Origin: Astropecten irregularis
Taxonomy: Eukaryota; Echinodermata; Asteroidea; Paxillosida; Astropectinidae
Assembly: GCA_963971285.1 (NCBI GenBank)
Contig: OZ020249.1
Span: 682,001-746,000, forward strand
Direction: 5' to 3'
DNA: 64,000 nucleotides
In this document: in pieces, positions 1 through 64,000 of the stretch
Numbering within the stretch: the first letter of the stretch is position 1
Layout: every line of letters starts with the position of its first letter
Notes under the pieces: generated by a model
Told to the model about the DNA's origin: nothing
Seen by the model: the letters and a program-made list of their open reading frames with translations, nothing else
The model's database searches: none
Translations under genes and position numbers: made by a program

Positions 1-1300
1 GGTCATAATAGTTTGGTTCATGAGCAGATTGCGACAGTTTATTACTTGTTTTCATATAATGAGACTAAAAAGTTCAATTGGCGAACCAAAATTTATTAAC
101 TAAGTTTTTATTGAATGATAATTTAATTCAATTCAATGACATTTAATTCCACGGTGTGGGGCAACATCCTAAAAGCCGAGGCTTGTGCCGTAAAATACAA
201 AATAAAATATTACTTAAGTTTATAAAGATAATGATCGATACTTAAACATGGCGACTACTACTGTATATAGTTTTTATATACATTACTCAACTACATTAAC
301 AAAATGGCAAAATGGTTTCACAGCTGAATATAATATGAATCATATTAGGTGCTGGGAAGGAATATTTTCAGTTTAGATTTGAATGTGTTGAGTGACGGGC
401 AACTTGTTAGTGACAATGGAAGATGATTCCAACATTTTGGTCCAGAGAAAGTCGGTATCATACATGTACACGACCCTCCAACTGAATGAAAGCTGGCAGC
501 AATTAGTGCGTCATGATCATTTTTGAGTAGTCGCTTACCAACTTTGTTTTTTGAAGGATTGTTGATGAATCGTAGCTGATCAGACAGCTAAGAATTGAAT
601 TTCATGGCTGAATATTTTGACATCTGTTTTTCCCTGCTCAATTACAAACCTATACCCGCTGCAAGTACGACCTTATAGTTTGTTATTATTATTATTTTTC
701 TTTGGTGTTATTGATATAGGTTTGTATATATTATATGGCATTATACTGGTAGTGTTACATGTAATGTCATATTTTACTCATCATTCACCATCTGGTCAAA
801 CTTGGGGCAGCATTTCGTTTTCAAAGCGCAGACATTTTTAGTCGAGAACCGAACGTGTATACTGCTGGGTTTTGGGGGTTGTTATCGTGTTATCGTAACC
901 TTTTGGGTAAGTTGAAGGCAAGCAGCTGCACGAGCAATGAAGACCTGGGATTTGCCAAAGACAGATCGAGAGTCTGAGAAATGTGAATTGTCGGTCAGGG
1001 ATACTTGCGAATGTCCTCTGTGTACAGCGATATTGACTGACTTAGATAGACGTATGATGCACTAGTTATCTTGCTATACTGTATACGTTACATAGAATGT
1101 GTCTGGTTGGTTATTCACTAGGCTCATTTAAGCAGCAGTAATTCGTATTGATCTTGTACATATGAAGGTCCTCTCCTATTGTGCTATGGTAATGCATCCT
1201 CCATATTGATATAAACACACATGGTATTCTTCTCAATCAATACATTTACATGGGAAATATAACATGTATCTCTGAATTTGGTTTGTTTTTTTCTGTGCAG
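1..1300. other. Intron upstream of the first visible SYTL exon
   Basis: AT-rich sequence ending in a good acceptor (pyrimidine tract, then GTGCAG at 1295-1300). No SHD-type exon, RNA gene or repeat family that recurs in the window was recognised here. The Rab-binding exon should lie further 5', beyond the window. Confidence 0.6.
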
Positions 1301-1564
1301 GCAACTTCAGCTTGAAACTGGTGAGTGGCATTACTCCCAGCTGCAGGTGGATCAAGTGCCTCTGTTCGGCTCGGACCTCGTGAAAGCCTCCTTGGCTAAA
1401 GCCAAGCACTCCCTCACCGATCCGACCACGGTCCCCGTCCTGACCGCATCAGACCTGAGGTCCTCGCTGAAGGGGAAGCGACGGAGCCATCGTCAGGACA
1501 GTCGGACATCCTCGGATTACAGCAGCTCTAGCCGCCCAAGGCAGAACAGTCGACGGAGCGCAAG
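1301..1564 (+). CDS. SYTL exon a (end of Rab-binding region, basic Ser-rich linker)
   Basis: Acceptor GTGCAG is at 1300 and donor AAG|GTATGAG follows 1564. Both ends are phase 2. It encodes QLQLETGEWHY..., which resembles the segment just after the zinc-finger part of Slp and rabphilin SHD domains, then a Lys/Arg/Ser-rich stretch (KGKRRSHRQDSR). The reading frame stays open past the donor to 1847 through a GGT repeat coding poly-Gly. I treat that as intron because the donor is strong and the next exon joins in phase. Confidence 0.8.
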
Positions 1565-4500
1565 GTATGAGAACCATACTTCCTCTGGTGGTGGTGGTGG
1601 TGGTGGTGGTGGTGGTGGTAGTGGTAGTTCCCAACGAGCAGGCCCTCCTCTCAAGCACGTTCCTCCTCTTCGGTCTCCCCAAGCCTCACCGGGAATGCCG
1701 CCGCCTCTGAGGTTCTCTCAGAACCAGAGGACGCACCCGGGGAGGCTTGAAGGAATCCTGGAAGTCGGGCGTGACTCGCTACAAAGAGAGAGGATTTATA
1801 AAAGGAAGGTCAACAGATATTTAGACACATCTCAACAAGACACATAGTCGTAGTCTGAGGTACACGGAGTGACACCTGACAGTCCCATAATATCAATCCT
1901 AGCATCTCATAATCACTTTCTAGACATCTCATGTCCAGCATCGTTCAAGTCTCTACACTCAGAACAACTCCCAAGAATCCTATAGCCTTTACAAAATGAG
2001 GCTTAGGGATAGGCTTGGGAGTTGTTTTGCTCCCACAAATGTCCTAAATGAAATGAAGGGCTTGAGATACACGGCAAAGCTGGAGCCTTTCTTTGGCTTC
2101 GTCATGTGGCCCAATCCCTTCATTTTTGTTGGGGTCTCAAATGGTGGTAGCCAAATAAGTTCCAAGCCTAGCCTCAGGCCTGGTTTATTAAAGGCTCACA
2201 CAGTCTCATTCAACAAGTGAATTTTAAAAATATGTTGCACAGATAAGAAGTGACGATGAAAAAAAGCATATCACTTACAAATTCTTTCATACCCTTGTCA
2301 TCAATACATTTGATTCAGTCCATTAAACAGTTAAAGGTACTACCATACTTTGGTAAAGTTGATAGAACAGCTACGGTCCGCTCATAATTTCATTTGTCAT
2401 GGAATAAAAACAAACCCGTGAAATTTTCAGCTCAGACAATGTTGCAATGGTTAATTAAAATTGTGAGGTATAATTGTAATTGTGATGCTTTGATCTCGGA
2501 GATCAAAACTGTTTTTGGTCTATTGTTTTACTCATTTCTGGATAAAAAAGCATTTCCGGCGGAACATTTTTAACGGTATGTTTGCACCAGGTCTATCTTT
2601 ATACCCTGGACTGATTGCTTCAACTGAACTTCAACTGAACTGACAACAAACCAAAAACCTTTTAGACAAAGAGAAAAAAGGGCAGAAGTTTGGATACATC
2701 CCTTTGAATATGACTATTGTGTGCAGTCTTCAAAGGTACTTTCAAAATTTGGTAGCATACCAAAATGGAAATCGGTACAGATTTATCTATAACGTACAAG
2801 CTATCAAGATGGCGATGGTATAAACATACAGTTAACTTTTTCTGCCGAAAATGCTGTATTTATCCAGAAAAGTGTAAAATGAAAGACAAAAAATAGTTTT
2901 GATCTTTGAGATCAATTAAAACTTCTGTATATGAAAAGATTTGAAAATGCCATGACCATTTTTGTTTTACTGTTTTCTCAAAAAGAGGGCAAATTCACTG
3001 GAAATTTCACAGATGACTGTTACTGTATCTTCCTTTTCCATGAATATACATTTTTTGACAAAAAAAACAAAGTATGAAGTTAAATGTAATCTCGGACTGC
3101 TTCATTTCAGATTGTAAATTGAATCATTGTGTGACATAAGTTGCCCTCCATTGATCAGTTTATGCTCAGACTGTCACTGACACTAGAACTGACTCTGACA
3201 CTAGTAAGGCCTAAAAAAAAAATGTTATATTGGCATAACGGGCCCCAAAAATAGGGTTGGTAGGTCGGGATTCTTTTTTTTTTTTTTTTTTTTTTACTGA
3301 CATAGTTTAAGTTATATAGATCAGTTTGTGAAATAACCACAAGGGAAACTGACTGAGTTTTTAAGTCATTGAAAAGTGAACAAAGAAAAATTGACTGGAG
3401 CGGGATTCGAACCGGCGACCTCCTGAATACCGTACAGGCGCTCTACCAACTGAGCCATCCAGCCCTATGTTGGTGGTGACCCCAATAGTCAATTATCCTT
3501 GTTCGTTTGGCAGTCAGAAGCCATGAAACCATGCACACACCGCCACACCCCAGCGATCGTTTCAATGATACACGCAACAATGCTGCAACCTGGGAACGGT
3601 ACATGGGGGATAACTCAAAGAGGATACGGCTTATCCTTATAGTCGAGTCATAGTTTTTCCTCGGACAATAATCCTTCTTTGATGTACCGTATGCTAAGAT
3701 TAAACAATTCTGGCAGCTGTATGTCTTAAAAACGATACAACTTGATGCTTTGTTTTCATCGCTCCAAGGTGGGCAAGTTGGAATGATGTCACTCCGCGTT
3801 GAGCTACATGTATAGGGCTTGCGCAATCCACTGAATATTCGATCGCTGTGACTCCAAAGTTCTACGCGCAGTAGCATAAGACCACGGAATACAACAATGA
3901 GAAACGGTCAGAAATGGTTTCAAAAGTATTTATAACTAATTCATATAGGTTTTAATCATTAAATTTCTTCCCTTGGAAAAAAAAAACCAGGGTCGGCTGT
4001 ATTTTTAGGGTCGGTCGGGTTACACCAACATAACATATTTTTTTATGCCTAAGGCCAGCTATATCTAGCTGCTAGTAAGAGCACCAGATTGTTATACTAT
4101 CAGACCTTTGCGTTCAGGATCCGTTGATCCCGCAAACAATATGGTCATGGACAACAGGGTTCATTGGAACCTTCACTTATTCAGGTGTAAAGCTTGGCTT
4201 TTATTGGTTGCCTTGCTCTGTCGCTTCTGCCCTTTTACAATAGTTGAAAAGAAATTTAGATTCGGTTGGACGATACCATGCAGCTTTAACATTCTGTGTA
4301 GATTGCATCAGAAATGCTTCTGGTAAAGGCCAATTGATTATACAGCTTTATAAAAGGACAGATTAGGTGAACGAATGGACGTGCAGTATATGCTCTATGG
4401 CTTTTCCCTTAACTTTTCAATGTTGGGCTGAAGTTATATTGCAGCTGCATGCAATTACCCCACCTACAAAGGGATTCTGTAGTTACGGTAAGCGGCAAGA

Positions 4501-7500
4501 GTGGTTATAGCCTATAGGACCCAGCTGACAAAATGAAAGCACATTGATTGGGTGAGGTGTTTTCATTTGTTGGTTTCTGTTCGATTTATAACCCTAACTA
4601 ACCATGCACTAATTATCACACTAGACAAGAGTTCTTTACCACACATTACCACAGTCTCCACAGGGGACTGGGTCATAAACCATGTATTCTACACAAAACA
4701 TACTTTGGTGTATTGTGGTATTCAGGATACCAAACTTACCACATGAAAACTGTGTGGTAAACTGTGGTATATGCAGGCGGGTTAGGGTTAAACAGGTACT
4801 CAATATGCATACTTTGAATGCTTTTCTTCTCACACTAGTCTCAAAATATGTGTACTCTAGAACGCTAATCCTGTTTGTATGCTAGATATGATATCAGGCA
4901 GCTTATAGGCAACTGTTGAACAGCTAAACAATATAAGCAGATTACTGAATTCCTTACTTTATAATCAGTTGTTATGATGTAAGCAAAGTAAGGTATTTTC
5001 CTAGGGCCTGTTTGTTTCAGGCATGAGATCAGTGATCCTGCTGATCCGGATCCTATTTTAGCGTATCCTGCATGGGACGTGGATCTGTAAGATCACTAAT
5101 CACGTGCCTGAAACAAACAGGCTCCTATCACGTAAACCAGTTGTGGTTTTGGTCGCCACCTACATTTGGAGCAGGAGCTTTGAGGAATCGGTGCTTTTCC
5201 GGCATTGTTTCTAGCCATAGCATACCGGCATACAGTTTTGGACTCGCGTAATTCTTTTGGCAGTAATATTCGTTCATATTATTTACAGGTATGGCATTCA
5301 CATGCATGTAGTGTATGTAACTGTTTGTCAAATTGAAATGTTATCAGTCAGCACTTATATACAGTAATAAACCTGCCTGTTACAAGCTGTTATGTTGGAT
5401 AAAAGATTGTAGGTCTGCCATTGCATTACCTTGGTAACGGAATTTGACTCTTTACCAATTATAGTTTCAACATTAGTTTTAAGTTTGCTTTCGACGACAG
5501 GTCTTTAGCGGCATCTTGATTGTTGTAGTTCTTCTTTGGACAGTTGACCTAGGGTCGATTTCATGAAGCCCTACGATCGATCGTAACTTGAGTTATGAAG
5601 GATAACCCATCATAGGGGGCTTATCCAACGTAGGGTTGCAATGCATAATGAGTCCTATGATTGATAGTAGGTTATGATGAGTTTGGTGAAAACGAGCCAT
5701 CTTGTCAATCATTGTTAAAAGAATTTTGGTTGGGTCAGCATTATTATTCAAATTGGCCCGGCTATACCCTTCAGTTTCATCGACGTGTATCTGCACTGCA
5801 TCCTTCGTGCTGAAAAAACGAAAATCATATGTTTGCGCAGGTACATGTAGGATTCGAACCCATGACCTCCTGCTTACCAGTGTCATATGCTACTAGACCT
5901 TCCAGATTATTGACGTTTTTTGTGGCCTTTTCGTTTCCAGCTCTGGTTCTGAGCAATACTCAGTGACGGATTCGTCTGAGGTCGATGCTGTCGTCGAGCC
6001 CATCTCAGGATTCACCTTCCAACGAGTGTCTTTCAGGAGAGATCGTAAAGGGTCGGAGAAGGGGAAGGAGTCACCCAGGGCGGACAGGGAAAGGGACACC
6101 ACAGATCAAGGTGAGTGCTAGCTACTCCTAGATATTTACCACTTCCAACAAATTGCACCTCTTCCGACAAATTGCACATGCGGCCGATTTCACGAAACAC
6201 TAAGACGCGTCTTAGTAAGGGTAACTCGTCCTATGTCAGGACGCGTCCTAGGATCGATTTCACCAAAGTTAAGACGCGTTCAGTGCATCTCAACTTCCAT
6301 AGCAACGCGGCTGAACTCGTCTTAAATTAGGACGGGTCTGAGGGTTGTCTTATCTGCACGAACACGTACATATTAAATACTGAATAGCAACAATGCCAAT
6401 GGCGCTTACGCTTCTTGCTGAGGGAGCCGGAGGTAGTCCTAGCCTAGGCGAGTTAATAAATAAAATTATTTCCGTGACCGGAGAAATCCACTCGATAATT
6501 TAAAATGACAAGGAAAAGTAGAGGATACAGCTCTATTGTTTGACAGGGATACTTTACAGATTGGCATATGAATTTGACCTCGTCGCCCATGTGAGTACGT
6601 TATTTCTGTAGACGAAAACTTTTCACCGGAACAACAACCAATCAGCCATCTTGAGTTTACATACTTCATTCATGCTGCGCGCGCATACCGCAAGCATAAA
6701 ACTACGGCTGTTGCATGCACTCGCTCAAATTGAATCAAGTAAACATGGTGCATCCGTTGTATTTGGAAAGGCCATCCTCGTCCAATAAATTACATTTTAT
6801 TTATCAGCACGGCAGACTGATCTTGGCTAAGACGCGTTTGGTGAAATCGATCCTAGGACGCGTCATAGCTAAGATCGATCTTACGGCTAGGACTCATCCT
6901 AAGTCCTGAGATCGATCCTAACATAAGAAGAGTTTGGTGAAATCGGCCCCTGGTCTCCTCTAAAGGGCAGAAAAACCACGAAGGTAGATGTCAGCACTAG
7001 AAAACTATACTTCTCATATACTGTTATGGTTAAGGTGGTTTTTCTGCCCTTTTTTTTTACAAAACCTGCAACACTTTCAAGGAGATTTTGAGTTAAATGC
7101 ATCAATGTTTCCCTTTGTGAGGTTAAATGTAGGACACCTGTTGACCACCCCTACCCATTTTATAATGCTGACAACATGTGCACAGTAGATGCCACAGGTG
7201 GAATGCCATTTCTAGATTTTCTCATGGCCACTGCTATTTTTGTTTTCATTAATTTTTGGGGGTTGCTCCACAAAACAGCGGAGCCTAAATGTATCCAGTG
7301 ATGTTTGATATTCTCTAATATTATCAGAGACCTTAAAGGTATAATACATGATTGGTAAAGGTCACAGAACAGCACTCACACTTTGTCTGATCTAGCATGT
7401 AATTAAAAATTTTGAAAAAAATATTAAACCTGTGAAAATTTGAGCTCAATCAGACATCTGAGTCACGAGAGAAAAGCGAAAACCCGACTCAATTTTTCTT

Positions 7501-10500
7501 ATAAAACCAATCATGTATTGTACCTTTAATAGCATTCAAATGGGTAGAGATTTGATGGCTATTTTGTCTACATCACCACTTACTATGTTACCACTTCATA
7601 GAATTCCCAGCTCAATAACTTGTTGCACCGTCATCTTACATTAAAATGTGCCATGTATTAAACCCGGCCTATATATTCCATGGCTGGGATCCTTGATAAC
7701 TCCGCCCACCTCTACAATGCTTTTAAATCCCAGTATGACGGGACCAGGTTGGGAAGTACATACATATTTGGTGACTGGTATAGGATCCCATGCTGCACGC
7801 GCGCCAGTCTGCCAGTAGCCTTCAAAATGGAAGAATGATTACATGTATGCAGATGGAGTTGTCATGAAGTGTGTGTGGGTTGGTATGGTGCTGGGTTGTA
7901 CATTTTGTACAACTTTGTGCTGTGTCCATTTTACTTTGAATCATCTGTGCTTGTGTGAGGACTTGTATACCATAATATTGCCCTGTTTATAGGTCAGTAT
8001 TTGTATGTAATATGACCATTTTGTCAGCTCTTATTTCCTTGTGATCTGTAAGCTTGTAACTGTAATTGTGTTCTTTCATGTCATTATTCTGCCTATTGTA
8101 ACTGGCACACATTCATTGTTCAGTGTTAAACATCCTGTCTGACATCTGGTGGTGTATGTACATGTAGCATAGGTACATGTTGTCTATATACGGTAGTTGG
8201 TAACTTGGTTAACCGTCCATTTTGTGTCTTTGTAAAGTCGTCTTCAAGTATGGACCGGATGAGCTTAGCATTTCCATATCCACAGTGAGAACTATGTTGG
8301 AAATTGTGTACTGGTTTGCATATTTTTAAAGGCACAAATTTAGGAATTTTACAACTTCAGTTCATAATTTGAAGCTGTGCCAAACTGTGTATACTGGTAA
8401 AGTGTATGGTCAAGCTTTGACCGTTTTCATTCATTGCTGTGTGCAAGATATAGTCTTTCTCTGTGTTGTGTACCATGTACAATCTTCATTTAACACACGT
8501 ACTTTAATAATGAAAAGTTGCTGGAGTTATAGTCTATAATTCTCGTATAAAAATCCCAGATTGTAAAGACAATCAAGCAAATTAAGTTGAGAACTATATT
8601 TTGCACCATGAAGGGCTACACCTGATGTAAAAAAAAGTCTTTAGATTTTCAATTGAAGTATATTTTCTAAGGTAAAAGAAATTGTATTTCTACTTCATTA
8701 GTACATGGATTTAATGCAGGTAGAAATATAAGGCAGTTTGTTGCGCTAAGTTGTAGCTCCGTATGCAGGTCAACTTCAGGTCAAACTTCGAGATTTGGGG
8801 TTTGCGGAGGTTAATTAAGAAACCGCGTATAATTGGTGCGATTTGGGTCGCGATTTTTCATCCTCTGTGGGAGTCTGTGGACACAACAGGAAAGTGTGTC
8901 CGAGCATGCCTCTAAATAGATTTCTCTATATGGCTCCAATGAGATGACTTTGTTAGAACTGGACTCTGTTTGACTTTGATAAGGTCATATTTGTTGAGTT
9001 TTTGATGGGTTTGGTCTGATGCGGATCCTGGAATCATGTACGGCTACAGTGCACTTTCCATCATTCAACGTGGCTTAGATCGTTCTGGCTTTGTTGCCAG
9101 ACAAATGCATCTCACAACAAAATTGGTGAAGTATATGGAATTCGGCCAATTTGAGGAGAATAATAATATGTTTGCCTTGTCGGGCTTTGTTGCTCACATC
9201 TACTTTATGTACGATCTATTACTGGACTCGAGAAAATCTTATGCATACAATTGTATACATGCTATTCAAACAACTGTTGGCCTTGTAAATTGTATAAAAT
9301 TTACTTCTAGGAGTCTTTTGTGCTTACCACATGCATTGTATGTTTAAGGTCTCAATAGGCCTTTCCACAATCTCCTTTTCAGTCTGCGTTGAAACCAACC
9401 CGCCGGATCAGCCCCGGTTCTGCCTGGCAAGTTTTTTTATCGGATCAAAGAGACGCAAACCTTTATACACTGTACTACGTTTGTGTGTGGTGAACTGTAT
9501 TCATACGACACGCATCACGGTAAAAAAATGCATTTTGGAACTGGGTTGAGATTTTGAACCCTGGTCCTTACAAGGGTTGATTTTGATCTTGTTAGGCCGT
9601 CCTACCCGGGTTGGCTCGGGGTTGTGAAAAGGGTTGGAAAATGTTTTGCTGTTTGATTTGTGTCCATTTTGAATAGAGACTGAAAAGGCCTAATCATGCC
9701 TGTATGGAGGTGCTTCAATTAAGTCTCAATAAGTTTCCCACTAGCCTATAGGCTAGTGGGAAATTATTGGTCATTTTTCGAAATCAAACAGGTTTGAGCT
9801 TGGGATTCATCATTTTATCAGCTTCTTTTTTTCTATTTTAGATAGATGATTGATTTATTGGCAACCCCAAAATGGTTAATGTTGTACTACTTAGTGCAAT
9901 GCTTTACCAAAACAATTGAAGAGTTTAAATATTTGTATCAAGTTCTTAAACCTGGTATCAAAACTTGGTAAAGAATTATTTCATTTAGGACACAAAATAA
10001 CGGTACAGGTATATAGCAAAATAAATCCCAGGTAGCCTCAAGCCTCACTTCATAAAGGTCCTTGTATTGACCTGGGCAGTGGGGTATTGGGGGGGGGGGT
10101 CCTGGTACTTAAGTGTTGCACTTAAGTCTCAAGCACCCTGCTAACTTAAGTGGGGCGCTTAAAGGTTTACTGTAATCAAATTTGGAAAGGGGTGAAAATG
10201 CTTTAAAATCATTGCTTAATACATCATTAATGACGATATAAATTTATATGTTTATGTAAGTGCTTAACTTTGACCCCAAAGTTACCAAATTAGTACATGT
10301 ATGCCCCGCCCCCCAAAAAAGTCCCCCTGGAACCGATCCTCGCAACAATAGCGTGTGACGTCACACGTGACGTCGAAAGTAAGCGGGGCACTTTATAGCG
10401 CAAAAGCTGTGAATACCATTCACCGTAGTCAGTGAGAGTTGTATAAGTTGGGTATTTAAGTGGGTGCTTATCATTTTGTAACTTAAAGTAGTTTTGTGAA

Positions 10501-13500
10501 TACCCCCGGCACATAGTCACAGCCCATTCTCTTAAAAGCAATCTTAGGCTCAGCTGAAGTAATTCAATGGACATATCCTATAGCCTTGGAGAAAGATCCT
10601 GATAGGATCGAAATGCGTCAGGCATTTAAAAGATCAAAAATAAAAGAGAAAAGACTTAAGAAATACTGTGGCTATTTTTCACTGTTTTCTCAAAAAGTGA
10701 ACACTGCATGGGACTGACACTTTCACAGATGACTGTTATGGTATCTTCCTTGATATATCTTTGCCCATGAATCTGTACTTCTTTGACAAAAACCAAAGTA
10801 TGGTACTACCTTTAACAACTAGGCCTAGTGTAAATAGCAAAATGTCTTTTGAAACAACTGAAACAAGCCGAACTTCTGGTTGCAAATGCAAGTCACCATA
10901 TGGCGCACTACTTCCACCAGTCACTTAAAGCAAGTATATCTGACGTGTAGTGAAAAGATGTCCATGCATGGATGATTCCAGTGTTAGTACTGTAGTTGTA
11001 GTCCGCAAGACCTATAGTTGGGTATGCATACATTTCTGACGTGGCTGGATAAATCCTTCTATTCACCGATAGTGAACGACAATATAGCCCCACACAGTGC
11101 CAAAAGTATGCACGTCATACACTTTGTTGACTGCTTATATAATTATAACACGGAGTATAATAGTGACTTGCAGAATAACATTCCAGCACTAACTCATGTA
11201 ACTCCGTTCAATGCAATCACTTAGTTTAATTGTCAGATCATGCATGGGCCGACATATGAATGTGATTGAAGTGGAATTATAGCATAGGCCTATACACCAT
11301 GGCGGTGACAGGGCACAGTAGAATCAACGTGTGTACTTGCTAGTCTTTTTTCTTGAACCGTGGAGCGATAAAACAGATTTCATAGCTCTGTGGTTGACCT
11401 GTAAACCCTGTGCTGTGCATATGGCCAGCTAGCTCAGCCTTGAGAATTTACCACACAAAAGAACAACTTTCTCTGATGCATATAGGCCTACATGTATATT
11501 CCTGACTCACACTGGAAAAACACTATGGTGAAATATGGAGTATTTATATTGATCCTGTTTAAAACCTGTTGGTAAGTAATTATATATCTGGTTATATGTG
11601 TATATAATTCATCCCAAAATGAAAGTCTCATGTCAAAATCATTGACAAAAACTTATCATACTTTAATTGGTATCTTCACAGATATCTTTACAGATTTACG
11701 TATAACTTACAGGGTATAAACATGGTGATGGTAAAAAAATACCGTTAAATTTGTTCTGCCTGAAATGCTGTATTTATCCACAAAGAGTATTTAAAACCAG
11801 TGACCAAAATTATTTGTGATCTTTTAAAGATCAAAAATGAAAGAGAAAAGACTTAAAAAAGACCGTGGCCATTTTTCACTGTTTTCTCAAAACGTGGGCA
11901 CCGCATGGAACTGAATTTTTCAAAGATGACTGTTACTGTGTCTTCCTTAATATTTTCGCTCATTAATCTGTATTTCTTTGACAAAAACCAACGTATGATA
12001 TTACCTTTAAGGCTTTTAACAAAGTTATGTTCAACTTCATGCATCAAGCATGTAAAATGTTATGACCGATCGAGTGGGCAAAATAGGCACATTTGTCCAT
12101 GCAGTTATATTGTTGTTTAGCATCGAAGCTCAGTTCTTTAGTTCACACACAAACCTATTTCCTTTATACCAGGAAACATATTTTGTCTCAAGTTCATAAG
12201 GCACGCAATTGGAGCTGTGTACACTCCACATGGTGTGTGCATTTAACGTTTGGCCTGGCTGCGGTGTCCGTACAGTGCATGTGTAGGAGAGCTGGGAAAT
12301 TTAACCACATTTTGTTTAGGTATACGTGTAGGCTGCATATTGGTCTAAAGTTATGACTACTTGTAAGTGTATCCACCTGCCCCATGATTTAGGTCCATAC
12401 AGGTCAATTTCTTGTAATGTATTTCCATCAGTCGTAGACTTATGATGCACATACATGTAGCTGCCCTATGTAGGATACAATATGGGTTATATCTGCCTTC
12501 ATAACCATCGACTTACGATCGATCGTAGGACTCCTGGATTCAATTTCACCAAACTCATTGTAACTTACAATCAACCGTAGGACGTACTTGTGATGCATTG
12601 CAGCTCTACTTGTAGGATACCAGGGGCGGATCCAGGGGGTGTGGCCCCTCCCCTCCTTCTTCCAGCCGAAATAAAAGAAAAAAAGAACGAAAGAAGAAAA
12701 AAAATCTATAGGGAGGCAGAAAGACTCAAACTGTTTTTTTCACTGTTTTATCAAAAGGTGGGCACCGTGTGGGACTGGGAATTTTCACAGATGACTGTTA
12801 CTGTATCCATCTGTCTTGGTATTTATTCCCACATGTGAATCTGCAATTCTTTGACAAAAACCAAAGTATGATATTACATAAATGTACATTTAATGCTTAA
12901 AGGTAATATCATACTTTGGTGAGAAACCAAAACAGACATGTTCACAGATTTACGTATAACTTACAGGGTATGAAGATGGTGCTGGTATAAACATACCGTT
13001 AAAATTTTTCCGCCTGAAATGGTGTATTTATCCAGAAATTAGTAAAACAACGACCGAAAATCTGTTTGATCTTTTGAAAGATAAAAAATTAAAGAGAAAA
13101 GACTTAAGAAATACTGTGGTCGTTGTTCACTGTTTTCTCACAAAGTTGGCACCGTATGAGACTGAAATTTTCACAGATGACTGTTACTGTATCTGTCTTG
13201 ATATTTTTGCCCATAAATTTGTATTTCTGTGACAAACCACAGTATGATATAACCTTTAATGGAGAGAAATATAATAAATTGGACAGCTATAAAATGCTCC
13301 GCGCTGGTGACGTCACATTCAGATGTTCAGACAAACAAGTCGCACGTTGCCCAATTAACTTACACGTAAACGTTGTAAAGTTTGTCCGAACATCCAGATA
13401 ACTATAGCTGTCGATATAAAGGGCATAGAGTGAATGTACATGTAGCTCGAGCGTGGAGCCCTATTGAGTAGTTTGAAACTTGTGATCAGAAGGATTTTCA

Positions 13501-16500
13501 GCAGGCAGTACGTATTAATGATTAATGAACCTTCGTGCAGGTTTTGCCAAGTAATAAAGCTTTGAAAAGGGGAAATTGATAGACAAAATTTAGATGCTAA
13601 GTTGACAAGAAGTTGATGCAGACTAAGAGCCTAGGACCTATAATCATGATAATTTAGAGAGATAGCTACATACTGTAGGCGAGATATTAACCTGATGGAA
13701 GTCATAAGATGATAAGACCATCGTTTTCCCGTAGTGGTTGAGTTTTATTTCAGCCAAGGTTTGACGGCATCAGTTATATTAGTTTCAGTGCAGAGTTACA
13801 TGTATTATATTGTACTCTTACACTCCGACACAAATTGGCAAATTGAATCATTATTTTACAGTAATTGAGGAATGCATTGTACATGTGCATTTGGCTAAAT
13901 GAATTATATCTGTAGGAGCTAGTTGCTTTGTGCGGTTCATGGAACGGTCGTCACTATTATTGATCGGGGACAATAAAGGCAACTGCATTGGTGTCCTGGT
14001 CATTGCCTAGCTGCCTCTTTTCATATTTGAGTAATGGGAGACCTTTCATGCCTTTTGAGAGGGCTGTCTATAGAGGGCAGCAAACTACCAGTCTCCTTAA
14101 TACTTTGGTACGCACTTTGAGTACGGCGGTTGTCCAAAAACTCTCCAAAAGACTCAGAAAAATACCGTAATTAAATTCATTTTTATTAAATTCAGGCCAT
14201 TCACAATCAATTTGTAGATTCACGTTGCCGCCCTCCCGATTTTAATGCTCAAAAACACAAAGTGAGGTTAAATTCTTATGTTTGGCGAGGAAAAATGTGG
14301 TAGGCCTCGCTTGCCGAAGTAAAACCTTCCTGCACAAAACACTAGATACTGTTTGCTGTCAGCCACCATGATCGTTTGTAACTTGCCTGTTTTTTCTCAG
14401 AAGTACTGATGTTTGTTTTGGGCACAGATGTAAATACATGCAAATTGACTGAACTGTTGTACGTACGGTGCACAATGTTTTTGACATGTTGTGTGATTAT
14501 AAATAATGGTTCTGGGGTGAGCTAGCTTTCAAGCTTTAAACGCGTTTCATTGTTTCTGAGAGATTTGTATAAATGAATTAATACAATGGATGACTGTGAA
14601 ACCCACATATGTGGAGGGAGAAATTTGTAAGTCGTCAAACTTCTGTTTATTCAGCAAAATGGCACAGAATTGGATGGGCTGAGCAAGTGATAAACTTCTT
14701 CAGTGTCAAGAGTTTCATCGATTGCATATCATCTGTATTCCTGACGATCAGGCCAACCGTTCAGAGGATCAACATGCAACTGTTAATTTCTAATCCTTTG
14801 TGTGCTGAAGCGAGTCTACAGGGAGCCACACCATTCAAAGTTACTCTTTTTCTCGTTGTTTTGTCACCAGCGTACGAGGCCCACCACGAAAGCATGTCCA
14901 GCAGAGAGCAGGGATCGGTGGTTTTCTCGGACAGCGGACTTGAGGATTCACTGTGCAGTGGTCAGACTGGTACTAGCTCTCCCGATGCGCTCACCTTTTC
15001 CCCCTGTGACGTCCTGTTGATACCTCCGAACTCTCACTCCGATGAAGGCCAGCTGCTCTCATCAGACTTGTATCCGCTTGCCTCTGGAACTGTCGGCTCT
15101 GATGATGAGTCTGGTTCGGATGTGAGCACCGATAGCCGCGAGCAGACCGGCCCCATGGATTTGTACGGCATTTTCAGTCCCGCATCGAGCGAGGATGAGT
15201 CCTCCAAAGTAGACATTGACAGCATGCCAAGTCTGTATGTCGGCACTCAAAATCTGTCCAACCTGTTGGACTTCTACCGTGATGGTTCACAGGACAACGA
15301 AACAGGGATTCTCGTCGAAACCTTGCCGAGTACTCGTAAGCCAGCCAGGAGCCCGTCGGTACAAAATGGCCCCCCGAAAACAGTTTTTACAGAGAGCTCT
15401 CATTCTCATCAGGTCGACGTGTCGTACTCGCTCAACAGCCTCTATCAAGGACCCGAGAGGGGATTTTTGCATCCAAAATTAAAAACATGGCAGCATGGGG
15501 ATGAATTTAAGAAGGATGGGACGGAGACAGACAAAGCTGTGGACTCCATGACCGTTAAACCTCTTGAACCCCCTAACCAGGGTAGAAACAGCGTGCCAAA
15601 TCCAACAGTATCTGAGAACGGAAGAAGGCCATTTCAACGAAATGTTATCCTGGACGATTCATCCAGTGATTCTGTCACCACTCCCTCGGATGAAGGTGAC
15701 TCTTTCTGTGAGCTGGAGTTGGACTGGGACCTCCGTTGTTCCTCTCCAGACTTTCAGGAGGTGCAACTGCAGACCAAACTGAAGAAGAACCAGAACCTGA
15801 TGCAAGAACTCATGAAGGAGATTCACAAGGAGACGCCGCCGGAATTCTTCCTCAGATCCAACTCAACGAGCTCCGATGATGGAGTGTTCCTAAGGAGCAG
15901 CAGTCGGGAAGATTCATCTCAGGAGTCTGTGCGTCCTGATCCTCGTGGCTCGCTTCCACCATCTAAGGTTAAAGGTCTGGAAACATTGACATTGAATCGT
16001 CGGCAGGAGTCTACCTACAGAGAAAATTGGCTGTCTGACACAGGTGGCAAAGTTTTCTCAGATTCTGATTTATCAAGTTCAGTGTCATCCTGGATCGATT
16101 CTAATTCCAGTTCTGATGAGAACCCACCGGCAAGACTACCCCTCTTCACCGCCGTGCCACCAAGTAATCAAGGTTCAGATGAGCCTTCCGTCTTGAAGAA
16201 ACCTCTGTCCAAAAAGACTTTGATCCCGAGACCAGATTGGGCTGCGATGAAAGTCCAGCAATGGAAGACCTCCTCGTCTGCCCCCAAATCCTTCAGGATG
16301 AAACGACCTGGTGGTAAGTCCACCGCAAGCCACCAGCCCAAAATCTTCAGTCACGGGCCGGTTTTAATCACCGAGAAAAACAAAGGCACGTATGTTTTGA
16401 ATCCGGAATCCCACGAAGGCTCCATCTCGGACTCCAGCTCAGATGAGAGTGAGACAGATTCTGACAGCAAGTCCATCACCCGAAAGAGGACGCATCCAAG

Positions 16501-19500
16501 GAACATACCCTCAAGGGGAAGCTCAACTCGGATGAATTACAATTGCAGCATCAGCTCCGACAGTGAACTCTCAACCATCTTAGAGTTGTCAGAGGAGGAC
16601 CAGTCGGCACTCTCGCTGGAGAATACCCCCAAGAAGGTTGCAGCCTTCGATTTAGAGAGACTTGTCATTCCTACGGTCGTCGTCAGCGAGCAGCAAGCAC
16701 CACGTCAGAGCAGCACAGAGGAAGACGCAGATGATGAGTGTGACGCTCCCCACTTGCTGGGCCCGGAGTATGAGCCCAAGTTGGGATGGCCTAAGGTGAT
16801 ACTGAGTCAAACAACTGTGACTGCTGTCACGCCGTCTTCTAAAGATGGTGCAGTGGAGGGAAGTGAACCTGTATCGGTCACTTCTGGTAAAGTCTCGGAT
16901 TGGAACCCTGGTCAGGCTGAAATCACTACCAATTCCAGTCAGTCACTTTGACACCTCATGTCATTTTTGTTATTTACTTGATACAGCATTTGTACTACGC
17001 CTTACACCCATAAGCTATTTTGACATACCGATAAGCTATTTTGACACACCGATAAGCTATTTTGACATACCGATAAGCTATTTTGACATACCGATAAGCT
17101 ATTTTGACACACCGATAAGCTATTTTGACATACCGATAAGCTATTTTGACATACCGATAAGCTATTTTGACATACCGATAAGCTATTTTGACATACCGAT
17201 AAGCTATTTTGACATACCGATAAGCTATTTTGACACACCGATAAGCTATTTTGACATACCGATAAGCTATTTTGACATACCGATAAGCTATTTTGACACA
17301 CCTGTAACGGGCCGAGCAAGGCGGGGCATGGCACAAGACTGGTCCGGATGGACCAGGTCCCGCCACTGAACAACCAAATGTGAAAATATTAATATGAATG
17401 ATAAGACAAGACTGACATTGACGCAAAGTAACCAAAGAAATGTGCGTAGAGCAGGCAAATCTCGGGGGCGCCTCCCAGATAATTTTAATGCAACATAATT
17501 AATATTTATAATACAAGACAAACATGGAGCACTTCAAGTTAAATAATACAAATTAAAGATCGACAACACTTACAGTTAAAGTCAGAGGAGGCCAGAGCAG
17601 GCGCGAGGCTGGAGGCTACACACACATAATGTGTAAAATGAACACAAATAAACGGGGCAACCAAAAAGTACCAAACGAAATACCCCGACGTAAGGAAAGT
17701 AAATAGTGACCAACGCCCCATCGCCTGCTACGGCCTTTTATACAAGTAGAGTTTGGTGAGGCGTGCCTATTTTGCATAGACCAGGAACGTAGGTGGCGTT
17801 TTGTAAGGAGTTATAAGCTATTTCGACACACCGATAAGCTATTTTGACACACCGATAAGCTATCTTTGTAACACAAAATGTGTTCAGTGGTCGATTTCAA
17901 CAAACTCATCATAACTTACTATCGATCATAGGACTACGTTTTATACTTATAATGCATTGCAGCCCTATGTAGGATACAACGGGTTATCCTTTGTAACTAT
18001 ACTGTACTGTACGATCAACCGTACAGCTTCATGAAATCGACCCCTGGTAACACCAGCAATAATAGTCTTCATATATCTTATCAATACTGTCCACTATATG
18101 CAACTTTTAAAGTACCGGTAACCCTTAAAATGGCATGAAAGTTTGAACATCATTTCAAGTTGTTTTCATATATTTATTTATTTGTACGTTTAACAATTAA
18201 ATTGGGTCTATTAATGTTTTTATCCTTGACAAAAGATTGTATCATTATGTATATGCTTCAGGTAATTAACGCAATAGATAATATAATTAACGCAGAAATT
18301 TTGTAAATCATTTTAAATTTCATTACCTGAATATTAATATCAGCAAAACCTTTCCAGATATGTAATAATTTTATGCACATTCATGTCAAGATTGAAATAA
18401 CATGATATCAACAGATTGAACAAGACAAATGCCCTGAAATGACAAAATGCTGAATACTTTTACAATATTTCTAGGGGAATTTTGACATTTATAACACCGA
18501 ATCTATGCAAAAAAGTTGTTTTTTAATACTCACAAAATGTTGTCAAATGTATCATTTTTTAAATTTGAAATGTTGGCACAGTACAGTTTGTACATGTAGA
18601 TGAATGACTATTACTTTGCCTAAATATTCTATGTGGGGAACGTATGGATACTAAGGCCCGGTTCAGACGTCGTGCTTATGCCGTGTCGAATACAAATCAA
18701 CTTGGATTTTTGTATTCGGCACGGCATAAGCACGACGTCTGAAACCAATTTGGCTCGGCAAGTTGAATTCGGCACGGCAGAAACTTTAAGCTCGACAGGG
18801 TCTGCCGTGCTTATGCCATTTAGCACGGCAGTAGCACGGCGCGGTTTCAGACGTCGTGCTTATGCCGTGTCGAATAAAATGTCAATTCGCAGTTGGTCCT
18901 GAATAATGGTCATATTTAGGAATGCGCATGCTCGCGATGTGTGTGACAAAAGAATTGATAAAAAGCAAACAAACAAACAAGCTTATTTCTCAAACATAAC
19001 GGCGTGCAGACAAGTAAATCATTTCCTATAGGCTACCACGCAAAGTTGAAACTTTGAAAAAAAAAATACTCTCGAGTTTCTGATGCAATCAACCGACGCG
19101 ATACAGCAAAATAAAGCTGAATTCTTCAATTTTCATTTTCTTCTCAATTTTGTATAGGTTAACGTGGCTGAAAAGTCCACGCAAAGAAAAATACCCGTAA
19201 AACGGCCAAATTTAGCTGAGAGAGACTAAAAGATAGCACTCGTCAACTACATTGCAAAATAAGAGCGAATTTAGGGGCTGATTTCATCCAACTTGACATC
19301 TCAAATTTAAAAGTCAAAATGGTGACCAAGTTCCATCCATTCTTTCTACAAGGCTTCCCAGTTCCCACGTAGCGCTCACCAAATGCTTTAAAATAAAAGA
19401 TTCTGGGGCATGGAAATGAGCTCCGTGGACTGATTTGGGCGTATTTACTGCTCTACATCCCCAAGATTTGCACACTGAGCTATAAGAAAATGAAGCCACT

Positions 19501-22500
19501 GAGTACATTAAATTATTCAACTACATGTATTATTTAATGTTACTAGTGCCTGTTGAAGCAGTATTCTTCTTGTTCATGCGTTATTGAAAATACAAAGAAG
19601 CGCTGTTTGTTTTCCTGGCCCGCCATTTTGGATGCATTAAGTTCGGCAACACGTTTGTATTGAGTTCGACGTCTGAAACCACTGCCGTGCTTATACCGTG
19701 CTTACGTCGCGCCGAATTGAATTGTATTCGACACGGCATAAGCACGACGTCTGAACCGGGCCTTACAGTGCAGAACTCACAGCAACTTGTAGAAAAATCC
19801 CAGATCCCAAATGAATGCACTACAATACGCATGATCAGCATTCAACAATGGTAGCAGTACTTGAATTGTGTCTGGGTATGTTACACAGAAACCAGTGGAC
19901 TGGAAGAAATCTCTCTTTTTGTTTCCTACAAAAGGAGTTTGACTGAATGCAGAAACAAAATTGATGTTATACTGACAGCTCCTTGTACAAAATGGTGGAC
20001 GTAATATACATGTAAAGTATGAGAACCCTGTTGGTTTTTCTCCTGTTTTCACAGGGCTGCACAGGCCAAATTCATAGAGCTGCTCAAGCACACAGTTTGC
20101 TTTAGCATGAAAAGTCTTCCTTGATCAAACAGGATTGCCAACCAAATGTTCATGTGATGTTTACTGCTTTTAACTTGTATTCGGCCATTGTTTGCTAAGC
20201 ATAACATTCACAAGAAGTTTTAGTTGGCATACTGATTTTATTTACCAAGGTTTTTTGGTGTTGAAGCAACTTTTGGTGCTCACTGAACAAAACATCAACC
20301 CAATCTAGAAGTTAAGCATTCAACCGGTTTAAATCTAGATATTGCTGATATGAATATGCAAAAAATGATCATTGAACTGTTGTGTTATTGAAGTCTGGTC
20401 TGGCTTCTATGCAATTTGCATGAAATACAAAAAAAAAAAATGTATATTGTGTACACGTATAGCAAATATTCTTGATCCACCCAAAGTGTTTATGTAAGGG
20501 CATGTATAGAGGACTGGTCCTTGTCTTTTTAAGAAGCCTTGTAAATGTAATCAGGGGTTATGAAGTTTTCTTTGTATGTATGTAAATATTCCAATTTGTG
20601 AAATATTCCTTGTTTCAGAATTGTTGTTGTTATTGTTGTTTTAAATTTCTCAGGGTATTTGTACTACCGGTAGTGGCTTTTTTGGTGAAGAGAAAAGGTT
20701 ACGTTAAGTTTTTTTTTTTTGGTTTCTAATCAGACGGGCTTATTACCTTCGAGTATTTAAATTTGGTCGTTAAATGGTTGTGATTGTCCTAAACAAATTC
20801 TCTGTTGTCTTGGTTGTTAGTGGATAGAATTCCGTCTTACACATTCAACCATTTAATCACATATCAGATTTGCAATTGATTCCAACCTTATTTTATGTTG
20901 CAACTTTGAGAGTTAGATATTGGCATAGTTTATAAGTTGTGCTTTTGACTTTCTTGAAACGAAAGGATGATTTTTGCTATACAGACGGCAACTTTGGTGT
21001 AGACATTTTTCTGTTTTTTTTGTCTTCGCTTTGCATTGTAGCCACGTCGTGTACCCATATCTTCAGCACAGGTACAGCTGAAGTATACGTTAAACAATCT
21101 TGAATGCTAGTGTTTGATTTTTATACACATGTGTGGTGCTGAATTTCAGTCAGTTATTTTGTCCATTTTGCCAAGTAGAAATCACACTTTTCACATACTG
21201 GATCTAAAAGAAACATTGTGTACTTGATCTAAATGCTTGATCTAAAGAATAACATCATAAAAAGCATTCTGAAAGTGACAATCACATTGAAGAAGACGTA
21301 TATACCGGTACCATAAATAACACACGTACATGTAGCATATAATTACATAGGTTAACCATTAACCTGATTTTTTTGGCAATCAGTAACCAGATATGAAATT
21401 ACCCGAAATATAGGCTGCGTTCAAGCGGTTACTCCCGGTAACACGAGTGTGATGCGCGCGCAATACTCTCCGGTGCAGGAGTATACTCCCCAACGCTGGA
21501 GAGTATACTCTCGCTGACCCGAGTGTCGCACTCCGGCCGTTCGAGCGCTCAGGAGTATACTCGTGTTAACACGAGTAGCTCGCTCGAACGCAGCCATAAT
21601 GTCTGCACTGCATGCTGGGTAAAGCTGTGCATAGCAACACCCTAGCAACAGCCAAAGCCATAGCTGCTAATGGGAGACTTTGGAGAACCGGTCGTGGTCT
21701 TCAAGTCAACAGCGCACGCGCACGCAATTGTGAGCATGCACACATTGTTTTGCATGCGTGTGTGTGCGTGTGCACTGTTGACTAGTAGACCGTTTCTGCA
21801 AAGTCTCCCATTGCATACACCTAATGCACTGTACATGTACATCTGTACATGAGCTAGTTGTCCCAGAAGGAATATCCCACACAAGCAGACACTTTCCACT
21901 TTCCACCAATCTGCCAATAGATTTGATTTAGATGGGCCGGTCCTGGCACAGGGAAGGTTTCCTGCAGGTTACAAGGGCGTAAGGTGAAGAGTGGAATGTG
22001 CCAGTTACTAAGGTAACTGTTTGATTTAGGCCTATATCCCTTGAGGTATGTCATAGGTGTGTGAAGGACAAATTAAAATGAACTTGTGTTGTGATTCGAG
22101 ACAGAATTTATAGCAAGGATCAGAAGCATGTTAACATAAGTCTAGGTCTCAAGGTTCACTTTAAAGGTACAGTACTTACAGGATTGGTAACCCAACTACA
22201 TGCCAAACAGAAATGGTTGGCATGAAGATGGTGCTGGTAGAAATATACCCTTAAAATATTTCCACCTGAAATGGTGCATTTATCCAGAAATTTGATTGAC
22301 AAAGACCAAAAACAGTTTTGATCTTTGGCTGTTGGGGTAAGACAAAATGAGTCAGGTTTTTGCTATTTTCTTGTGACTCGATGTCCGATTGAGCTCAAAT
22401 TTTCACAGCTTTATTGTTTCATGTACAAGTTTGATCAGACAAAGTTTGAGTGTTGTTCCGTGACCTTTACCAATCATGTATTATACCTTTAAGTCCTACA

Positions 22501-25500
22501 AGAGCCAATAAATGGAAAGAAATATTTCCCCTCTTAAATGTTGTGCTGTTATTAATTCAGAAAACATGATGTTGAAAACTGAGGAAAACAAAATGTATCA
22601 CCTGATTTCCCTTGCGATAACTGAAATTAAACACTTTGAGAAAGATCCTGCTAGGTTTATCAAAGAAAAGGGGAGTGTTAGGCAAAAGTTTGGTCCGAAT
22701 TCGATTGAAACCTATTGCTTATTGTAAATAGAAATATTTGACATTGATGTGAAGCAGCTGAATATGAAAACGGCGATTTGTTGTGGTTTTCTGGACCTAC
22801 TTTTGCAAGTACCGCACACATCGCTCATATCATGCTATGGAAACTCCGTACGTGGAGCACCCGCCCTCACACCAGAATGTCACCCATGGCGATTACGCGT
22901 GTCAGTGGAGAGTTCTCTATCTTGCACGTAGCGCTATATAATCTTTGGTCCTAACTCTCAAAGTACTATGCCTTAATTGTTCATATATCCTATACCTGTA
23001 CATGTATTCTTGCTGCCTGACATTGTCAGTTTTATACTACACGTATGTGCCTGTTGCCTGATGCTGCCGAGGAACAAACTCTTGGCAATGTTCCCGCCTA
23101 TTTTATGAATGACTAATTGTGTAAGAGGCTTTTTGTAACTACATGGTACTAATTAACTATCTTTTTGTAAACTATCTTTTTGTAAACTTATATATTTTGG
23201 GGGCGAATCTGTAAACATTTTATGAATTTAGACATACTGTAATAAACACGCAATATTTTAATAAATTACGTGTCTTTAAGGAAAATGATGTCTTTGTGCG
23301 AGTCTCGACTACAATTCTGATTTTGAAAATTGATTGACAAATCAACAAATCCACAAATTGTGCCCAACAACTGCAACCACCTGTTCGTCTGACAAATTCT
23401 GTACAAGTAATAAACTGCTGCAAACTGCTCATCAGCCAAAATGACCTGAAATATATCAAATGCTTAGAATTTGGAGAGCCTGACGCGTTTCGATCCTAGC
23501 CATGCTAGCAGGATTTTTCTCAAAGCTTTTGAGAAAGATCCTGCTAGGATTGAAACATGTCAGGCCCTTCAAATTCTGTACAATGGCGTATCTAGGGAAA
23601 ACGGTTTCCTGGGCAAGTGCTAATAATTTGATATTGTGGCCCTATAATTCTAACATCTGATGCCAATGAAAAAAAATATCAGGCAATTTGAAATTTGAAT
23701 CTTTCTTTCTTTATTCAAACTTGATCAGATTAGTTAGGTTTCCAATTACTTCAACAATCTTTTTTTTCTTTTTTTGTCTAAGTTGCATTTTTTTGCACCC
23801 CCTAAATTAAAAAGTGGCTGCAGGGTCACATAGTTACCCCACTAAAGAGAGAATGAAGGAATGGATTTAGCGTAAATTTCATTGTTTCAGGTAATAATTT
23901 TTGTGGGGATCGAGATTATAAAAAACTGTATATAATAACCCTTGACCTTTTCCCTGTGACCTCTAATTTGCCTTAAGCTTCATGTTGGAGGTCACTTGGA
24001 GAGACTCCTGCATGTTTTTTTTGTTTTTTTTTCAGTCAACATTCCAACTGGGTTTCGGTTTTGTTTTTAAGTTTGTGTTCAAATTATACTGCAGAGTCAG
24101 GGTCTGTTTTACCAAAGGACTTTTGCAGCCCTACGTTGGATAACGGTGGGTTATCCTTCGTAACTTGAGTTAATCGATCGTAGGGCTTCATGAAATCAAC
24201 TCCAGGGGCCGGTTTGCGATCATTGCTAAAGCCCAAATCATCGCTAAACGGAAAATTTATCACAATTGCGTAGCAATTTTCTGTTTAGCAATGGATTTGG
24301 GCTTTACGATGATCGTAAAGCGTTAGTGAAATCGTCCGACTGACTACAAGCAAGAAATACAGAGTGCAAATTTTATTAGGATTGTGTTTTTGAATATTTG
24401 AAGCTAATGCTAGCAATTAAGTAAGAGTATTTGGATCTATTAATATAAGGAGAAACATGAATTTAAGATGGTATGAACACCACAGTTTTGCGACAGTGTT
24501 ACCATGGTGACAGCAGTGATATGATTGGCAAAGGTTTACACAGAGTGTGACATACGTTTTTTAAGGGTTGGAAAGTGGAAACCGATATGGGAATACATTT
24601 CTACCTTTAAAAGGTTTGTTAGTGCAGTGAAACCTCAATAATTTAAACTTTTATGATTGTTCACTTAAAGGGGAGCATATAATATTTGCAAGGCCTCCCA
24701 AAAAAAAATATTGAGTTTGAGACAGAATATGGACTCTTATCAACAGTTCGTAAACAGTGCAAACAGTCACCATGGGAAATCTTGATTCATCAGATGCTGG
24801 GTTTTCAAGATTTATAGTGTCTTTTAAAAAGATCGTTTGTCCAAACGATTTTTGGAACAAACATAAAGGACACCCCCACTTTAGTTGTTTAAGTTATCAC
24901 CTTTCACTCAGGGTATGAAGATGCATGGTGATCATGTACACTCACAGATAATATTTCAATCTTTCTCATGGGTACTATGTGTAATTGTGATTTAAAGGTA
25001 GTATCATACTTTGGCAAGAAACCAAAACAGAAATATTCACAGATTTACGTATAACTTACAGGGTATGAAGATGGTGGTGGTAGAAACATACTGTCCAAAT
25101 CTTTCTGTCTGAATTGGTGTATCCCAAAATTAATAGTAAAACAATGACCAAAAATCTTTTTGATCTTTTAAAAGATCTTTTTACCCATGAATCTGGATTT
25201 ATTTGATAAAAACCAAAGTATCCAGATTGCCAGCAGTTTTCAGCAATGTGTATGCATGCAAACTGTAGTGCATACATACTGTCCATTTTATCCATTGCTG
25301 GCCCCCAACCAAAACTGATTCTTAAAACCCATTATGACCAGATCCCTCTATGCTCTAACATGCAGAAGTGAGTTATTATTGTAAGGACTTCACAGGATAT
25401 TTAGCTAGAAGCCTTTGTATACAGATTCCTTTCAACGGTAAGTCTAATTTCAGACCTGTGGCTAGTCACTGGTTATGTGACCTCGTCTGGCCTTTGCTAG

Positions 25501-28500
25501 CTCTATGTGCTTTATCGCCCCAAGGTGGAACCTCCCCGTCCCAAAGTGAGGGCAATTCATTCATTGGTAGTCTTGGGAAGGCGGTTCTGTTTCCTTCCTC
25601 TCTGGTATAATGTACTGCATGCCTTTGTGGCATATTCAGTGCTGAGATCATTGTAACAACACGGTACATCTGCAGCAACTGTGACAAAGACTCGCATTCC
25701 AGAATTTGACTTTACAGTCTCAGCACTCTTTCCAGTGAGACGAGACGGACACAATTAGGAACCAAAGAATTAAGTGCTGAAATCATTGCTGTAAACTTTG
25801 CTCATGCTGTTTACAAATTACAGTGTTCTTCTAGTTTATTGTAACCCTGTATTAAAAGCAGTAGAGGTTGAAGCCATGCGTTGATTCTCAATACACTAAA
25901 CGGAGCTAACAAGAAGGCAGCCTTCGATAGTTCCATCCAGGCCATTACCTCGTGGACACTTGTGGACACAAGTCAAAACGAGATACACTAAATCCTGTTG
26001 ATATTGTTGTTTGTGACAGGGGAAGGCAATGAGGATATGGGATGTGTCTGTTCAGAGCAAGATCCCTCTTGTATACCAGGTGGCCTAGCTGAAGATGACC
26101 AGGATTATTACATCAAGGCAAATGGAACTTCCCATGTCAGTGACAAGGAGGATGATGCAGTAACGCCCGCGCCTGTTATTGCAGTCCACATAGCAGTAAG
26201 TGTGTTTATTTTGGTCAAGTTTGTCCCAATATTCTCCTTTTTGGCGAGCTGCGAAGCAAAGCGAAGCTGTCCGTCTGTCCGTCGTTCCGGCCGTCCGCGT
26301 GAAATGTTAAAGTTTTTTAGTATGAGCTTGAACCGCCATTTTTTTTTTTTGTGATGGGTGCGTTGTCCAAAATTATGTTGTTACTATTGTAAATGAAAAA
26401 TTTTGAAGTTTTTTCTATTGTTTCAAAATGTTGAAGTTTTTCTATTGTTTCAAAATTTTTACTTTTTTTTAAATTTTTTTTTTTTTAGATGGGTGTGTTA
26501 TCCAAAATAATGTTGTTATTATTGTAAATGAAAAATGTTTAAGTTTTTTCTATTTCAAAATGTTGAATTTTTTTGGGGATGGGTGTGTGTGTGTGATGGA
26601 TGGGTGTTTGCTATCATGTTTGTAACTGCACATAAGGCTGCAGCGAGCCATGACAGCTTCGCTGTTCTAGTTTTCTTAATAATAATAATAATAAGCAGTT
26701 TTTATATAGCGCATAACACATAGTGTTCGCAAGTGGAATTTTTAATAAATTTGTATAAGGGATTTTTTATAAGATGTCCCATTGAGCTCAGATTTTCACA
26801 TCATGTGTATTATTTTATGTAAATGTTGGATTAGACAAGTATTGTTGTTGTTCTGTGACCATGCATTACCAATTTGTGTATTATACCTTTAAAATGCCTG
26901 GTGTCCATAGAAAATAAAACTCACATTTGTTTTCTTTGTGTGAGTGTTGTATTTTGTATAAGAAGGAGGAAGGTTAATTTGCAAAATGCAGCACTTTGAG
27001 CCAGAAATTCTCCCTAAAACACAGTTTTGCAATGTTATGGCCACCCTGATTCTGTCAAAGACATAACTTCATTTATTAGGTAAAATACATGATTGGTAAA
27101 GGTCACAGGACAGCTCTCACACTTTGTCTGATCAAACATGTACGTGAAATAATAAGCCTGTGAAAATTTGAGCTAAATCAGACATCTGATCGAGTCTTAT
27201 TAGAAAATAGCAAAAACCTGATTAAACTTTTCTTATAAAACATGAAGAATAGTTTTGATCTTACTCCGAGGTCAAAACCGTTTTCGGTCTTTGTTTTACT
27301 AATTTCTAAATAAATACACCATTTCAGGTGAAAATATTTTAACGTTGTGTTTGTACCAGCGCCATCTTAATTCATACCCTGAAACTTATACATGAATCTG
27401 CATGTGAACATTTCTGTTTGGGTATGTTACCAATCCTGTACTGTACTTTTAAGCCCTAAAAGTCGACTTATAATCAAGATAATTATTGGGTGCGAGATGA
27501 CTTCTATTAAAAGTCAACATATCCTGATAATTTATCTCGCCAAAACGACTTGCTGGAAGAAGGAAGATGACTTGTCCAGATAGTTTAGGTCTACCTTGTA
27601 AAGACGACTTACTAAAACTGAAGTTATTTATCAGGATAAGTCATCTTCTCCTTTTCACTTAAAAGTCATCTTGTTGAGATGAAATAGATTTTTACCTCTC
27701 CAAACGACGACTTGGCAAGATAGACAATTATATGGTTATCTGGATATTAAGTGGAATGGCACTCGTGGAGCGCCGTATTATTTATGCTGGTCCTGATGTT
27801 TTGATCCTAGCAGGATCTTTCTCAAAGGCTAAATGATACGATGACAAGAACATGCGAGTAAAGATACACATAAATGCAGGGCTCGAAATATCCACTAGAC
27901 CGTGGACCGAGTCTAGTGATTTCAGTGTCGGTCTAATAAAGTGTGTACTGCACTGGTCCGGCTGTCCAGTGATTTTGTTTTCCTTGCACAATTAAAATAG
28001 TCCCTAAATTTATGATTTTGTGGCTTCATTTCTTACTTTTTTGACACCTGACTTTTCTTCTCAGTTTTGTTGCTGTAATCGATCAAGCTTAGCAATGTCA
28101 TTTTCAAAGCTGCCATCATTGATCAATCCTTTGTGTAATGATGTCTTTAGACTTCCCTACACAAAGTAATCAACTTATTCCTGTGTTGCGATGCATCCAT
28201 ATGATGTTTTTCTCATGTATACGTACGCCATTTGTCTAGTGAAAATAGGTCTAGTAAAATTCTTCAGTTACTAGACCTGATGTCCAGAGCTTTTTTTCAC
28301 AAATTTCGAGCCCTGAAATGGATGAGAGGATCAGAACAAAGGGGACAGAGTGACCAGGGAATGCATGCGCTTGTCAATGATCCTGCTAGAATCAAAACCT
28401 CTGGCTCTCCTTACACCACCCATTTAGTATTGACAGCTTTAAATCCCACCTGGAATTTACAGATTGTAGGGATTTTTTTTAAAGAACTGCCAGAAATCTC

Positions 28501-31500
28501 TAAAGTTGAAGCAAGGTAGAAAAATCCTTTTTTTTGCCGGTAGTTATGTTGGGTGAAAAGAGCAGAGACATTCTCTGAACGTGTTTTGATGCGATCACCT
28601 TCTTCTCCTTCAGGATGATCGTCGCCACGCAGACGAGGAAGATGAAGATATTGACCGTCATTTCATGGTACATGGAGGCCTGACCCCAGATACTAAGAAT
28701 AAATACGGGGTGAGTGCACACAGACCTTCTTGCATGGGAGCTGGAACGAGATCGATCCCCCCTCTGGTGAAAACCATACAGCCTTCCTTGAATTGGAATT
28801 CCAAACTTTGTTCTTGCTCGGAGAATGTCAGTTTTTGTTTCATGTTGGTTTTGGTTAAAGGTAATATCATACTTTGGTTTTTGTCCAAAGAAAAGCAGAT
28901 TCATGAGCAAAAATATCAAGGAAGATGCAGTAACAGTCATCTGTAAAATGTCCAATCCCATATGGTGACTACTTTTTGGAGGAAAAAAACAAACAAAAAC
29001 GCCCACAGTATTTTCAAAAAGTTTTCATTGTTATTTTTGATGTTTAAAAGATCAAAATTGTTTTTGGTCATTGGTTTTACTCTTTTCTGGATAAGTAAAG
29101 CATTTCAGACAGGAAAATTTTAACGGTATGTAACAATTCCGGTATGTTTCTACCACCACCATCTTCATACCCTTTAAGTTATAGGTAAATCTGTGAAGAT
29201 TTCTGTTTCGGTATGCCACCAAAGTATGATAATACCTTTAATTCCTTTCCCAATTGCTAAAGCGGTTTAGCCAAAACGGACATCCATTTTTAGTCCTTTT
29301 CAAACAGTGAAACTTGATATTGATGTGGTTGTTTTGTATTAATAAAGAAGCATGCAACTCATATCGTTCCTATTAGTGTACCAGTTCTTCCTTGTATATA
29401 AATGTTGAATACTTTATTGGCTCGCACGATTCATGCGAAAGCGTAGAAAATCACACTGCAAAGCCTACACAGCCATTCATTGCAAATGTCTGATTGAATT
29501 CATGTTAATTTGGCATGTTTGTGCATAATGTGGTTTTTTTTTAATCAATGTATGAATGTTTCCCAACCCATCTTTAGTTTTTGCAATTTCTGTTTTTGAG
29601 AAATTCAAGAGAGAATTTTGTAAAACAGACTTGGATTTCATGAAACAAATGGCCTTCATTGGCCTTAATTTGTTGCCATGGTCTTTGTTGTCGTGGGCTC
29701 CGTTGCCATGGCGTTTGTTGCCTTGGTTTTCTGACCCCATTGCCTTATTGAAGTGGCTCTTTTTAAGATAGGGAAGCAGCCGCACTCCTTGTGGGAGCCC
29801 ATCAGCCTCTATAGTCTAGACCTCCTAAAGGCCTTTTTAATCTTTCAATTCCTATTTTTATTTGACTTAATAGTTTCATTCCATTCTGAAAAATTGCTTC
29901 TTAGTTTTCAGTAAGAACTGCCATCGGTGGTGCCGGATTCATCCTTATCATTTGCTGTTCCCGTCAACTTTCTCATGCTTGTCCATTCCCCAATACCAAC
30001 CACTTAGATTGATAGCAACACCAAATCCCAGCAAGATCCCGACAGTTGCCACACCGATGGCAAAACCACGTCCCTACAGTCTCAGAACCAGGGTGATTTG
30101 AGTGGCATTAAGGGAAGTCCAGAAGATGATGAGCCCAGTGGTAATGGGAAGGCTGCCGGTGCAGCACGAGCCAGCATCAACTCCGACACAAGCCTGACAG
30201 CCGTCGAGGCGTCAACCCCGAAAATTACCCAACCCGCGGCAACACGCCCGCCAAGCTTCACCAAGAGCGGTAGCATCGACGGCCGGTCCCATACTTCAGT
30301 GTCCTCACTCCAGAGGAGACTGTCTCCTGGAAGTAACCTCAGCAAGGTAAACATGACACCGGATACGCCAGTAAGGGGTGCTAGGAGAGTCTGCTGGGAT
30401 CGCACAGCTTCGGGAATGGTATCGCTAAGAATCAAACATTGCTAATCATGGCTTCCAGCACTAAGAGTTGGTGGTGTGAAAATGCACGGTTGCCGTTTCT
30501 GTGTGCGGAATCTTTTCATCCTTTCTAATCAGTGCTCAGGGAATTTGCAGCTTTTTCCACAAGGGAAATGCATCTTGCTTTGTATTCCTTCCATTAATAA
30601 CAGCACCCATCAGCTTGTTAATGTTTTAGCCTCGTCCATTTTGGAACTGACCAACGATCTCATCTTTCATTGGCGGCATTTTTTTTAGCTGAGGTCTCTC
30701 AAAACAGCTAATGAATCAATTCTTCTCCCGCATGCTTTAACTTCTGGCTCATCCTTCTTCCTGAAATTCCCTTCCAAGATTCTTTTAGGAAGCATCCATG
30801 ACAAAATCTCTTTTGCACAGTTCTTGGAAAAGCAGCTTGTAACCTAGGAAATAAGTAGTTGATCTCACTCACCAACTGTTGAAACAAACCTTTTTGATAA
30901 TGGAAAGTGTTTTTTTAGTTTTTAATAGTCATCAAATTAATAAAAAAGCTGTATCCTCATTTAGTGATCCCCCATATCATGTACCATTCTCAGGTTGCAG
31001 CATTGCTGTGCGTATCGATGAAATGATCCTTGGGATATGGCAGTGTGTGCTTGGTTTCTGACTGCTAAATGAACAAAGATGATTGACTATTGGGGTCACC
31101 ACCAACATAGGGCTGGATGGCTCAGTTGGTAGAGCACCTGTACGGTATTCAGGTTTGAATCCCTCTCCAGTCTATCTTTCTTTGTTCACTAGTCAATTTT
31201 TTATTTTCCTAATCTTGCACATTTGAAAAATTGGAGTCCAGGGGCCGATTTCACGATCGATTGTCGGATTTCGTAAAATCGACCCCAGTACTAACAAATT
31301 TAGATGTCAGCTGTTTCTCACAAGTGAACATTTTCTTGAAATTTTTAAATGATTTTGGATTTTTTTCCTTGGGGTAATTTTGTAGTGGATTTTTGATGAG
31401 TATTACCTTGCATCGAGATTTTAAAGCTCTCGATTATAGAAACTCTTGTAGGTTCAAAACATGACTGAGCATAGAGGTTGGAAATGACAAACAAATATCT

Positions 31501-34500
31501 AGTTGGCTAATGGCTAGTCGTGCCAACTTTTTTTCGGGTCATTTCATTTCAATTCATTTCATAAATTCATATCACATTTCATCTCATTTCAATTCACTGC
31601 AACATTTATTTCCAATTTGGTAATGCAGTGGACTGTATATAACACACAACCATGACAACAAGATCTACAGAAATTGCCCATTATAGTGGTCATTTATTTC
31701 AAGCAATGCTTGTACCTGTAGTGAATTGCATTATTCCCAAGCCAGGAGTGCTGGCAAGTGGGGCTAACCTCTTTCCTTTTTTATATATTCTTTAAATGTT
31801 GTAAGTATTTATAGAGTAGATAGGCTAATTAATTCACCCCACCCTGGCTAGGGAGAGACTTAAGTAGGCAACTCCAGTACCAGTACTTGTGTAAATCCTC
31901 CTTATTGTTAGCCTGGTAGGGCTCAATAGCCTTATTGTTATTTGCTTAGAGGGGAGAAAAAGCACATTGCTTTTTCTGCCTTGCAAGTCAGTCTTCAGCT
32001 ACTCATCAAGGGAGCAACACCTAAGTTTAATAGCTCATCACACTTTAGTATAGATACATATAGTTGGCCAGAAACAGGGGTGGAAACTGATTTGGCAGTG
32101 TACACTCCTATACAGCAACTGTCCCTGTGGAAAGCCAACTTATCAACCTTCAGATATAGTGTATATATATCTTCATCTATAGTTTTAATAGTCCCAAGTA
32201 ATTAGATAAGTCAGTTTAACTAGGTACATGTAATTTAACTTAGGATATAAAAATTAAATCACTATTCTAAACAACTCCATGTGGAGAAACTCAGGCCAAG
32301 TGCCACTCCATGTGCTTCCTCCGACGGCGACACGGGATTAGGGTAAGCGTGATTATCTGCCTTTTCAGAACCATATCAAATCCCTAAATACATTTTGTAC
32401 ATGAAAATTTGATTGGTTCGAACATAACACAGGTCCGGTGGCCAAATGCCAGTCAAAATGTCCACGGTCCAGTCAAACCCTTGTTGAAGTGGTCCGGTGG
32501 ACCAGTCAAAATAATTGCACATGTTTGCCCCTTTACACATCATAATGCCACATTTATGTTTCTGCCACGACTGAGCGTTTTTTCTTTTTGGTACTGTTTC
32601 ATTTATTTGTAACTCAGCAAACCCGACAAATTGACCTGAAAGTTATTTGTCCAAAATAATACTGAGAACTGAAAATCTTTCCATTATAACGTGCCTAAAT
32701 GATTGAGAAGTGAAGGAAATGGTGAGAGAATTTATCTTGCCAAGTATACATAGGAATAAATACTATAACATGTATGAATTCACTCACACAAAAAGAGGAC
32801 CAGTCAAAACATTGGAGGACCAGTCAAGATATGAGTCAACTGAGCCACAGATTTACCTATAACTTACAGGGTATAAAGATGGTGAGGGTAGAAACATACC
32901 ATTACAATTTTTCCACCTGAAATAGTGGATTTATCCAGAAAAGACTAGCACCAAATGTCCAAGAACAATTTTGATCTCATGAATATCAAAACTCCTGTGA
33001 ATAGATTTTAAAACACTGTGGGTGTTTATCACTGTTGTCTCAAAAAGTGGGCACCATATGGGACTGGATAATTTCTTTGACAAAAACATAATTATGATAT
33101 TACCCATTATGACCAAAAAGCTTGTCAATGATTGCTTTTTCTTTTCTTTTCAACTGTGCTCATATTTGCTGATACATCTAATGGGGCTGGCTATTTCTCT
33201 CTACAATTGTATCCATTTAGGGGCCGTCCATAAAGTACGTACGCACAAAGGGGGGGAGGGGGGGTTGTTACCGATGCGTACGCCATGCGTACAGGGGGGG
33301 AGGGGGGGTTAAGGCCAATGCGTACCGTACGCAAGCGAAAATTTTGCATAGCATTATCGCGCGAAAAGAGATGTAAAAAACGTGAAAAAAGCACCGGGAT
33401 TGTTTTGTTTTTTCCTTGTTTTTTTCTTATTCAACATAAAAAATAGTAAATCCATCTGTAAATGTATAAAAACCTGTTAAACTTTAGTCATTCATTTCAG
33501 AATTTGAGAGTGACGTCCCAATAACTGTACCGGCCCGGATTACGGTGACATTTTAATGATGCTAAAGCAAGGTACCACGAGAAGTGAAAAATCTAATGTG
33601 GAATGCGTATGCGTACAGGGGGGGAGGGGGGGTTGGGACCACTGCGTACGCCATGCGTACAGAGGGGGAGGGGGGGTCAAAAAAGTTGGCATTTCGTGCG
33701 TACGTACTTTATGGACGGCCCCTTAGTATTTTTCTCCCTCGAGTGCTACTTGAAATATTGGGTTTTTTTGTGGTTGCCTTTTTAGTTTATTCTCAATTTT
33801 CCTCTGGAGTGAAATTTGAGCGGTTCTGGTAATTGGATGTGTCTGTCTCGGTTTTCACGGCATGTCTGTGATGCCTAGCAACCATTTATCTATTTATCTA
33901 TTTTCTAAAACTCCATGGGTTTCATTCTCTTTTGCCATTTGCGCATCAACAACGGGAGTTCTGTGGGGAATAAATGCAAACTCACATTTGCGTGGGAAGA
34001 TGCATTCGCTTATTAACACATTTCTATTGATGCTTTTTGACCGCTTTTGCCTGGTTAACTTGGCTAATGGAGCGTCATCAATGGCAGATATGAGTCTTGC
34101 ATCTGAATGCATTGTGTTTGCCTCCTAATTCATCCAGTATCTTGGATTTTGTGCTTATGACGTCTTCTTCTTGTCTTGTCGGTCGACCTGCTTCAATTTC
34201 GGGACTATTCAGAGAAATCGTGGTCTATTGTTAGAGAGCTCTTGACTTTGTTGATGAGCGATGATATAAGTTTGTTGTTCATGCCATGGTTTGTAACTAA
34301 CCCAACTTTTTTTTTTTCTATTCTAAATTGCATGGTAATGCTCGTCACCCCTGATTTTTTTTTTTATATTTTATCATATTTTTGCACTAATTTCCTTTTT
34401 TTGGAATTGACATTTTTATGTAGTGTTGTGAAAACCTCATGAATTTTTATTGTATTCTTGCATGGCCACATAAATTCCTTGCATGAGTAGTTTAACAGAG

Positions 34501-37500
34501 TACTTATTTGTACTCACCGTCAAACTGATCAAATTCGAAATTTATTCCTATTCCTTAGTTTTGCTCGAAAGGATTCTCTCGGAAATTAAAAAAATTTTGT
34601 TTGTTTGGATCTTGTGTGTTGTGTGTGCATGTGACGGTGGCTTTGATTTCAAGATAACCACTGTGTTTTGAACTGCATTGTCTACCCAAAATATTTTATG
34701 CATGAAATTCTATGTTCATAATTCTAAAGAATAGATTCGACTGACAGAAGACGTCAATTGCTGTGGAATTGTAAATTTTACTCTAACATTGAGTTTGACG
34801 TGCAAATGAAGTGGAAATATGTATTTGTTTGTGTGTCTTTTACGGCGGCCATTTTGTTCAAGACCATTGCTCTCTTTTGTGTTGTCTTCCAAAGTCTTTA
34901 AATAATATTTGTGTGTTAGTGAAAAAGAATGATTATATTTTTCCCCCTTTTCAATTATTGCTGCCTCCTAAATCAGGATCTTACTGAGATTTTTGGAATA
35001 TTCAGATAAAGTTTTTGTTGTAAGGGCCTGTTTTGTGCACGGGATCCGTGATGATCTGCAGATCTACGTCCCATGCAGGATACGCTAAAATGGGATCCGG
35101 ATCAGCAGGATCACGGATCTTGTATTAAAAACAGACCCTAATAATATCATCAAATTTCCAATGATGAAATGACAGAGCTACACCTCTGTTCATCGTCAGA
35201 GCATACTTGGATTTCTATCATTCTTGCAATTTGTCCGAGTTACAAATTTTATCACAGTCACCAAATCGCCTCTCCATTTTATTCCACCTCCATCGTACCT
35301 TCACTCTTAGTTCCTGAATACTAGCTACGTCAGATTCAAACTCTTCCATTGTCATTTCTTTATACCAATCTTCCAGTCAGTTTGTCCACTTGTTTGTCTG
35401 TTTCCACTCGACTGAGTTTATCATGATTGTTTCAAAACTTTTGTTCAAGATTTTGTACGATTGTTTCTTTATTGGATCGTGTGTACCTTTGGTTTTTCCT
35501 TGAGGGTTGATTTGAACCATTTGTGATATTTGTCTTCTCTCGTAGGGGAGTTTGCCTTGAGGGTTGATTTGAACCATTTGTGATATTTGTCTTCTCTCGT
35601 AGGGGAGTTCGCAGAGCATGACCAGCTTGTACAGTCAAGCCGGTGAGGAGAATTATGGGAAATATGTCATCACGGGTGACATGAACTTTGGGATGAGTTA
35701 CAACTACAAGACCAACGTCTTTGAGGTCAAGGTCAAGGCATGCCGTGACCTAGCCCCGGTGGATGCTAAGAGAATCAAATCAGACCCGTAAGACATTGAG
35801 CTGTTCAGATATTTCAAAGATTTATGTATCAGTCATTCAGTGTTGGAGTACTCGTATATACTCAAGAACAACTCAAATAGTGCAAATACTTGGCCCGTAG
35901 TTAATAAATAGTACCGTATGTTCACATTTTTATATCGATCTCACTTCTCGCAATTAAGGTCTCAACGTTTCGACAAGCCTGCTCTTGTCCTCATCAGGAA
36001 ACGTACTTGAAATAGTACCGTACTTGAAAATAAATGCTCTTGGCCCATACTCGATTGCATGTACTCAAATTTTGGGAATACTTGAAAATTTCACACTATT
36101 TTTTATTTTTGTTACAATTTCACGATTGATTATGTTAGCGATTGCCAATAAATAATACAATGGGAGTATGAAGATCATCGGGAGTTTAGTATCAAATGGA
36201 GTAAGCAGCACAGTGTCATTTGCAAGGTTTGCAAAACAAGAATTTATAAGAGTGGCACAACGTCCACTGTAAACGTTTTTTTTTTTAAACTAAAGGCATT
36301 TATTGGTACTGTGCATGTATACGGATGTGGACTCAGACTTGTTGGGTACTCAAACTCAGCCCTGTACTCGTTTTTGATACTTTAGACTCGGACTCGTCAG
36401 CAATGTACTCGGACTCGCCCCTGTACTCGGATCTTGAATATACTCCTACTCTATACTTAGGACTTGGTTTGACAGCAATGTACTCAGACTCAGCCCAGTA
36501 CTCAAACCTTGAAGAACTCTGAGTACTCTGTACTCGAATTTGAGGATTCAACTCCAACACTTCTGTCTACCACCACTAGGCTCTTGGACACATGTCCCTT
36601 GATGCTTCCTACTGTACAGTACAGGTCCCCTGAGCGGTCAGCTCCTCATAGATGAGCCCTGGAACTGCCAAGATTAGTCAGTACTCTCCTTGTTCCTTTT
36701 TCCATGTGAAATTGAAAACAGTTCATTAATGTCAGGTGGTGCTTCAGGAGTAAGCTTAAGGGGAATTGTCTCTAACATCCAGGCTGTCATTACTGGGGCC
36801 AGTTTCATAGAGCTGCTTAAGCACAACATTTGCTTTAAAAGCATGAAAAGTCTTCCTCGATCAAGTAGTCATTCTCCTGAGGACGAACAGAGCACACTGT
36901 TCGGAACGTCGAGATAATACCAACGGTTCTTCTCAGAACCACACACTCTCACAGAAGAGATTACATGGTGTCATTGCAAACTTACCTTCATTTCAAGCTG
37001 GTTATATTACCAACCATATTTTCATCTGATGTTTACTGCTTTTGTATTCAGCCATTGTTTGCTGAGTATAACATTCACAAGGAGTTTTGGCTGACATACT
37101 GATTTTATTTACCAAGGTTTTTGGTGCTGATGTAAATTGTGGTGCTTTAGCGGCTCTATGAAATTGGCCCCTGGCATTCCTGGAGAGTTTGAGTGAATGA
37201 TGCTTTGCTGGCCATTATTAAACTTGAAAGAGGCACCGGCTGAAACTATCAGCTCGCTTGAAGCCAATATGAGTTGTCTTGCGAAAAGAATCTTTGTTTC
37301 GCATAAGCCTCAAGTAAGCTTGACTTAATTTCTGTGTCTTTATTGCAAACAACCCAACAGGTACGTGAAAACCTACCTCCTTCCGGACAAGACCAAAGCC
37401 AGTAAACGTAAGACATTCATACGTAAGGGCACGGTGAATCCCCAGTATGACGTGGCCCTTAGGTATCACATCTCACAGAGCGAGCTGGAGACAAGGACCC

Positions 37501-40500
37501 TGAGTCTGACGGTTTGGAACAACGATGCCTTTGGACGCAACGACTTCCTCGGTGAGGTCCTGGTCAACATGGACTCCGTGCAGCTTGACGACTACAAGCC
37601 CCACTGGCATCCGCTGGGTAACAAGGTACGATTGCAAAGCCCTCAACTCAAAGCCCTGCCTGCACTGGACTTTTCTTGGGCAAAGTTACCAAGACGCTGG
37701 GTACTTTACCCATTTTAAGACCAGTGCAGATGTCTCAGGAAGTCTTCATCTCAGTTACTTTTCCCGACCCACGCGGGCAATTCTACTGGCCAACTTCTGC
37801 CCAGGAAGAATTCCCAAGTCGAAAAGTCCAGTGCGGACAGTGCGAGTCGGGTACCCTCATGAGCCTAGTATTGACAGCTTGGTAATTCTTCCACGCATAC
37901 ACGGTTAAGTTACCCGAGTCAAAAGTCCAAGTGCGGACACCGGTAATATTTGCCCGTTTTTCATTTACACATCAGCTCAGTGAAACCCCCTAAAAAAAAG
38001 AGTCCAGTGCGGACACCGGACAGGGCTTTACATGTATAAACACAACACTCATGACACAAAAGACTGAGGCTGTTCTGCAAAATGAACATCTGTTTCTAAT
38101 ACCAGAAAACTTGGATACTGTCATACTGAAATATAGGCCTAACTTACAGGGTATAAATATGGTGCTGGTAGAAACATACCATTACAATTCATCTGCCTGA
38201 AATGCTGTTTTTATCAAAAGGAGTAAAACCAATCACCAAAAACAATGTTGATCTTCGGAAGATCAAAAATAACGGTGAAATTATTTTTGAAATACTGTGG
38301 ACGTTTTCACTGTTGTCTCAAAAAGTGGGCACCATATGGGACTGGAAATTTCACAGATGACTGTTACTGTATCTTTCTTGATATTTTTGTCCATGAATCT
38401 GTATTTCTCTGGCAAAAACCAAAGTATGAAAAATCTTGTAAAATGGTGACATTTACAATTTTAACATAATAAATGAATCATAAAGCTTTGTGAAGTCAAG
38501 AAGATGCATTTCCAGTGCAAGTGGAAAGTCTCACACAAAACAAACCCAAAGAAATATTGCATCAAGATTGTTTTGTTTGGTAAACTTTACAGTCCCAGCC
38601 AGCAGAGGGCGCCGTTGCCTACAAAGGTGACTTATTCCTCTCTTTGATGTACTCTGACGGGGCACTTCCGGAGCCTGAGGAGAAAGACGCTAAGAAGAAG
38701 AAGAAGAAAGACAAGTCAAAGAAGCCCAGCAAGAGAGCTGACACTAAGGGCGTGTTGCACGTCAAAATCAAACAAGCTAAGAATCTGGTCGGTGTTCGAA
38801 TGGGCGGCTCATCCAATCCTTTCGTCAAGGGGTAAGTTGACGTGTTGCAACAAATCTTGGAATCTTCGGATTAGCAAATCCGGTGCGACGAAACTAGGAA
38901 TCCCAGTTTCGTTGACGGATTTTCAAATCCATTGTTGCATTCAGAGATATTTGCAGCCAGATTAAAAAGGCAGAATTCAAATCTTTTTCAACCACTGTAA
39001 AAGAGACAGGAGATATATAATGACATACCATACTTTGATTAATCATCTTTGTCTGAAATGCACATTCCCCTAGGTATTTGGAGCCCGACAGATCAAAAAC
39101 GGGGAAGCACAAAACTCAAGTCTTACGTGGCACGTGCAACCCCGTCTGGGAGCACGTTATGAAGTTTGATAATGTCACCTTGCACTCCCTGAAAGAAAGG
39201 TGTCTGGAACTGACAGTGTGGGACCATGAGACGCTCTCTTCCAACGAGTTCCTGGGAGGAACCAGACTAAACCTTGGCACTGGTGAGTAAAACAGTCAAA
39301 GTCCATGCTTTGGTGTTAAAGGTATAGTATCATACTGTGGTAAGAAACCAAAACAGAAATGTTCACAGATTTACATATAACTTACAGGGTATGACGATGG
39401 TGGTGGTAGAAGCATACCATTAAAATGTTTCCGCCTGAAATGGTGTATTTATCCAGAATTTAGTAAAACAACGACCAAAAATCTTTTTGATCTTTTAAAA
39501 GATCAAAAATAAAAGAGAAAAGACTTAAGAAATACTGTGGCTGTTTTTCACTGTTTTCTCAAAAAGTGGGCACGGTATTGGACTGAAATTTTCACAGATG
39601 ACTGTTACTGTATCTGTCTTGATATTTTTGCTATAAACCAAAGTATGATACCACCTTTAAACACAGAAAACAGTTTTGATCTCAGGATACGATCAAAACC
39701 ATTCTTTGTGTTCTATAAGAAACATTGAGTCGGGTTTTAGCTATTTTCTTGTGACTCAGATGTTCGATTGAGCTCACATCAGACAAAGTGTGAATGCTGT
39801 TCTTTGACTTTTACCAATCACGTATGACCTTTAAGTTCTCCTGAGCTCCAAGCAGCGACAGAAACTCTGTCCGATAATTTAGAATGGCTCTTCTAGCCCC
39901 CAAAAATATTGGCTCTAGACCTGCGCCTGCCGTTAGATTCAGAGCAGAACATCCCCCTATCTCTCCTGAAATCTCAAAATCCTCCAACTTTATGGCAGAA
40001 AATAAAAACCCAGACTTTTTCAAGTTGTGGTGGACCCATAGGAAGAAATCTTGAAAGATGTGTTCCTTATCTAAGAAAGCCCAAACCGGCCTTAAACGAG
40101 GTATGTGTAAAGCATTTGGGGTAAAATTGTTGCTAGCGCTGAGTGACAAATGCCACAAGATTACCCACTGTCCTTTGCATGGGCATGAGTAATGCCGAAA
40201 ACAGGAATCTTCAATAAGATCCATAGGGCATTTACGAAACGGAGGCTGAAGCTCAGGCTCAGACTCTAGCTCTGACATCCATATGCTGAAAATATAGATT
40301 GTGGTTTTTCACTGAAGCTGAAGCTAAAACTCTGTTTTCCTTTTCAAACCAGAGAATCAGAACCGCTGCCATCAAAAAGCTCTATTTTGATTCCCCTTAT
40401 TTTAGAATGTATTCACGAAATGGAGCCGGAGCCTGAGACGGAGCCTGAGCCTCTGTTTCATAAACGCCCATAGATAGAAGTGGTTCAACTTGTGTTCCAT

Positions 40501-40711
40501 AAAAGCAAGGAAGAGAAACAAAAATACATCATATTTTTTCCGTCTTTTTTCTATTTTACCAGGTGAATACCAAAGGAAACCAGCCAGTTGGAATGACGCG
40601 ATGGGTGAGGAGATTAGATTGTGGGAACAAATGTTGAAAAATCCTGGCAAATGGTCAGATTCAACAGTCACTCTCCGACCCAACATGGTCAGTCGGTTGC
40701 AGTTCACGTAA
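1301..40711 (+). CDS. Synaptotagmin-like protein (SYTL / bitesize type), 3' part of gene, 11 exons
   Basis: Exons: 1301-1564, 5941-6110, 14871-16886, 26020-26195, 28614-28709, 30008-30346, 35603-35787, 37361-37625, 38593-38831, 39074-39282, 40563-40711. All junctions are GT-AG and codon phase is continuous throughout. After the first base, which completes an upstream codon, the coding length is 4107 bases, giving 1,368 residues plus stop. The order is a tail that looks like the end of a Rab-binding (SHD) region (LETGEW), about 950 residues of Ser/Asp/Glu-rich probably disordered linker, C2A (about residues 1048-1170) and C2B (about 1177-1345). The C terminus matches the Slp pattern (GEEIRLWEQML..PGKW). 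Family members bind Rab27-type GTPases and phospholipids and act in vesicle docking; the Drosophila member bitesize organises apical actin. The upstream exons are outside the window. The orthology call is inferred from motifs and was not checked by alignment. Confidence 0.9.
1980..2202. repeat. Small inverted-repeat element (AGCCTTTA ends)
   Basis: The left end (tatagcctttacaaaatgag) is the near reverse complement of the right end (gcctggtttattaaaggctc). The core at 2058-2180 recurs at 53798-53924, sharing GGGCTTGAGATACA and GGCTTCGTCATGTG. Partial ends of the same kind occur near 10030 and 54722. Probably a non-autonomous DNA transposon. Confidence 0.55.
2332..3090. repeat. Degenerate TTAA-A MITE copies
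   Basis: 2332-2625 begins ttaaaggtactaccatactt and carries the shared arm in reverse (catttccggcggaacatttt). 2735-3090 carries the shared arm forward and the A-type right arm (ACAGATGACTGTTACTGTAT at about 3009). Both are old and diverged. Confidence 0.6.
3205..4063. mobile_element. Inverted-repeat element with ATGTTATATTGGCATAAC ends, carrying a SINE
   Basis: The left end (GGCCTAAAAAA then atgttatattggcataac) is mirrored at the right end (ggttacaccaacataacata, then ATGCCTAAGGCC). A second, shorter element of this type lies at 53921-54300 (ttgtattggcgtaacccg). The middle holds a tRNA-derived SINE on the minus strand. The 144-codon open frame across it (3443-3877, minus) shows no protein domain. 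Confidence 0.55.
3393..3464 (-). repeat. tRNA-derived SINE head (tRNA-like, Thr-GGT-like anticodon position)
   Basis: Read on the minus strand it folds as a near-complete 72-nt cloverleaf: acceptor GGCTGGA/TCCAGTC, D-arm GCTC/GAGC, anticodon stem CCTG/CAGG with GGT at the anticodon position, and T-loop TTCGAAT. The A box (TGGCTCAGTTGG) and B box (GGTTCGAATCC) are intact. Position 33 is C rather than U and one T-stem pair is broken. The same tRNA-like unit with the same upstream flank (attggggtcaccaccaacat) recurs at 31081, so I call it a SINE and not a working tRNA gene. Confidence 0.7.
4556..4790. repeat. Interspersed repeat (CCACAGTCTCCAC type)
   Basis: Shares catgtattctacacaaa, GGTGTATTGTGGTATTCAGG and flanks with 45958-46085. 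Two diverged copies in this window; class unknown. Confidence 0.45.
5004..5125. repeat. Palindromic MITE (GGGCCTGTTTGTTTCAGGC ends)
   Basis: The ends gcctgtttgtttcaggca and tgcctgaaacaaacaggc are inverted repeats. The interior contains GATCCTGCTGATCCGGATCC. A second copy lies at 35023-35139 in the opposite orientation. Confidence 0.6.
5552..5692. repeat. TCGATTTCATGAAGCCC foldback element
   Basis: The ends are ggtcgatttcatgaagccct and atgagtttggtgaaaac. The interior has CGATCGATCGTAACTTGAG and GGATAACC. Related copies occur at 12440-12615, 17889-18046, 24108-24206, 63612-63742 and 63749-63897. Confidence 0.6.
5845..5896 (-). repeat. tRNA-like SINE fragment
   Basis: On the minus strand it reads ...GGTAAGCAGGAGGTCATGGG then a perfect B box (GGTTCGAATCC). 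Only the anticodon-to-T-arm half is tRNA-like. Probably a fragment of a tRNA-derived SINE different from the one at 3393. Confidence 0.45.
5941..6110 (+). CDS. SYTL exon b (linker)
   Basis: Acceptor TTTCCAG is at 5940 and donor CAAG|GTGAGT follows 6110. It enters in phase 2 (AG from the previous exon plus C gives Ser) and leaves in phase 1. It encodes SGSEQYSVTDSSEVDAVVEP and then a basic, charged stretch (RRDRKGSEKGKE). No domain; probably disordered linker. The open frame, matching phases and strong donor support it. Confidence 0.85.
6182..6950. repeat. Large foldback element with GGCCGATTTCAC ends and GACGCGTC blocks
   Basis: The left end ggccgatttcacgaaacact is matched by the inverted right end tttggtgaaatcggcccc. 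Subterminal arms repeat AAGACGCGTCTTAG, GTCCTAGGATCGATTTCACC and their complements. The middle (about 6360-6820) is unique. A non-autonomous foldback transposon. Confidence 0.6.
7333..7529. mobile_element. TTAA-B MITE, internally deleted
   Basis: Ends ttaaaggtataatacatgat and accaatcatgtattgtacct then TTAA. It contains the B arm (GAGCTCAATCAGACATCTGA) and lacks the arm shared with the A family. Confidence 0.7.
9734..9763. repeat. Perfect 30-bp palindrome
   Basis: tttcccactagcctataggc continues with tagtgggaaa and is its own reverse complement, with no loop. Flanks AATAA and TTATT extend the symmetry after one extra base. Function unknown. Confidence 0.85.
10095..10290. repeat. Half of an AAAGGTTTACTGTAATC element, next to a G tract
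   Basis: aaaggtttactgtaatcaaa at 10160 and the following sequence (ttggaaaggggtgaaa, taagtgcttaa) recur inverted at 62967-63215, where both ends are present. A run of G lies at 10088-10100. Confidence 0.5.
10622..10815. mobile_element. TTAA-A MITE, right half
   Basis: Carries the A right arm (ACAGATGACTGTTATGGTAT) and the end aaccaaagtatggtactacc followed by TTAA. The left half is missing. Just upstream (10586-10615) is a copy of the GATCCTG/CAGGATC hairpin repeat. Confidence 0.65.
11655..12010. mobile_element. TTAA-A MITE
   Basis: Nearly full length with a diverged left end. The shared arm (ttacgtataacttacagggt) is at about 11696, and the A right arm ends accaacgtatgatattacct then TTAA. 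Confidence 0.7.
12440..12615. repeat. TCGATTTCATGAAGCCC-family foldback, rearranged
   Basis: Has CGATCGATCGTAGGACTC, aatttcaccaaactcattgt and two TAGGATAC blocks, so it looks like two partly overlapping copies. Confidence 0.5.
12729..13259. mobile_element. Two adjacent TTAA-A MITEs (one half copy, one full copy)
   Basis: 12729-12895 is the right half only. 12897-13259 (363 bp) is complete: TTAA, aggtaatatcatactttggt, shared arm, A right arm, and inverted end ccacagtatgatataacctt then TTAA. It is the best-preserved A copy in this intron. Confidence 0.75.
14871..16886 (+). CDS. SYTL exon c (672-residue acidic, Ser-rich linker)
   Basis: Acceptor GTCACCAG is at 14870. It enters in phase 1 (G plus CG gives Ala: AYEAHHES) and leaves in phase 1 at TCTG|GTAAAG after 16886, which joins exon d as GGG. 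It carries repeated Ser/Asp clusters (SGSDVSTDS, SSSDSVTTPSDEGDS, SISDSSSDESETDSDS) typical of CK2-type phosphorylation targets, and one short helix-prone stretch (LQTKLKKNQNLMQELMKEI). No folded domain was recognised. A textbook donor, G|GTAAGT, also lies inside at 16313/16314 in the same phase, so a shorter form that joins exon d in frame is possible. Without splicing the frame ends at 16951. Confidence 0.88.
17010..17302. repeat. 21-bp minisatellite, 14 copies
   Basis: The unit ataagctattttgacatacc plus G repeats 14 times in a row. Unit positions differ only at ATACCG versus ACACCG, in the order T-C-T-T-C-T-T-T-T-T-C-T-T-C (T for ATACCG). Because 21 is divisible by 3, several frames stay open (for example a PISYFDI heptad), but there is no sign of a gene. 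It begins 123 bases after the exon c donor. Confidence 0.95.
17303..17812. other. Unassigned insertion splitting the 21-bp array
   Basis: The array stops one base short of a unit at 17302, and two more units plus a partial unit resume at 17813-17868. The 510-bp block between starts TGTAACGGGCCGAGC and resembles no other sequence in the window. I could not find target-site duplications or inverted ends, so its class is open. Confidence 0.45.
17889..18046. repeat. TCGATTTCATGAAGCCC-family foldback
   Basis: Ends ggtcgatttcaacaaactca and cttcatgaaatcgacccc. The interior has CTATCGATCATAGGACTACG and TAGGATACAACGGGTTATCC. A complete copy. Confidence 0.65.
18652..19765. mobile_element. 1.1-kb foldback DNA transposon with TAAGGCCCGG ends
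   Basis: Ends taaggcccggttcagacgtc and gacgtctgaaccgggcctta are exact inverted repeats, and the inversion runs on through ttatgccgtgtcgaat. TA at both outer edges may be a 2-bp target duplication. Internal copies of GCACGACGTCTGAA and CGGCACGGCA near 18720-18880 make further nested hairpins. No transposase frame, so non-autonomous. Confidence 0.75.
20060..20290. repeat. GCCAATTTCATAGAGC foldback element, partial
   Basis: Begins ggccaaattcatagagctgc, then CATGAAAAGTCTTCCTTGAT and cggccattgtttgctaagca. The inverted right end is worn. Related copies: 36795-37171, 45144-45866, 47247-47646 and 55895-56035. This copy lacks the hammerhead-like insertion present in two of the others. Confidence 0.6.
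21413..21595. repeat. Palindromic MITE with GGCTGCGTTC ends
   Basis: GGCTGCGTTCAAGCGGTTAC at the left mirrors gctcgctcgaacgcagcc at the right. The interior repeats GAGTATACTC-type palindromes. ATA on both sides (21410-21412 and 21596-21598) fits a 3-bp target duplication, as in PIF/Harbinger-like elements. Confidence 0.6.
22161..22492. mobile_element. TTAA-B MITE, full length
   Basis: TTAA, aggtacagtacttacaggat, the shared arm (TGAAGATGGTGCTGGTAGAA), B arm (ttgagctcaaattttcacag), inverted end accaatcatgtattatacct, TTAA. Confidence 0.75.
23469..23575. repeat. GATCCTGCTAGGATCGAAAC hairpin repeat, inverted pair
   Basis: Two head-to-head copies of GAGAAAGATCCTGCTAGGAT followed by GAAAC. Single copies of the motif occur near 10586, 22638, 27800, 28375, 55860, 56085, 58185 and 60365-60470. 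Always flanked by GTCAGGCC or its relatives; class unknown. Confidence 0.55.
24108..24330. repeat. Two adjacent small foldback elements
   Basis: 24108-24206 is a TCGATTTCATGAAGCCC-family copy. 24213-24325 is a different foldback: tcattgctaaagcccaaatc is mirrored by gatttgggctttacgatgat around an aattttctgtttagca core. Confidence 0.55.
24992..25222. mobile_element. TTAA-A MITE, internally deleted
   Basis: TTAA, aggtagtatcatactttggc, the shared arm (tttacgtataacttacaggg), then a jump from the hairpin centre (GATCTTTTAAAAGATC) to tttacccatgaatctggatt and aaaaaccaaagtatc. Confidence 0.65.
26020..26195 (+). CDS. SYTL exon d (acidic linker)
   Basis: Acceptor GTGACAG ends at 26019 and donor GCA|GTAAGT follows 26195. 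It enters in phase 1 and leaves in phase 0. It encodes EGNEDMGCVCSEQDPSCIPG then DDQDYYIKANGTSHVSDKED and ends AVHIA. Three cysteines within ten residues (CVCSEQDPSC) are the only feature. No known domain. Confidence 0.82.
26760..27452. mobile_element. TTAA-B MITEs (fragment, then full reversed copy)
   Basis: 26760-26893 is the B-arm end only (ttgagctcagattttcacat ... accaatttgtgtattatacc). 27076-27452 is a reversed full copy: gtaaaatacatgattggtaa, B arm, shared arm, ttaccaatcctgtactgtac. Confidence 0.65.
27877..28315. mobile_element. hAT-like non-autonomous element (CAGGGCTCGAAAT ends)
   Basis: Left end cagggctcgaaat and right end atttcgagccctg are exact 13-bp inverted repeats of a form common in hAT elements. 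AAATG stands on both sides. The flanking repeat has an uninterrupted relative near 56140-56210 (acatgctaaatatatgagaa), which gives the empty site. No transposase. Confidence 0.65.
28614..28709 (+). CDS. SYTL exon e (acidic linker)
   Basis: Acceptor CTTCAG ends at 28613 and donor GGG|GTGAGT follows 28709. Phase 0 at both ends, 32 codons: DDRRHADEEDEDIDRHFMVH then GGLTPDTKNKYG. Being symmetric and in phase it could be skipped without a frameshift. No domain. Confidence 0.82.
28710..30007. other. SYTL intron e
   Basis: Contains one TTAA-A MITE (28855-29241). The remaining 29242-30007 shows a run of TTGCCATGG-like blocks (29680-29740) but no gene or named repeat. Confidence 0.55.
28855..29241. 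mobile_element. TTAA-A MITE, reversed, full length
   Basis: TTAA, aggtaatatcatactttggt, reversed A arm (gatgcagtaacagtcatctg), reversed shared arm, caccaaagtatgataatacc, TTAA. Confidence 0.75.
30008..30346 (+). CDS. SYTL exon f (Ser/Thr/Pro-rich linker before C2A)
   Basis: Acceptor CACTTAG ends at 30007 and donor AAG|GTAAAC follows 30346. Phase 0 at both ends, 113 codons. It starts IDSNTKSQQDPDSC and ends SLQRRLSPGSNLSK. Low-complexity linker with several basic-directed Ser/Pro sites. Reading on past the donor gives a stop at 30445. The acceptor tract is weak, but an in-frame TAG immediately before the exon and the phase match fix the start. Confidence 0.8.
31111..31172 (+). repeat. tRNA-derived SINE head, second copy
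   Basis: Same tRNA-like unit and flank (ttggggtcaccaccaacat) as 3393-3464 but in plus orientation. The acceptor arms GGCTGGA/TCCAGTC and the A box are kept. About ten bases are missing around the variable loop and T-stem. The tail (tctttctttgttcactagtc) also matches the first copy. Confidence 0.7.
32850..33110. mobile_element. TTAA-A MITE remnant
   Basis: Shared arm (acctataacttacagggtat), reduced A arm (gggcaccatatgggactgga) and right end acataattatgatattaccc. The left terminus is lost. Confidence 0.55.
33220..33722. mobile_element. ACGTACG foldback DNA transposon, copy 1
   Basis: Ends ggggccgtccataaagtacg and cgtactttatggacggcccc are inverted repeats. TTA flanks both sides, as in 3-bp-target-site families such as PIF/Harbinger. 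Inside are G-rich runs and repeated ATGCGTACAGGGGGGGAGG. A near-identical inverted copy sits at 58947-59451. No transposase. Confidence 0.8.
35023..35139. repeat. Palindromic MITE, second copy of the 5004 family
   Basis: gggcctgttttgtgcacggg ... aaaaacagaccc. The core (CCCATGCAGGATACGCTAAA, GATCCGGATCAGCAGGATC) is the reverse complement of the 5004-5125 core. Confidence 0.6.
35498..35611 (+). promoter_or_regulatory. 57-bp tandem duplication carrying a duplicated 3' splice site
   Basis: Positions 35498-35554 and 35555-35611 are near-exact tandem copies, and each has the tract and acceptor TTCTCTCGTAG followed by GGGAGTT. The downstream acceptor (AG at 35601-35602) gives exon g. The upstream one (AG at 35544-35545) would add 57 bases in frame with TGA as the fifth codon. 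Confidence 0.85.
35603..35787 (+). CDS. SYTL exon g (start of C2A)
   Basis: Enters in phase 0 (GSSQSMTSLYSQAGEENYGK) and leaves in phase 2 at CC|GTAAGA after 35787. It holds the first strands of C2A (GDMNFGMSYNYK, VFEVKVKACRDLAPVD) and reaches SDP of the conserved SDPYVK motif, completed by exon h. The typical Slp sequence GxINFxLxYDYK is clearly recognisable. Confidence 0.93.
35919..36009 (-). mobile_element. Short insertion with hammerhead-ribozyme-like core, copy 1
   Basis: A 91-bp block flanked by an exact 13-bp direct repeat, AAATAGTACCGTA (35906-35918 and 36010-36022). On the minus strand it reads CTGATGAG, stem GACAAG, loop AGCAGG, stem CTTGTC, then GAAACGTTGAGA. This matches the CUGANGA / stem II / GAAA layout of hammerhead ribozymes except for one extra G before the stem. 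Stems I and III were not resolved. It sits in a repeat that also carries a BED-finger fragment. Confidence 0.6.
36161..36274 (+). pseudogene. BED zinc-finger fragment of a hAT-type transposase
   Basis: Frame reads WEYEDHREFSIKWSKQHSVI then CKVCKTRIYKSGTTSTVN. The CxxC followed by the Y.SGTTS.. stretch is characteristic of BED fingers in hAT transposases and ZBED proteins. The frame runs out soon after and no catalytic domain follows, so this is a relic. The flanking 36305-36545 is rich in TGTACTCGGACTC-like repeats. Confidence 0.55.
36305..36545. repeat. Degenerate TACTCGGACTC simple repeat
   Basis: About ten imperfect copies of GTACTCGGACTCG-like units. TACTCGTATATACTC near 35848 is similar. 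Probably part of the same element as the BED fragment. Confidence 0.5.
36795..37171. mobile_element. GCCAATTTCATAGAGC foldback with hammerhead-like insertion (copy 3)
   Basis: Ends ggggccagtttcatagagct and ggctctatgaaattggcccc are inverted repeats. After CATGAAAAGTCTTCCTCGAT a block of about 135 bp (36868-37005) interrupts the element. It contains CCTGAGGAC, stem CGAACAG, loop AGCACA, stem CTGTTCG and GAACGTCGAGA, a worn version of the hammerhead-like motif. It shares TTACATGGTGT with the insertion at 47303. Confidence 0.55.
37361..37625 (+). CDS. SYTL exon h (rest of C2A)
   Basis: Acceptor CCAACAG ends at 37360. The first G completes Pro of SDP, then YVKTYLLPDKTKASKRKTFI, the hallmark C2A sequence of Slp proteins including the polybasic strand. 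It ends HWHPLGNK at donor AAG|GTACGA after 37625, phase 0. Loop 3 reads NNDAFGRND where calcium-binding C2 domains have DxDxxxxxD, so the first of these aspartates is Asn. The other ligand positions (VD in loop 1, SDP) are kept. Confidence 0.95.
38105..38440. mobile_element. TTAA-A MITE, diverged
   Basis: Shared arm (aacttacagggtataaatat), central hairpin GATCTTCGGAAGATC and A arm (ACAGATGACTGTTACTGTAT) are present. Both termini are worn. Confidence 0.6.
38593..38831 (+). CDS. SYTL exon i (start of C2B with lysine-rich insert)
   Basis: Acceptor TTTACAG ends at 38592, phase 0: SQPAEGAVAYKGDLFLSLMY. It then carries an acidic and lysine-rich insert (EEKDAKKKKKKDKSKKPSKR) between the first two C2B strands, then GVLHVKIKQAKNLVGVRMGG and SSNPFVKG. 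SNP replaces the usual SDP calcium-ligand motif. Leaves in phase 2 at GG|GTAAGT after 38831. Confidence 0.93.
39074..39282 (+). CDS. SYTL exon j (core of C2B)
   Basis: Acceptor CCCTAG ends at 39073. G completes Gly, then YLEPDRSKTGKHKTQVLRGT, CNPVWEHVMKFDNV, and LELTVWDHETLSSNEFLGGT. These match C2B strands 3 to 7. Loop 3 (DHETLSSNE) lacks most of the acidic ligands of calcium-binding C2 domains. Leaves in phase 1 at CTG|GTGAGT after 39282. Confidence 0.95.
39316..39834. mobile_element. TTAA-A MITE followed directly by a TTAA-B half
   Basis: 39316-39660 is a full A copy (TTAA, aggtatagtatcatactgtg ... ccaaagtatgataccacctt, TTAA). 39665-39834 is only the B-arm half (gttttgatctcaggatacga ... 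accaatcacgtatgaccttt). Confidence 0.7.
40220..40470. repeat. Foldback repeat in SYTL intron j
   Basis: gcatttacgaaacggaggct with GAAGCTCAGGCTC at the left is mirrored by GAGCCTGAGCCTC and tgtttcataaacgccc at the right. Lies just upstream of the last exon. Confidence 0.5.
40563..40711 (+). CDS. SYTL exon k (C terminus of C2B, stop)
   Basis: Acceptor TTTTACCAG ends at 40562. It enters in phase 1 (G plus GT gives Gly) and reads GEYQRKPASWNDAMGEEIRL then WEQMLKNPGKWSDSTVTLRP and ends RLQFT with TAA at 40709-40711. The W..A.GEE..LW..ML..PG.W pattern is the conserved C-terminal helix and strand of Slp C2B domains. Sequence after 40711 is 3' UTR of unknown length; no convincing poly(A) signal was picked. 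Confidence 0.93.
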
Positions 40712-43534
40712 CGACAACATCTTGCCACATTCCTACCGCAGTTTTTCTTCTTTTTTTTTCGATTTTTTTTTACCAAGTGAAAAACCTCCAAGCAAAAGAA
40801 GCTGTAAGATGAAATACCGTAATAAGCCTGCAACGTCTGAAGAAGCTGAAAGTGAAATTGAATACTGCCCTCAAGAGGACAACCAATTTGTGGCATGATG
40901 AAACAGCGCCCTCGCTTGGTCATGCAAGGTGATGCCCTTGGGCTCTTAACAAGATTATCCAGCTAGCATCAATCCAACCATTAGTCTATGTGATAGACGC
41001 ACTCAACGTACATATACAGCGAGCAAGCATCTATCACAAGCATGCAAATTTCCTGATTAATTATGCAAAATAACCCAGCACTGACTGACCTCCCTAAGTT
41101 TTGACCAATCAGGGGGCATCTACTATCCTACGTTTGGTGAGCGCGTCTATCACGTAGATAGCTACTGCCCGCGGACGCGCAAAATTGACCAATCAACATC
41201 CTCCATCACGATCCTGACGAAAATGTTCTCAAAACAGATCTGATTGGCTGATGTGCTGCTTTGCATATAATTTACATGTATGCATGTATCAGACGTTCGT
41301 ATGTAGTGACACGGAGTAGGATGGGTGATACTCAAACTAACCAACCATTGGATTAACTGCGTAGGAATGGAGAATTTTGACACATCATCCTGACAAGTAA
41401 AGCTGCTTTCTTTGAAGATATTTATTTCATTATACTCCCTCGTCCTATATATCATAAATATTTCGAAAATATACTAAGAAATGTAATTTTAAATACCAGT
41501 TTATGAAATATGTACACATATTCAAGGTGCAGGTGACACTGTTGTATTGCTATTCAAAAATATTTGGGGTGATTTTATATAACACTATAATCTTTTTAAG
41601 CTTGATAAATAATTAATTGAAATGTAAACGATACTAAAATATTTTTCCAACAGCACGTACTATACACATTTTGGGGTAATTCGAAAAAAAAAAGACTTGA
41701 AACTTTGTAATCTGGTAATTATTATACAATTGTTTACTGTTTTGTTTACATTTAACTGGTGTTGCGGGATCATATAATCACTTAATGAATATTCATTATG
41801 ATTTGATCATATGTACTGGTGTTATATCTTATAAAGGGCCAATGAAGGTTGTTATTTGGTAAAGCAATGGGATAGATTGTATTATTATGTATGCCATTAC
41901 TGAATTTACTTGTTTATTTGGGTTCTGCAGTCATCAGTTACTATTAAAGAGATTTAGGCCCTAACATGAATGCCTAAATGCCCTGTTAACGAGTGCAAGC
42001 ACTGAGCATAAGCATTAGCCTAGTTGCTTGCAGTGACAGAATATCAGACAAGTTGACTGTCGGACAACTCAACTTGAGACAGTTCGACCACTAAATATCA
42101 GGCTTGCAACATTTCCTTGGATCAGCTGATTTCCTCTTTTTTCATTTCTCATTTATGCCATTAAAAAGTGAAAAACTCTGTACAAAGTATGATAAAGATT
42201 GGAATTTCCTGGGTTTTTGTAAAGACCAAGTTGCATGCCTGCCACTTGTCTGAACCTATAATGCCTCTAGAAGTCTACAGTTGCATAAGGCTGTTTCAAA
42301 GTACCAGGATAGTATTTGTCTTGGTTGAAGATATTATTTACGCGCGACTCCCCCCAAATTACCCACACACACGAATGAAGTGGAACATTCCACCTCACAA
42401 CGAAAAAACAACGGGCTTGTGTGTGGGGTAGACGCGTTCTCGGGTCGTTTGCTGTGTTGAAACGTGCGATGTGCCAGTACTGCCAAATGTAGTCATAGTA
42501 CCACCACTTAATCATCTATCAATGCTACTGATGCAGTCTGTTCTTTGTTCCATGCTTTGCAACCCCTGTCCAAGTTGTGTTTTGTTTAATTTCATTTTAT
42601 TGCCAGTTGCCAGTTGATTATGTAAATTTCCATATAAATTCTGTACATAAGCCAAATTAATCGTTTCTTGTATTGTTTTTTGAATGAACTTTAAAATTGA
42701 ATTTCATTTGAAAACAAAAATCACTATGCATATATATAATTACCTTTTTTTCCTTACTGCACTTTTTTCTATAGTTCTATGCATGTATGATGTTACAGTA
42801 TGTTAGTGGATGCAAATGGCTAACTAGATTACTAGATTTTCAATTTATTTTTCTTCTTAAGATTTTAGACTTTATGTATTGCGGTACGGGAGTTGGATAC
42901 CAGACCGAAAGAAGTGCCAAACTTTGATTGGATGAGGCAGTTTTTGAAATTAAAAGGAGACATTCATAGGCCTGTTTGAGGTGCGCTTTGCGTTTCAGCT
43001 TGAAGGAAATGCATTTTCAATTTTTTTGGCGGTTGCACTAGTAGCCTAACCAGAGAATGACTAAATATTGGCAACTTGGCTCTATTTTCAATTACTGTAG
43101 TTATTCGGTTATATCATTCATTATGCACATTTTAAGCAACAAATATTATCTTTGCGAGACATTGTTTTGATTTTATTTTTGTCCTACGGCTATCAGTTCG
43201 ATCGAGTTCACCGCGCGCTTTTAGAGAATTTCATTTCAAATTAATTATTGGGCCAGTTTTAAGTAGAAGTCGATCTTGTATATAAGATGTCCCTTTAAGA
43301 GTGCCTTTTATAAGGAGTACTGCACCTTCAAAATCGGGCAAAACTGTGGTTATTTGAATCATTTTTAGTCAATGTGATATCGAATACCTGCGTAGTCTGT
43401 TGTTTTATTCACCGGACTCGTTGTCGCAAATTTGTTGACTGTTTCCGGTTGTCATTCCCAAGAAATGGCCAGTGTAGTAATAGTAAAATGCAGCTGATTA
43501 TGATGCCAATTATAAGAGTGTGTCTGGCAGACTT

Positions 43535-44310
43535 CCTGATTGGCCGGTAGACTGGCAGGTAAACCCACGGTAGACTGGCCAGTAGACTGGCTTGTAAACT
43601 GGCCTGTAAACTGGCCGGTAGTCTGGTTGGTAGATGGGCTGGTAGACTGACCGGTAGACTGACCGGTAGACTGGCTGGTGAACTGGCTGGTGAATTGGCC
43701 GGTAAAGTGCCCATTAGTCTGGCTGGTTGACTGGCTGGTAGATTTGCTGGTAAACTGGCCGGTAAAGTGGCCGTTAGTCTGGCTTGTAAACTGGCTGGTT
43801 GACTGACCGGTAGACTGGCTGGTAAAGTGGCTGGTACACTGGCCGGTATACTGGCTGGTAAACTGGCCGGTAGAATTGATGGTAGACTGACCTGTAAACT
43901 GGCTGGTTAACTGGCTGGTAAACTGGCCAATAGACTGGCTGGTACATTGGCAAGTAAACTGGCTGGTAGACTGGCTGGTAGACTGGCCGGTAGACTGGCT
44001 GGTACACTGGCCGGTAGACTGGCCGGTAGACTGGCTAGTAAACTGGCTGTTAGAATTGATGGTAGACTGACCTGTAAACTGGCTGGTAGACTGGCTGGTA
44101 GTCTGGCCGGTTGACTGGCCTGTAGACTGGCTAGTAAACTGGTCGGTAGAATTGATGGTAGACTGACCTGTAAACTGGCCGGTAGACTGACTGGTAGTCT
44201 GGCCGGTAGACTGGCCTGTAAACTGGCCAGTAGACTGGCCGGTAGACTGGCTGGTAGACTGGCCGGTATTCTGGCTGGTAAATTGGCTGGTAGTGCGGTT
44301 GGCAGACTGC
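43535..44310. repeat. 12-bp minisatellite, about 64 copies
   Basis: The unit is ACTGGCYGGTAR with variants (ACTGACC, AATTGAT). A marked block (GAATTGATGGTAGACTGACC) recurs at 43873, 44053 and 44149, that is 180 and 96 bases apart, multiples of 12, so longer segments were duplicated too. On the minus strand all three frames are open; the longest is 308 codons of S/T/G/Q four-residue repeats. I see no splice sites, signal peptide or recognisable flank and do not call it a gene. Confidence 0.9.
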
Positions 44311-45143
44311 CAAGCTGGCCGAATCCCACCCCTCCAATTGCCGACAGGCTTATCATGTCTGTCCTTAGTTTTTAGCATTATACATGATTATCGCGTGGTA
44401 ATGTTGATTTCTTTTAAAATCCATTTGTTGGTTTGCTTCCTTTGCTGACAACAAGCAATAATGTTTTTAATAGTGGTCCTTAACACCCGTCTTTGAAAAA
44501 AAAATTGAAAAAATAAATAAAAATGGTAAAAAAAAATGATTAAAATTCTAAAAATGGGGAATATACATGTAATTTCCAGACGGGGAAATGTATCACCTCT
44601 CTTCTCGGGGACTACCGAGAAAAAAGAGGAATTCTTTCGATGGAATTCTGAATAATTCTGGCTTAAATTGATCACCCCATTCGTCGCTTATTATCACGCG
44701 CATTCCTCTGTCTCCTGACAACATGTACTCTTCACTCTATTTTTGTATATTTTTTCACATTGACCGTGTATACCATTTTATTACGATTCTATTAAACAAA
44801 AACTCACTAAATACTTTGATATTATCTAATTGTGGGTAAGCCTAAACATAATACAATTAATGTATACGGGGTTTTAATTAATGGTTTAAAATCATATAAC
44901 TGATAATAATAATAATAAACATACAATGAATGAACTATTTATTAATAAAATGCCGCATTTGTGTCTCATATTTTGTTCCTTTTGTAATGAAGATAATGAG
45001 TTTGGTCAGACAAAACTTGAATTTGTCCGTTTCATAACTTTGCAGAACTGTTTTTTTTTTAATGGCAACAGTTTCCTAAGAAATTTGTGCCCACACCCTG
45101 TGTACGTCACGTCGAATTGCCTTCAGTGAAGAAGATACGATCT

Positions 45144-45866
45144 GGGCCAATTTCATTGAGCCGCTTATTAAAGCAGCAAAAGTATTTTGCTTAAAGGTAG
45201 TATCATACTTTGGTAAGAAACCAAAACAGAAATGTTCACAGATTTACGTATAAATATCAGGGTAAGAAGATGGTGGTGGTAGAAACATACCGTTAACATT
45301 GTTCCGCCTGAAATTGTGTATTTACACGAACGAAAATCTGTTTGATCTTTTAAAAGATCGAAAATAAAAGAGAAAAGACATCAGAAATACTGTGGTTGTT
45401 TTTCACGACTTTCTCAAAAAGTAGGCACTGTATGGGACTGAAATTTGCACAGATGACTGTTACTGTATCTTCCTCGATATTTTTGCCCATGAATCTGTAC
45501 TTCTTTGACAAAAAACAAAATTATGATATTACCTTTAAGCAGCCAAAACTTGGTTAATGAAATCAGTATGCCAGCCAAAACCCATTGCAAATAGCCGAAT
45601 GGAAGTCAAAAGCAATAAACATTACCTGGGGCCAATTTCATAAAACTGTTAAGCAAAACAATTTGCTAAGCATGACATTTCTGTCTTAATAAACACAGGG
45701 TTAACTACCAGATTTCCATGTGTTGTGTATCACTTGTGATTGTTCTTTGACTGTTGTTCGCTGAACATGAATATCAAATGGAATTTTCAATGTTGGTTTG
45801 TTTTATTGTGCGAGATATTTTCATGCTTAAAGCAAGTTTTGTGCTTAAGCAGCTCTATGAAATTGG
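45144..45866. mobile_element. Two GCCAATTTCATAGAGC foldbacks, the first with a nested TTAA-A MITE
   Basis: 45144-45625 begins gggccaatttcattgagccg. Within it at TTTGC|TTAA|GCAG a full TTAA-A MITE is inserted (45191-45538). 45628-45866 is a second copy ending gcttaagcagctctatgaaa. The uninterrupted TTTGCTTAAGCA in related copies shows that TTAA was duplicated on insertion. Confidence 0.75.
45191..45538. mobile_element. TTAA-A MITE, full length, nested
   Basis: TTAA, aggtagtatcatactttggt, shared arm, hairpin GATCTTTTAAAAGATC, A arm, caaaattatgatattacctt, TTAA. 348 bp including both TTAA. Confidence 0.8.
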
Positions 45867-45957
45867 TATATAGAACGGTGAGACGTTCTTGTATAAATAC
45901 AATCTTTTTCTTATAATTACATAATGTATTTACATCCACCATTATGAAGCTTTAACC

Positions 45958-46380
45958 CCAACCTTGTGCTGTGCTGTTTACCACACAATACCACAGTCCC
46001 CACATGGGGACTAGATCATAAATCACGCATTTCCACACAAACCACACTGTGGTGTACTGTGGTATTCAGGATACCACAGTAATACTATAAACATAAAAAT
46101 AATAATAATGGACCGGTATCCGCCAAGCATGGCCCTCATGGCCTAAATTAATTATTACCCCTGATATCAGGCCATAATTTACATTCCTGAAACCATATCA
46201 ACTCCCTGGGGAGTATACAGCCCTGGCTTTTCAGTGCACAGAGGCTAATCAAACCACAAAGCCATCTCTACCCTCACGGGTACCCATTTACTCCTGGATG
46301 AAGAGGAGCAATATGTGACAAAGCGTAAGGCTTGCCCAAGGACTCAAGCACCATTAAAAAACCCGTAATGCTTTACTGTG
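45958..46380. repeat. CCACAGTCCCCAC repeat and a second interspersed repeat
   Basis: 45958-46085 is a copy of the 4556 repeat. 46100-46380 contains GGTACCCATTTACTCCTGG and CTTGCCCAAGGACTCAAGCA, a pair of blocks I recall from interspersed repeats of many marine animals. Class not determined. Confidence 0.4.
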
Positions 46381-46393
46381 GTATGAAATGGGT

Positions 46394-46723
46394 TTAAAGG
46401 TACATGTAGTATCATACTTTGGTTTTTGTCAAAGAAATACAGATTCATGGGCAACAATATCAAGGAAGATACAGTAACAGTCATCTGTGAACATTTCAGT
46501 CCCAGACATTGCCCACTTTTTGAGACAATCGTGAAAAACGGCCACAGTATTTCTTAAGTGTTTTCTTTTTTCGGTCTTTGTTTTATTAATTTCTGGATAA
46601 ATATACCATTTCAGGCGGAAATATTTTAACGGTAGGTTTCTACCAGCATCATCTTCATACCCTGAAAGTAGTCTGTGAGCATTTCTGTTTTGGTCTCTTA
46701 CCAAAGTATGATACAACCTTTAA
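46394..46723. mobile_element. TTAA-A MITE, reversed, full length
   Basis: TTAA, aggtacatgtagtatcatac, reversed A arm (gatacagtaacagtcatctg), reversed shared arm, ttaccaaagtatgatacaac, then TTAA. Confidence 0.75.
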
Positions 46724-47246
46724 TAACCATTATGTTTGAAACAGTTAGGGCCTAAATAGTATTTACAAAGAAGTGGTGTTTCTTACATCAATCCCGAAAA
46801 TGATATAAGTTGTTTTTATTATGCCTCATAACAAACCAGAAGTGTTTAAAAAATATATATCGACAACAAATACTAATACTGCAGCTCAGTGAAACTCACA
46901 TCATAAGCGACGACATACCGTCCATTATCACTTGACTACAAGTCAGATTCCCGTTAACAAAACTCTTACAATTAAAACCAAATCCATTTTTGAAAAGGTT
47001 AAACTAGATCACTCTGAGTTAGTTCAAAAACTTCCAGGAGGTCTAATTAGGTACATCCCATGCAGGACCTCATCCATCCAGTGCACACGCTTCGTTCTCT
47101 CGCATTAGACCTTAGTGCATATAGCACTTCATGCTCACTTAATTTCGAGAAGTGGCACTTCAACAAAGATAGTTGAGAAGGCCTGCTTTAACGGTCATAG
47201 GCCTTTACGGTATTTCAGTTTGACTGGAGTTAGCAGCGAAAGCCCA

Positions 47247-47646
47247 GGGGCCAATTTCATAGAGCTGCTTAAGCACAAAATTTGCTTAAGCATGAAAAGT
47301 CTCCTGATGAGGACTAGAGCAGACTAGTCGAAACGTTGAGAACTTATTGCGAGAAGTGCGAACGATATAGAAGTGCGAACGATATAGAAGTGCGAAAGTA
47401 CGAACGATTATTACATGGTGTTTCCGCAAACCGATCCACATACCAATTGTCACCATGCAAAGCCTTATATATTTCGTGAAAAGTCTTCCTTGATCAAACA
47501 AATATGATCTTTACTACTTTTAACTTGTAATCGGCCATTGTTTGCTGGGCATAACATTCACAGGGAGTATGGGCTGGCATACCGATTTTATTTACGAAGG
47601 TTTTTGCTGCAAGCAACTAAACTTTACGCTCTATGAAATTGGCCCC
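47247..47646. mobile_element. GCCAATTTCATAGAGC foldback interrupted by a short insertion
   Basis: Ends ggggccaatttcatagagct and gctctatgaaattggcccc. The insertion at 47303-47476 splits CATGAAAAGTCT from TTCCTTGATCAAAC, which are contiguous in the copy at 20060. Confidence 0.7.
47303..47476 (+). mobile_element. Short insertion with hammerhead-ribozyme-like core, copy 2
   Basis: A 174-bp block flanked by an exact 10-bp direct repeat, TGAAAAGTCT (47293-47302 and 47477-47486). It starts CCTGATGAG, then stem GACTAG, loop AGCAGA, stem CTAGTC, then GAAACGTTGAGA. Next comes a 21-bp tandem, GAAGTGCGAACGATATA-like, and ATTACATGGTGT. The stem differs from copy 1 (GACAAG/CTTGTC) by paired changes. No open frame. 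Confidence 0.6.
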
Positions 47647-47733
47647 TGACGTTCGTGATAACTCAGGCGGTCATATGAGTTAGTGAAAATCTAGGTATAA
47701 CCACGTCCCTGCAAATCAAGCCGTTTTCATATT

Positions 47734-47739
47734 TTTATT
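47734..47739 (-). terminator. Poly(A) signal of the GPCR gene
   Basis: AATAAA on the minus strand, 79 bases past the stop codon. Position and exact match fit a short 3' UTR. Confidence 0.5.
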
Positions 47740-47817
47740 ACACAGTAAAGTTCCGATTTAGGAGTGAAAGCAATTCATTTTCAGTTAAAGTTGTTTGTAG
47801 ATTGGTACAAGTGTCCT

Positions 47818-48789
47818 TCAATGTGATGTGCATCTACAGAATGATGCCATCGATCTGTTCAGAGTCTCCCTGAGTGCCTTATTCCTCCAGTAATAAATGA
47901 CAATATTCAACCAGTTGTTGCAGAAGAAGATGGCTTTAATAAGCACATTAAAGCTGGTTGGTCGGTGGACAGAAAGAGCCGCTAAGAGCGTATTGATGGC
48001 CGCTGGTGTCCAGCAGAGGAACAGGGTACCAGTGATGATGACCACTGTAGTCGCCGATTTGGTGCTGATGCGCTGTGGTGGATTCTGCCGGTCAACCGAT
48101 GATGCTGCTCCACCGATGCTGTTCTCAGCAGCTGCAATGCGCCGTGCCTGGCTTCTAGCAACGTGCAGGATGTGGAAGTACATCAAGAGGACTAGACCCT
48201 GAGTGAATACGATCATTGTCACGGCTACACCCTGGTACAGTGTCACATCAAGATAGTCACAGATGTAATCGGTCTCCTTGACCGACACGGATGGCGTGAC
48301 GATACCAAATAAGACTGTGCAGAGCGTCAAGACTGAACTCCAAGTAATAGCGAGTGCTATCTTGGCTCTCCGTGGCGTCATGATGTCGTTGTATCGTAGT
48401 GAGTACACGATAGCGACAAACCTATCGATGGAGATCAGTAAGAGTGACAAAGCACTGAGTAAAATGAGCGCTGGGTACACCACTCCCCAGAGGAGGCAGG
48501 GGAACTCACCCAGCGGCCATCGCCTCATGTAGACCTCCACTAAAGCCGGAACGGAACAGAATACTCCGATGGAGAGGTCGGACATCGTCAGTGAAGCCAT
48601 GAACAGCTTGGTCGTCTCCTGGAGGCTGGTGATGCGACGGAGCACGACGAGTCCAATGGGATTCAAGACCAAGATGAGAATAACCACCAGGGTCGCCAGG
48701 ACGTACGCCGTAATCGTCAGCCATTGTGGTTCATCATCTTCATATCCCGTCTCCGTAACGTTCATCAGTAGGTCTACCGATGCATTCAT
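47818..48789 (-). CDS. Class A (rhodopsin-like) G protein-coupled receptor, single exon, orphan
   Basis: 323 residues with seven membrane segments. N-glycosylation sites NAS and NVT lie in the short N tail. Landmarks seen: TM1 LNPIG, TM2 SLTMSDLS (D2.50), Cys before TM3 (FPCLLW) and Cys in loop 2 (YICDY) for the usual disulfide, ISIDRF at the end of TM3 (DRY replaced by DRF), W in TM4, FLCWTPAAIN in TM6 (CWxP), and NIVIY in TM7 (NPxxY with Pro replaced by Ile). Position 3.32 is Tyr, so it lacks the Asp that amine receptors use. Loop 3 is Ser/Arg-rich and the tail short, with three Cys-rich residues (FCRCTSH). Ligand unknown. Intronless receptor genes of this kind are common in echinoderm and amphioxus expansions. 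TATA-like CATAAAAAG lies about 120 bases upstream. Confidence 0.93.
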   Translation of the reverse strand: MNASVDLLMNVTETGYEDDEPQWLTITAYVLATLVVILILVLNPIGLVVLRRITSLQETTKLFMASLTMSDLSIGVFCSVPALVEVYMRRWPLGEFPCLLWGVVYPALILLSALSLLLISIDRFVAIVYSLRYNDIMTPRRAKIALAITWSSVLTLCTVLFGIVTPSVSVKETDYICDYLDVTLYQGVAVTMIVFTQGLVLLMYFHILHVARSQARRIAAAENSIGGAASSVDRQNPPQRISTKSATTVVIITGTLFLCWTPAAINTLLAALSVHRPTSFNVLIKAIFFCNNWLNIVIYYWRNKALRETLNRSMASFCRCTSH

Positions 48790-49540
48790 CCCTGTGTCGA
48801 GTTTGGAATCACTTCAGACGAATACAGGAGATTCAATGGTACCACAGTCGTCCAAAATCAGATTCTATGTCTCTCCAAGATAAAATGGCATCTATACCGC
48901 TCCGCTCTCCTCTTTTTATGTGTGGCTGCTGAATCCGTAGATACAAAGTACCATACGAACAGATGCAGTTACTATGACAACGTCATCTCCTCCAGGAAAA
49001 CAATTATACGGCTCATTGGACGCAGAAGGGCTGTAGTGGTGCCGTGATGATTCTGCCTCCTGATGACATGTCGTTATCATCATTGCCAAGTAGCACCAAT
49101 CAAGTACCCATCGAGAGTACCAAGACAGAGAGTGCGTCCCGGTAACGTACTGTCAGAGGTCCCCGTCTCCCAAGATGTCAATTCCGTGATCTTGCGTCCC
49201 GATAACAAGCAATTTTACAAATTGACATTTGACATTCAGGGTTAGTCCTAACTTGCACACAACGTCATTCCGTTAATGCACTGAAAATCGTTGATGTTTG
49301 AGGCAAGAAGACTTTGAACAAATCCTACTTGATGATTGTGTAACTGGCGACAAACAAAAAATAGATGTATAAATTGACATCATTATGTGAAATGGCGTCG
49401 GGCGAAGACCTCTAGACTTGAAAATGCCCATTCGTCACGCTGTGCAATAGGTCTATGCCCTTGACATAGATATACTTAACCTAATCGATGGTTGGGATGG
49501 GCCTATACTCTTTTGGCGCTCTGCCCAACAAGTCATTTCG

Positions 49541-49787
49541 TTAAAGGTACAGTAACATACCCAAACAGAAGTGTTCACAGAATTAAGTATAACTTTCAAG
49601 ATATGAAGATGGTGCTGGTAGAAACATACTAAAATGCTGTATTTATCCAAAAATTAGTCAAACAAAGACTGGAAACAGTTTTGACCTCGGGATAAGATCA
49701 AAAACCATTCTTTATGTTTTGTAAAAGAACAATTGAGTCAGGTTGCTCTTCTGTGACCTATTACCAATCATGTATATATACCTTTAA
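49541..49787. mobile_element. TTAA-B MITE, internally deleted
   Basis: TTAA, aggtacagtaacatacccaa, shared arm (gaagatggtgctggtagaaa), short B arm, accaatcatgtatatatacc, TTAA. Confidence 0.7.
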
Positions 49788-50732
49788 TACCAAGCAGCGA
49801 ACTTATCATGGTGCTGATATGGCATCAACTAAAAAATACAGACTGCATAGACATTACTCAGTTGTTACTAATGGACCTCTTATCACGCAAATAAATGATC
49901 CTGAATCAATAATTCAAGATATCATGCAATTTATACTGTAATGATGAAGCAATAAGTGATCATACAATAATTACTAAAGTCTCATCATCAGTCAATTTGC
50001 CTTATCTCCATATCTATATTATGACTACAATTTAGGCTACGGCAAAACAGCCTAAAAACAAAGAAATAACGACAGCTATAGGGACACGTTTTCATCATCA
50101 TGTCATGTATTTTACTCATAAAAACCCTACCACATCCACAATTTCACTATGTAAGCACGTATTGCGTTTTTTATGACATTGCAGAAAATAGAAAGCACGC
50201 CTGTCTCTGATGAAATTACTTCCACTATCAACAACTGACTGAATTTAATAACAAAGTACCCTTTCAGATTGTTTAGATAGATGCGACGTGCCATTTGTTT
50301 TCACTCCCATCTCTGAAAAATGGTTACTTCGACCATGAAGGCAGAAACAAAGTCATATTGAATTAGCTTACGGGTGAAGGAGATGCTGCCTTAGCACTTA
50401 GATTGATTCCAGTTGAATTAGATTATCTAGAATATAAATGGCGTGTCTTGATGTTATCATCGTGTTCCAAAGTGGTGTTTCCTATATATGCTGATTATAA
50501 ACGAGATTCGGTGTCGTGTCCGCAGCATGCATTCTGAATCATAATTTCATTTTTGTCGATCCTTTCGTTGTTTTTGTTGGCTGTAATTAGTTTGTTCACA
50601 GTTGGCTTGGCGGGGACGTCACGCCGTGCAGTGGCATTGTATAATCATGTGATAATAGGAGAGAATTTGAGTCTCTCGCTAATCACCAAATGGCACGCAC
50701 TGACAAGTTTGACAATATGAATGACGTTAGGG

Positions 50733-51096
50733 TTAAAGGTATACAGTACAGGATTGGTAACATACTCGAATAGAAATGTTCATTATAGATCTACATATGA
50801 CTTTCAGGGTATGAAGATGGTGCTGGTAGAAACATACCATTAAGATTTTTCTGCCTGAAATGGTGTATTTATCCATTGTAAACGGAAGACCAAAAACAGT
50901 TTTGATCTCGGGGTAAGATCAAAACCATTCTTTATGTTTTATAAGAAAAATCGAGTCGGATTTTCGCTATTTTCCCGTGACTGAGATGTCCAATTGAGCT
51001 CAGATGTTCACAGGTTTATCATTTCACGTACCGTGTTGGATAACAACGTGTGAGTGTTGTTCTGTCACCTTTACCAATCATGTATTATACCTTTAA
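50733..51096. mobile_element. TTAA-B MITE, full length
   Basis: TTAA, aggtatacagtacaggattg, shared arm, B arm (attgagctcagatgttcaca), accaatcatgtattatacct, TTAA. 364 bp. Confidence 0.8.
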
Positions 51097-51209
51097 AGAT
51101 CATACTAAGATACGACTTTTGATATGCTATACTGAGAATTCAGACCAATGAATTAATTTAATTAAGCAGACAAAACTTGTGACCAAACTATACAATGATA
51201 CATTACTTC

Positions 51210-51362
51210 TTAAATAAGGCAACCAATGAGCTCAATACGCATGCACTTCTCAAGTTGAAACCCTCTTGCTTCGATGCGGATGAATCTGGTACTGATTCTG
51301 GACTGTGATGAGGACTGGACCGGTACGCTCACGTCTCGGAGATGTGATGAGGTCGAGTAAAA
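51210..51362 (-). CDS. PAN-HYR-F5/8C gene, exon 6 (end of F5/8C, stop)
   Basis: Acceptor TTCTTCCCCAG on the minus strand, phase 0: FYSTSSHLRDVSVPVQSSSQ then TRFIRIEARGFQLEKCMRIE and LIGCLI, stop TAA at 51212-51210. RFIRIE....G..LRIELIGC is the classic C-terminal part of F5/8C domains. Confidence 0.9.
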   Translation of the reverse strand, partial: FYSTSSHLRDVSVPVQSSSQSRISTRFIRIEARGFQLEKCMRIELIGCLI

Positions 51363-54300
51363 CTGGGGAAGAAAACACAGACACTTTTAAAAAGAGATAC
51401 AGTGACATATATACGAGTGAAACGTTGATTTGAAGTTATAATACATGATTGGTAAAGGTCACAGAACAGCACTCACATCATAGATGACTCACTCTTAGTG
51501 TCTGATCCAGCATGTCATGAAATAATAGGCCTTAACCTGGTGAAAATTTGAGCTCAATCGGACATCTGAGTTACGCGAAAAAAAATCGGAAACCCGACTC
51601 AATATTTCTTATAGAACATGAAGAATGGTTTTGATCTTACCCCAAAGATCAAACTGTTTTCGGTCTTTGTTTGACTACCTCTGGATAAATACACCATTTC
51701 AGGTGGAAATATTTTAATGGTAGGCCTATGTTTCTACCAGAACCATCTTCATAGTAAATCTGTGAACATTATTTTCTGTCATGGTTTGCAGTGGCGTCAC
51801 CAGCCTTTTGATTCTGGGGGGCACAAGGGGGGCACTATCAATTGTTGGGGGGGCACTACAATAATATATATTATATTTTTTTCGACAACCAAAATCTCAA
51901 ATGGGGGGGGGGGGGCACGCGGGGGGGCACGAGGTTTTCCAGGGGGGGCACGTGCCCCCCCCCCCCCCCCCTGGCCCCCCCTTGGCGACGCCACTGATGG
52001 TTTGTAACCAATGTTGTACATGCCCTTTAAAGCTTCACATGTTAGAAACACACACATACGTAAAATCCCAAAAGTGTCTAAACCCAAGTTTTTGCCAACC
52101 AAGATGGTGGAAACAATGGTAAGCAACCAAAGCAAACTAAAAACTTATAGCTATAAAAAATTGTACAGAATCTTTTAAAAACAATCAAACATATAATTGT
52201 CGATTGTTATGAAAAGTACGCGTTATGTTGGTTTTAAACCCAGAAGAGGTTCGCCATTTTGTTAAGAGATTTTTTGATATCGTCATATAAATGGGCAATA
52301 TGAACTTTATTAAAACACCGAATTGTATGAACCGTTTCAAAGCCGTGCACAATGTGTAGTGAGTATGATACATGCACAACTGACAGTTAAATAAAATTTA
52401 ACTCGATGGTACAACTATGCTCAATGCACACCAGTGTGGAATTTCCTGTCCTTCTATAGACAAGGCTCACTGGGGTGTGTGCTTTTGAATGCTGTAATTA
52501 TAATACAGATGATTGTCATTCATTTCACATCTGCGATCTTTCACGCGACAGGAAGATAATGTCAGCCCATACATTTCCCTTAAAGGTACAGTACATGATT
52601 GGAAACACCCAAACAGAAATGTTCACAGATTTATGTCAATTTCAGGGTATGAAGATGGTGCTGGTAGAAACACCGTTAAAATATATCCGCATGAAATGGT
52701 ATATTTTTATCCAGAAATGAGTAAAACAAGGACCGAAAACAGTTATCTCGGGGTTAGATCAAAACAATAAGTCGGGTTGTCGCTATTTTCTCGTGAGGCT
52801 CAGATGGCCGATTAAGCTCAAATTTTCACTGGTTTATCATTTAATCTACATATTGGATCAGACAAAGTGTGAGTGCTGTTCTTTGACCTTTACCAATCAT
52901 GAACAATACCTTTAATGTGAGGTTGGAGTGAGGTGTCATTATGTTTTCTATTGTGGGCGTACTGTACATGGACATAATGGTAAATCTTCCTGGTTTTTTT
53001 TTTTTTTCAATTTTATTTCAAATGCCAGGCCAATTGGGACGTGCACCATGACGGAAAACATTAGTACTTTTATGATGATTTTTGCATAACATTCAGATTG
53101 GCATGTCGATCGTTCCTGGAAATGCATCAATCATATATTTCAAAAACCTGAGATGAATTATGTATGGACCTAATATATTGCTTCAGGACAATGGAGATAC
53201 ATAAAATGTACAATGAACTATGCCGCAGTCATCATTAAAAGGACACATAATATTTAGCCAATATTTTTTCCCAGGGAAACACCATCCCACAATAAGCAAC
53301 GCCTTGCACGTTGCTGTTTGAAGGGCTGGAAATAAGACATAACACAAGTGAATGTTAGAAGAAGGGTCTAGTCTAGCCCACCGCGGTGGCTCTTCTCGCC
53401 CCGCCCCCACCCTCCCCCCCCCCCCCCAAAAAAAAAATATTGGCTCCATACGCTACTTTATTCGAAGCTGTATTAGGGACATGCTGAAAAAACCCATAAA
53501 TTTGTACGAGTTATATATCGTACGTACGTAAGTAAGTCGTAAGTACGTACGACATATATGTCATCATACGTACACACGACTTATGAACCATATCTCGTAC
53601 GTACGAGATGTAAGTCGTACGTATCTCGTACGTACGAGATATGATTCATAAGTCGTACGTACGACATATACTCGTACGTACCCATCCCACATTTTTATTA
53701 GTGGGTTAATAATAGCCCCCCCCCCCCCCCGCATACTATGATACCAAATATTAGGCCTATTGACGTAGGTATTACGTCACTGTACCCATAATTCCACGGG
53801 CTTGAGATACATGACGTCCAAATTGAGCCCTAAATTCCGCTTCGGCTTCGTCATGTGACCCAATCCTTTGTTCTGGTTTGTTGGCCTCAAATGGCGGTAG
53901 TGAAATAAGTCCTTAGCCTAGGCCATAAAACAAAATTGTTGTATTGGCGTAACCCGCCCGACCCAAAAATATGCCCCGACCGTCAACATTTTAAACCCCC
54001 CCCAAAAAAAAAAATAAATAAAAATAAATAAATAAATAAAAATCGGGAAAAAAAAAATTAAATAAAAATCGCAAATTTGTATGCAGATTAAAAGCTTAAA
54101 AGGAGCAAAAGATGGAAACAAGACTGGTTGAAGTTGTTATGTCATTTCTTGTTTTTATTTGACACGTCAAATACTGTGATATACAGGGGGAAAAGCATTT
54201 AATACCCCAGGAAAAAAAAAAAAGAAAAAAGAATCCGCCCGCCCTACCCTATTTTCCAAACCTCTGTTAAGCCAATGCAACCATTTTTTTTATGGCCCTG

Positions 54301-57300
54301 GCTTCAACTTCGTAAAGGCCACAGGCCTATTACTATCTTGCTTGATGGTCTGTGATGTATTAACCGACTGTGCTGTGAACAACTGCTGCAGCTTGCTGTA
54401 AATTTGAGGGCAAGGACACATGCATTTCAGCTAACTGTTATTGCTGTCAAGAGGCAATTATGGGACAACGTGGCTGTCTAAATGTACACTATTATCATTG
54501 ACACGAGACGGATTATTTTTGAAAAGTAGGAACAAACGATCTTAATAACGAGATGTGATATAGGCTTTTATGGGTACCGTGTTGTTGGATTCACGAGCCA
54601 TCGCCGCCAGAGGGCGTGAATTGTTTGGCCCGTGAAACGAAACGAAGTGATTGGAACACACGATGAAGCCAAAGAAAGGTTATACAGCTATGACGACACA
54701 GCGTGACAGTAGCAAAATAAATACCAAGCCTAGCCTCAAGCATCATTTCGTAAAGGTCCCATTAATGGTAATTTCATACTTAAGTTTTTGTCAAAGAAAT
54801 GCAGATTCATGGGCAATCTGATCCAACATGTACATGAAAAGATAAACCTGTGAAAATGTGAGCTCAATCGGACATTCTGAGTCACGAGAAAATAGCGAAA
54901 ACCCCACTCAATTTTTCTTATGAAATTTAAAGAATGGTGTTGATCTTACTCCGAGATCAAAACTGTTTTGGTTTTTGCTTTACTCATTTCTGAATAATTA
55001 CACCGTTTCGGGCGGAAATATTTCAACGGTAGGTTTCTACCACCACCATCTTCATACCCTGAAAGTTATACATTTCTGTTTGGGTATGTTACCAATCCTG
55101 TACTGTACCTTTAAGGTACCCCATCGTGACTCCACGTTACCCACGAGCATCTTCTTGTCTCAGGGCTCATTCCCTGTTTCCCTTACCATTCGAGTCTGGT
55201 CATTCTCCTGACGTTCCCTAGTCCATGAGATGGAATCATTGCCGTGGCTCAGATAGAAGTAGTTGACATGCGCGTTGGAGTCTGCGCGGCCTTGTACGGT
55301 CAGACCATACACGTCTACCACTTTGCCAACATCAATCTGTATCCATGCAGTAGAACTGATTTCACCACACCAAGATGCTAAATGAAGAAAAAGAGGCTCT
55401 TCATAATTTATTCTACATACTCAAGGAAAACGTGCATAAGCCCTTTATGCGTTTGAATATCAGCAGTGTGGTGCCATACTTTGGTTTTTGTCAAAGAAAT
55501 ACTGATTCATGGGCAAAAATATCAAGGAAGATAAAGTAACAGTCATTTGTGAAAATTCCCAGTCCCATACGGCGCTCACTTTTTGAGAAAACAGTGAAAA
55601 ACGCCCACGGCATTTTCAAATCTTTTGACGGGACTTTTTGATCTTCGGAAGATTACAATTGTTTTTGGTCATTGGTTTTAATACTCTTTTCTGGATAATG
55701 CAGCTTTTCAGGCAGACACATTGTAACGGTATGTTTCTATTCTACCATCACCATCTTTATACCTTGTATGTTATTGGTACATCTGTGCCAATTTCTGTTT
55801 CGGTATATGCTACCAAAGTATGACAGTACAGGTATCTTGATAATAATGCTTGGAGTCAGGAGGGCCTGACATTTCGATCCTAGCAGAGCCAAAACACATG
55901 CTCAGCAAACAATGGCCAGATATACAAGTCCAAAGCAGTAAATATCACATAAACATTTGTTTGGTAATTCTGTTTGATGGCAGACTTTTCATGCTTAAAT
56001 TTTATGCTTAAGCAGCTTTATGAAAATGGCACATGGAAAACAGGGAAATCATGCCCTTGTCATTTAGGCTCTGATAAGGATCCTGCTAGGATCAAAACGT
56101 CTGGCCCTCCCAAATCCATCCGTTTATAATAGACAGTGATGTATCTTTACTGTCATTACGACAAGAATATGCAAGTGAAGATAACATGCTAAATATATGA
56201 GAAGATCAGAACAAAGGGGGACAGAGCAGCCATATGCAGCAGTTTATTACTTGCATTGATACTAAAATACCATTATTTCTCATGCTCACCGCTAACTTCA
56301 TAATAATATCTTACTTAACATTCATTTAGCTGTTTTGTATCTTATTTGATATGTCTGTTAGAATATATACCGGTATTCCTTTTAGACTTATTTTATCAAT
56401 TATTTAGCGTTCGTGCAAATTTCTTAAAGTTTGATCAAAAACACCGAATTTTGAATAAAGTAAAACAAAAGTTCATGAAAAGTTCAAGTATAATCTTACC
56501 GTTGCTATTCAGGCGAGCCAGTGTTGGTCCATAATGTGCAGAATCATCGTTGAAGACGGTTGACGCTGAAATCTGTGTGTCGGTAATGAGACCACTTTCC
56601 ATGCCTAGTGGAACGCAACAGTCACAAACTGTGGAGAACAGAATTAGGCAAAGGAATTATAATTACCACTCTTTGATTTTAATTATTCAGCGGGTCTAAT
56701 CACACAAGGTATTAAAGGTATAGTATCATACTTTGGTAGCGTACTGTCACAACCCCCGGTTTTCCCCCAACCCGCGGGAAGCAACCTTCGGTAATCTCTA
56801 AGCTTTCAAGCGAAATAAAACCACAATAACACCAGAGTTTGTATATTTACAAAGTATAGTACACACAACAATTTATTTACATACTATTCACAAATTATTT
56901 ACACGGTTTTTACCATGCATGGCACATCTAATTTCAATTCAAAATTCACAATTTACCCAAGATCTCGCACTTACACTATTATCAAACATATGATTCCTGG
57001 TTTTTATAATTTCTTTTATATTTCTTTATACAATTTTTACTTTAATAAACGAGGAATTACTGTTTGGATCAGGCGGTGGCGGTGACTGGATATAGAAGGA
57101 AACAGGTCGTCCTGATAATCAGCAGGCTGGCCCTCAGTTCCAGAAAACACAGACAAGTCCTCACGTCAACCCAAAACGAAAGAGTTTCTTCTCTCTAGAA
57201 GTCAATCAAACCCCGCGAAGAAAACTGTCCCCGTGACTGCCAAAATCTTTTGTTTCCCAACCCCCCTCATAAGGCATTGAATAATAGCACAGGGTTCTGG

Positions 57301-60300
57301 AGGCTCATTCGCCAGATAAGTTAAAGCTGTTTCTCTGTACCTAACCACATTAACGGCAGTTTCTTTTCTTTTTTTGCCACATAAAAATACAATTTCGTTT
57401 CACTCGATACGTTTTAAGAGTAATTTCTCTATAATTTAACTTCACTATGTGACACGTACCGAAACAGAAATCTTCACAGATTTACCTATAACTTACAGGG
57501 TATAAAGATGGTTATAGTAGAAACATACTGTTAAAATATTTCTGCATGAAATTCTGTATTTATCCAGAAAAGAGTCAAACCAGTGACCAGAATTATTTTT
57601 GATCTTTTAAAGATAAAAAATAAAAGAGAAAATACTTAAGAAATACTATGAGCGTTTTTCACCGTTTTCTTAAAAAGTGGACACCGTATGGAGCTGAAAT
57701 TTTCACAGATGACTGCTATTGTATATCTTCCTTGAAAGTTTTGCCGATGAATCTGTATTTCTTTGACAAAAAAACAAAGTATGATAATACCTTTAAAAGC
57801 AACCTTATGAAAGCCTACCTATGACCGTAACGACGAAGGAGCACTCTCCCTTGTTCCAAGCCGCATCTTCTGCCGAGCAGGTAACCGTGGTGTTACCGGT
57901 GGGGTACATCTCGCCACTACGGTCAGTCATCCCGTCCTCTCGGTAACAGGTGCAGACCAGCAAGCCGTCTACTTCATCGGTTGCGATGGGCATAGATGGC
58001 CAAATGACCGGGACTGGCGTAGCGACATCGGTAGTGAAGCTGTAAATATCTGCTGGACAGGTAACGTCTGGTATCTCCCTGTCGCCTGGTGAAGATGTAG
58101 GCGCTGTAACAATCCACCAAAATGACAGACAGTCAAACCATCAAATACATTCGTATTCCTTATTCTTCTTGCTTGGAGTTAGGAGGGCCTGACGTTTTGA
58201 TCCTAACATGATCCTTTTCAAAGGCTTAACTTGCGTTCTAAGGCCCTGTCACACCTAGCCGATCTGGCCCGCCGGAGCGATACTGGAGTACACAATGTCA
58301 TTACTGCGGTTTCACATCGGTAACTGAACGGAAGCACATCGGTAGGACATCGGCGACTAAATTAGAACATGCTAAAAAATGTTTGCCGATGCGCTGCCGG
58401 AGCGAGCATCTTCGGCAGTACTCCAGAATGGTTCCGTTAAGGTCGGTTGAGTACCGGCACCGCCCCGTTAATGGATCATCCCGCGGCGGCTCTCCGGTAG
58501 TCTCAAAATGTTTGCCGTACTATATTAGATAAAATACCGTAGTCCAGCTGATGTACTAACGATGTACTAACGTTCTTCGGCATTAGACTGAAATTGAGGG
58601 AAAACTAAGACTAAATTACCCAACCTCAAAACCCGATTTTCATCTTTCTTTCAATGCACATTATGTGTGTATTAAACACTTATTCTGGAATACTGCAAAT
58701 TTGTTTTTAAAGAGTATTCTTTCAATTAGTCATATTTTCGCCAATTTCTGCCCCAATATGCTTAAATTCTACATGGTGATAGCCAAGACATTGTTGTCAG
58801 TCATATAAGTGAATTATAAAGTAATAAACGGTTTAGTTGTTACTAATGGTTCCCAACAAAGTGTTGCGGTTTTTGTGGGAACACGTTGTATAATAACCTC
58901 AAGCAATTTGTTTTCATAGTGATAAAGATATACTAGTGGGAACTTTGGGGCCGTCCATAAAGTACGTACGCACGAAATGCCGACTTTTTTGACCCCCCTC
59001 TCCCTCTGTATGCATGGCGTACGCAGTGGTCCTAACCCCCCCCCCCCCCTCCCCCCTGTACGCATACGCATTCCACATAAGGTTTTTCACTTCTCGTGGT
59101 CCCTTGCTTTAGCATCATTAAAATGTCACCGTAATCCGGGCCGGTACCGTTATTGGGACGTCACTTTCAAATTCTGAAATAAATGACTAAAGTTTAACAG
59201 GTTTATATACATTTACAGATGGATTTTACTATTTTTTATCATGTTGAATAAGAAAAAAAGGAAAAAACAAAACAAACCCGGTGCTTTTTTCACGTTTTTT
59301 ACCTCTCTTTTCGCGCGATAATGCTATGCAACATTTTCGTTTGCGTACGGTACGCATTGGCCTTAACCCCCCTCCCCCCTGTACGCATGCCGTACGCATC
59401 GGTAACAACCCCCCTCCCCCCTTCGTGCGTACGTACTTTAAGGACGGCCCCTTTCTGTATGGATACCTGAGTGTTCTGTCCGAGAATCTGTCGGAGAATC
59501 TGTCGGAGAATCTGTCGGAGAACTGAGACTTGTCGAGCTAACCTGAGACGCATTAGAAAAAAAAAAGAATATTATATCGATGTTCACGCGATTATACAGG
59601 CCAACCAAATGAGATGATTTTGTTTTAAAGGTAATTTCATACTTTGGTTTTTGTCAAAGAAATACAGATTCATGGGCAAAAATATCAAGAAAGATACAGT
59701 AACAGCCACCTGTGAACATTTCAGTTCCATACGGCATACGGTGTTCATGTTGTGAGAAATCAGTGAAAAATTTGCACGGTGTTTTAAAATCTTTTCACAG
59801 GATTTGTGATCTTTCAAAGATCAAAACTTGTTTTTGTTCTTTTGTTTTACTCACTTCTCGGTAAATATAGCATTTCGGACAGAGCAATTTAAAGGTACAT
59901 GTATGTTTATACCAGGTCAATCTTTAAAACTTAAAACAGGTAAATCTGGGGAAATTTCTCTTTTGGTTTCTTGCCAAAGTAGGTCTAAGTTAGTACCTTT
60001 AAGGCACATCCATTCTCAATTTCTCAACTCAGCAGATGTCAAATCAGTAAATGGGTAAAGGACTATCGTGATTCGAGGATTAGGTAGCTCTAGAGTTTGG
60101 AAAACAAGTTAAGAATGTGCATGCCATGTACAATTGATTTAGCTTTCGTTAGAAGTCGCCACAGTATTTTGGCTCGTCGATGGTTTAAGAAAACACTATA
60201 ATACTTTCCGTTCGTTTTCCATTTCAATTGTTAAATTTGAATCAATACATTGGATTGATAATTAACTTGATTATGTACCAAACCGATTTATTCGTGTGAA

Positions 60301-60947
60301 AAATATAAGGAATCATGGTCGATTCTTCAACTCGTTTCAAATCAAGTACAATTGCTTAAAGTTAGGAGGGCCTGACGCGTTTCGATCCTAACAGGATCTT
60401 TCTCAACTTTGAGAAAGATCCTGTTAGGAAATAATACTTTGAAAAAGATCCTGTTAGGATAGAAAAGCGTCATCGAGAGTCGTTTTGATGACTTCTTCGG
60501 CAGGTCATGGTCTTTAGTAGATTGAGACTTTTGTGCTTTTGGAAAGCTACTGATTCAGTTTTAGTTTGTCAAAGTTACCTGTTCTTCGGTAGAAGCCGTC
60601 GTGGTTTCATAACTCTGGTCAATGCCTTCTGCTCTCGAGTAGTAAGCTCGCCCGGGAAGTGATATCAAACTCCCCGGTGATTCTTGGTGAGTGGAATCGT
60701 TCAGTTCACAGACTCCCTCCACATCATCGTGGTTGAATGAGAGGCAGTGAGCATGTCTTAAGCAGGCCACAGCGCATTGGAGTCGAGACACTCCGTGCAA
60801 GCTCCTCCAAAACGCGTGACCTTCTAACGAGTGGTGCTCTTGCGACACGAACATACAATCACGGTAGCTGAGAGAACATGCCACTGCCATCCGATTCAAG
60901 GAGTTGAGCCACACAAGCGTTATCACAAATGCTACCAAGACGGCCAT
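51210..60947 (-). CDS. Secreted PAN/apple - HYR - F5/8C (discoidin) domain protein, six exons
   Basis: Exons in transcript order: 60947-60579, 59542-59467, 58103-57819, 56628-56500, 55377-55187, 51362-51210. All introns are GT-AG, phases agree (0, 1, 1, 1, 0), and the sum is 1203 bases, giving 400 residues. The order is signal peptide (MAVLVAFVITLVWL), a PAN/apple-like cysteine domain (residues about 25-105), a Ser/Thr/Pro linker, a HYR domain (about 160-240) and a complete F5/8C domain from CDCCVPLGM to IELIGC at the C terminus. There is no membrane anchor, so it should be secreted. Such domains bind glycans, lipids or other matrix proteins, so an adhesive or recognition role is likely. The exact protein is not known to me. 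The start at 60947 is chosen over 60995 because it begins the signal peptide and has context AAAATGG. Confidence 0.88.
51431..52030. mobile_element. TTAA-B MITE, reversed, with nested hAT element
   Basis: Begins ttataatacatgattggtaa, then B arm and shared arm reversed, ending taaccaatgttgtacatgcc then TTTAA. Interrupted at 51789-51996. Confidence 0.7.
51789..51996. mobile_element. hAT-like MITE, 208 bp, nested
   Basis: Ends CAGTGGCGTCACCAGCC and TTGGCGACGCCACTG are inverted repeats of hAT form. An exact 8-bp direct repeat, ATGGTTTG, flanks it (51781-51788 and 51997-52004), the target-site length of hAT. The interior is G and C runs (51904-51971) plus atataatattat-like sequence. Confidence 0.85.
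52580..52915. mobile_element. TTAA-B MITE, full length
   Basis: TTAA, aggtacagtacatgattgga, shared arm, B arm, accaatcatgaacaatacct, TTAA. Confidence 0.75.
53394..53735. repeat. Poly-C tracts and ACGTACG palindrome cluster
   Basis: C runs at 53414-53428 and 53709-53730. Between them 53505-53690 is built of TACGTACG. Two 34-bp arms (53576-53609 and 53623-53656) are inverted repeats with one mismatch and a 13-bp spacer, and each contains an 18-bp perfect palindrome, ATCTCGTACGTACGAGAT. Confidence 0.8.
53798..54300. repeat. Two abutting repeat elements
   Basis: 53798-53924 matches the core of the 1980 element. 53921-54300 is an inverted-repeat element of the 3205 type (GGCCATAAAACAAAATTGTT with ttgtattggcgtaacccg, mirrored by aagccaatgcaaccattttt and ATGGCC), with long A runs inside. 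Confidence 0.5.
54772..55114. mobile_element. Chimeric TTAA MITE (A end joined to B body)
   Basis: Starts with the A terminus and the first part of the A arm (ggtaatttcatacttaagtt, tgtcaaagaaatgcagattc, atgggcaa), then switches at about 54820 to the B arm (tgatccaacatgtacatgaa) and ends with the B terminus (ttaccaatcctgtactgtac, TTAA). Confidence 0.7.
55187..55377 (-). CDS. PAN-HYR-F5/8C gene, exon 5 (middle of F5/8C)
   Basis: Minus strand; acceptor CATTTAG, enters in phase 1 (G plus CA gives Ala), donor ATG|GTAAGG, leaves in phase 0. It reads SWCGEISSTAWIQIDVGKVV then DVYGLTVQGRADSNAHVNYF and YLSHGNDSISWTRERQENDQ. SWC....WIQID.G....V.G...QGR is diagnostic of F5/8C domains. Confidence 0.93.
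55472..55833. mobile_element. TTAA-A MITE, reversed
   Basis: Reversed A arm (ataaagtaacagtcatttgt), hairpin GATCTTCGGAAGAT, reversed shared arm, and end ctaccaaagtatgacagtac. The terminal TTAA is worn on both sides. Confidence 0.65.
55855..56130. repeat. GATCCTGCTAGGATC repeats around a foldback fragment
   Basis: GGGCCTGACATTTCGATCCT at 55862 and GGATCCTGCTAGGATCAAAA at 56079 flank a reversed fragment of the GCCAATTTCATAGAGC family (55895-56035, aacaatggccagatatac ... gcttaagcagctttatgaa). Confidence 0.55.
56500..56628 (-). CDS. PAN-HYR-F5/8C gene, exon 4 (start of F5/8C)
   Basis: Minus strand; acceptor TCCACAG, donor AACG|GTAAGA, phase 1 at both ends. It reads VCDCCVPLGMESGLITDTQI then SASTVFNDDSAHYGPTLARL and NSN. 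C..PLGME.G.I.D.QI.AS is the standard start of F5/8C. Confidence 0.95.
56712..57796. mobile_element. TTAA-A MITE split by a solo LTR
   Basis: TTAA, aggtatagtatcatactttg at the left. After the LTR come the shared arm (tttacctataacttacaggg), A arm and caaagtatgataatacctt then TTAA. The MITE is therefore older than the LTR insertion. Confidence 0.8.
56745..57454. mobile_element. Solo LTR of an LTR retrotransposon (fossil)
   Basis: A 710-bp block that starts TGTCACAACC and ends TATGTGACA, with the TG...CA termini of an LTR, flanked by a 5-bp direct repeat CGTAC (56740-56744 and 57455-57459). No internal region or second LTR is present, so it is a solo LTR left by recombination. Ty3/Gypsy-like is likely from LTR form, but the family is not proven. 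Confidence 0.75.
57819..58103 (-). CDS. PAN-HYR-F5/8C gene, exon 3 (HYR domain)
   Basis: Minus strand; acceptor GTTACAG, donor ATAG|GTAGGC, phase 1 at both ends, as is usual for one-domain extracellular exons. It reads PTSSPGDREIPDVTCPADIY then SFTTDVATPVPVIWPSMPIA and MYPTGNTTVTCSAEDAAWNK then GECSFVVTVI. VTCPADI..F....P...WP..P.A.D with the closing YPTGNTTVTC...DAA.N..ECSFVVTV is the HYR pattern. Two extra cysteines (LVCTCYRED) in the middle are unusual and may pair. Confidence 0.93.
58178..58505. repeat. Hairpin repeat copy and one end of an AAGGCCCTGTCACACC element
   Basis: 58178-58230 has GGGCCTGACGTTTTGATCCT. 58241-58505 starts taaggccctgtcacacctag, which looks like a DNA-transposon terminus similar in form to TAAGGCCCGG at 18652. 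The matching right end was not found. 58506-58946 is unique AT-rich sequence. Confidence 0.4.
58947..59451. mobile_element. ACGTACG foldback DNA transposon, copy 2
   Basis: Reverse complement of 33220-33722 over its whole length, with ends ggggccgtccataaagtacg and acgtactttaaggacggccc then C. Flanked by TTT on both sides. The two copies differ little, so they moved recently. Confidence 0.8.
59467..59542 (-). CDS. PAN-HYR-F5/8C gene, exon 2 (76-base Ser/Thr/Pro linker)
   Basis: Minus strand; a long pyrimidine tract with CTAATGCGTCTCAG precedes it and donor TCAG|GTATCC follows. It enters in phase 0 and leaves in phase 1, exactly what is needed to join exons 1 and 3. It encodes VSSTSLSSPTDSPTDSPTDS then RTEHS. 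The SPTD unit is a 12-bp tandem repeat. Likely O-glycosylated spacer. Support is splice sites and phase only, so somewhat less sure than the domain exons. Confidence 0.75.
59625..60002. mobile_element. TTAA-A MITE, reversed
   Basis: TTAA, aggtaatttcatactttggt, reversed A arm, hairpin GATCTTTCAAAGATC, reversed shared arm, gccaaagtaggtctaagtta, then TTAA. Confidence 0.7.
60360..60475. repeat. GATCCTGTTAGGATCGAAAC hairpin repeats, three units
   Basis: GGGCCTGACGCGTTTCGATC then CTAACAGGATCTTTCTCAA, followed by two inverted units (GAGAAAGATCCTGTTAGGA and GAAAAAGATCCTGTTAGGAT). Confidence 0.55.
60579..60947 (-). CDS. PAN-HYR-F5/8C gene, exon 1 (signal peptide and PAN/apple domain)
   Basis: Minus strand; ATG at 60947, donor CAG|GTAACT after 60579, phase 0. 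Hydrophobic signal MAVLVAFVITLVWLNSLNRM, then CSLSYRDCMFVSQEHHSLEG, SRLQCAVACLRHAHCLSFNH and DDVEGVCELNDS. The C...C..A.C.S(F)N....CELN spacing is the PAN/apple pattern seen in many invertebrate lectin-like proteins. It ends in SYETTTASTEEQ, the start of the linker. Confidence 0.88.
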
Positions 60948-62966
60948 TTTTGGAGTAAAACTGAATTCTGGATCTATGAAAAGTTTCACTGGCAATCTAA
61001 AGTCTGGTTTCCGCGGGGCTTAGCTGTATAGCAATCTTCAATGATGACTTCTATGTGGGACATGTGGTAGGCCGGTTGTGAATGACAGAGAACAGAATTG
61101 AGACTGTTCGCCGTAAGGCCTACTCGCTCAGTCTGACTTCGGCAAAGCCAGTCAAAAGCCAGCTCTTGCTCTTTCACAAAGCTACCTTATTCATGTTACA
61201 ATGGGCAAACGGCACTAACTATACACAGGTTTCTCAAATCGAAATGATTAATATTTAATGATTTTCACAGCAAACAAAAACGACTGCCACATAATAATTT
61301 AGGCTATGTGAACAAATAATGTAACTGGCAATCATGTGAAAAACCACGTGTGTTAATTTACCCTCAAGCCCCACCCGGATAAACTGCCCGAGTTGAATAG
61401 AAAATCGAAAACCCACGCAATTGATCATGAGATGAGAATTTAATTATTTCCAGAACTTTGTTGACAATTAAGAGGTAAATGAACTGAATCCGAATATCTA
61501 GGATTGATTTCAGTGTTGGTTTGGGTCTATTAATTGCTGGCGACTGCATTGATATTTGTGTTTCTGGTAATCTGCGTATAAGACGCAGAAGGTATAGGTT
61601 TTTCCATTGTGTTGCCGTCAAACATGATAATTACACAACTCCGACCAACGGTATTTTGTCTGTGTTTCTAGGCCTATATTTTGTTCAGTAGATATTAACC
61701 ATGACTTCTCAATGAAATTGCAGTTTTCCCCTTTTCAACCCCCAAAACGGGTTTTGGTATTCTCTACCTGCAACCCAATTTCCCCTAATTCAGTTACCTA
61801 TGATTTGTCTCAGTTTAAACGTAACATAATCTTTCTTCCGTCTAATTGTCCATGCTCTTACAGTATTATTGATGATTTTGTTTAATTAACTTTTATCCCT
61901 CACATTGAGTGAGCTTTGGGTACCTTGTGTCGGGCAACTTCGGCATAAAACTCTCCTCCCAGAGTGTTGATGGGACCACGTGGCTCTTTTTCGAATGTTT
62001 AAATCTCACCATGCTTTTTCTTTATGGTGAAGAGACTATGACCGACGTGTCCCAATTCTCTGGCTGCGACCGCAAATAACACACAAGTCTATGGAAATGG
62101 CTGCAGTCACTGGCTAGTGGCTGCCATAGGTACATGCGTAATTTGCAGCCGCAGCCAGAGAATTGCGGAAACGACCTAAGTGATTGTCTTTGATGAAAAC
62201 GAGTACATATTACCATAAGACAACGATAGAGGGCGTGATTTGTGGCAGTGGTGTACATCCTTAATATTCCTAACCCCACCTTAGGCTACGGCTCGGGCTT
62301 TTGACATTCTTCCGAGACTGAAGCCTTGTTTTAATGATTGTGGAGCAGCTATTTTATCTACGCCGAAGCCATAGCCTTTTGTCTATTTTTGATAATCTGT
62401 TCCTCACAAAAGGTGTAAGACAAAGATCCCAAGCCCAAGCCGAATGTCGTGGAATGGCTTAATTTTCAAAGTGAGGCTTGGCTGGTGCGCCTTTATACCA
62501 GTATTTCCTATCGTATTCATAGCAAGTAGAGTCGACCTAGCATTCCTTTGAATAAAATGTCCACCGATTTGACAAATACAAACTGTATCGTCCCAAAAAG
62601 TTCTCGAGAAATTGTTTAAGTATATAGACCTTTCTTTTGCACCCACAGCCCAAGTTTTGGGCCAATGGTGGAAACTGGCGAGCCATCAAACCCGAGCAAA
62701 ACCATTATAACCGCAATTTGTACACAGCTTTTCATAAACATACAAAATTGCTGAATGTAATTATGGACACAACATAAACAATGTTGGTATTATGCATTTT
62801 GTACAGCTATGGTTTGTTTGTTAAAATGTTAAATTTGTTTGTTCTGGTCACATAATTCTGTCAAGACAATATGATAACTTTGGAACAATTGGCCGCACAT
62901 GCCAACCACCAGCGAATGTTTGTCCACGAAGAATGGTCTATAGGCCTAATTGTAATGATTTGCAAA

Positions 62967-63215
62967 TAGTCTGAAAGGTTTACTGTAATCAAAAATCATG
63001 TGAAGTCACAAGCTATTGTTTCGTGGACCAGTTCCAAGGGAGACTTTTTTGTGGGCGGGGCAAACATGAACTGATCTTTTTTTTTTTTTTTTACTTTTTG
63101 GTCAAAATTAAGCACTTACATAAAAATATAATTTATAGTCATTAATTATGTATTTAGCAATAATTTTAAAGCACTTTCACCCCTTCCCAAATTTGATTAC
63201 ATTAAACCTTTAATC
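62967..63215. mobile_element. AAAGGTTTACTGTAATCA MITE
   Basis: Ends aaaggtttactgtaatcaaa and tttgattacattaaaccttt are inverted repeats. The interior has a T run at 63078-63092. A half copy lies at 10160. Confidence 0.65.
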
Positions 63216-63611
63216 TAACAATATCAGACCAATATTCCTTACTCTCCAGAACATCAAATTCTAAATGAATAAAGGATGTACAAGAACAATAACGTTTTAC
63301 ACGTTGGTGAAGAATTGTATTTTTTGAAATTCTTTTTATTTCCTTGGTTTTTCAGGGATCAACTCCATCGAGCGGACACGGTCCCCAAAATCCCAGCAAA
63401 CAGAAAAAATAACAGCTATTTAATGTCAATTTAACAACAAAGAAAGATTTAAGAAAACAATTATATCCGTTATGTTTGATTTCAAAGATGTTATAATTAC
63501 CTTATTATGTAACCTATAGGCTCAATAAAAAGTGGAAGGGGTCATCCCACAAATGGGCGTGGCCCAAACTTTTAGTGAATTACTAGGAATGTGATTTTGC
63601 AAGCAAACGGA

Positions 63612-63897
63612 CTGGGTCGATTTTACCAAACTCATCTTAACTTACTATCAATCGTAGGACTTATGATGTATTGCAGCCCTACGTAGGATACGATCCTTCG
63701 TAACTTGAGTTACGATCGATCGTATGTCTTCGTGAAATTAATCCCAGGGGTCGATTTCACAAAACCAAACTCATCGTAACTTACTATCAATCGCAAAAAC
63801 TTATTGTGTATTGCAGCCTTACGTATAGAATACGATAGGTTATCCTTCATAAATCGAGTTACGATCGATCATAGGGCTTCGTGAAACCGACCCCTGG
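63612..63897. repeat. Two tandem TCGATTTCATGAAGCCC foldbacks
   Basis: 63612-63742 (ggtcgattttaccaaactca ... cttcgtgaaattaatccc) and 63749-63897 (ggtcgatttcacaaaaccaa ... cttcgtgaaaccgacccc). Each holds GTAACTTGAG- or GTAACTTACT-type stems and TACGATCGATC. Confidence 0.65.
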
Positions 63898-64000
63898 CCA
63901 TGGTCCCATATCAATTACAAAAGGTCACTGACCTGTTTTAATGTTAATGATCAAAATATGGACCTGAATGGACACAAAAGCTTAACAGTGGTTGCTATTA

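Follow-up and report, generated by a model that had tools for sequence, protein, structure and literature searches.

Hammerhead motifs reportedly occur in Penelope-like elements (PLEs), as described by Cervera and De la Pena in 2014. The messages of retrotransposons end, to our knowledge, through poly(A) signals, ribozymes or the signals of long terminal repeats (LTRs). Among the described systems closest to the elements considered here is Poseidon of Anolis (PAc), in which reverse transcription has two start sites in an AC-rich stem loop, a tail of 30-40 bp is optional, and the cut lies 26 nt from the start of stem II (PMC11167929). For Penelope of Adineta vaga, the portions of the published account at hand (PMC3846280) describe a pLTR with a TATA box and a TCACT initiator, a 31-bp optional tail, head-to-head inverted pLTRs, solo pLTRs and duplications of 8-10 bp; a histone signal goes unmentioned in those portions. 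Animal retrozymes, according to excerpts of a further paper (PMC7229834), are small, carry a type I hammerhead and form tandem copies. The 3' end of replication-dependent histone pre-mRNA (RF00032) combines a 6-bp stem and a 4-nt loop with a downstream purine-rich element.

The elements described below were found in a window of the genome of Astropecten irregularis, by which we mean the whole 64,000-nt stretch of DNA analysed, C12:682001-746000. With PAc they share a hammerhead near the leader, the 26-nt cut distance, an AC-rich hairpin where reverse transcription would start, an optional tail of 30-40 nt and a reverse transcriptase (RT) reading frame. Unlike in PAc, the hammerhead and the tail are separated in one lineage here by a histone stem-loop and a downstream purine-rich element, there are very many leader-only short copies, and the assignment of this lineage to the PLEs comes from the RT together with the downstream module, not from a GIY-YIG domain. 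The TATA box and TCACT, the optional tail, the inverted pairs, the short duplications and the solo copies are all reminiscent of the A. vaga element. The stem, loop and purine-rich element are those of a histone pre-mRNA end, but here the signal is part of a mobile element and adjoins a hammerhead fold, and the element extends past the cut site. Small size, the type I hammerhead and tandem copies in a few places (a 54-nt array) recall the retrozymes, whereas none of the 41 family-A copies analysed for their ends has a direct tandem partner in the upstream stretch retrieved. From the sequence comparisons we consider it probable that these short blocks are non-autonomous copies of a PLE leader, and that one PLE lineage likely uses histone-type 3'-end formation.

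Three copies and two families in the window

The original prediction had placed three related blocks with a hammerhead-like core in the window, and the three cores are indeed there, at 35958-36003 on the minus strand and at 36871-36916 and 47298-47343 on the plus strand, with the stems it had named (GACAAG/CTTGTC, GAACAG/CTGTTC and GACTAG/CTAGTC, respectively) all present as described. Its view that one block is common to the three is correct for copies 1 and 3, while copy 2 belongs to a different subfamily, with the core GGAACGTCGAG and not GAAACGTTGAGA. Judged by their sequences, copies 1 and 3 are one family, which we call A, and copy 2 is a member of another, B3. A 39-nt query of the A type, allowed up to three mismatches, matched copies 1 and 3 only in the window, and had no match in 100 shuffles.

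Copy 1 (35919..36009, minus strand) is a family A element truncated at its 3' side and devoid of the tail, as read from the letters and from alignment to another genomic copy (L126) over 35915-36002. It is flanked by the target duplication AAATAGTACCGTA, at 35906..35918 on the element's downstream side and at 36010..36022 on its upstream side, and 12 nt of filler separate the upstream duplication from CTGATG. Copy 3 (47300..47476, plus strand; 47299-47475 by alignment) also belongs to family A; its 3' end is the long one, tail included, and the target duplication TGAAAAG lies at 47293..47299 on its 5' side and at 47477..47483 on its 3' side. Both copies have the intact core GAAACGTT. The tail hairpin of copy 3, CATGGTG...CACCATG with an AC-rich loop, spans 47414..47457 on the plus strand; family A copies with the short 3' end stop within this hairpin.

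Copy 2 (36869..36995, plus strand, by alignment to the PLE copy L176; its 3' boundary is possibly as far as about 37026) is homologous to the leader module of an autonomous PLE. Its core is GGAACGTC, of the A13G type. The copy continues into a histone stem-loop, overlooked in the original prediction: the Rfam Histone3 model matches 36920-36964, the stem-loop GGTTCTTCTCAGAACC itself occupying 36925..36940 on the plus strand. It is followed at 36953..36963 by the purine-rich AGAAGAGATTA, which on comparison with histone genes looks like their downstream element, and at 36964..36970 by CATGGTG, the 5' arm of the tail hairpin, both on the plus strand; the partner arm CACCATG is not seen in copy 2. 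No clear target duplication was found at the flanks of copy 2.

Such short units number more than 1,000 in the genome (475.7 Mb in 168 contigs). The exact core pattern of family A has 836 matches genome-wide, one of which (L021) appears unrelated by eye; a broader core pattern has 1,258, and the histone stem-loop with purine element of the copy 2 type has 1,098 exact matches. Reversed patterns gave no match in any of the three cases, and the counts leave out diverged copies. The proposal of a short mobile retroposon is supported.

The hammerhead-type fold and the ends of the copies

Family A elements run in the order GGTCTC, CTGATGA, one extra nucleotide, GACTAG, a 6-nt loop AGCANR, CTAGTC, GAAA, CGTT and GAGACC, followed by a central block, the tail hairpin and AAAGCCTCAAATCTTTCT. 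Stems I and III, left unresolved at first, can now be placed: stem I is GGTCTC/GAGACC, with 3-6 bp, and stem III is ACGU. In hammerhead numbering, A15.1-C15.2 and G16.2-U16.1 are the two halves of this ACGU, and since no loop joins them, stem III is possible only with a second copy (or in tandem). Hammerhead cores follow the rules CUGANGA ... GAA, plus NUH before the cut. These rules hold for family A and for copies 1 and 3 of the window, and copy 2 and the three PLE copies described below, with GGAA, violate them at A13; the hammerhead-type core claimed for all three blocks is therefore intact in two of them. Counted from where stem II begins, the cut would fall after 26 nt (6+6+6+8), between GTT and GAGACC.

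The unpaired G said to precede stem II in every copy is not a constant, this position being G, C, T and A in 50, 23, 21 and 2 of 96 distinct sequences, respectively. A pair between this extra nucleotide and the G that follows stem II was considered and dropped: it can form in 28 of 50 rows of the alignment described below, is possible in the GGAAC lineage and is impossible where the nucleotide is G. At the end of the reading frame of another PLE (L091, on C24) we came across CTGAAGA-A-GGTGC...GCACC-GAAAGCTT, so an extra nucleotide also occurs there. This PLE was rejected as a carrier of either signal, as it has no Rfam hammerhead or histone match at E<=10.

The original prediction had named the Rfam hammerhead models as a check. 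No match was obtained in the window between 35800 and 47700 at E up to 10. Elsewhere in the genome lies a tandem array, L009, with about 21 units that are each 54 nt long; Hammerhead_3 matches it twice, each time across two neighbouring units, and scores 28.0 bits (E 0.0079), below the gathering score of 48.5.

For covariation, the alignment comprised 50 rows taken from the 96 distinct 46-nt hammerhead sequences, the array excluded: 35 of the 37 without the GACTAG stem (L026+ and L152+ were omitted, being out of register), window copy 3, and 14 chosen at random from the 59 with the GACTAG stem. In stem II, 89.7% of cells pair, and three of the six pairs change on both sides, in agreement with the claim that its letters vary while pairing is kept. 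Stem I is paired in 67.3% of cells, with the inner three pairs present in 43-46 of the 50 rows. Over stems I and II together there are 52 double-change cells against 27.6 in shuffled alignments, a number reached by none of 500 shuffles, and slid controls gave 4 to 23; the shuffle control leaves the relatedness of the copies in place. The number of pairs changing on both sides (5) and that of further pair types (16) showed no excess, the shuffles reaching them in 443 and 472 of 500 cases. Stem II covaries across subfamilies, as judged from the aligned sequences.

The folding energy of a single copy is not exceptional, with z from -1.2 to -1.9 for copies 1-3 and 27, 8 and 30 of 200 shuffles, respectively, folding at least equally well; the corresponding number is 6 of 200 for the full-stem form of family A and 38 of 200 for the tail hairpin (z -0.9). 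RNA folding predicts that single copies adopt a structure other than the hammerhead. For family A and for copies 1 and 3 this is a hairpin pairing GANG with CGUY, which the monomer RNA may well adopt. As an alternative for the core it was rejected: although pairing is seen in 84.0% of its cells, 27 of the 50 rows do not pair at N7, and for this reason the hammerhead reading was kept.

Whether self-cleavage defines the end of the element was judged from the ends of 41 family-A copies, out of 50 chosen by their central block and not by the hammerhead (nine were not retrieved). At the 5' side, 28 of the 41 begin at positions 1-4, the outer edge of stem I, nine at positions 5-9, and four elsewhere (13, 39, 47 and 48). 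None begins at position 41, the predicted cut product, and the usual start is about 40 nt upstream of the predicted cut. TATAAG is found 30 nt upstream of the stem I edge in 48 exact copies, and in the three PLE copies TATAAA lies 39 nt upstream of CTGAGGA, with TCACT in between. A spacing of about 30 nt fits the standard distance from a TATA box to the start of transcription, and the usual 5' end therefore looks like a transcription start.

It is these ends that weigh on the original idea of a tiny retroposon whose hammerhead cuts its own RNA and thereby sets the ends of new insertions. Family A does keep the core, with GAAA(C/T)G in 34 of the 41 copies, which were not chosen for it, and GGAA(C/T)G in none (the region is absent in three, and four have single-letter differences); stem II covaries, tandem units reach the Hammerhead_3 score given above, and a PLE hammerhead cuts in vitro once the PLE protein is added (PMC11167929). 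However, starts some 30 nt past a TATA box and none of 41 at the cut indicate that self-cleavage is not what defines the end, the extra nucleotide and the loopless stem III are further difficulties, and cutting is dispensable for insertion in vitro (PMC11167929). We regard such a retroposon as quite improbable.

The 3' ends form two clusters about 35 nt apart, with 13 of 41 at position 162, 21 at 125-131 and seven elsewhere, as expected for a PLE "tail". Target duplications of at least 7 nt, 74% A+T, flank 11 of the 41 copies, against 0.55 expected from mismatched flanks. A head-to-head partner lies upstream of 16 of the 41, in retrieved stretches of 134-286 nt in these positive copies (the two facing copies of L122 are counted twice). 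The optional tail, the head-to-head copies and the short duplications are hallmarks of PLEs, here established for family A only. It is very improbable that the copies are ordinary SINEs driven by a LINE, with an accidental likeness to a hammerhead. Short, dispersed units with target duplications are what SINEs would give, but no poly(A) or simple-repeat tail is visible by eye, a TATA box and head-to-head partners would not be expected, and the module is common to PLE copies, as described in the following section.

The histone-type signal and its Penelope-like lineage

Copies of PLEs with an RT were collected as 106 matches to a 400-aa stretch of the L091 query, whose reading frame matches RVT_1 at 2.6e-8 and GIY-YIG at 9e-4, the latter below that profile's cut-off. 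The stretch downstream was viewed for five further RT matches, three of which carry the homologous module. These three (C16:13254460, C22:3615168 and C30:3091387) are 30, 30 and 28% identical to L091 and match a PLE RT with E of 7.6e-45, 2.9e-48 and 4.0e-40, respectively, and their modules are near-identical. Downstream of the RT each has a TATA box, a hammerhead, the stem-loop, the purine element and CATGGTG, with which the tail hairpin starts and which lies 90-93 nt after the start of CTGAGGA. In C16, in which the in-frame stop was checked, the distance from the stop is 70 nt to CTGAGGA and 122 nt to the stem-loop. Copy 2 aligns with the C22 module across window positions 36869-36995, and the suspected link to Penelope is in this way supported by a homologous module downstream of RT. 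Two other PLE families (L174 and L175) had no module in 0.9 kb each, the L174 stretch possibly beginning past the expected place, and a further family (L089/L090) was set aside, with no convincing hammerhead by regular expression and no histone match. No GIY-YIG was found at the places of the lineage with the histone signal among the 147 matches listed, and no autonomous partner of family A was found.

With Histone3, copy 2 scores 37.2 bits, above the gathering score of 34; L014, one of two in L023, and L177 (37.2 bits) are also above it, and L107 (31.5), L176 (25.5) and L173 (23.9) remain below it. Genome-wide, 75 of 91,728 first-look candidates were scored, and of the best 15 of these, 14 carry hammerhead or tail sequence by eye. 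The top score among them is 44.7 bits, compared with 41.9-42.2 in the histone gene cluster on C18 and 37.4 at the end of an H2B gene of the same cluster (L172; H2B was assigned by reading frame). Block by block, H2B has AACCGGCTCTTTTCAGAGCCACCCCAACTTCAAAAAAGAGATA where family B has AACCGGCTCTTTTCAGAGCCACCCCATACTCACAAAAGAG. The purine element is AAAAGAGATTATA in C16 and C30 and AAAAAGAGATTATAA after a presumed H1 gene; this downstream element appears similar to that of the genome's own histone genes, and a match to U7 is putative. AATAAA or ATTAAA was absent from the searched stretches of the three PLE modules. In the open-licence literature, covered in part through top-ranked results only, we found no report that places a histone stem-loop in PLEs or in any other retrotransposon, and no paper joining Penelope with the histone mRNA stem-loop.

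It is worth asking whether the stem-loop is a passive passenger, either a fragment captured from a histone gene or a hairpin in another use such as binding of the PLE protein, with the histone machinery never engaged. In two of the three PLE copies (L173 and L176) the loop contains a longer T-run and the score is under the gathering threshold, the tail required for reverse transcription lies past the histone cut site, and a protein-binding motif is known at the start of a PLE reading frame, where the tail lies (PMC11167929). A passive stem-loop would not be expected to retain both parts of the signal at histone-like spacing, or to stand 122 nt past the stop in C16. Nor does it account well for the pairing: a stem-loop is present in 11 of 123 hammerhead copies that were not selected for it, and 10 of these 11 retain all of the six pairs, and the intact versions (GGCTCT/AGAGCC, GGTTCT/AGAACC and GGTCCT/AGGACC) differ at pairs 3 and 4 only, in a compensated manner. 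We consider the passive reading unlikely, with more in its favour than the self-cleaving retroposon.

The relation of the stem-loop to the hammerhead core differs between lineages. In the lineage of copy 2, with its GAACAG stem, 398 of 438 have GGAAC; the GACTAG stem with GGAAC has 7 matches, and GAAAC across all stems has 1,258. All three PLE copies have GGAA. Loci selected by the stem-loop gave 20 hammerheads, nine with GAAA, eight with GGAA and three others, in a scan that scores these very letters and leans to GAAA. Over all scanned copies, 111 of 113 without the stem-loop have GAAA (many were selected for it), and of 28 with the stem-loop, 14 have GGAA and 10 GAAA. In B2 (L105 and L107) an intact core and the stem-loop are present together, though these two were chosen for GAAACGTTGAG. 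Family A, which has no stem-loop, thus keeps the core, which is mostly changed in the copy 2 lineage and the PLE, and both states occur in family B. Core and stem-loop are not mutually exclusive.

A leader-copy model and its consequences

As we picture it, the blocks would be non-autonomous copies, of about 90-180 nt, of a transcribed PLE leader. The leader would begin at a TATA-driven start site, with Pol II probably starting at the edge of stem I, would bear a PLE-type hammerhead, and would end in the AC-rich hairpin where the PLE RT starts copying; two RT start sites would give the optional tail. The short copies may then be 5' leader insertions made by the PLE enzyme from the tail, because reverse transcription that starts close to the 5' end has only about 125-165 nt ahead of it. 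Such mobilisation by the PLE enzyme, like the use of histone machinery and any cleavage, is what we infer from the sequence. In one PLE lineage the histone signal, stem-loop plus purine-rich element, sits between hammerhead and tail, and since the module also lies about 120 nt past the stop of the autonomous reading frame, it is most likely this downstream module that gives the PLE message its 3' end, through histone-type processing (SLBP and U7 snRNP). The hammerhead would be an earlier and in part redundant means of processing, altered in much of the histone-signal lineage.

There are points against the histone route. The tail where reverse transcription would begin lies downstream of a histone-type cut, so that a processed 3' end would have no tail, and either read-through RNA or the 5' leader must serve as template. 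The leader of the short copies has a stem-loop as well, and unless processing at this site is suppressed, the message would be destroyed. The lengthened loop of two of the three PLE copies, already mentioned, is a third such point. Against the model as a whole also count the loci in which an intact core and the stem-loop occur together, the lack of a GIY-YIG match for this lineage among those listed, the autonomous family A partner that was looked for in vain, and the numbers of covarying pairs and pair types, which shuffles equal.

A stronger version of the leader-copy model is tentative, and we lean somewhat against it: that a Penelope lineage replaced RNA processing by its ribozyme with the 3'-end machinery of host histone messages. 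The probabilities given to this version and to the leader-copy model were both lowered slightly because family B is mixed. If it is true, the message would have no poly(A), its synthesis, export and translation would be confined to S phase, and the pLTR would be much like a retroviral LTR, with a TATA box, a repeated region of about 90 nt (hammerhead plus stem-loop) and the tail. The short elements, two thousand or more, would be strong-stop insertions of the leader, some of them now independent lineages, one with an intact core and no stem-loop, another with the stem-loop and a dead hammerhead.

The leader-copy model extends the "tail" rule of PLEs, in that leader-only copies would follow from an RT start near the 5' end. 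Sister lineages with the hammerhead, the stem-loop, or both may help to test what the PLE hammerhead, long a puzzle, is for. The sequences suggest a mobile element that borrows the replication-timed RNA machinery of the cell; a retroelement that ends its message in the histone manner would be tied to DNA replication with no protein of its own for the purpose.

The inverted-repeat element and its surroundings

Two of the three hammerhead-type blocks in the window, copies 2 and 3, are enclosed by members of one inverted-repeat element with the ends GGGGCCAATTTCATAGAGC (36795-37171 and 47247-47646), and they appear to occupy nearly the same position within it. Three more ends of this element, with 3 mismatches, lie at 20062, 45143 and 45628. 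The window also holds a tRNA gene or tRNA-like copy (3392-3464, minus strand, 52.8 bits) and two open frames on the minus strand, one of 308 aa at 43452-44378 that consists mostly of TGQSTSQFT-like repeats, and the other of 323 aa at 47818-48789, which by eye reads like a seven-helix receptor.

Tandem arrays elsewhere in the genome

Some 21 units of 54 nt stand in tandem at L009:363-1511 (C1:3250862-3252010), each made up of one hammerhead and a spacer of about 8-12 nt. On the same contig, a tandem of the type of copy 2's subfamily, B3, carries 3 stem-loop copies at 102-nt spacing (C1:34964721-34964963).

A histone stem-loop behind a transposase frame

A pogo/Tigger-like DDE_1 transposase frame (PF03184, E 4.4e-6), apparently with a shifted reading frame, and, downstream of it, a histone stem-loop of 42.7 bits lie at L042:1066-1545, on C14 near 14724020. 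A DNA transposon gene may thus also have a histone-gene-like end.
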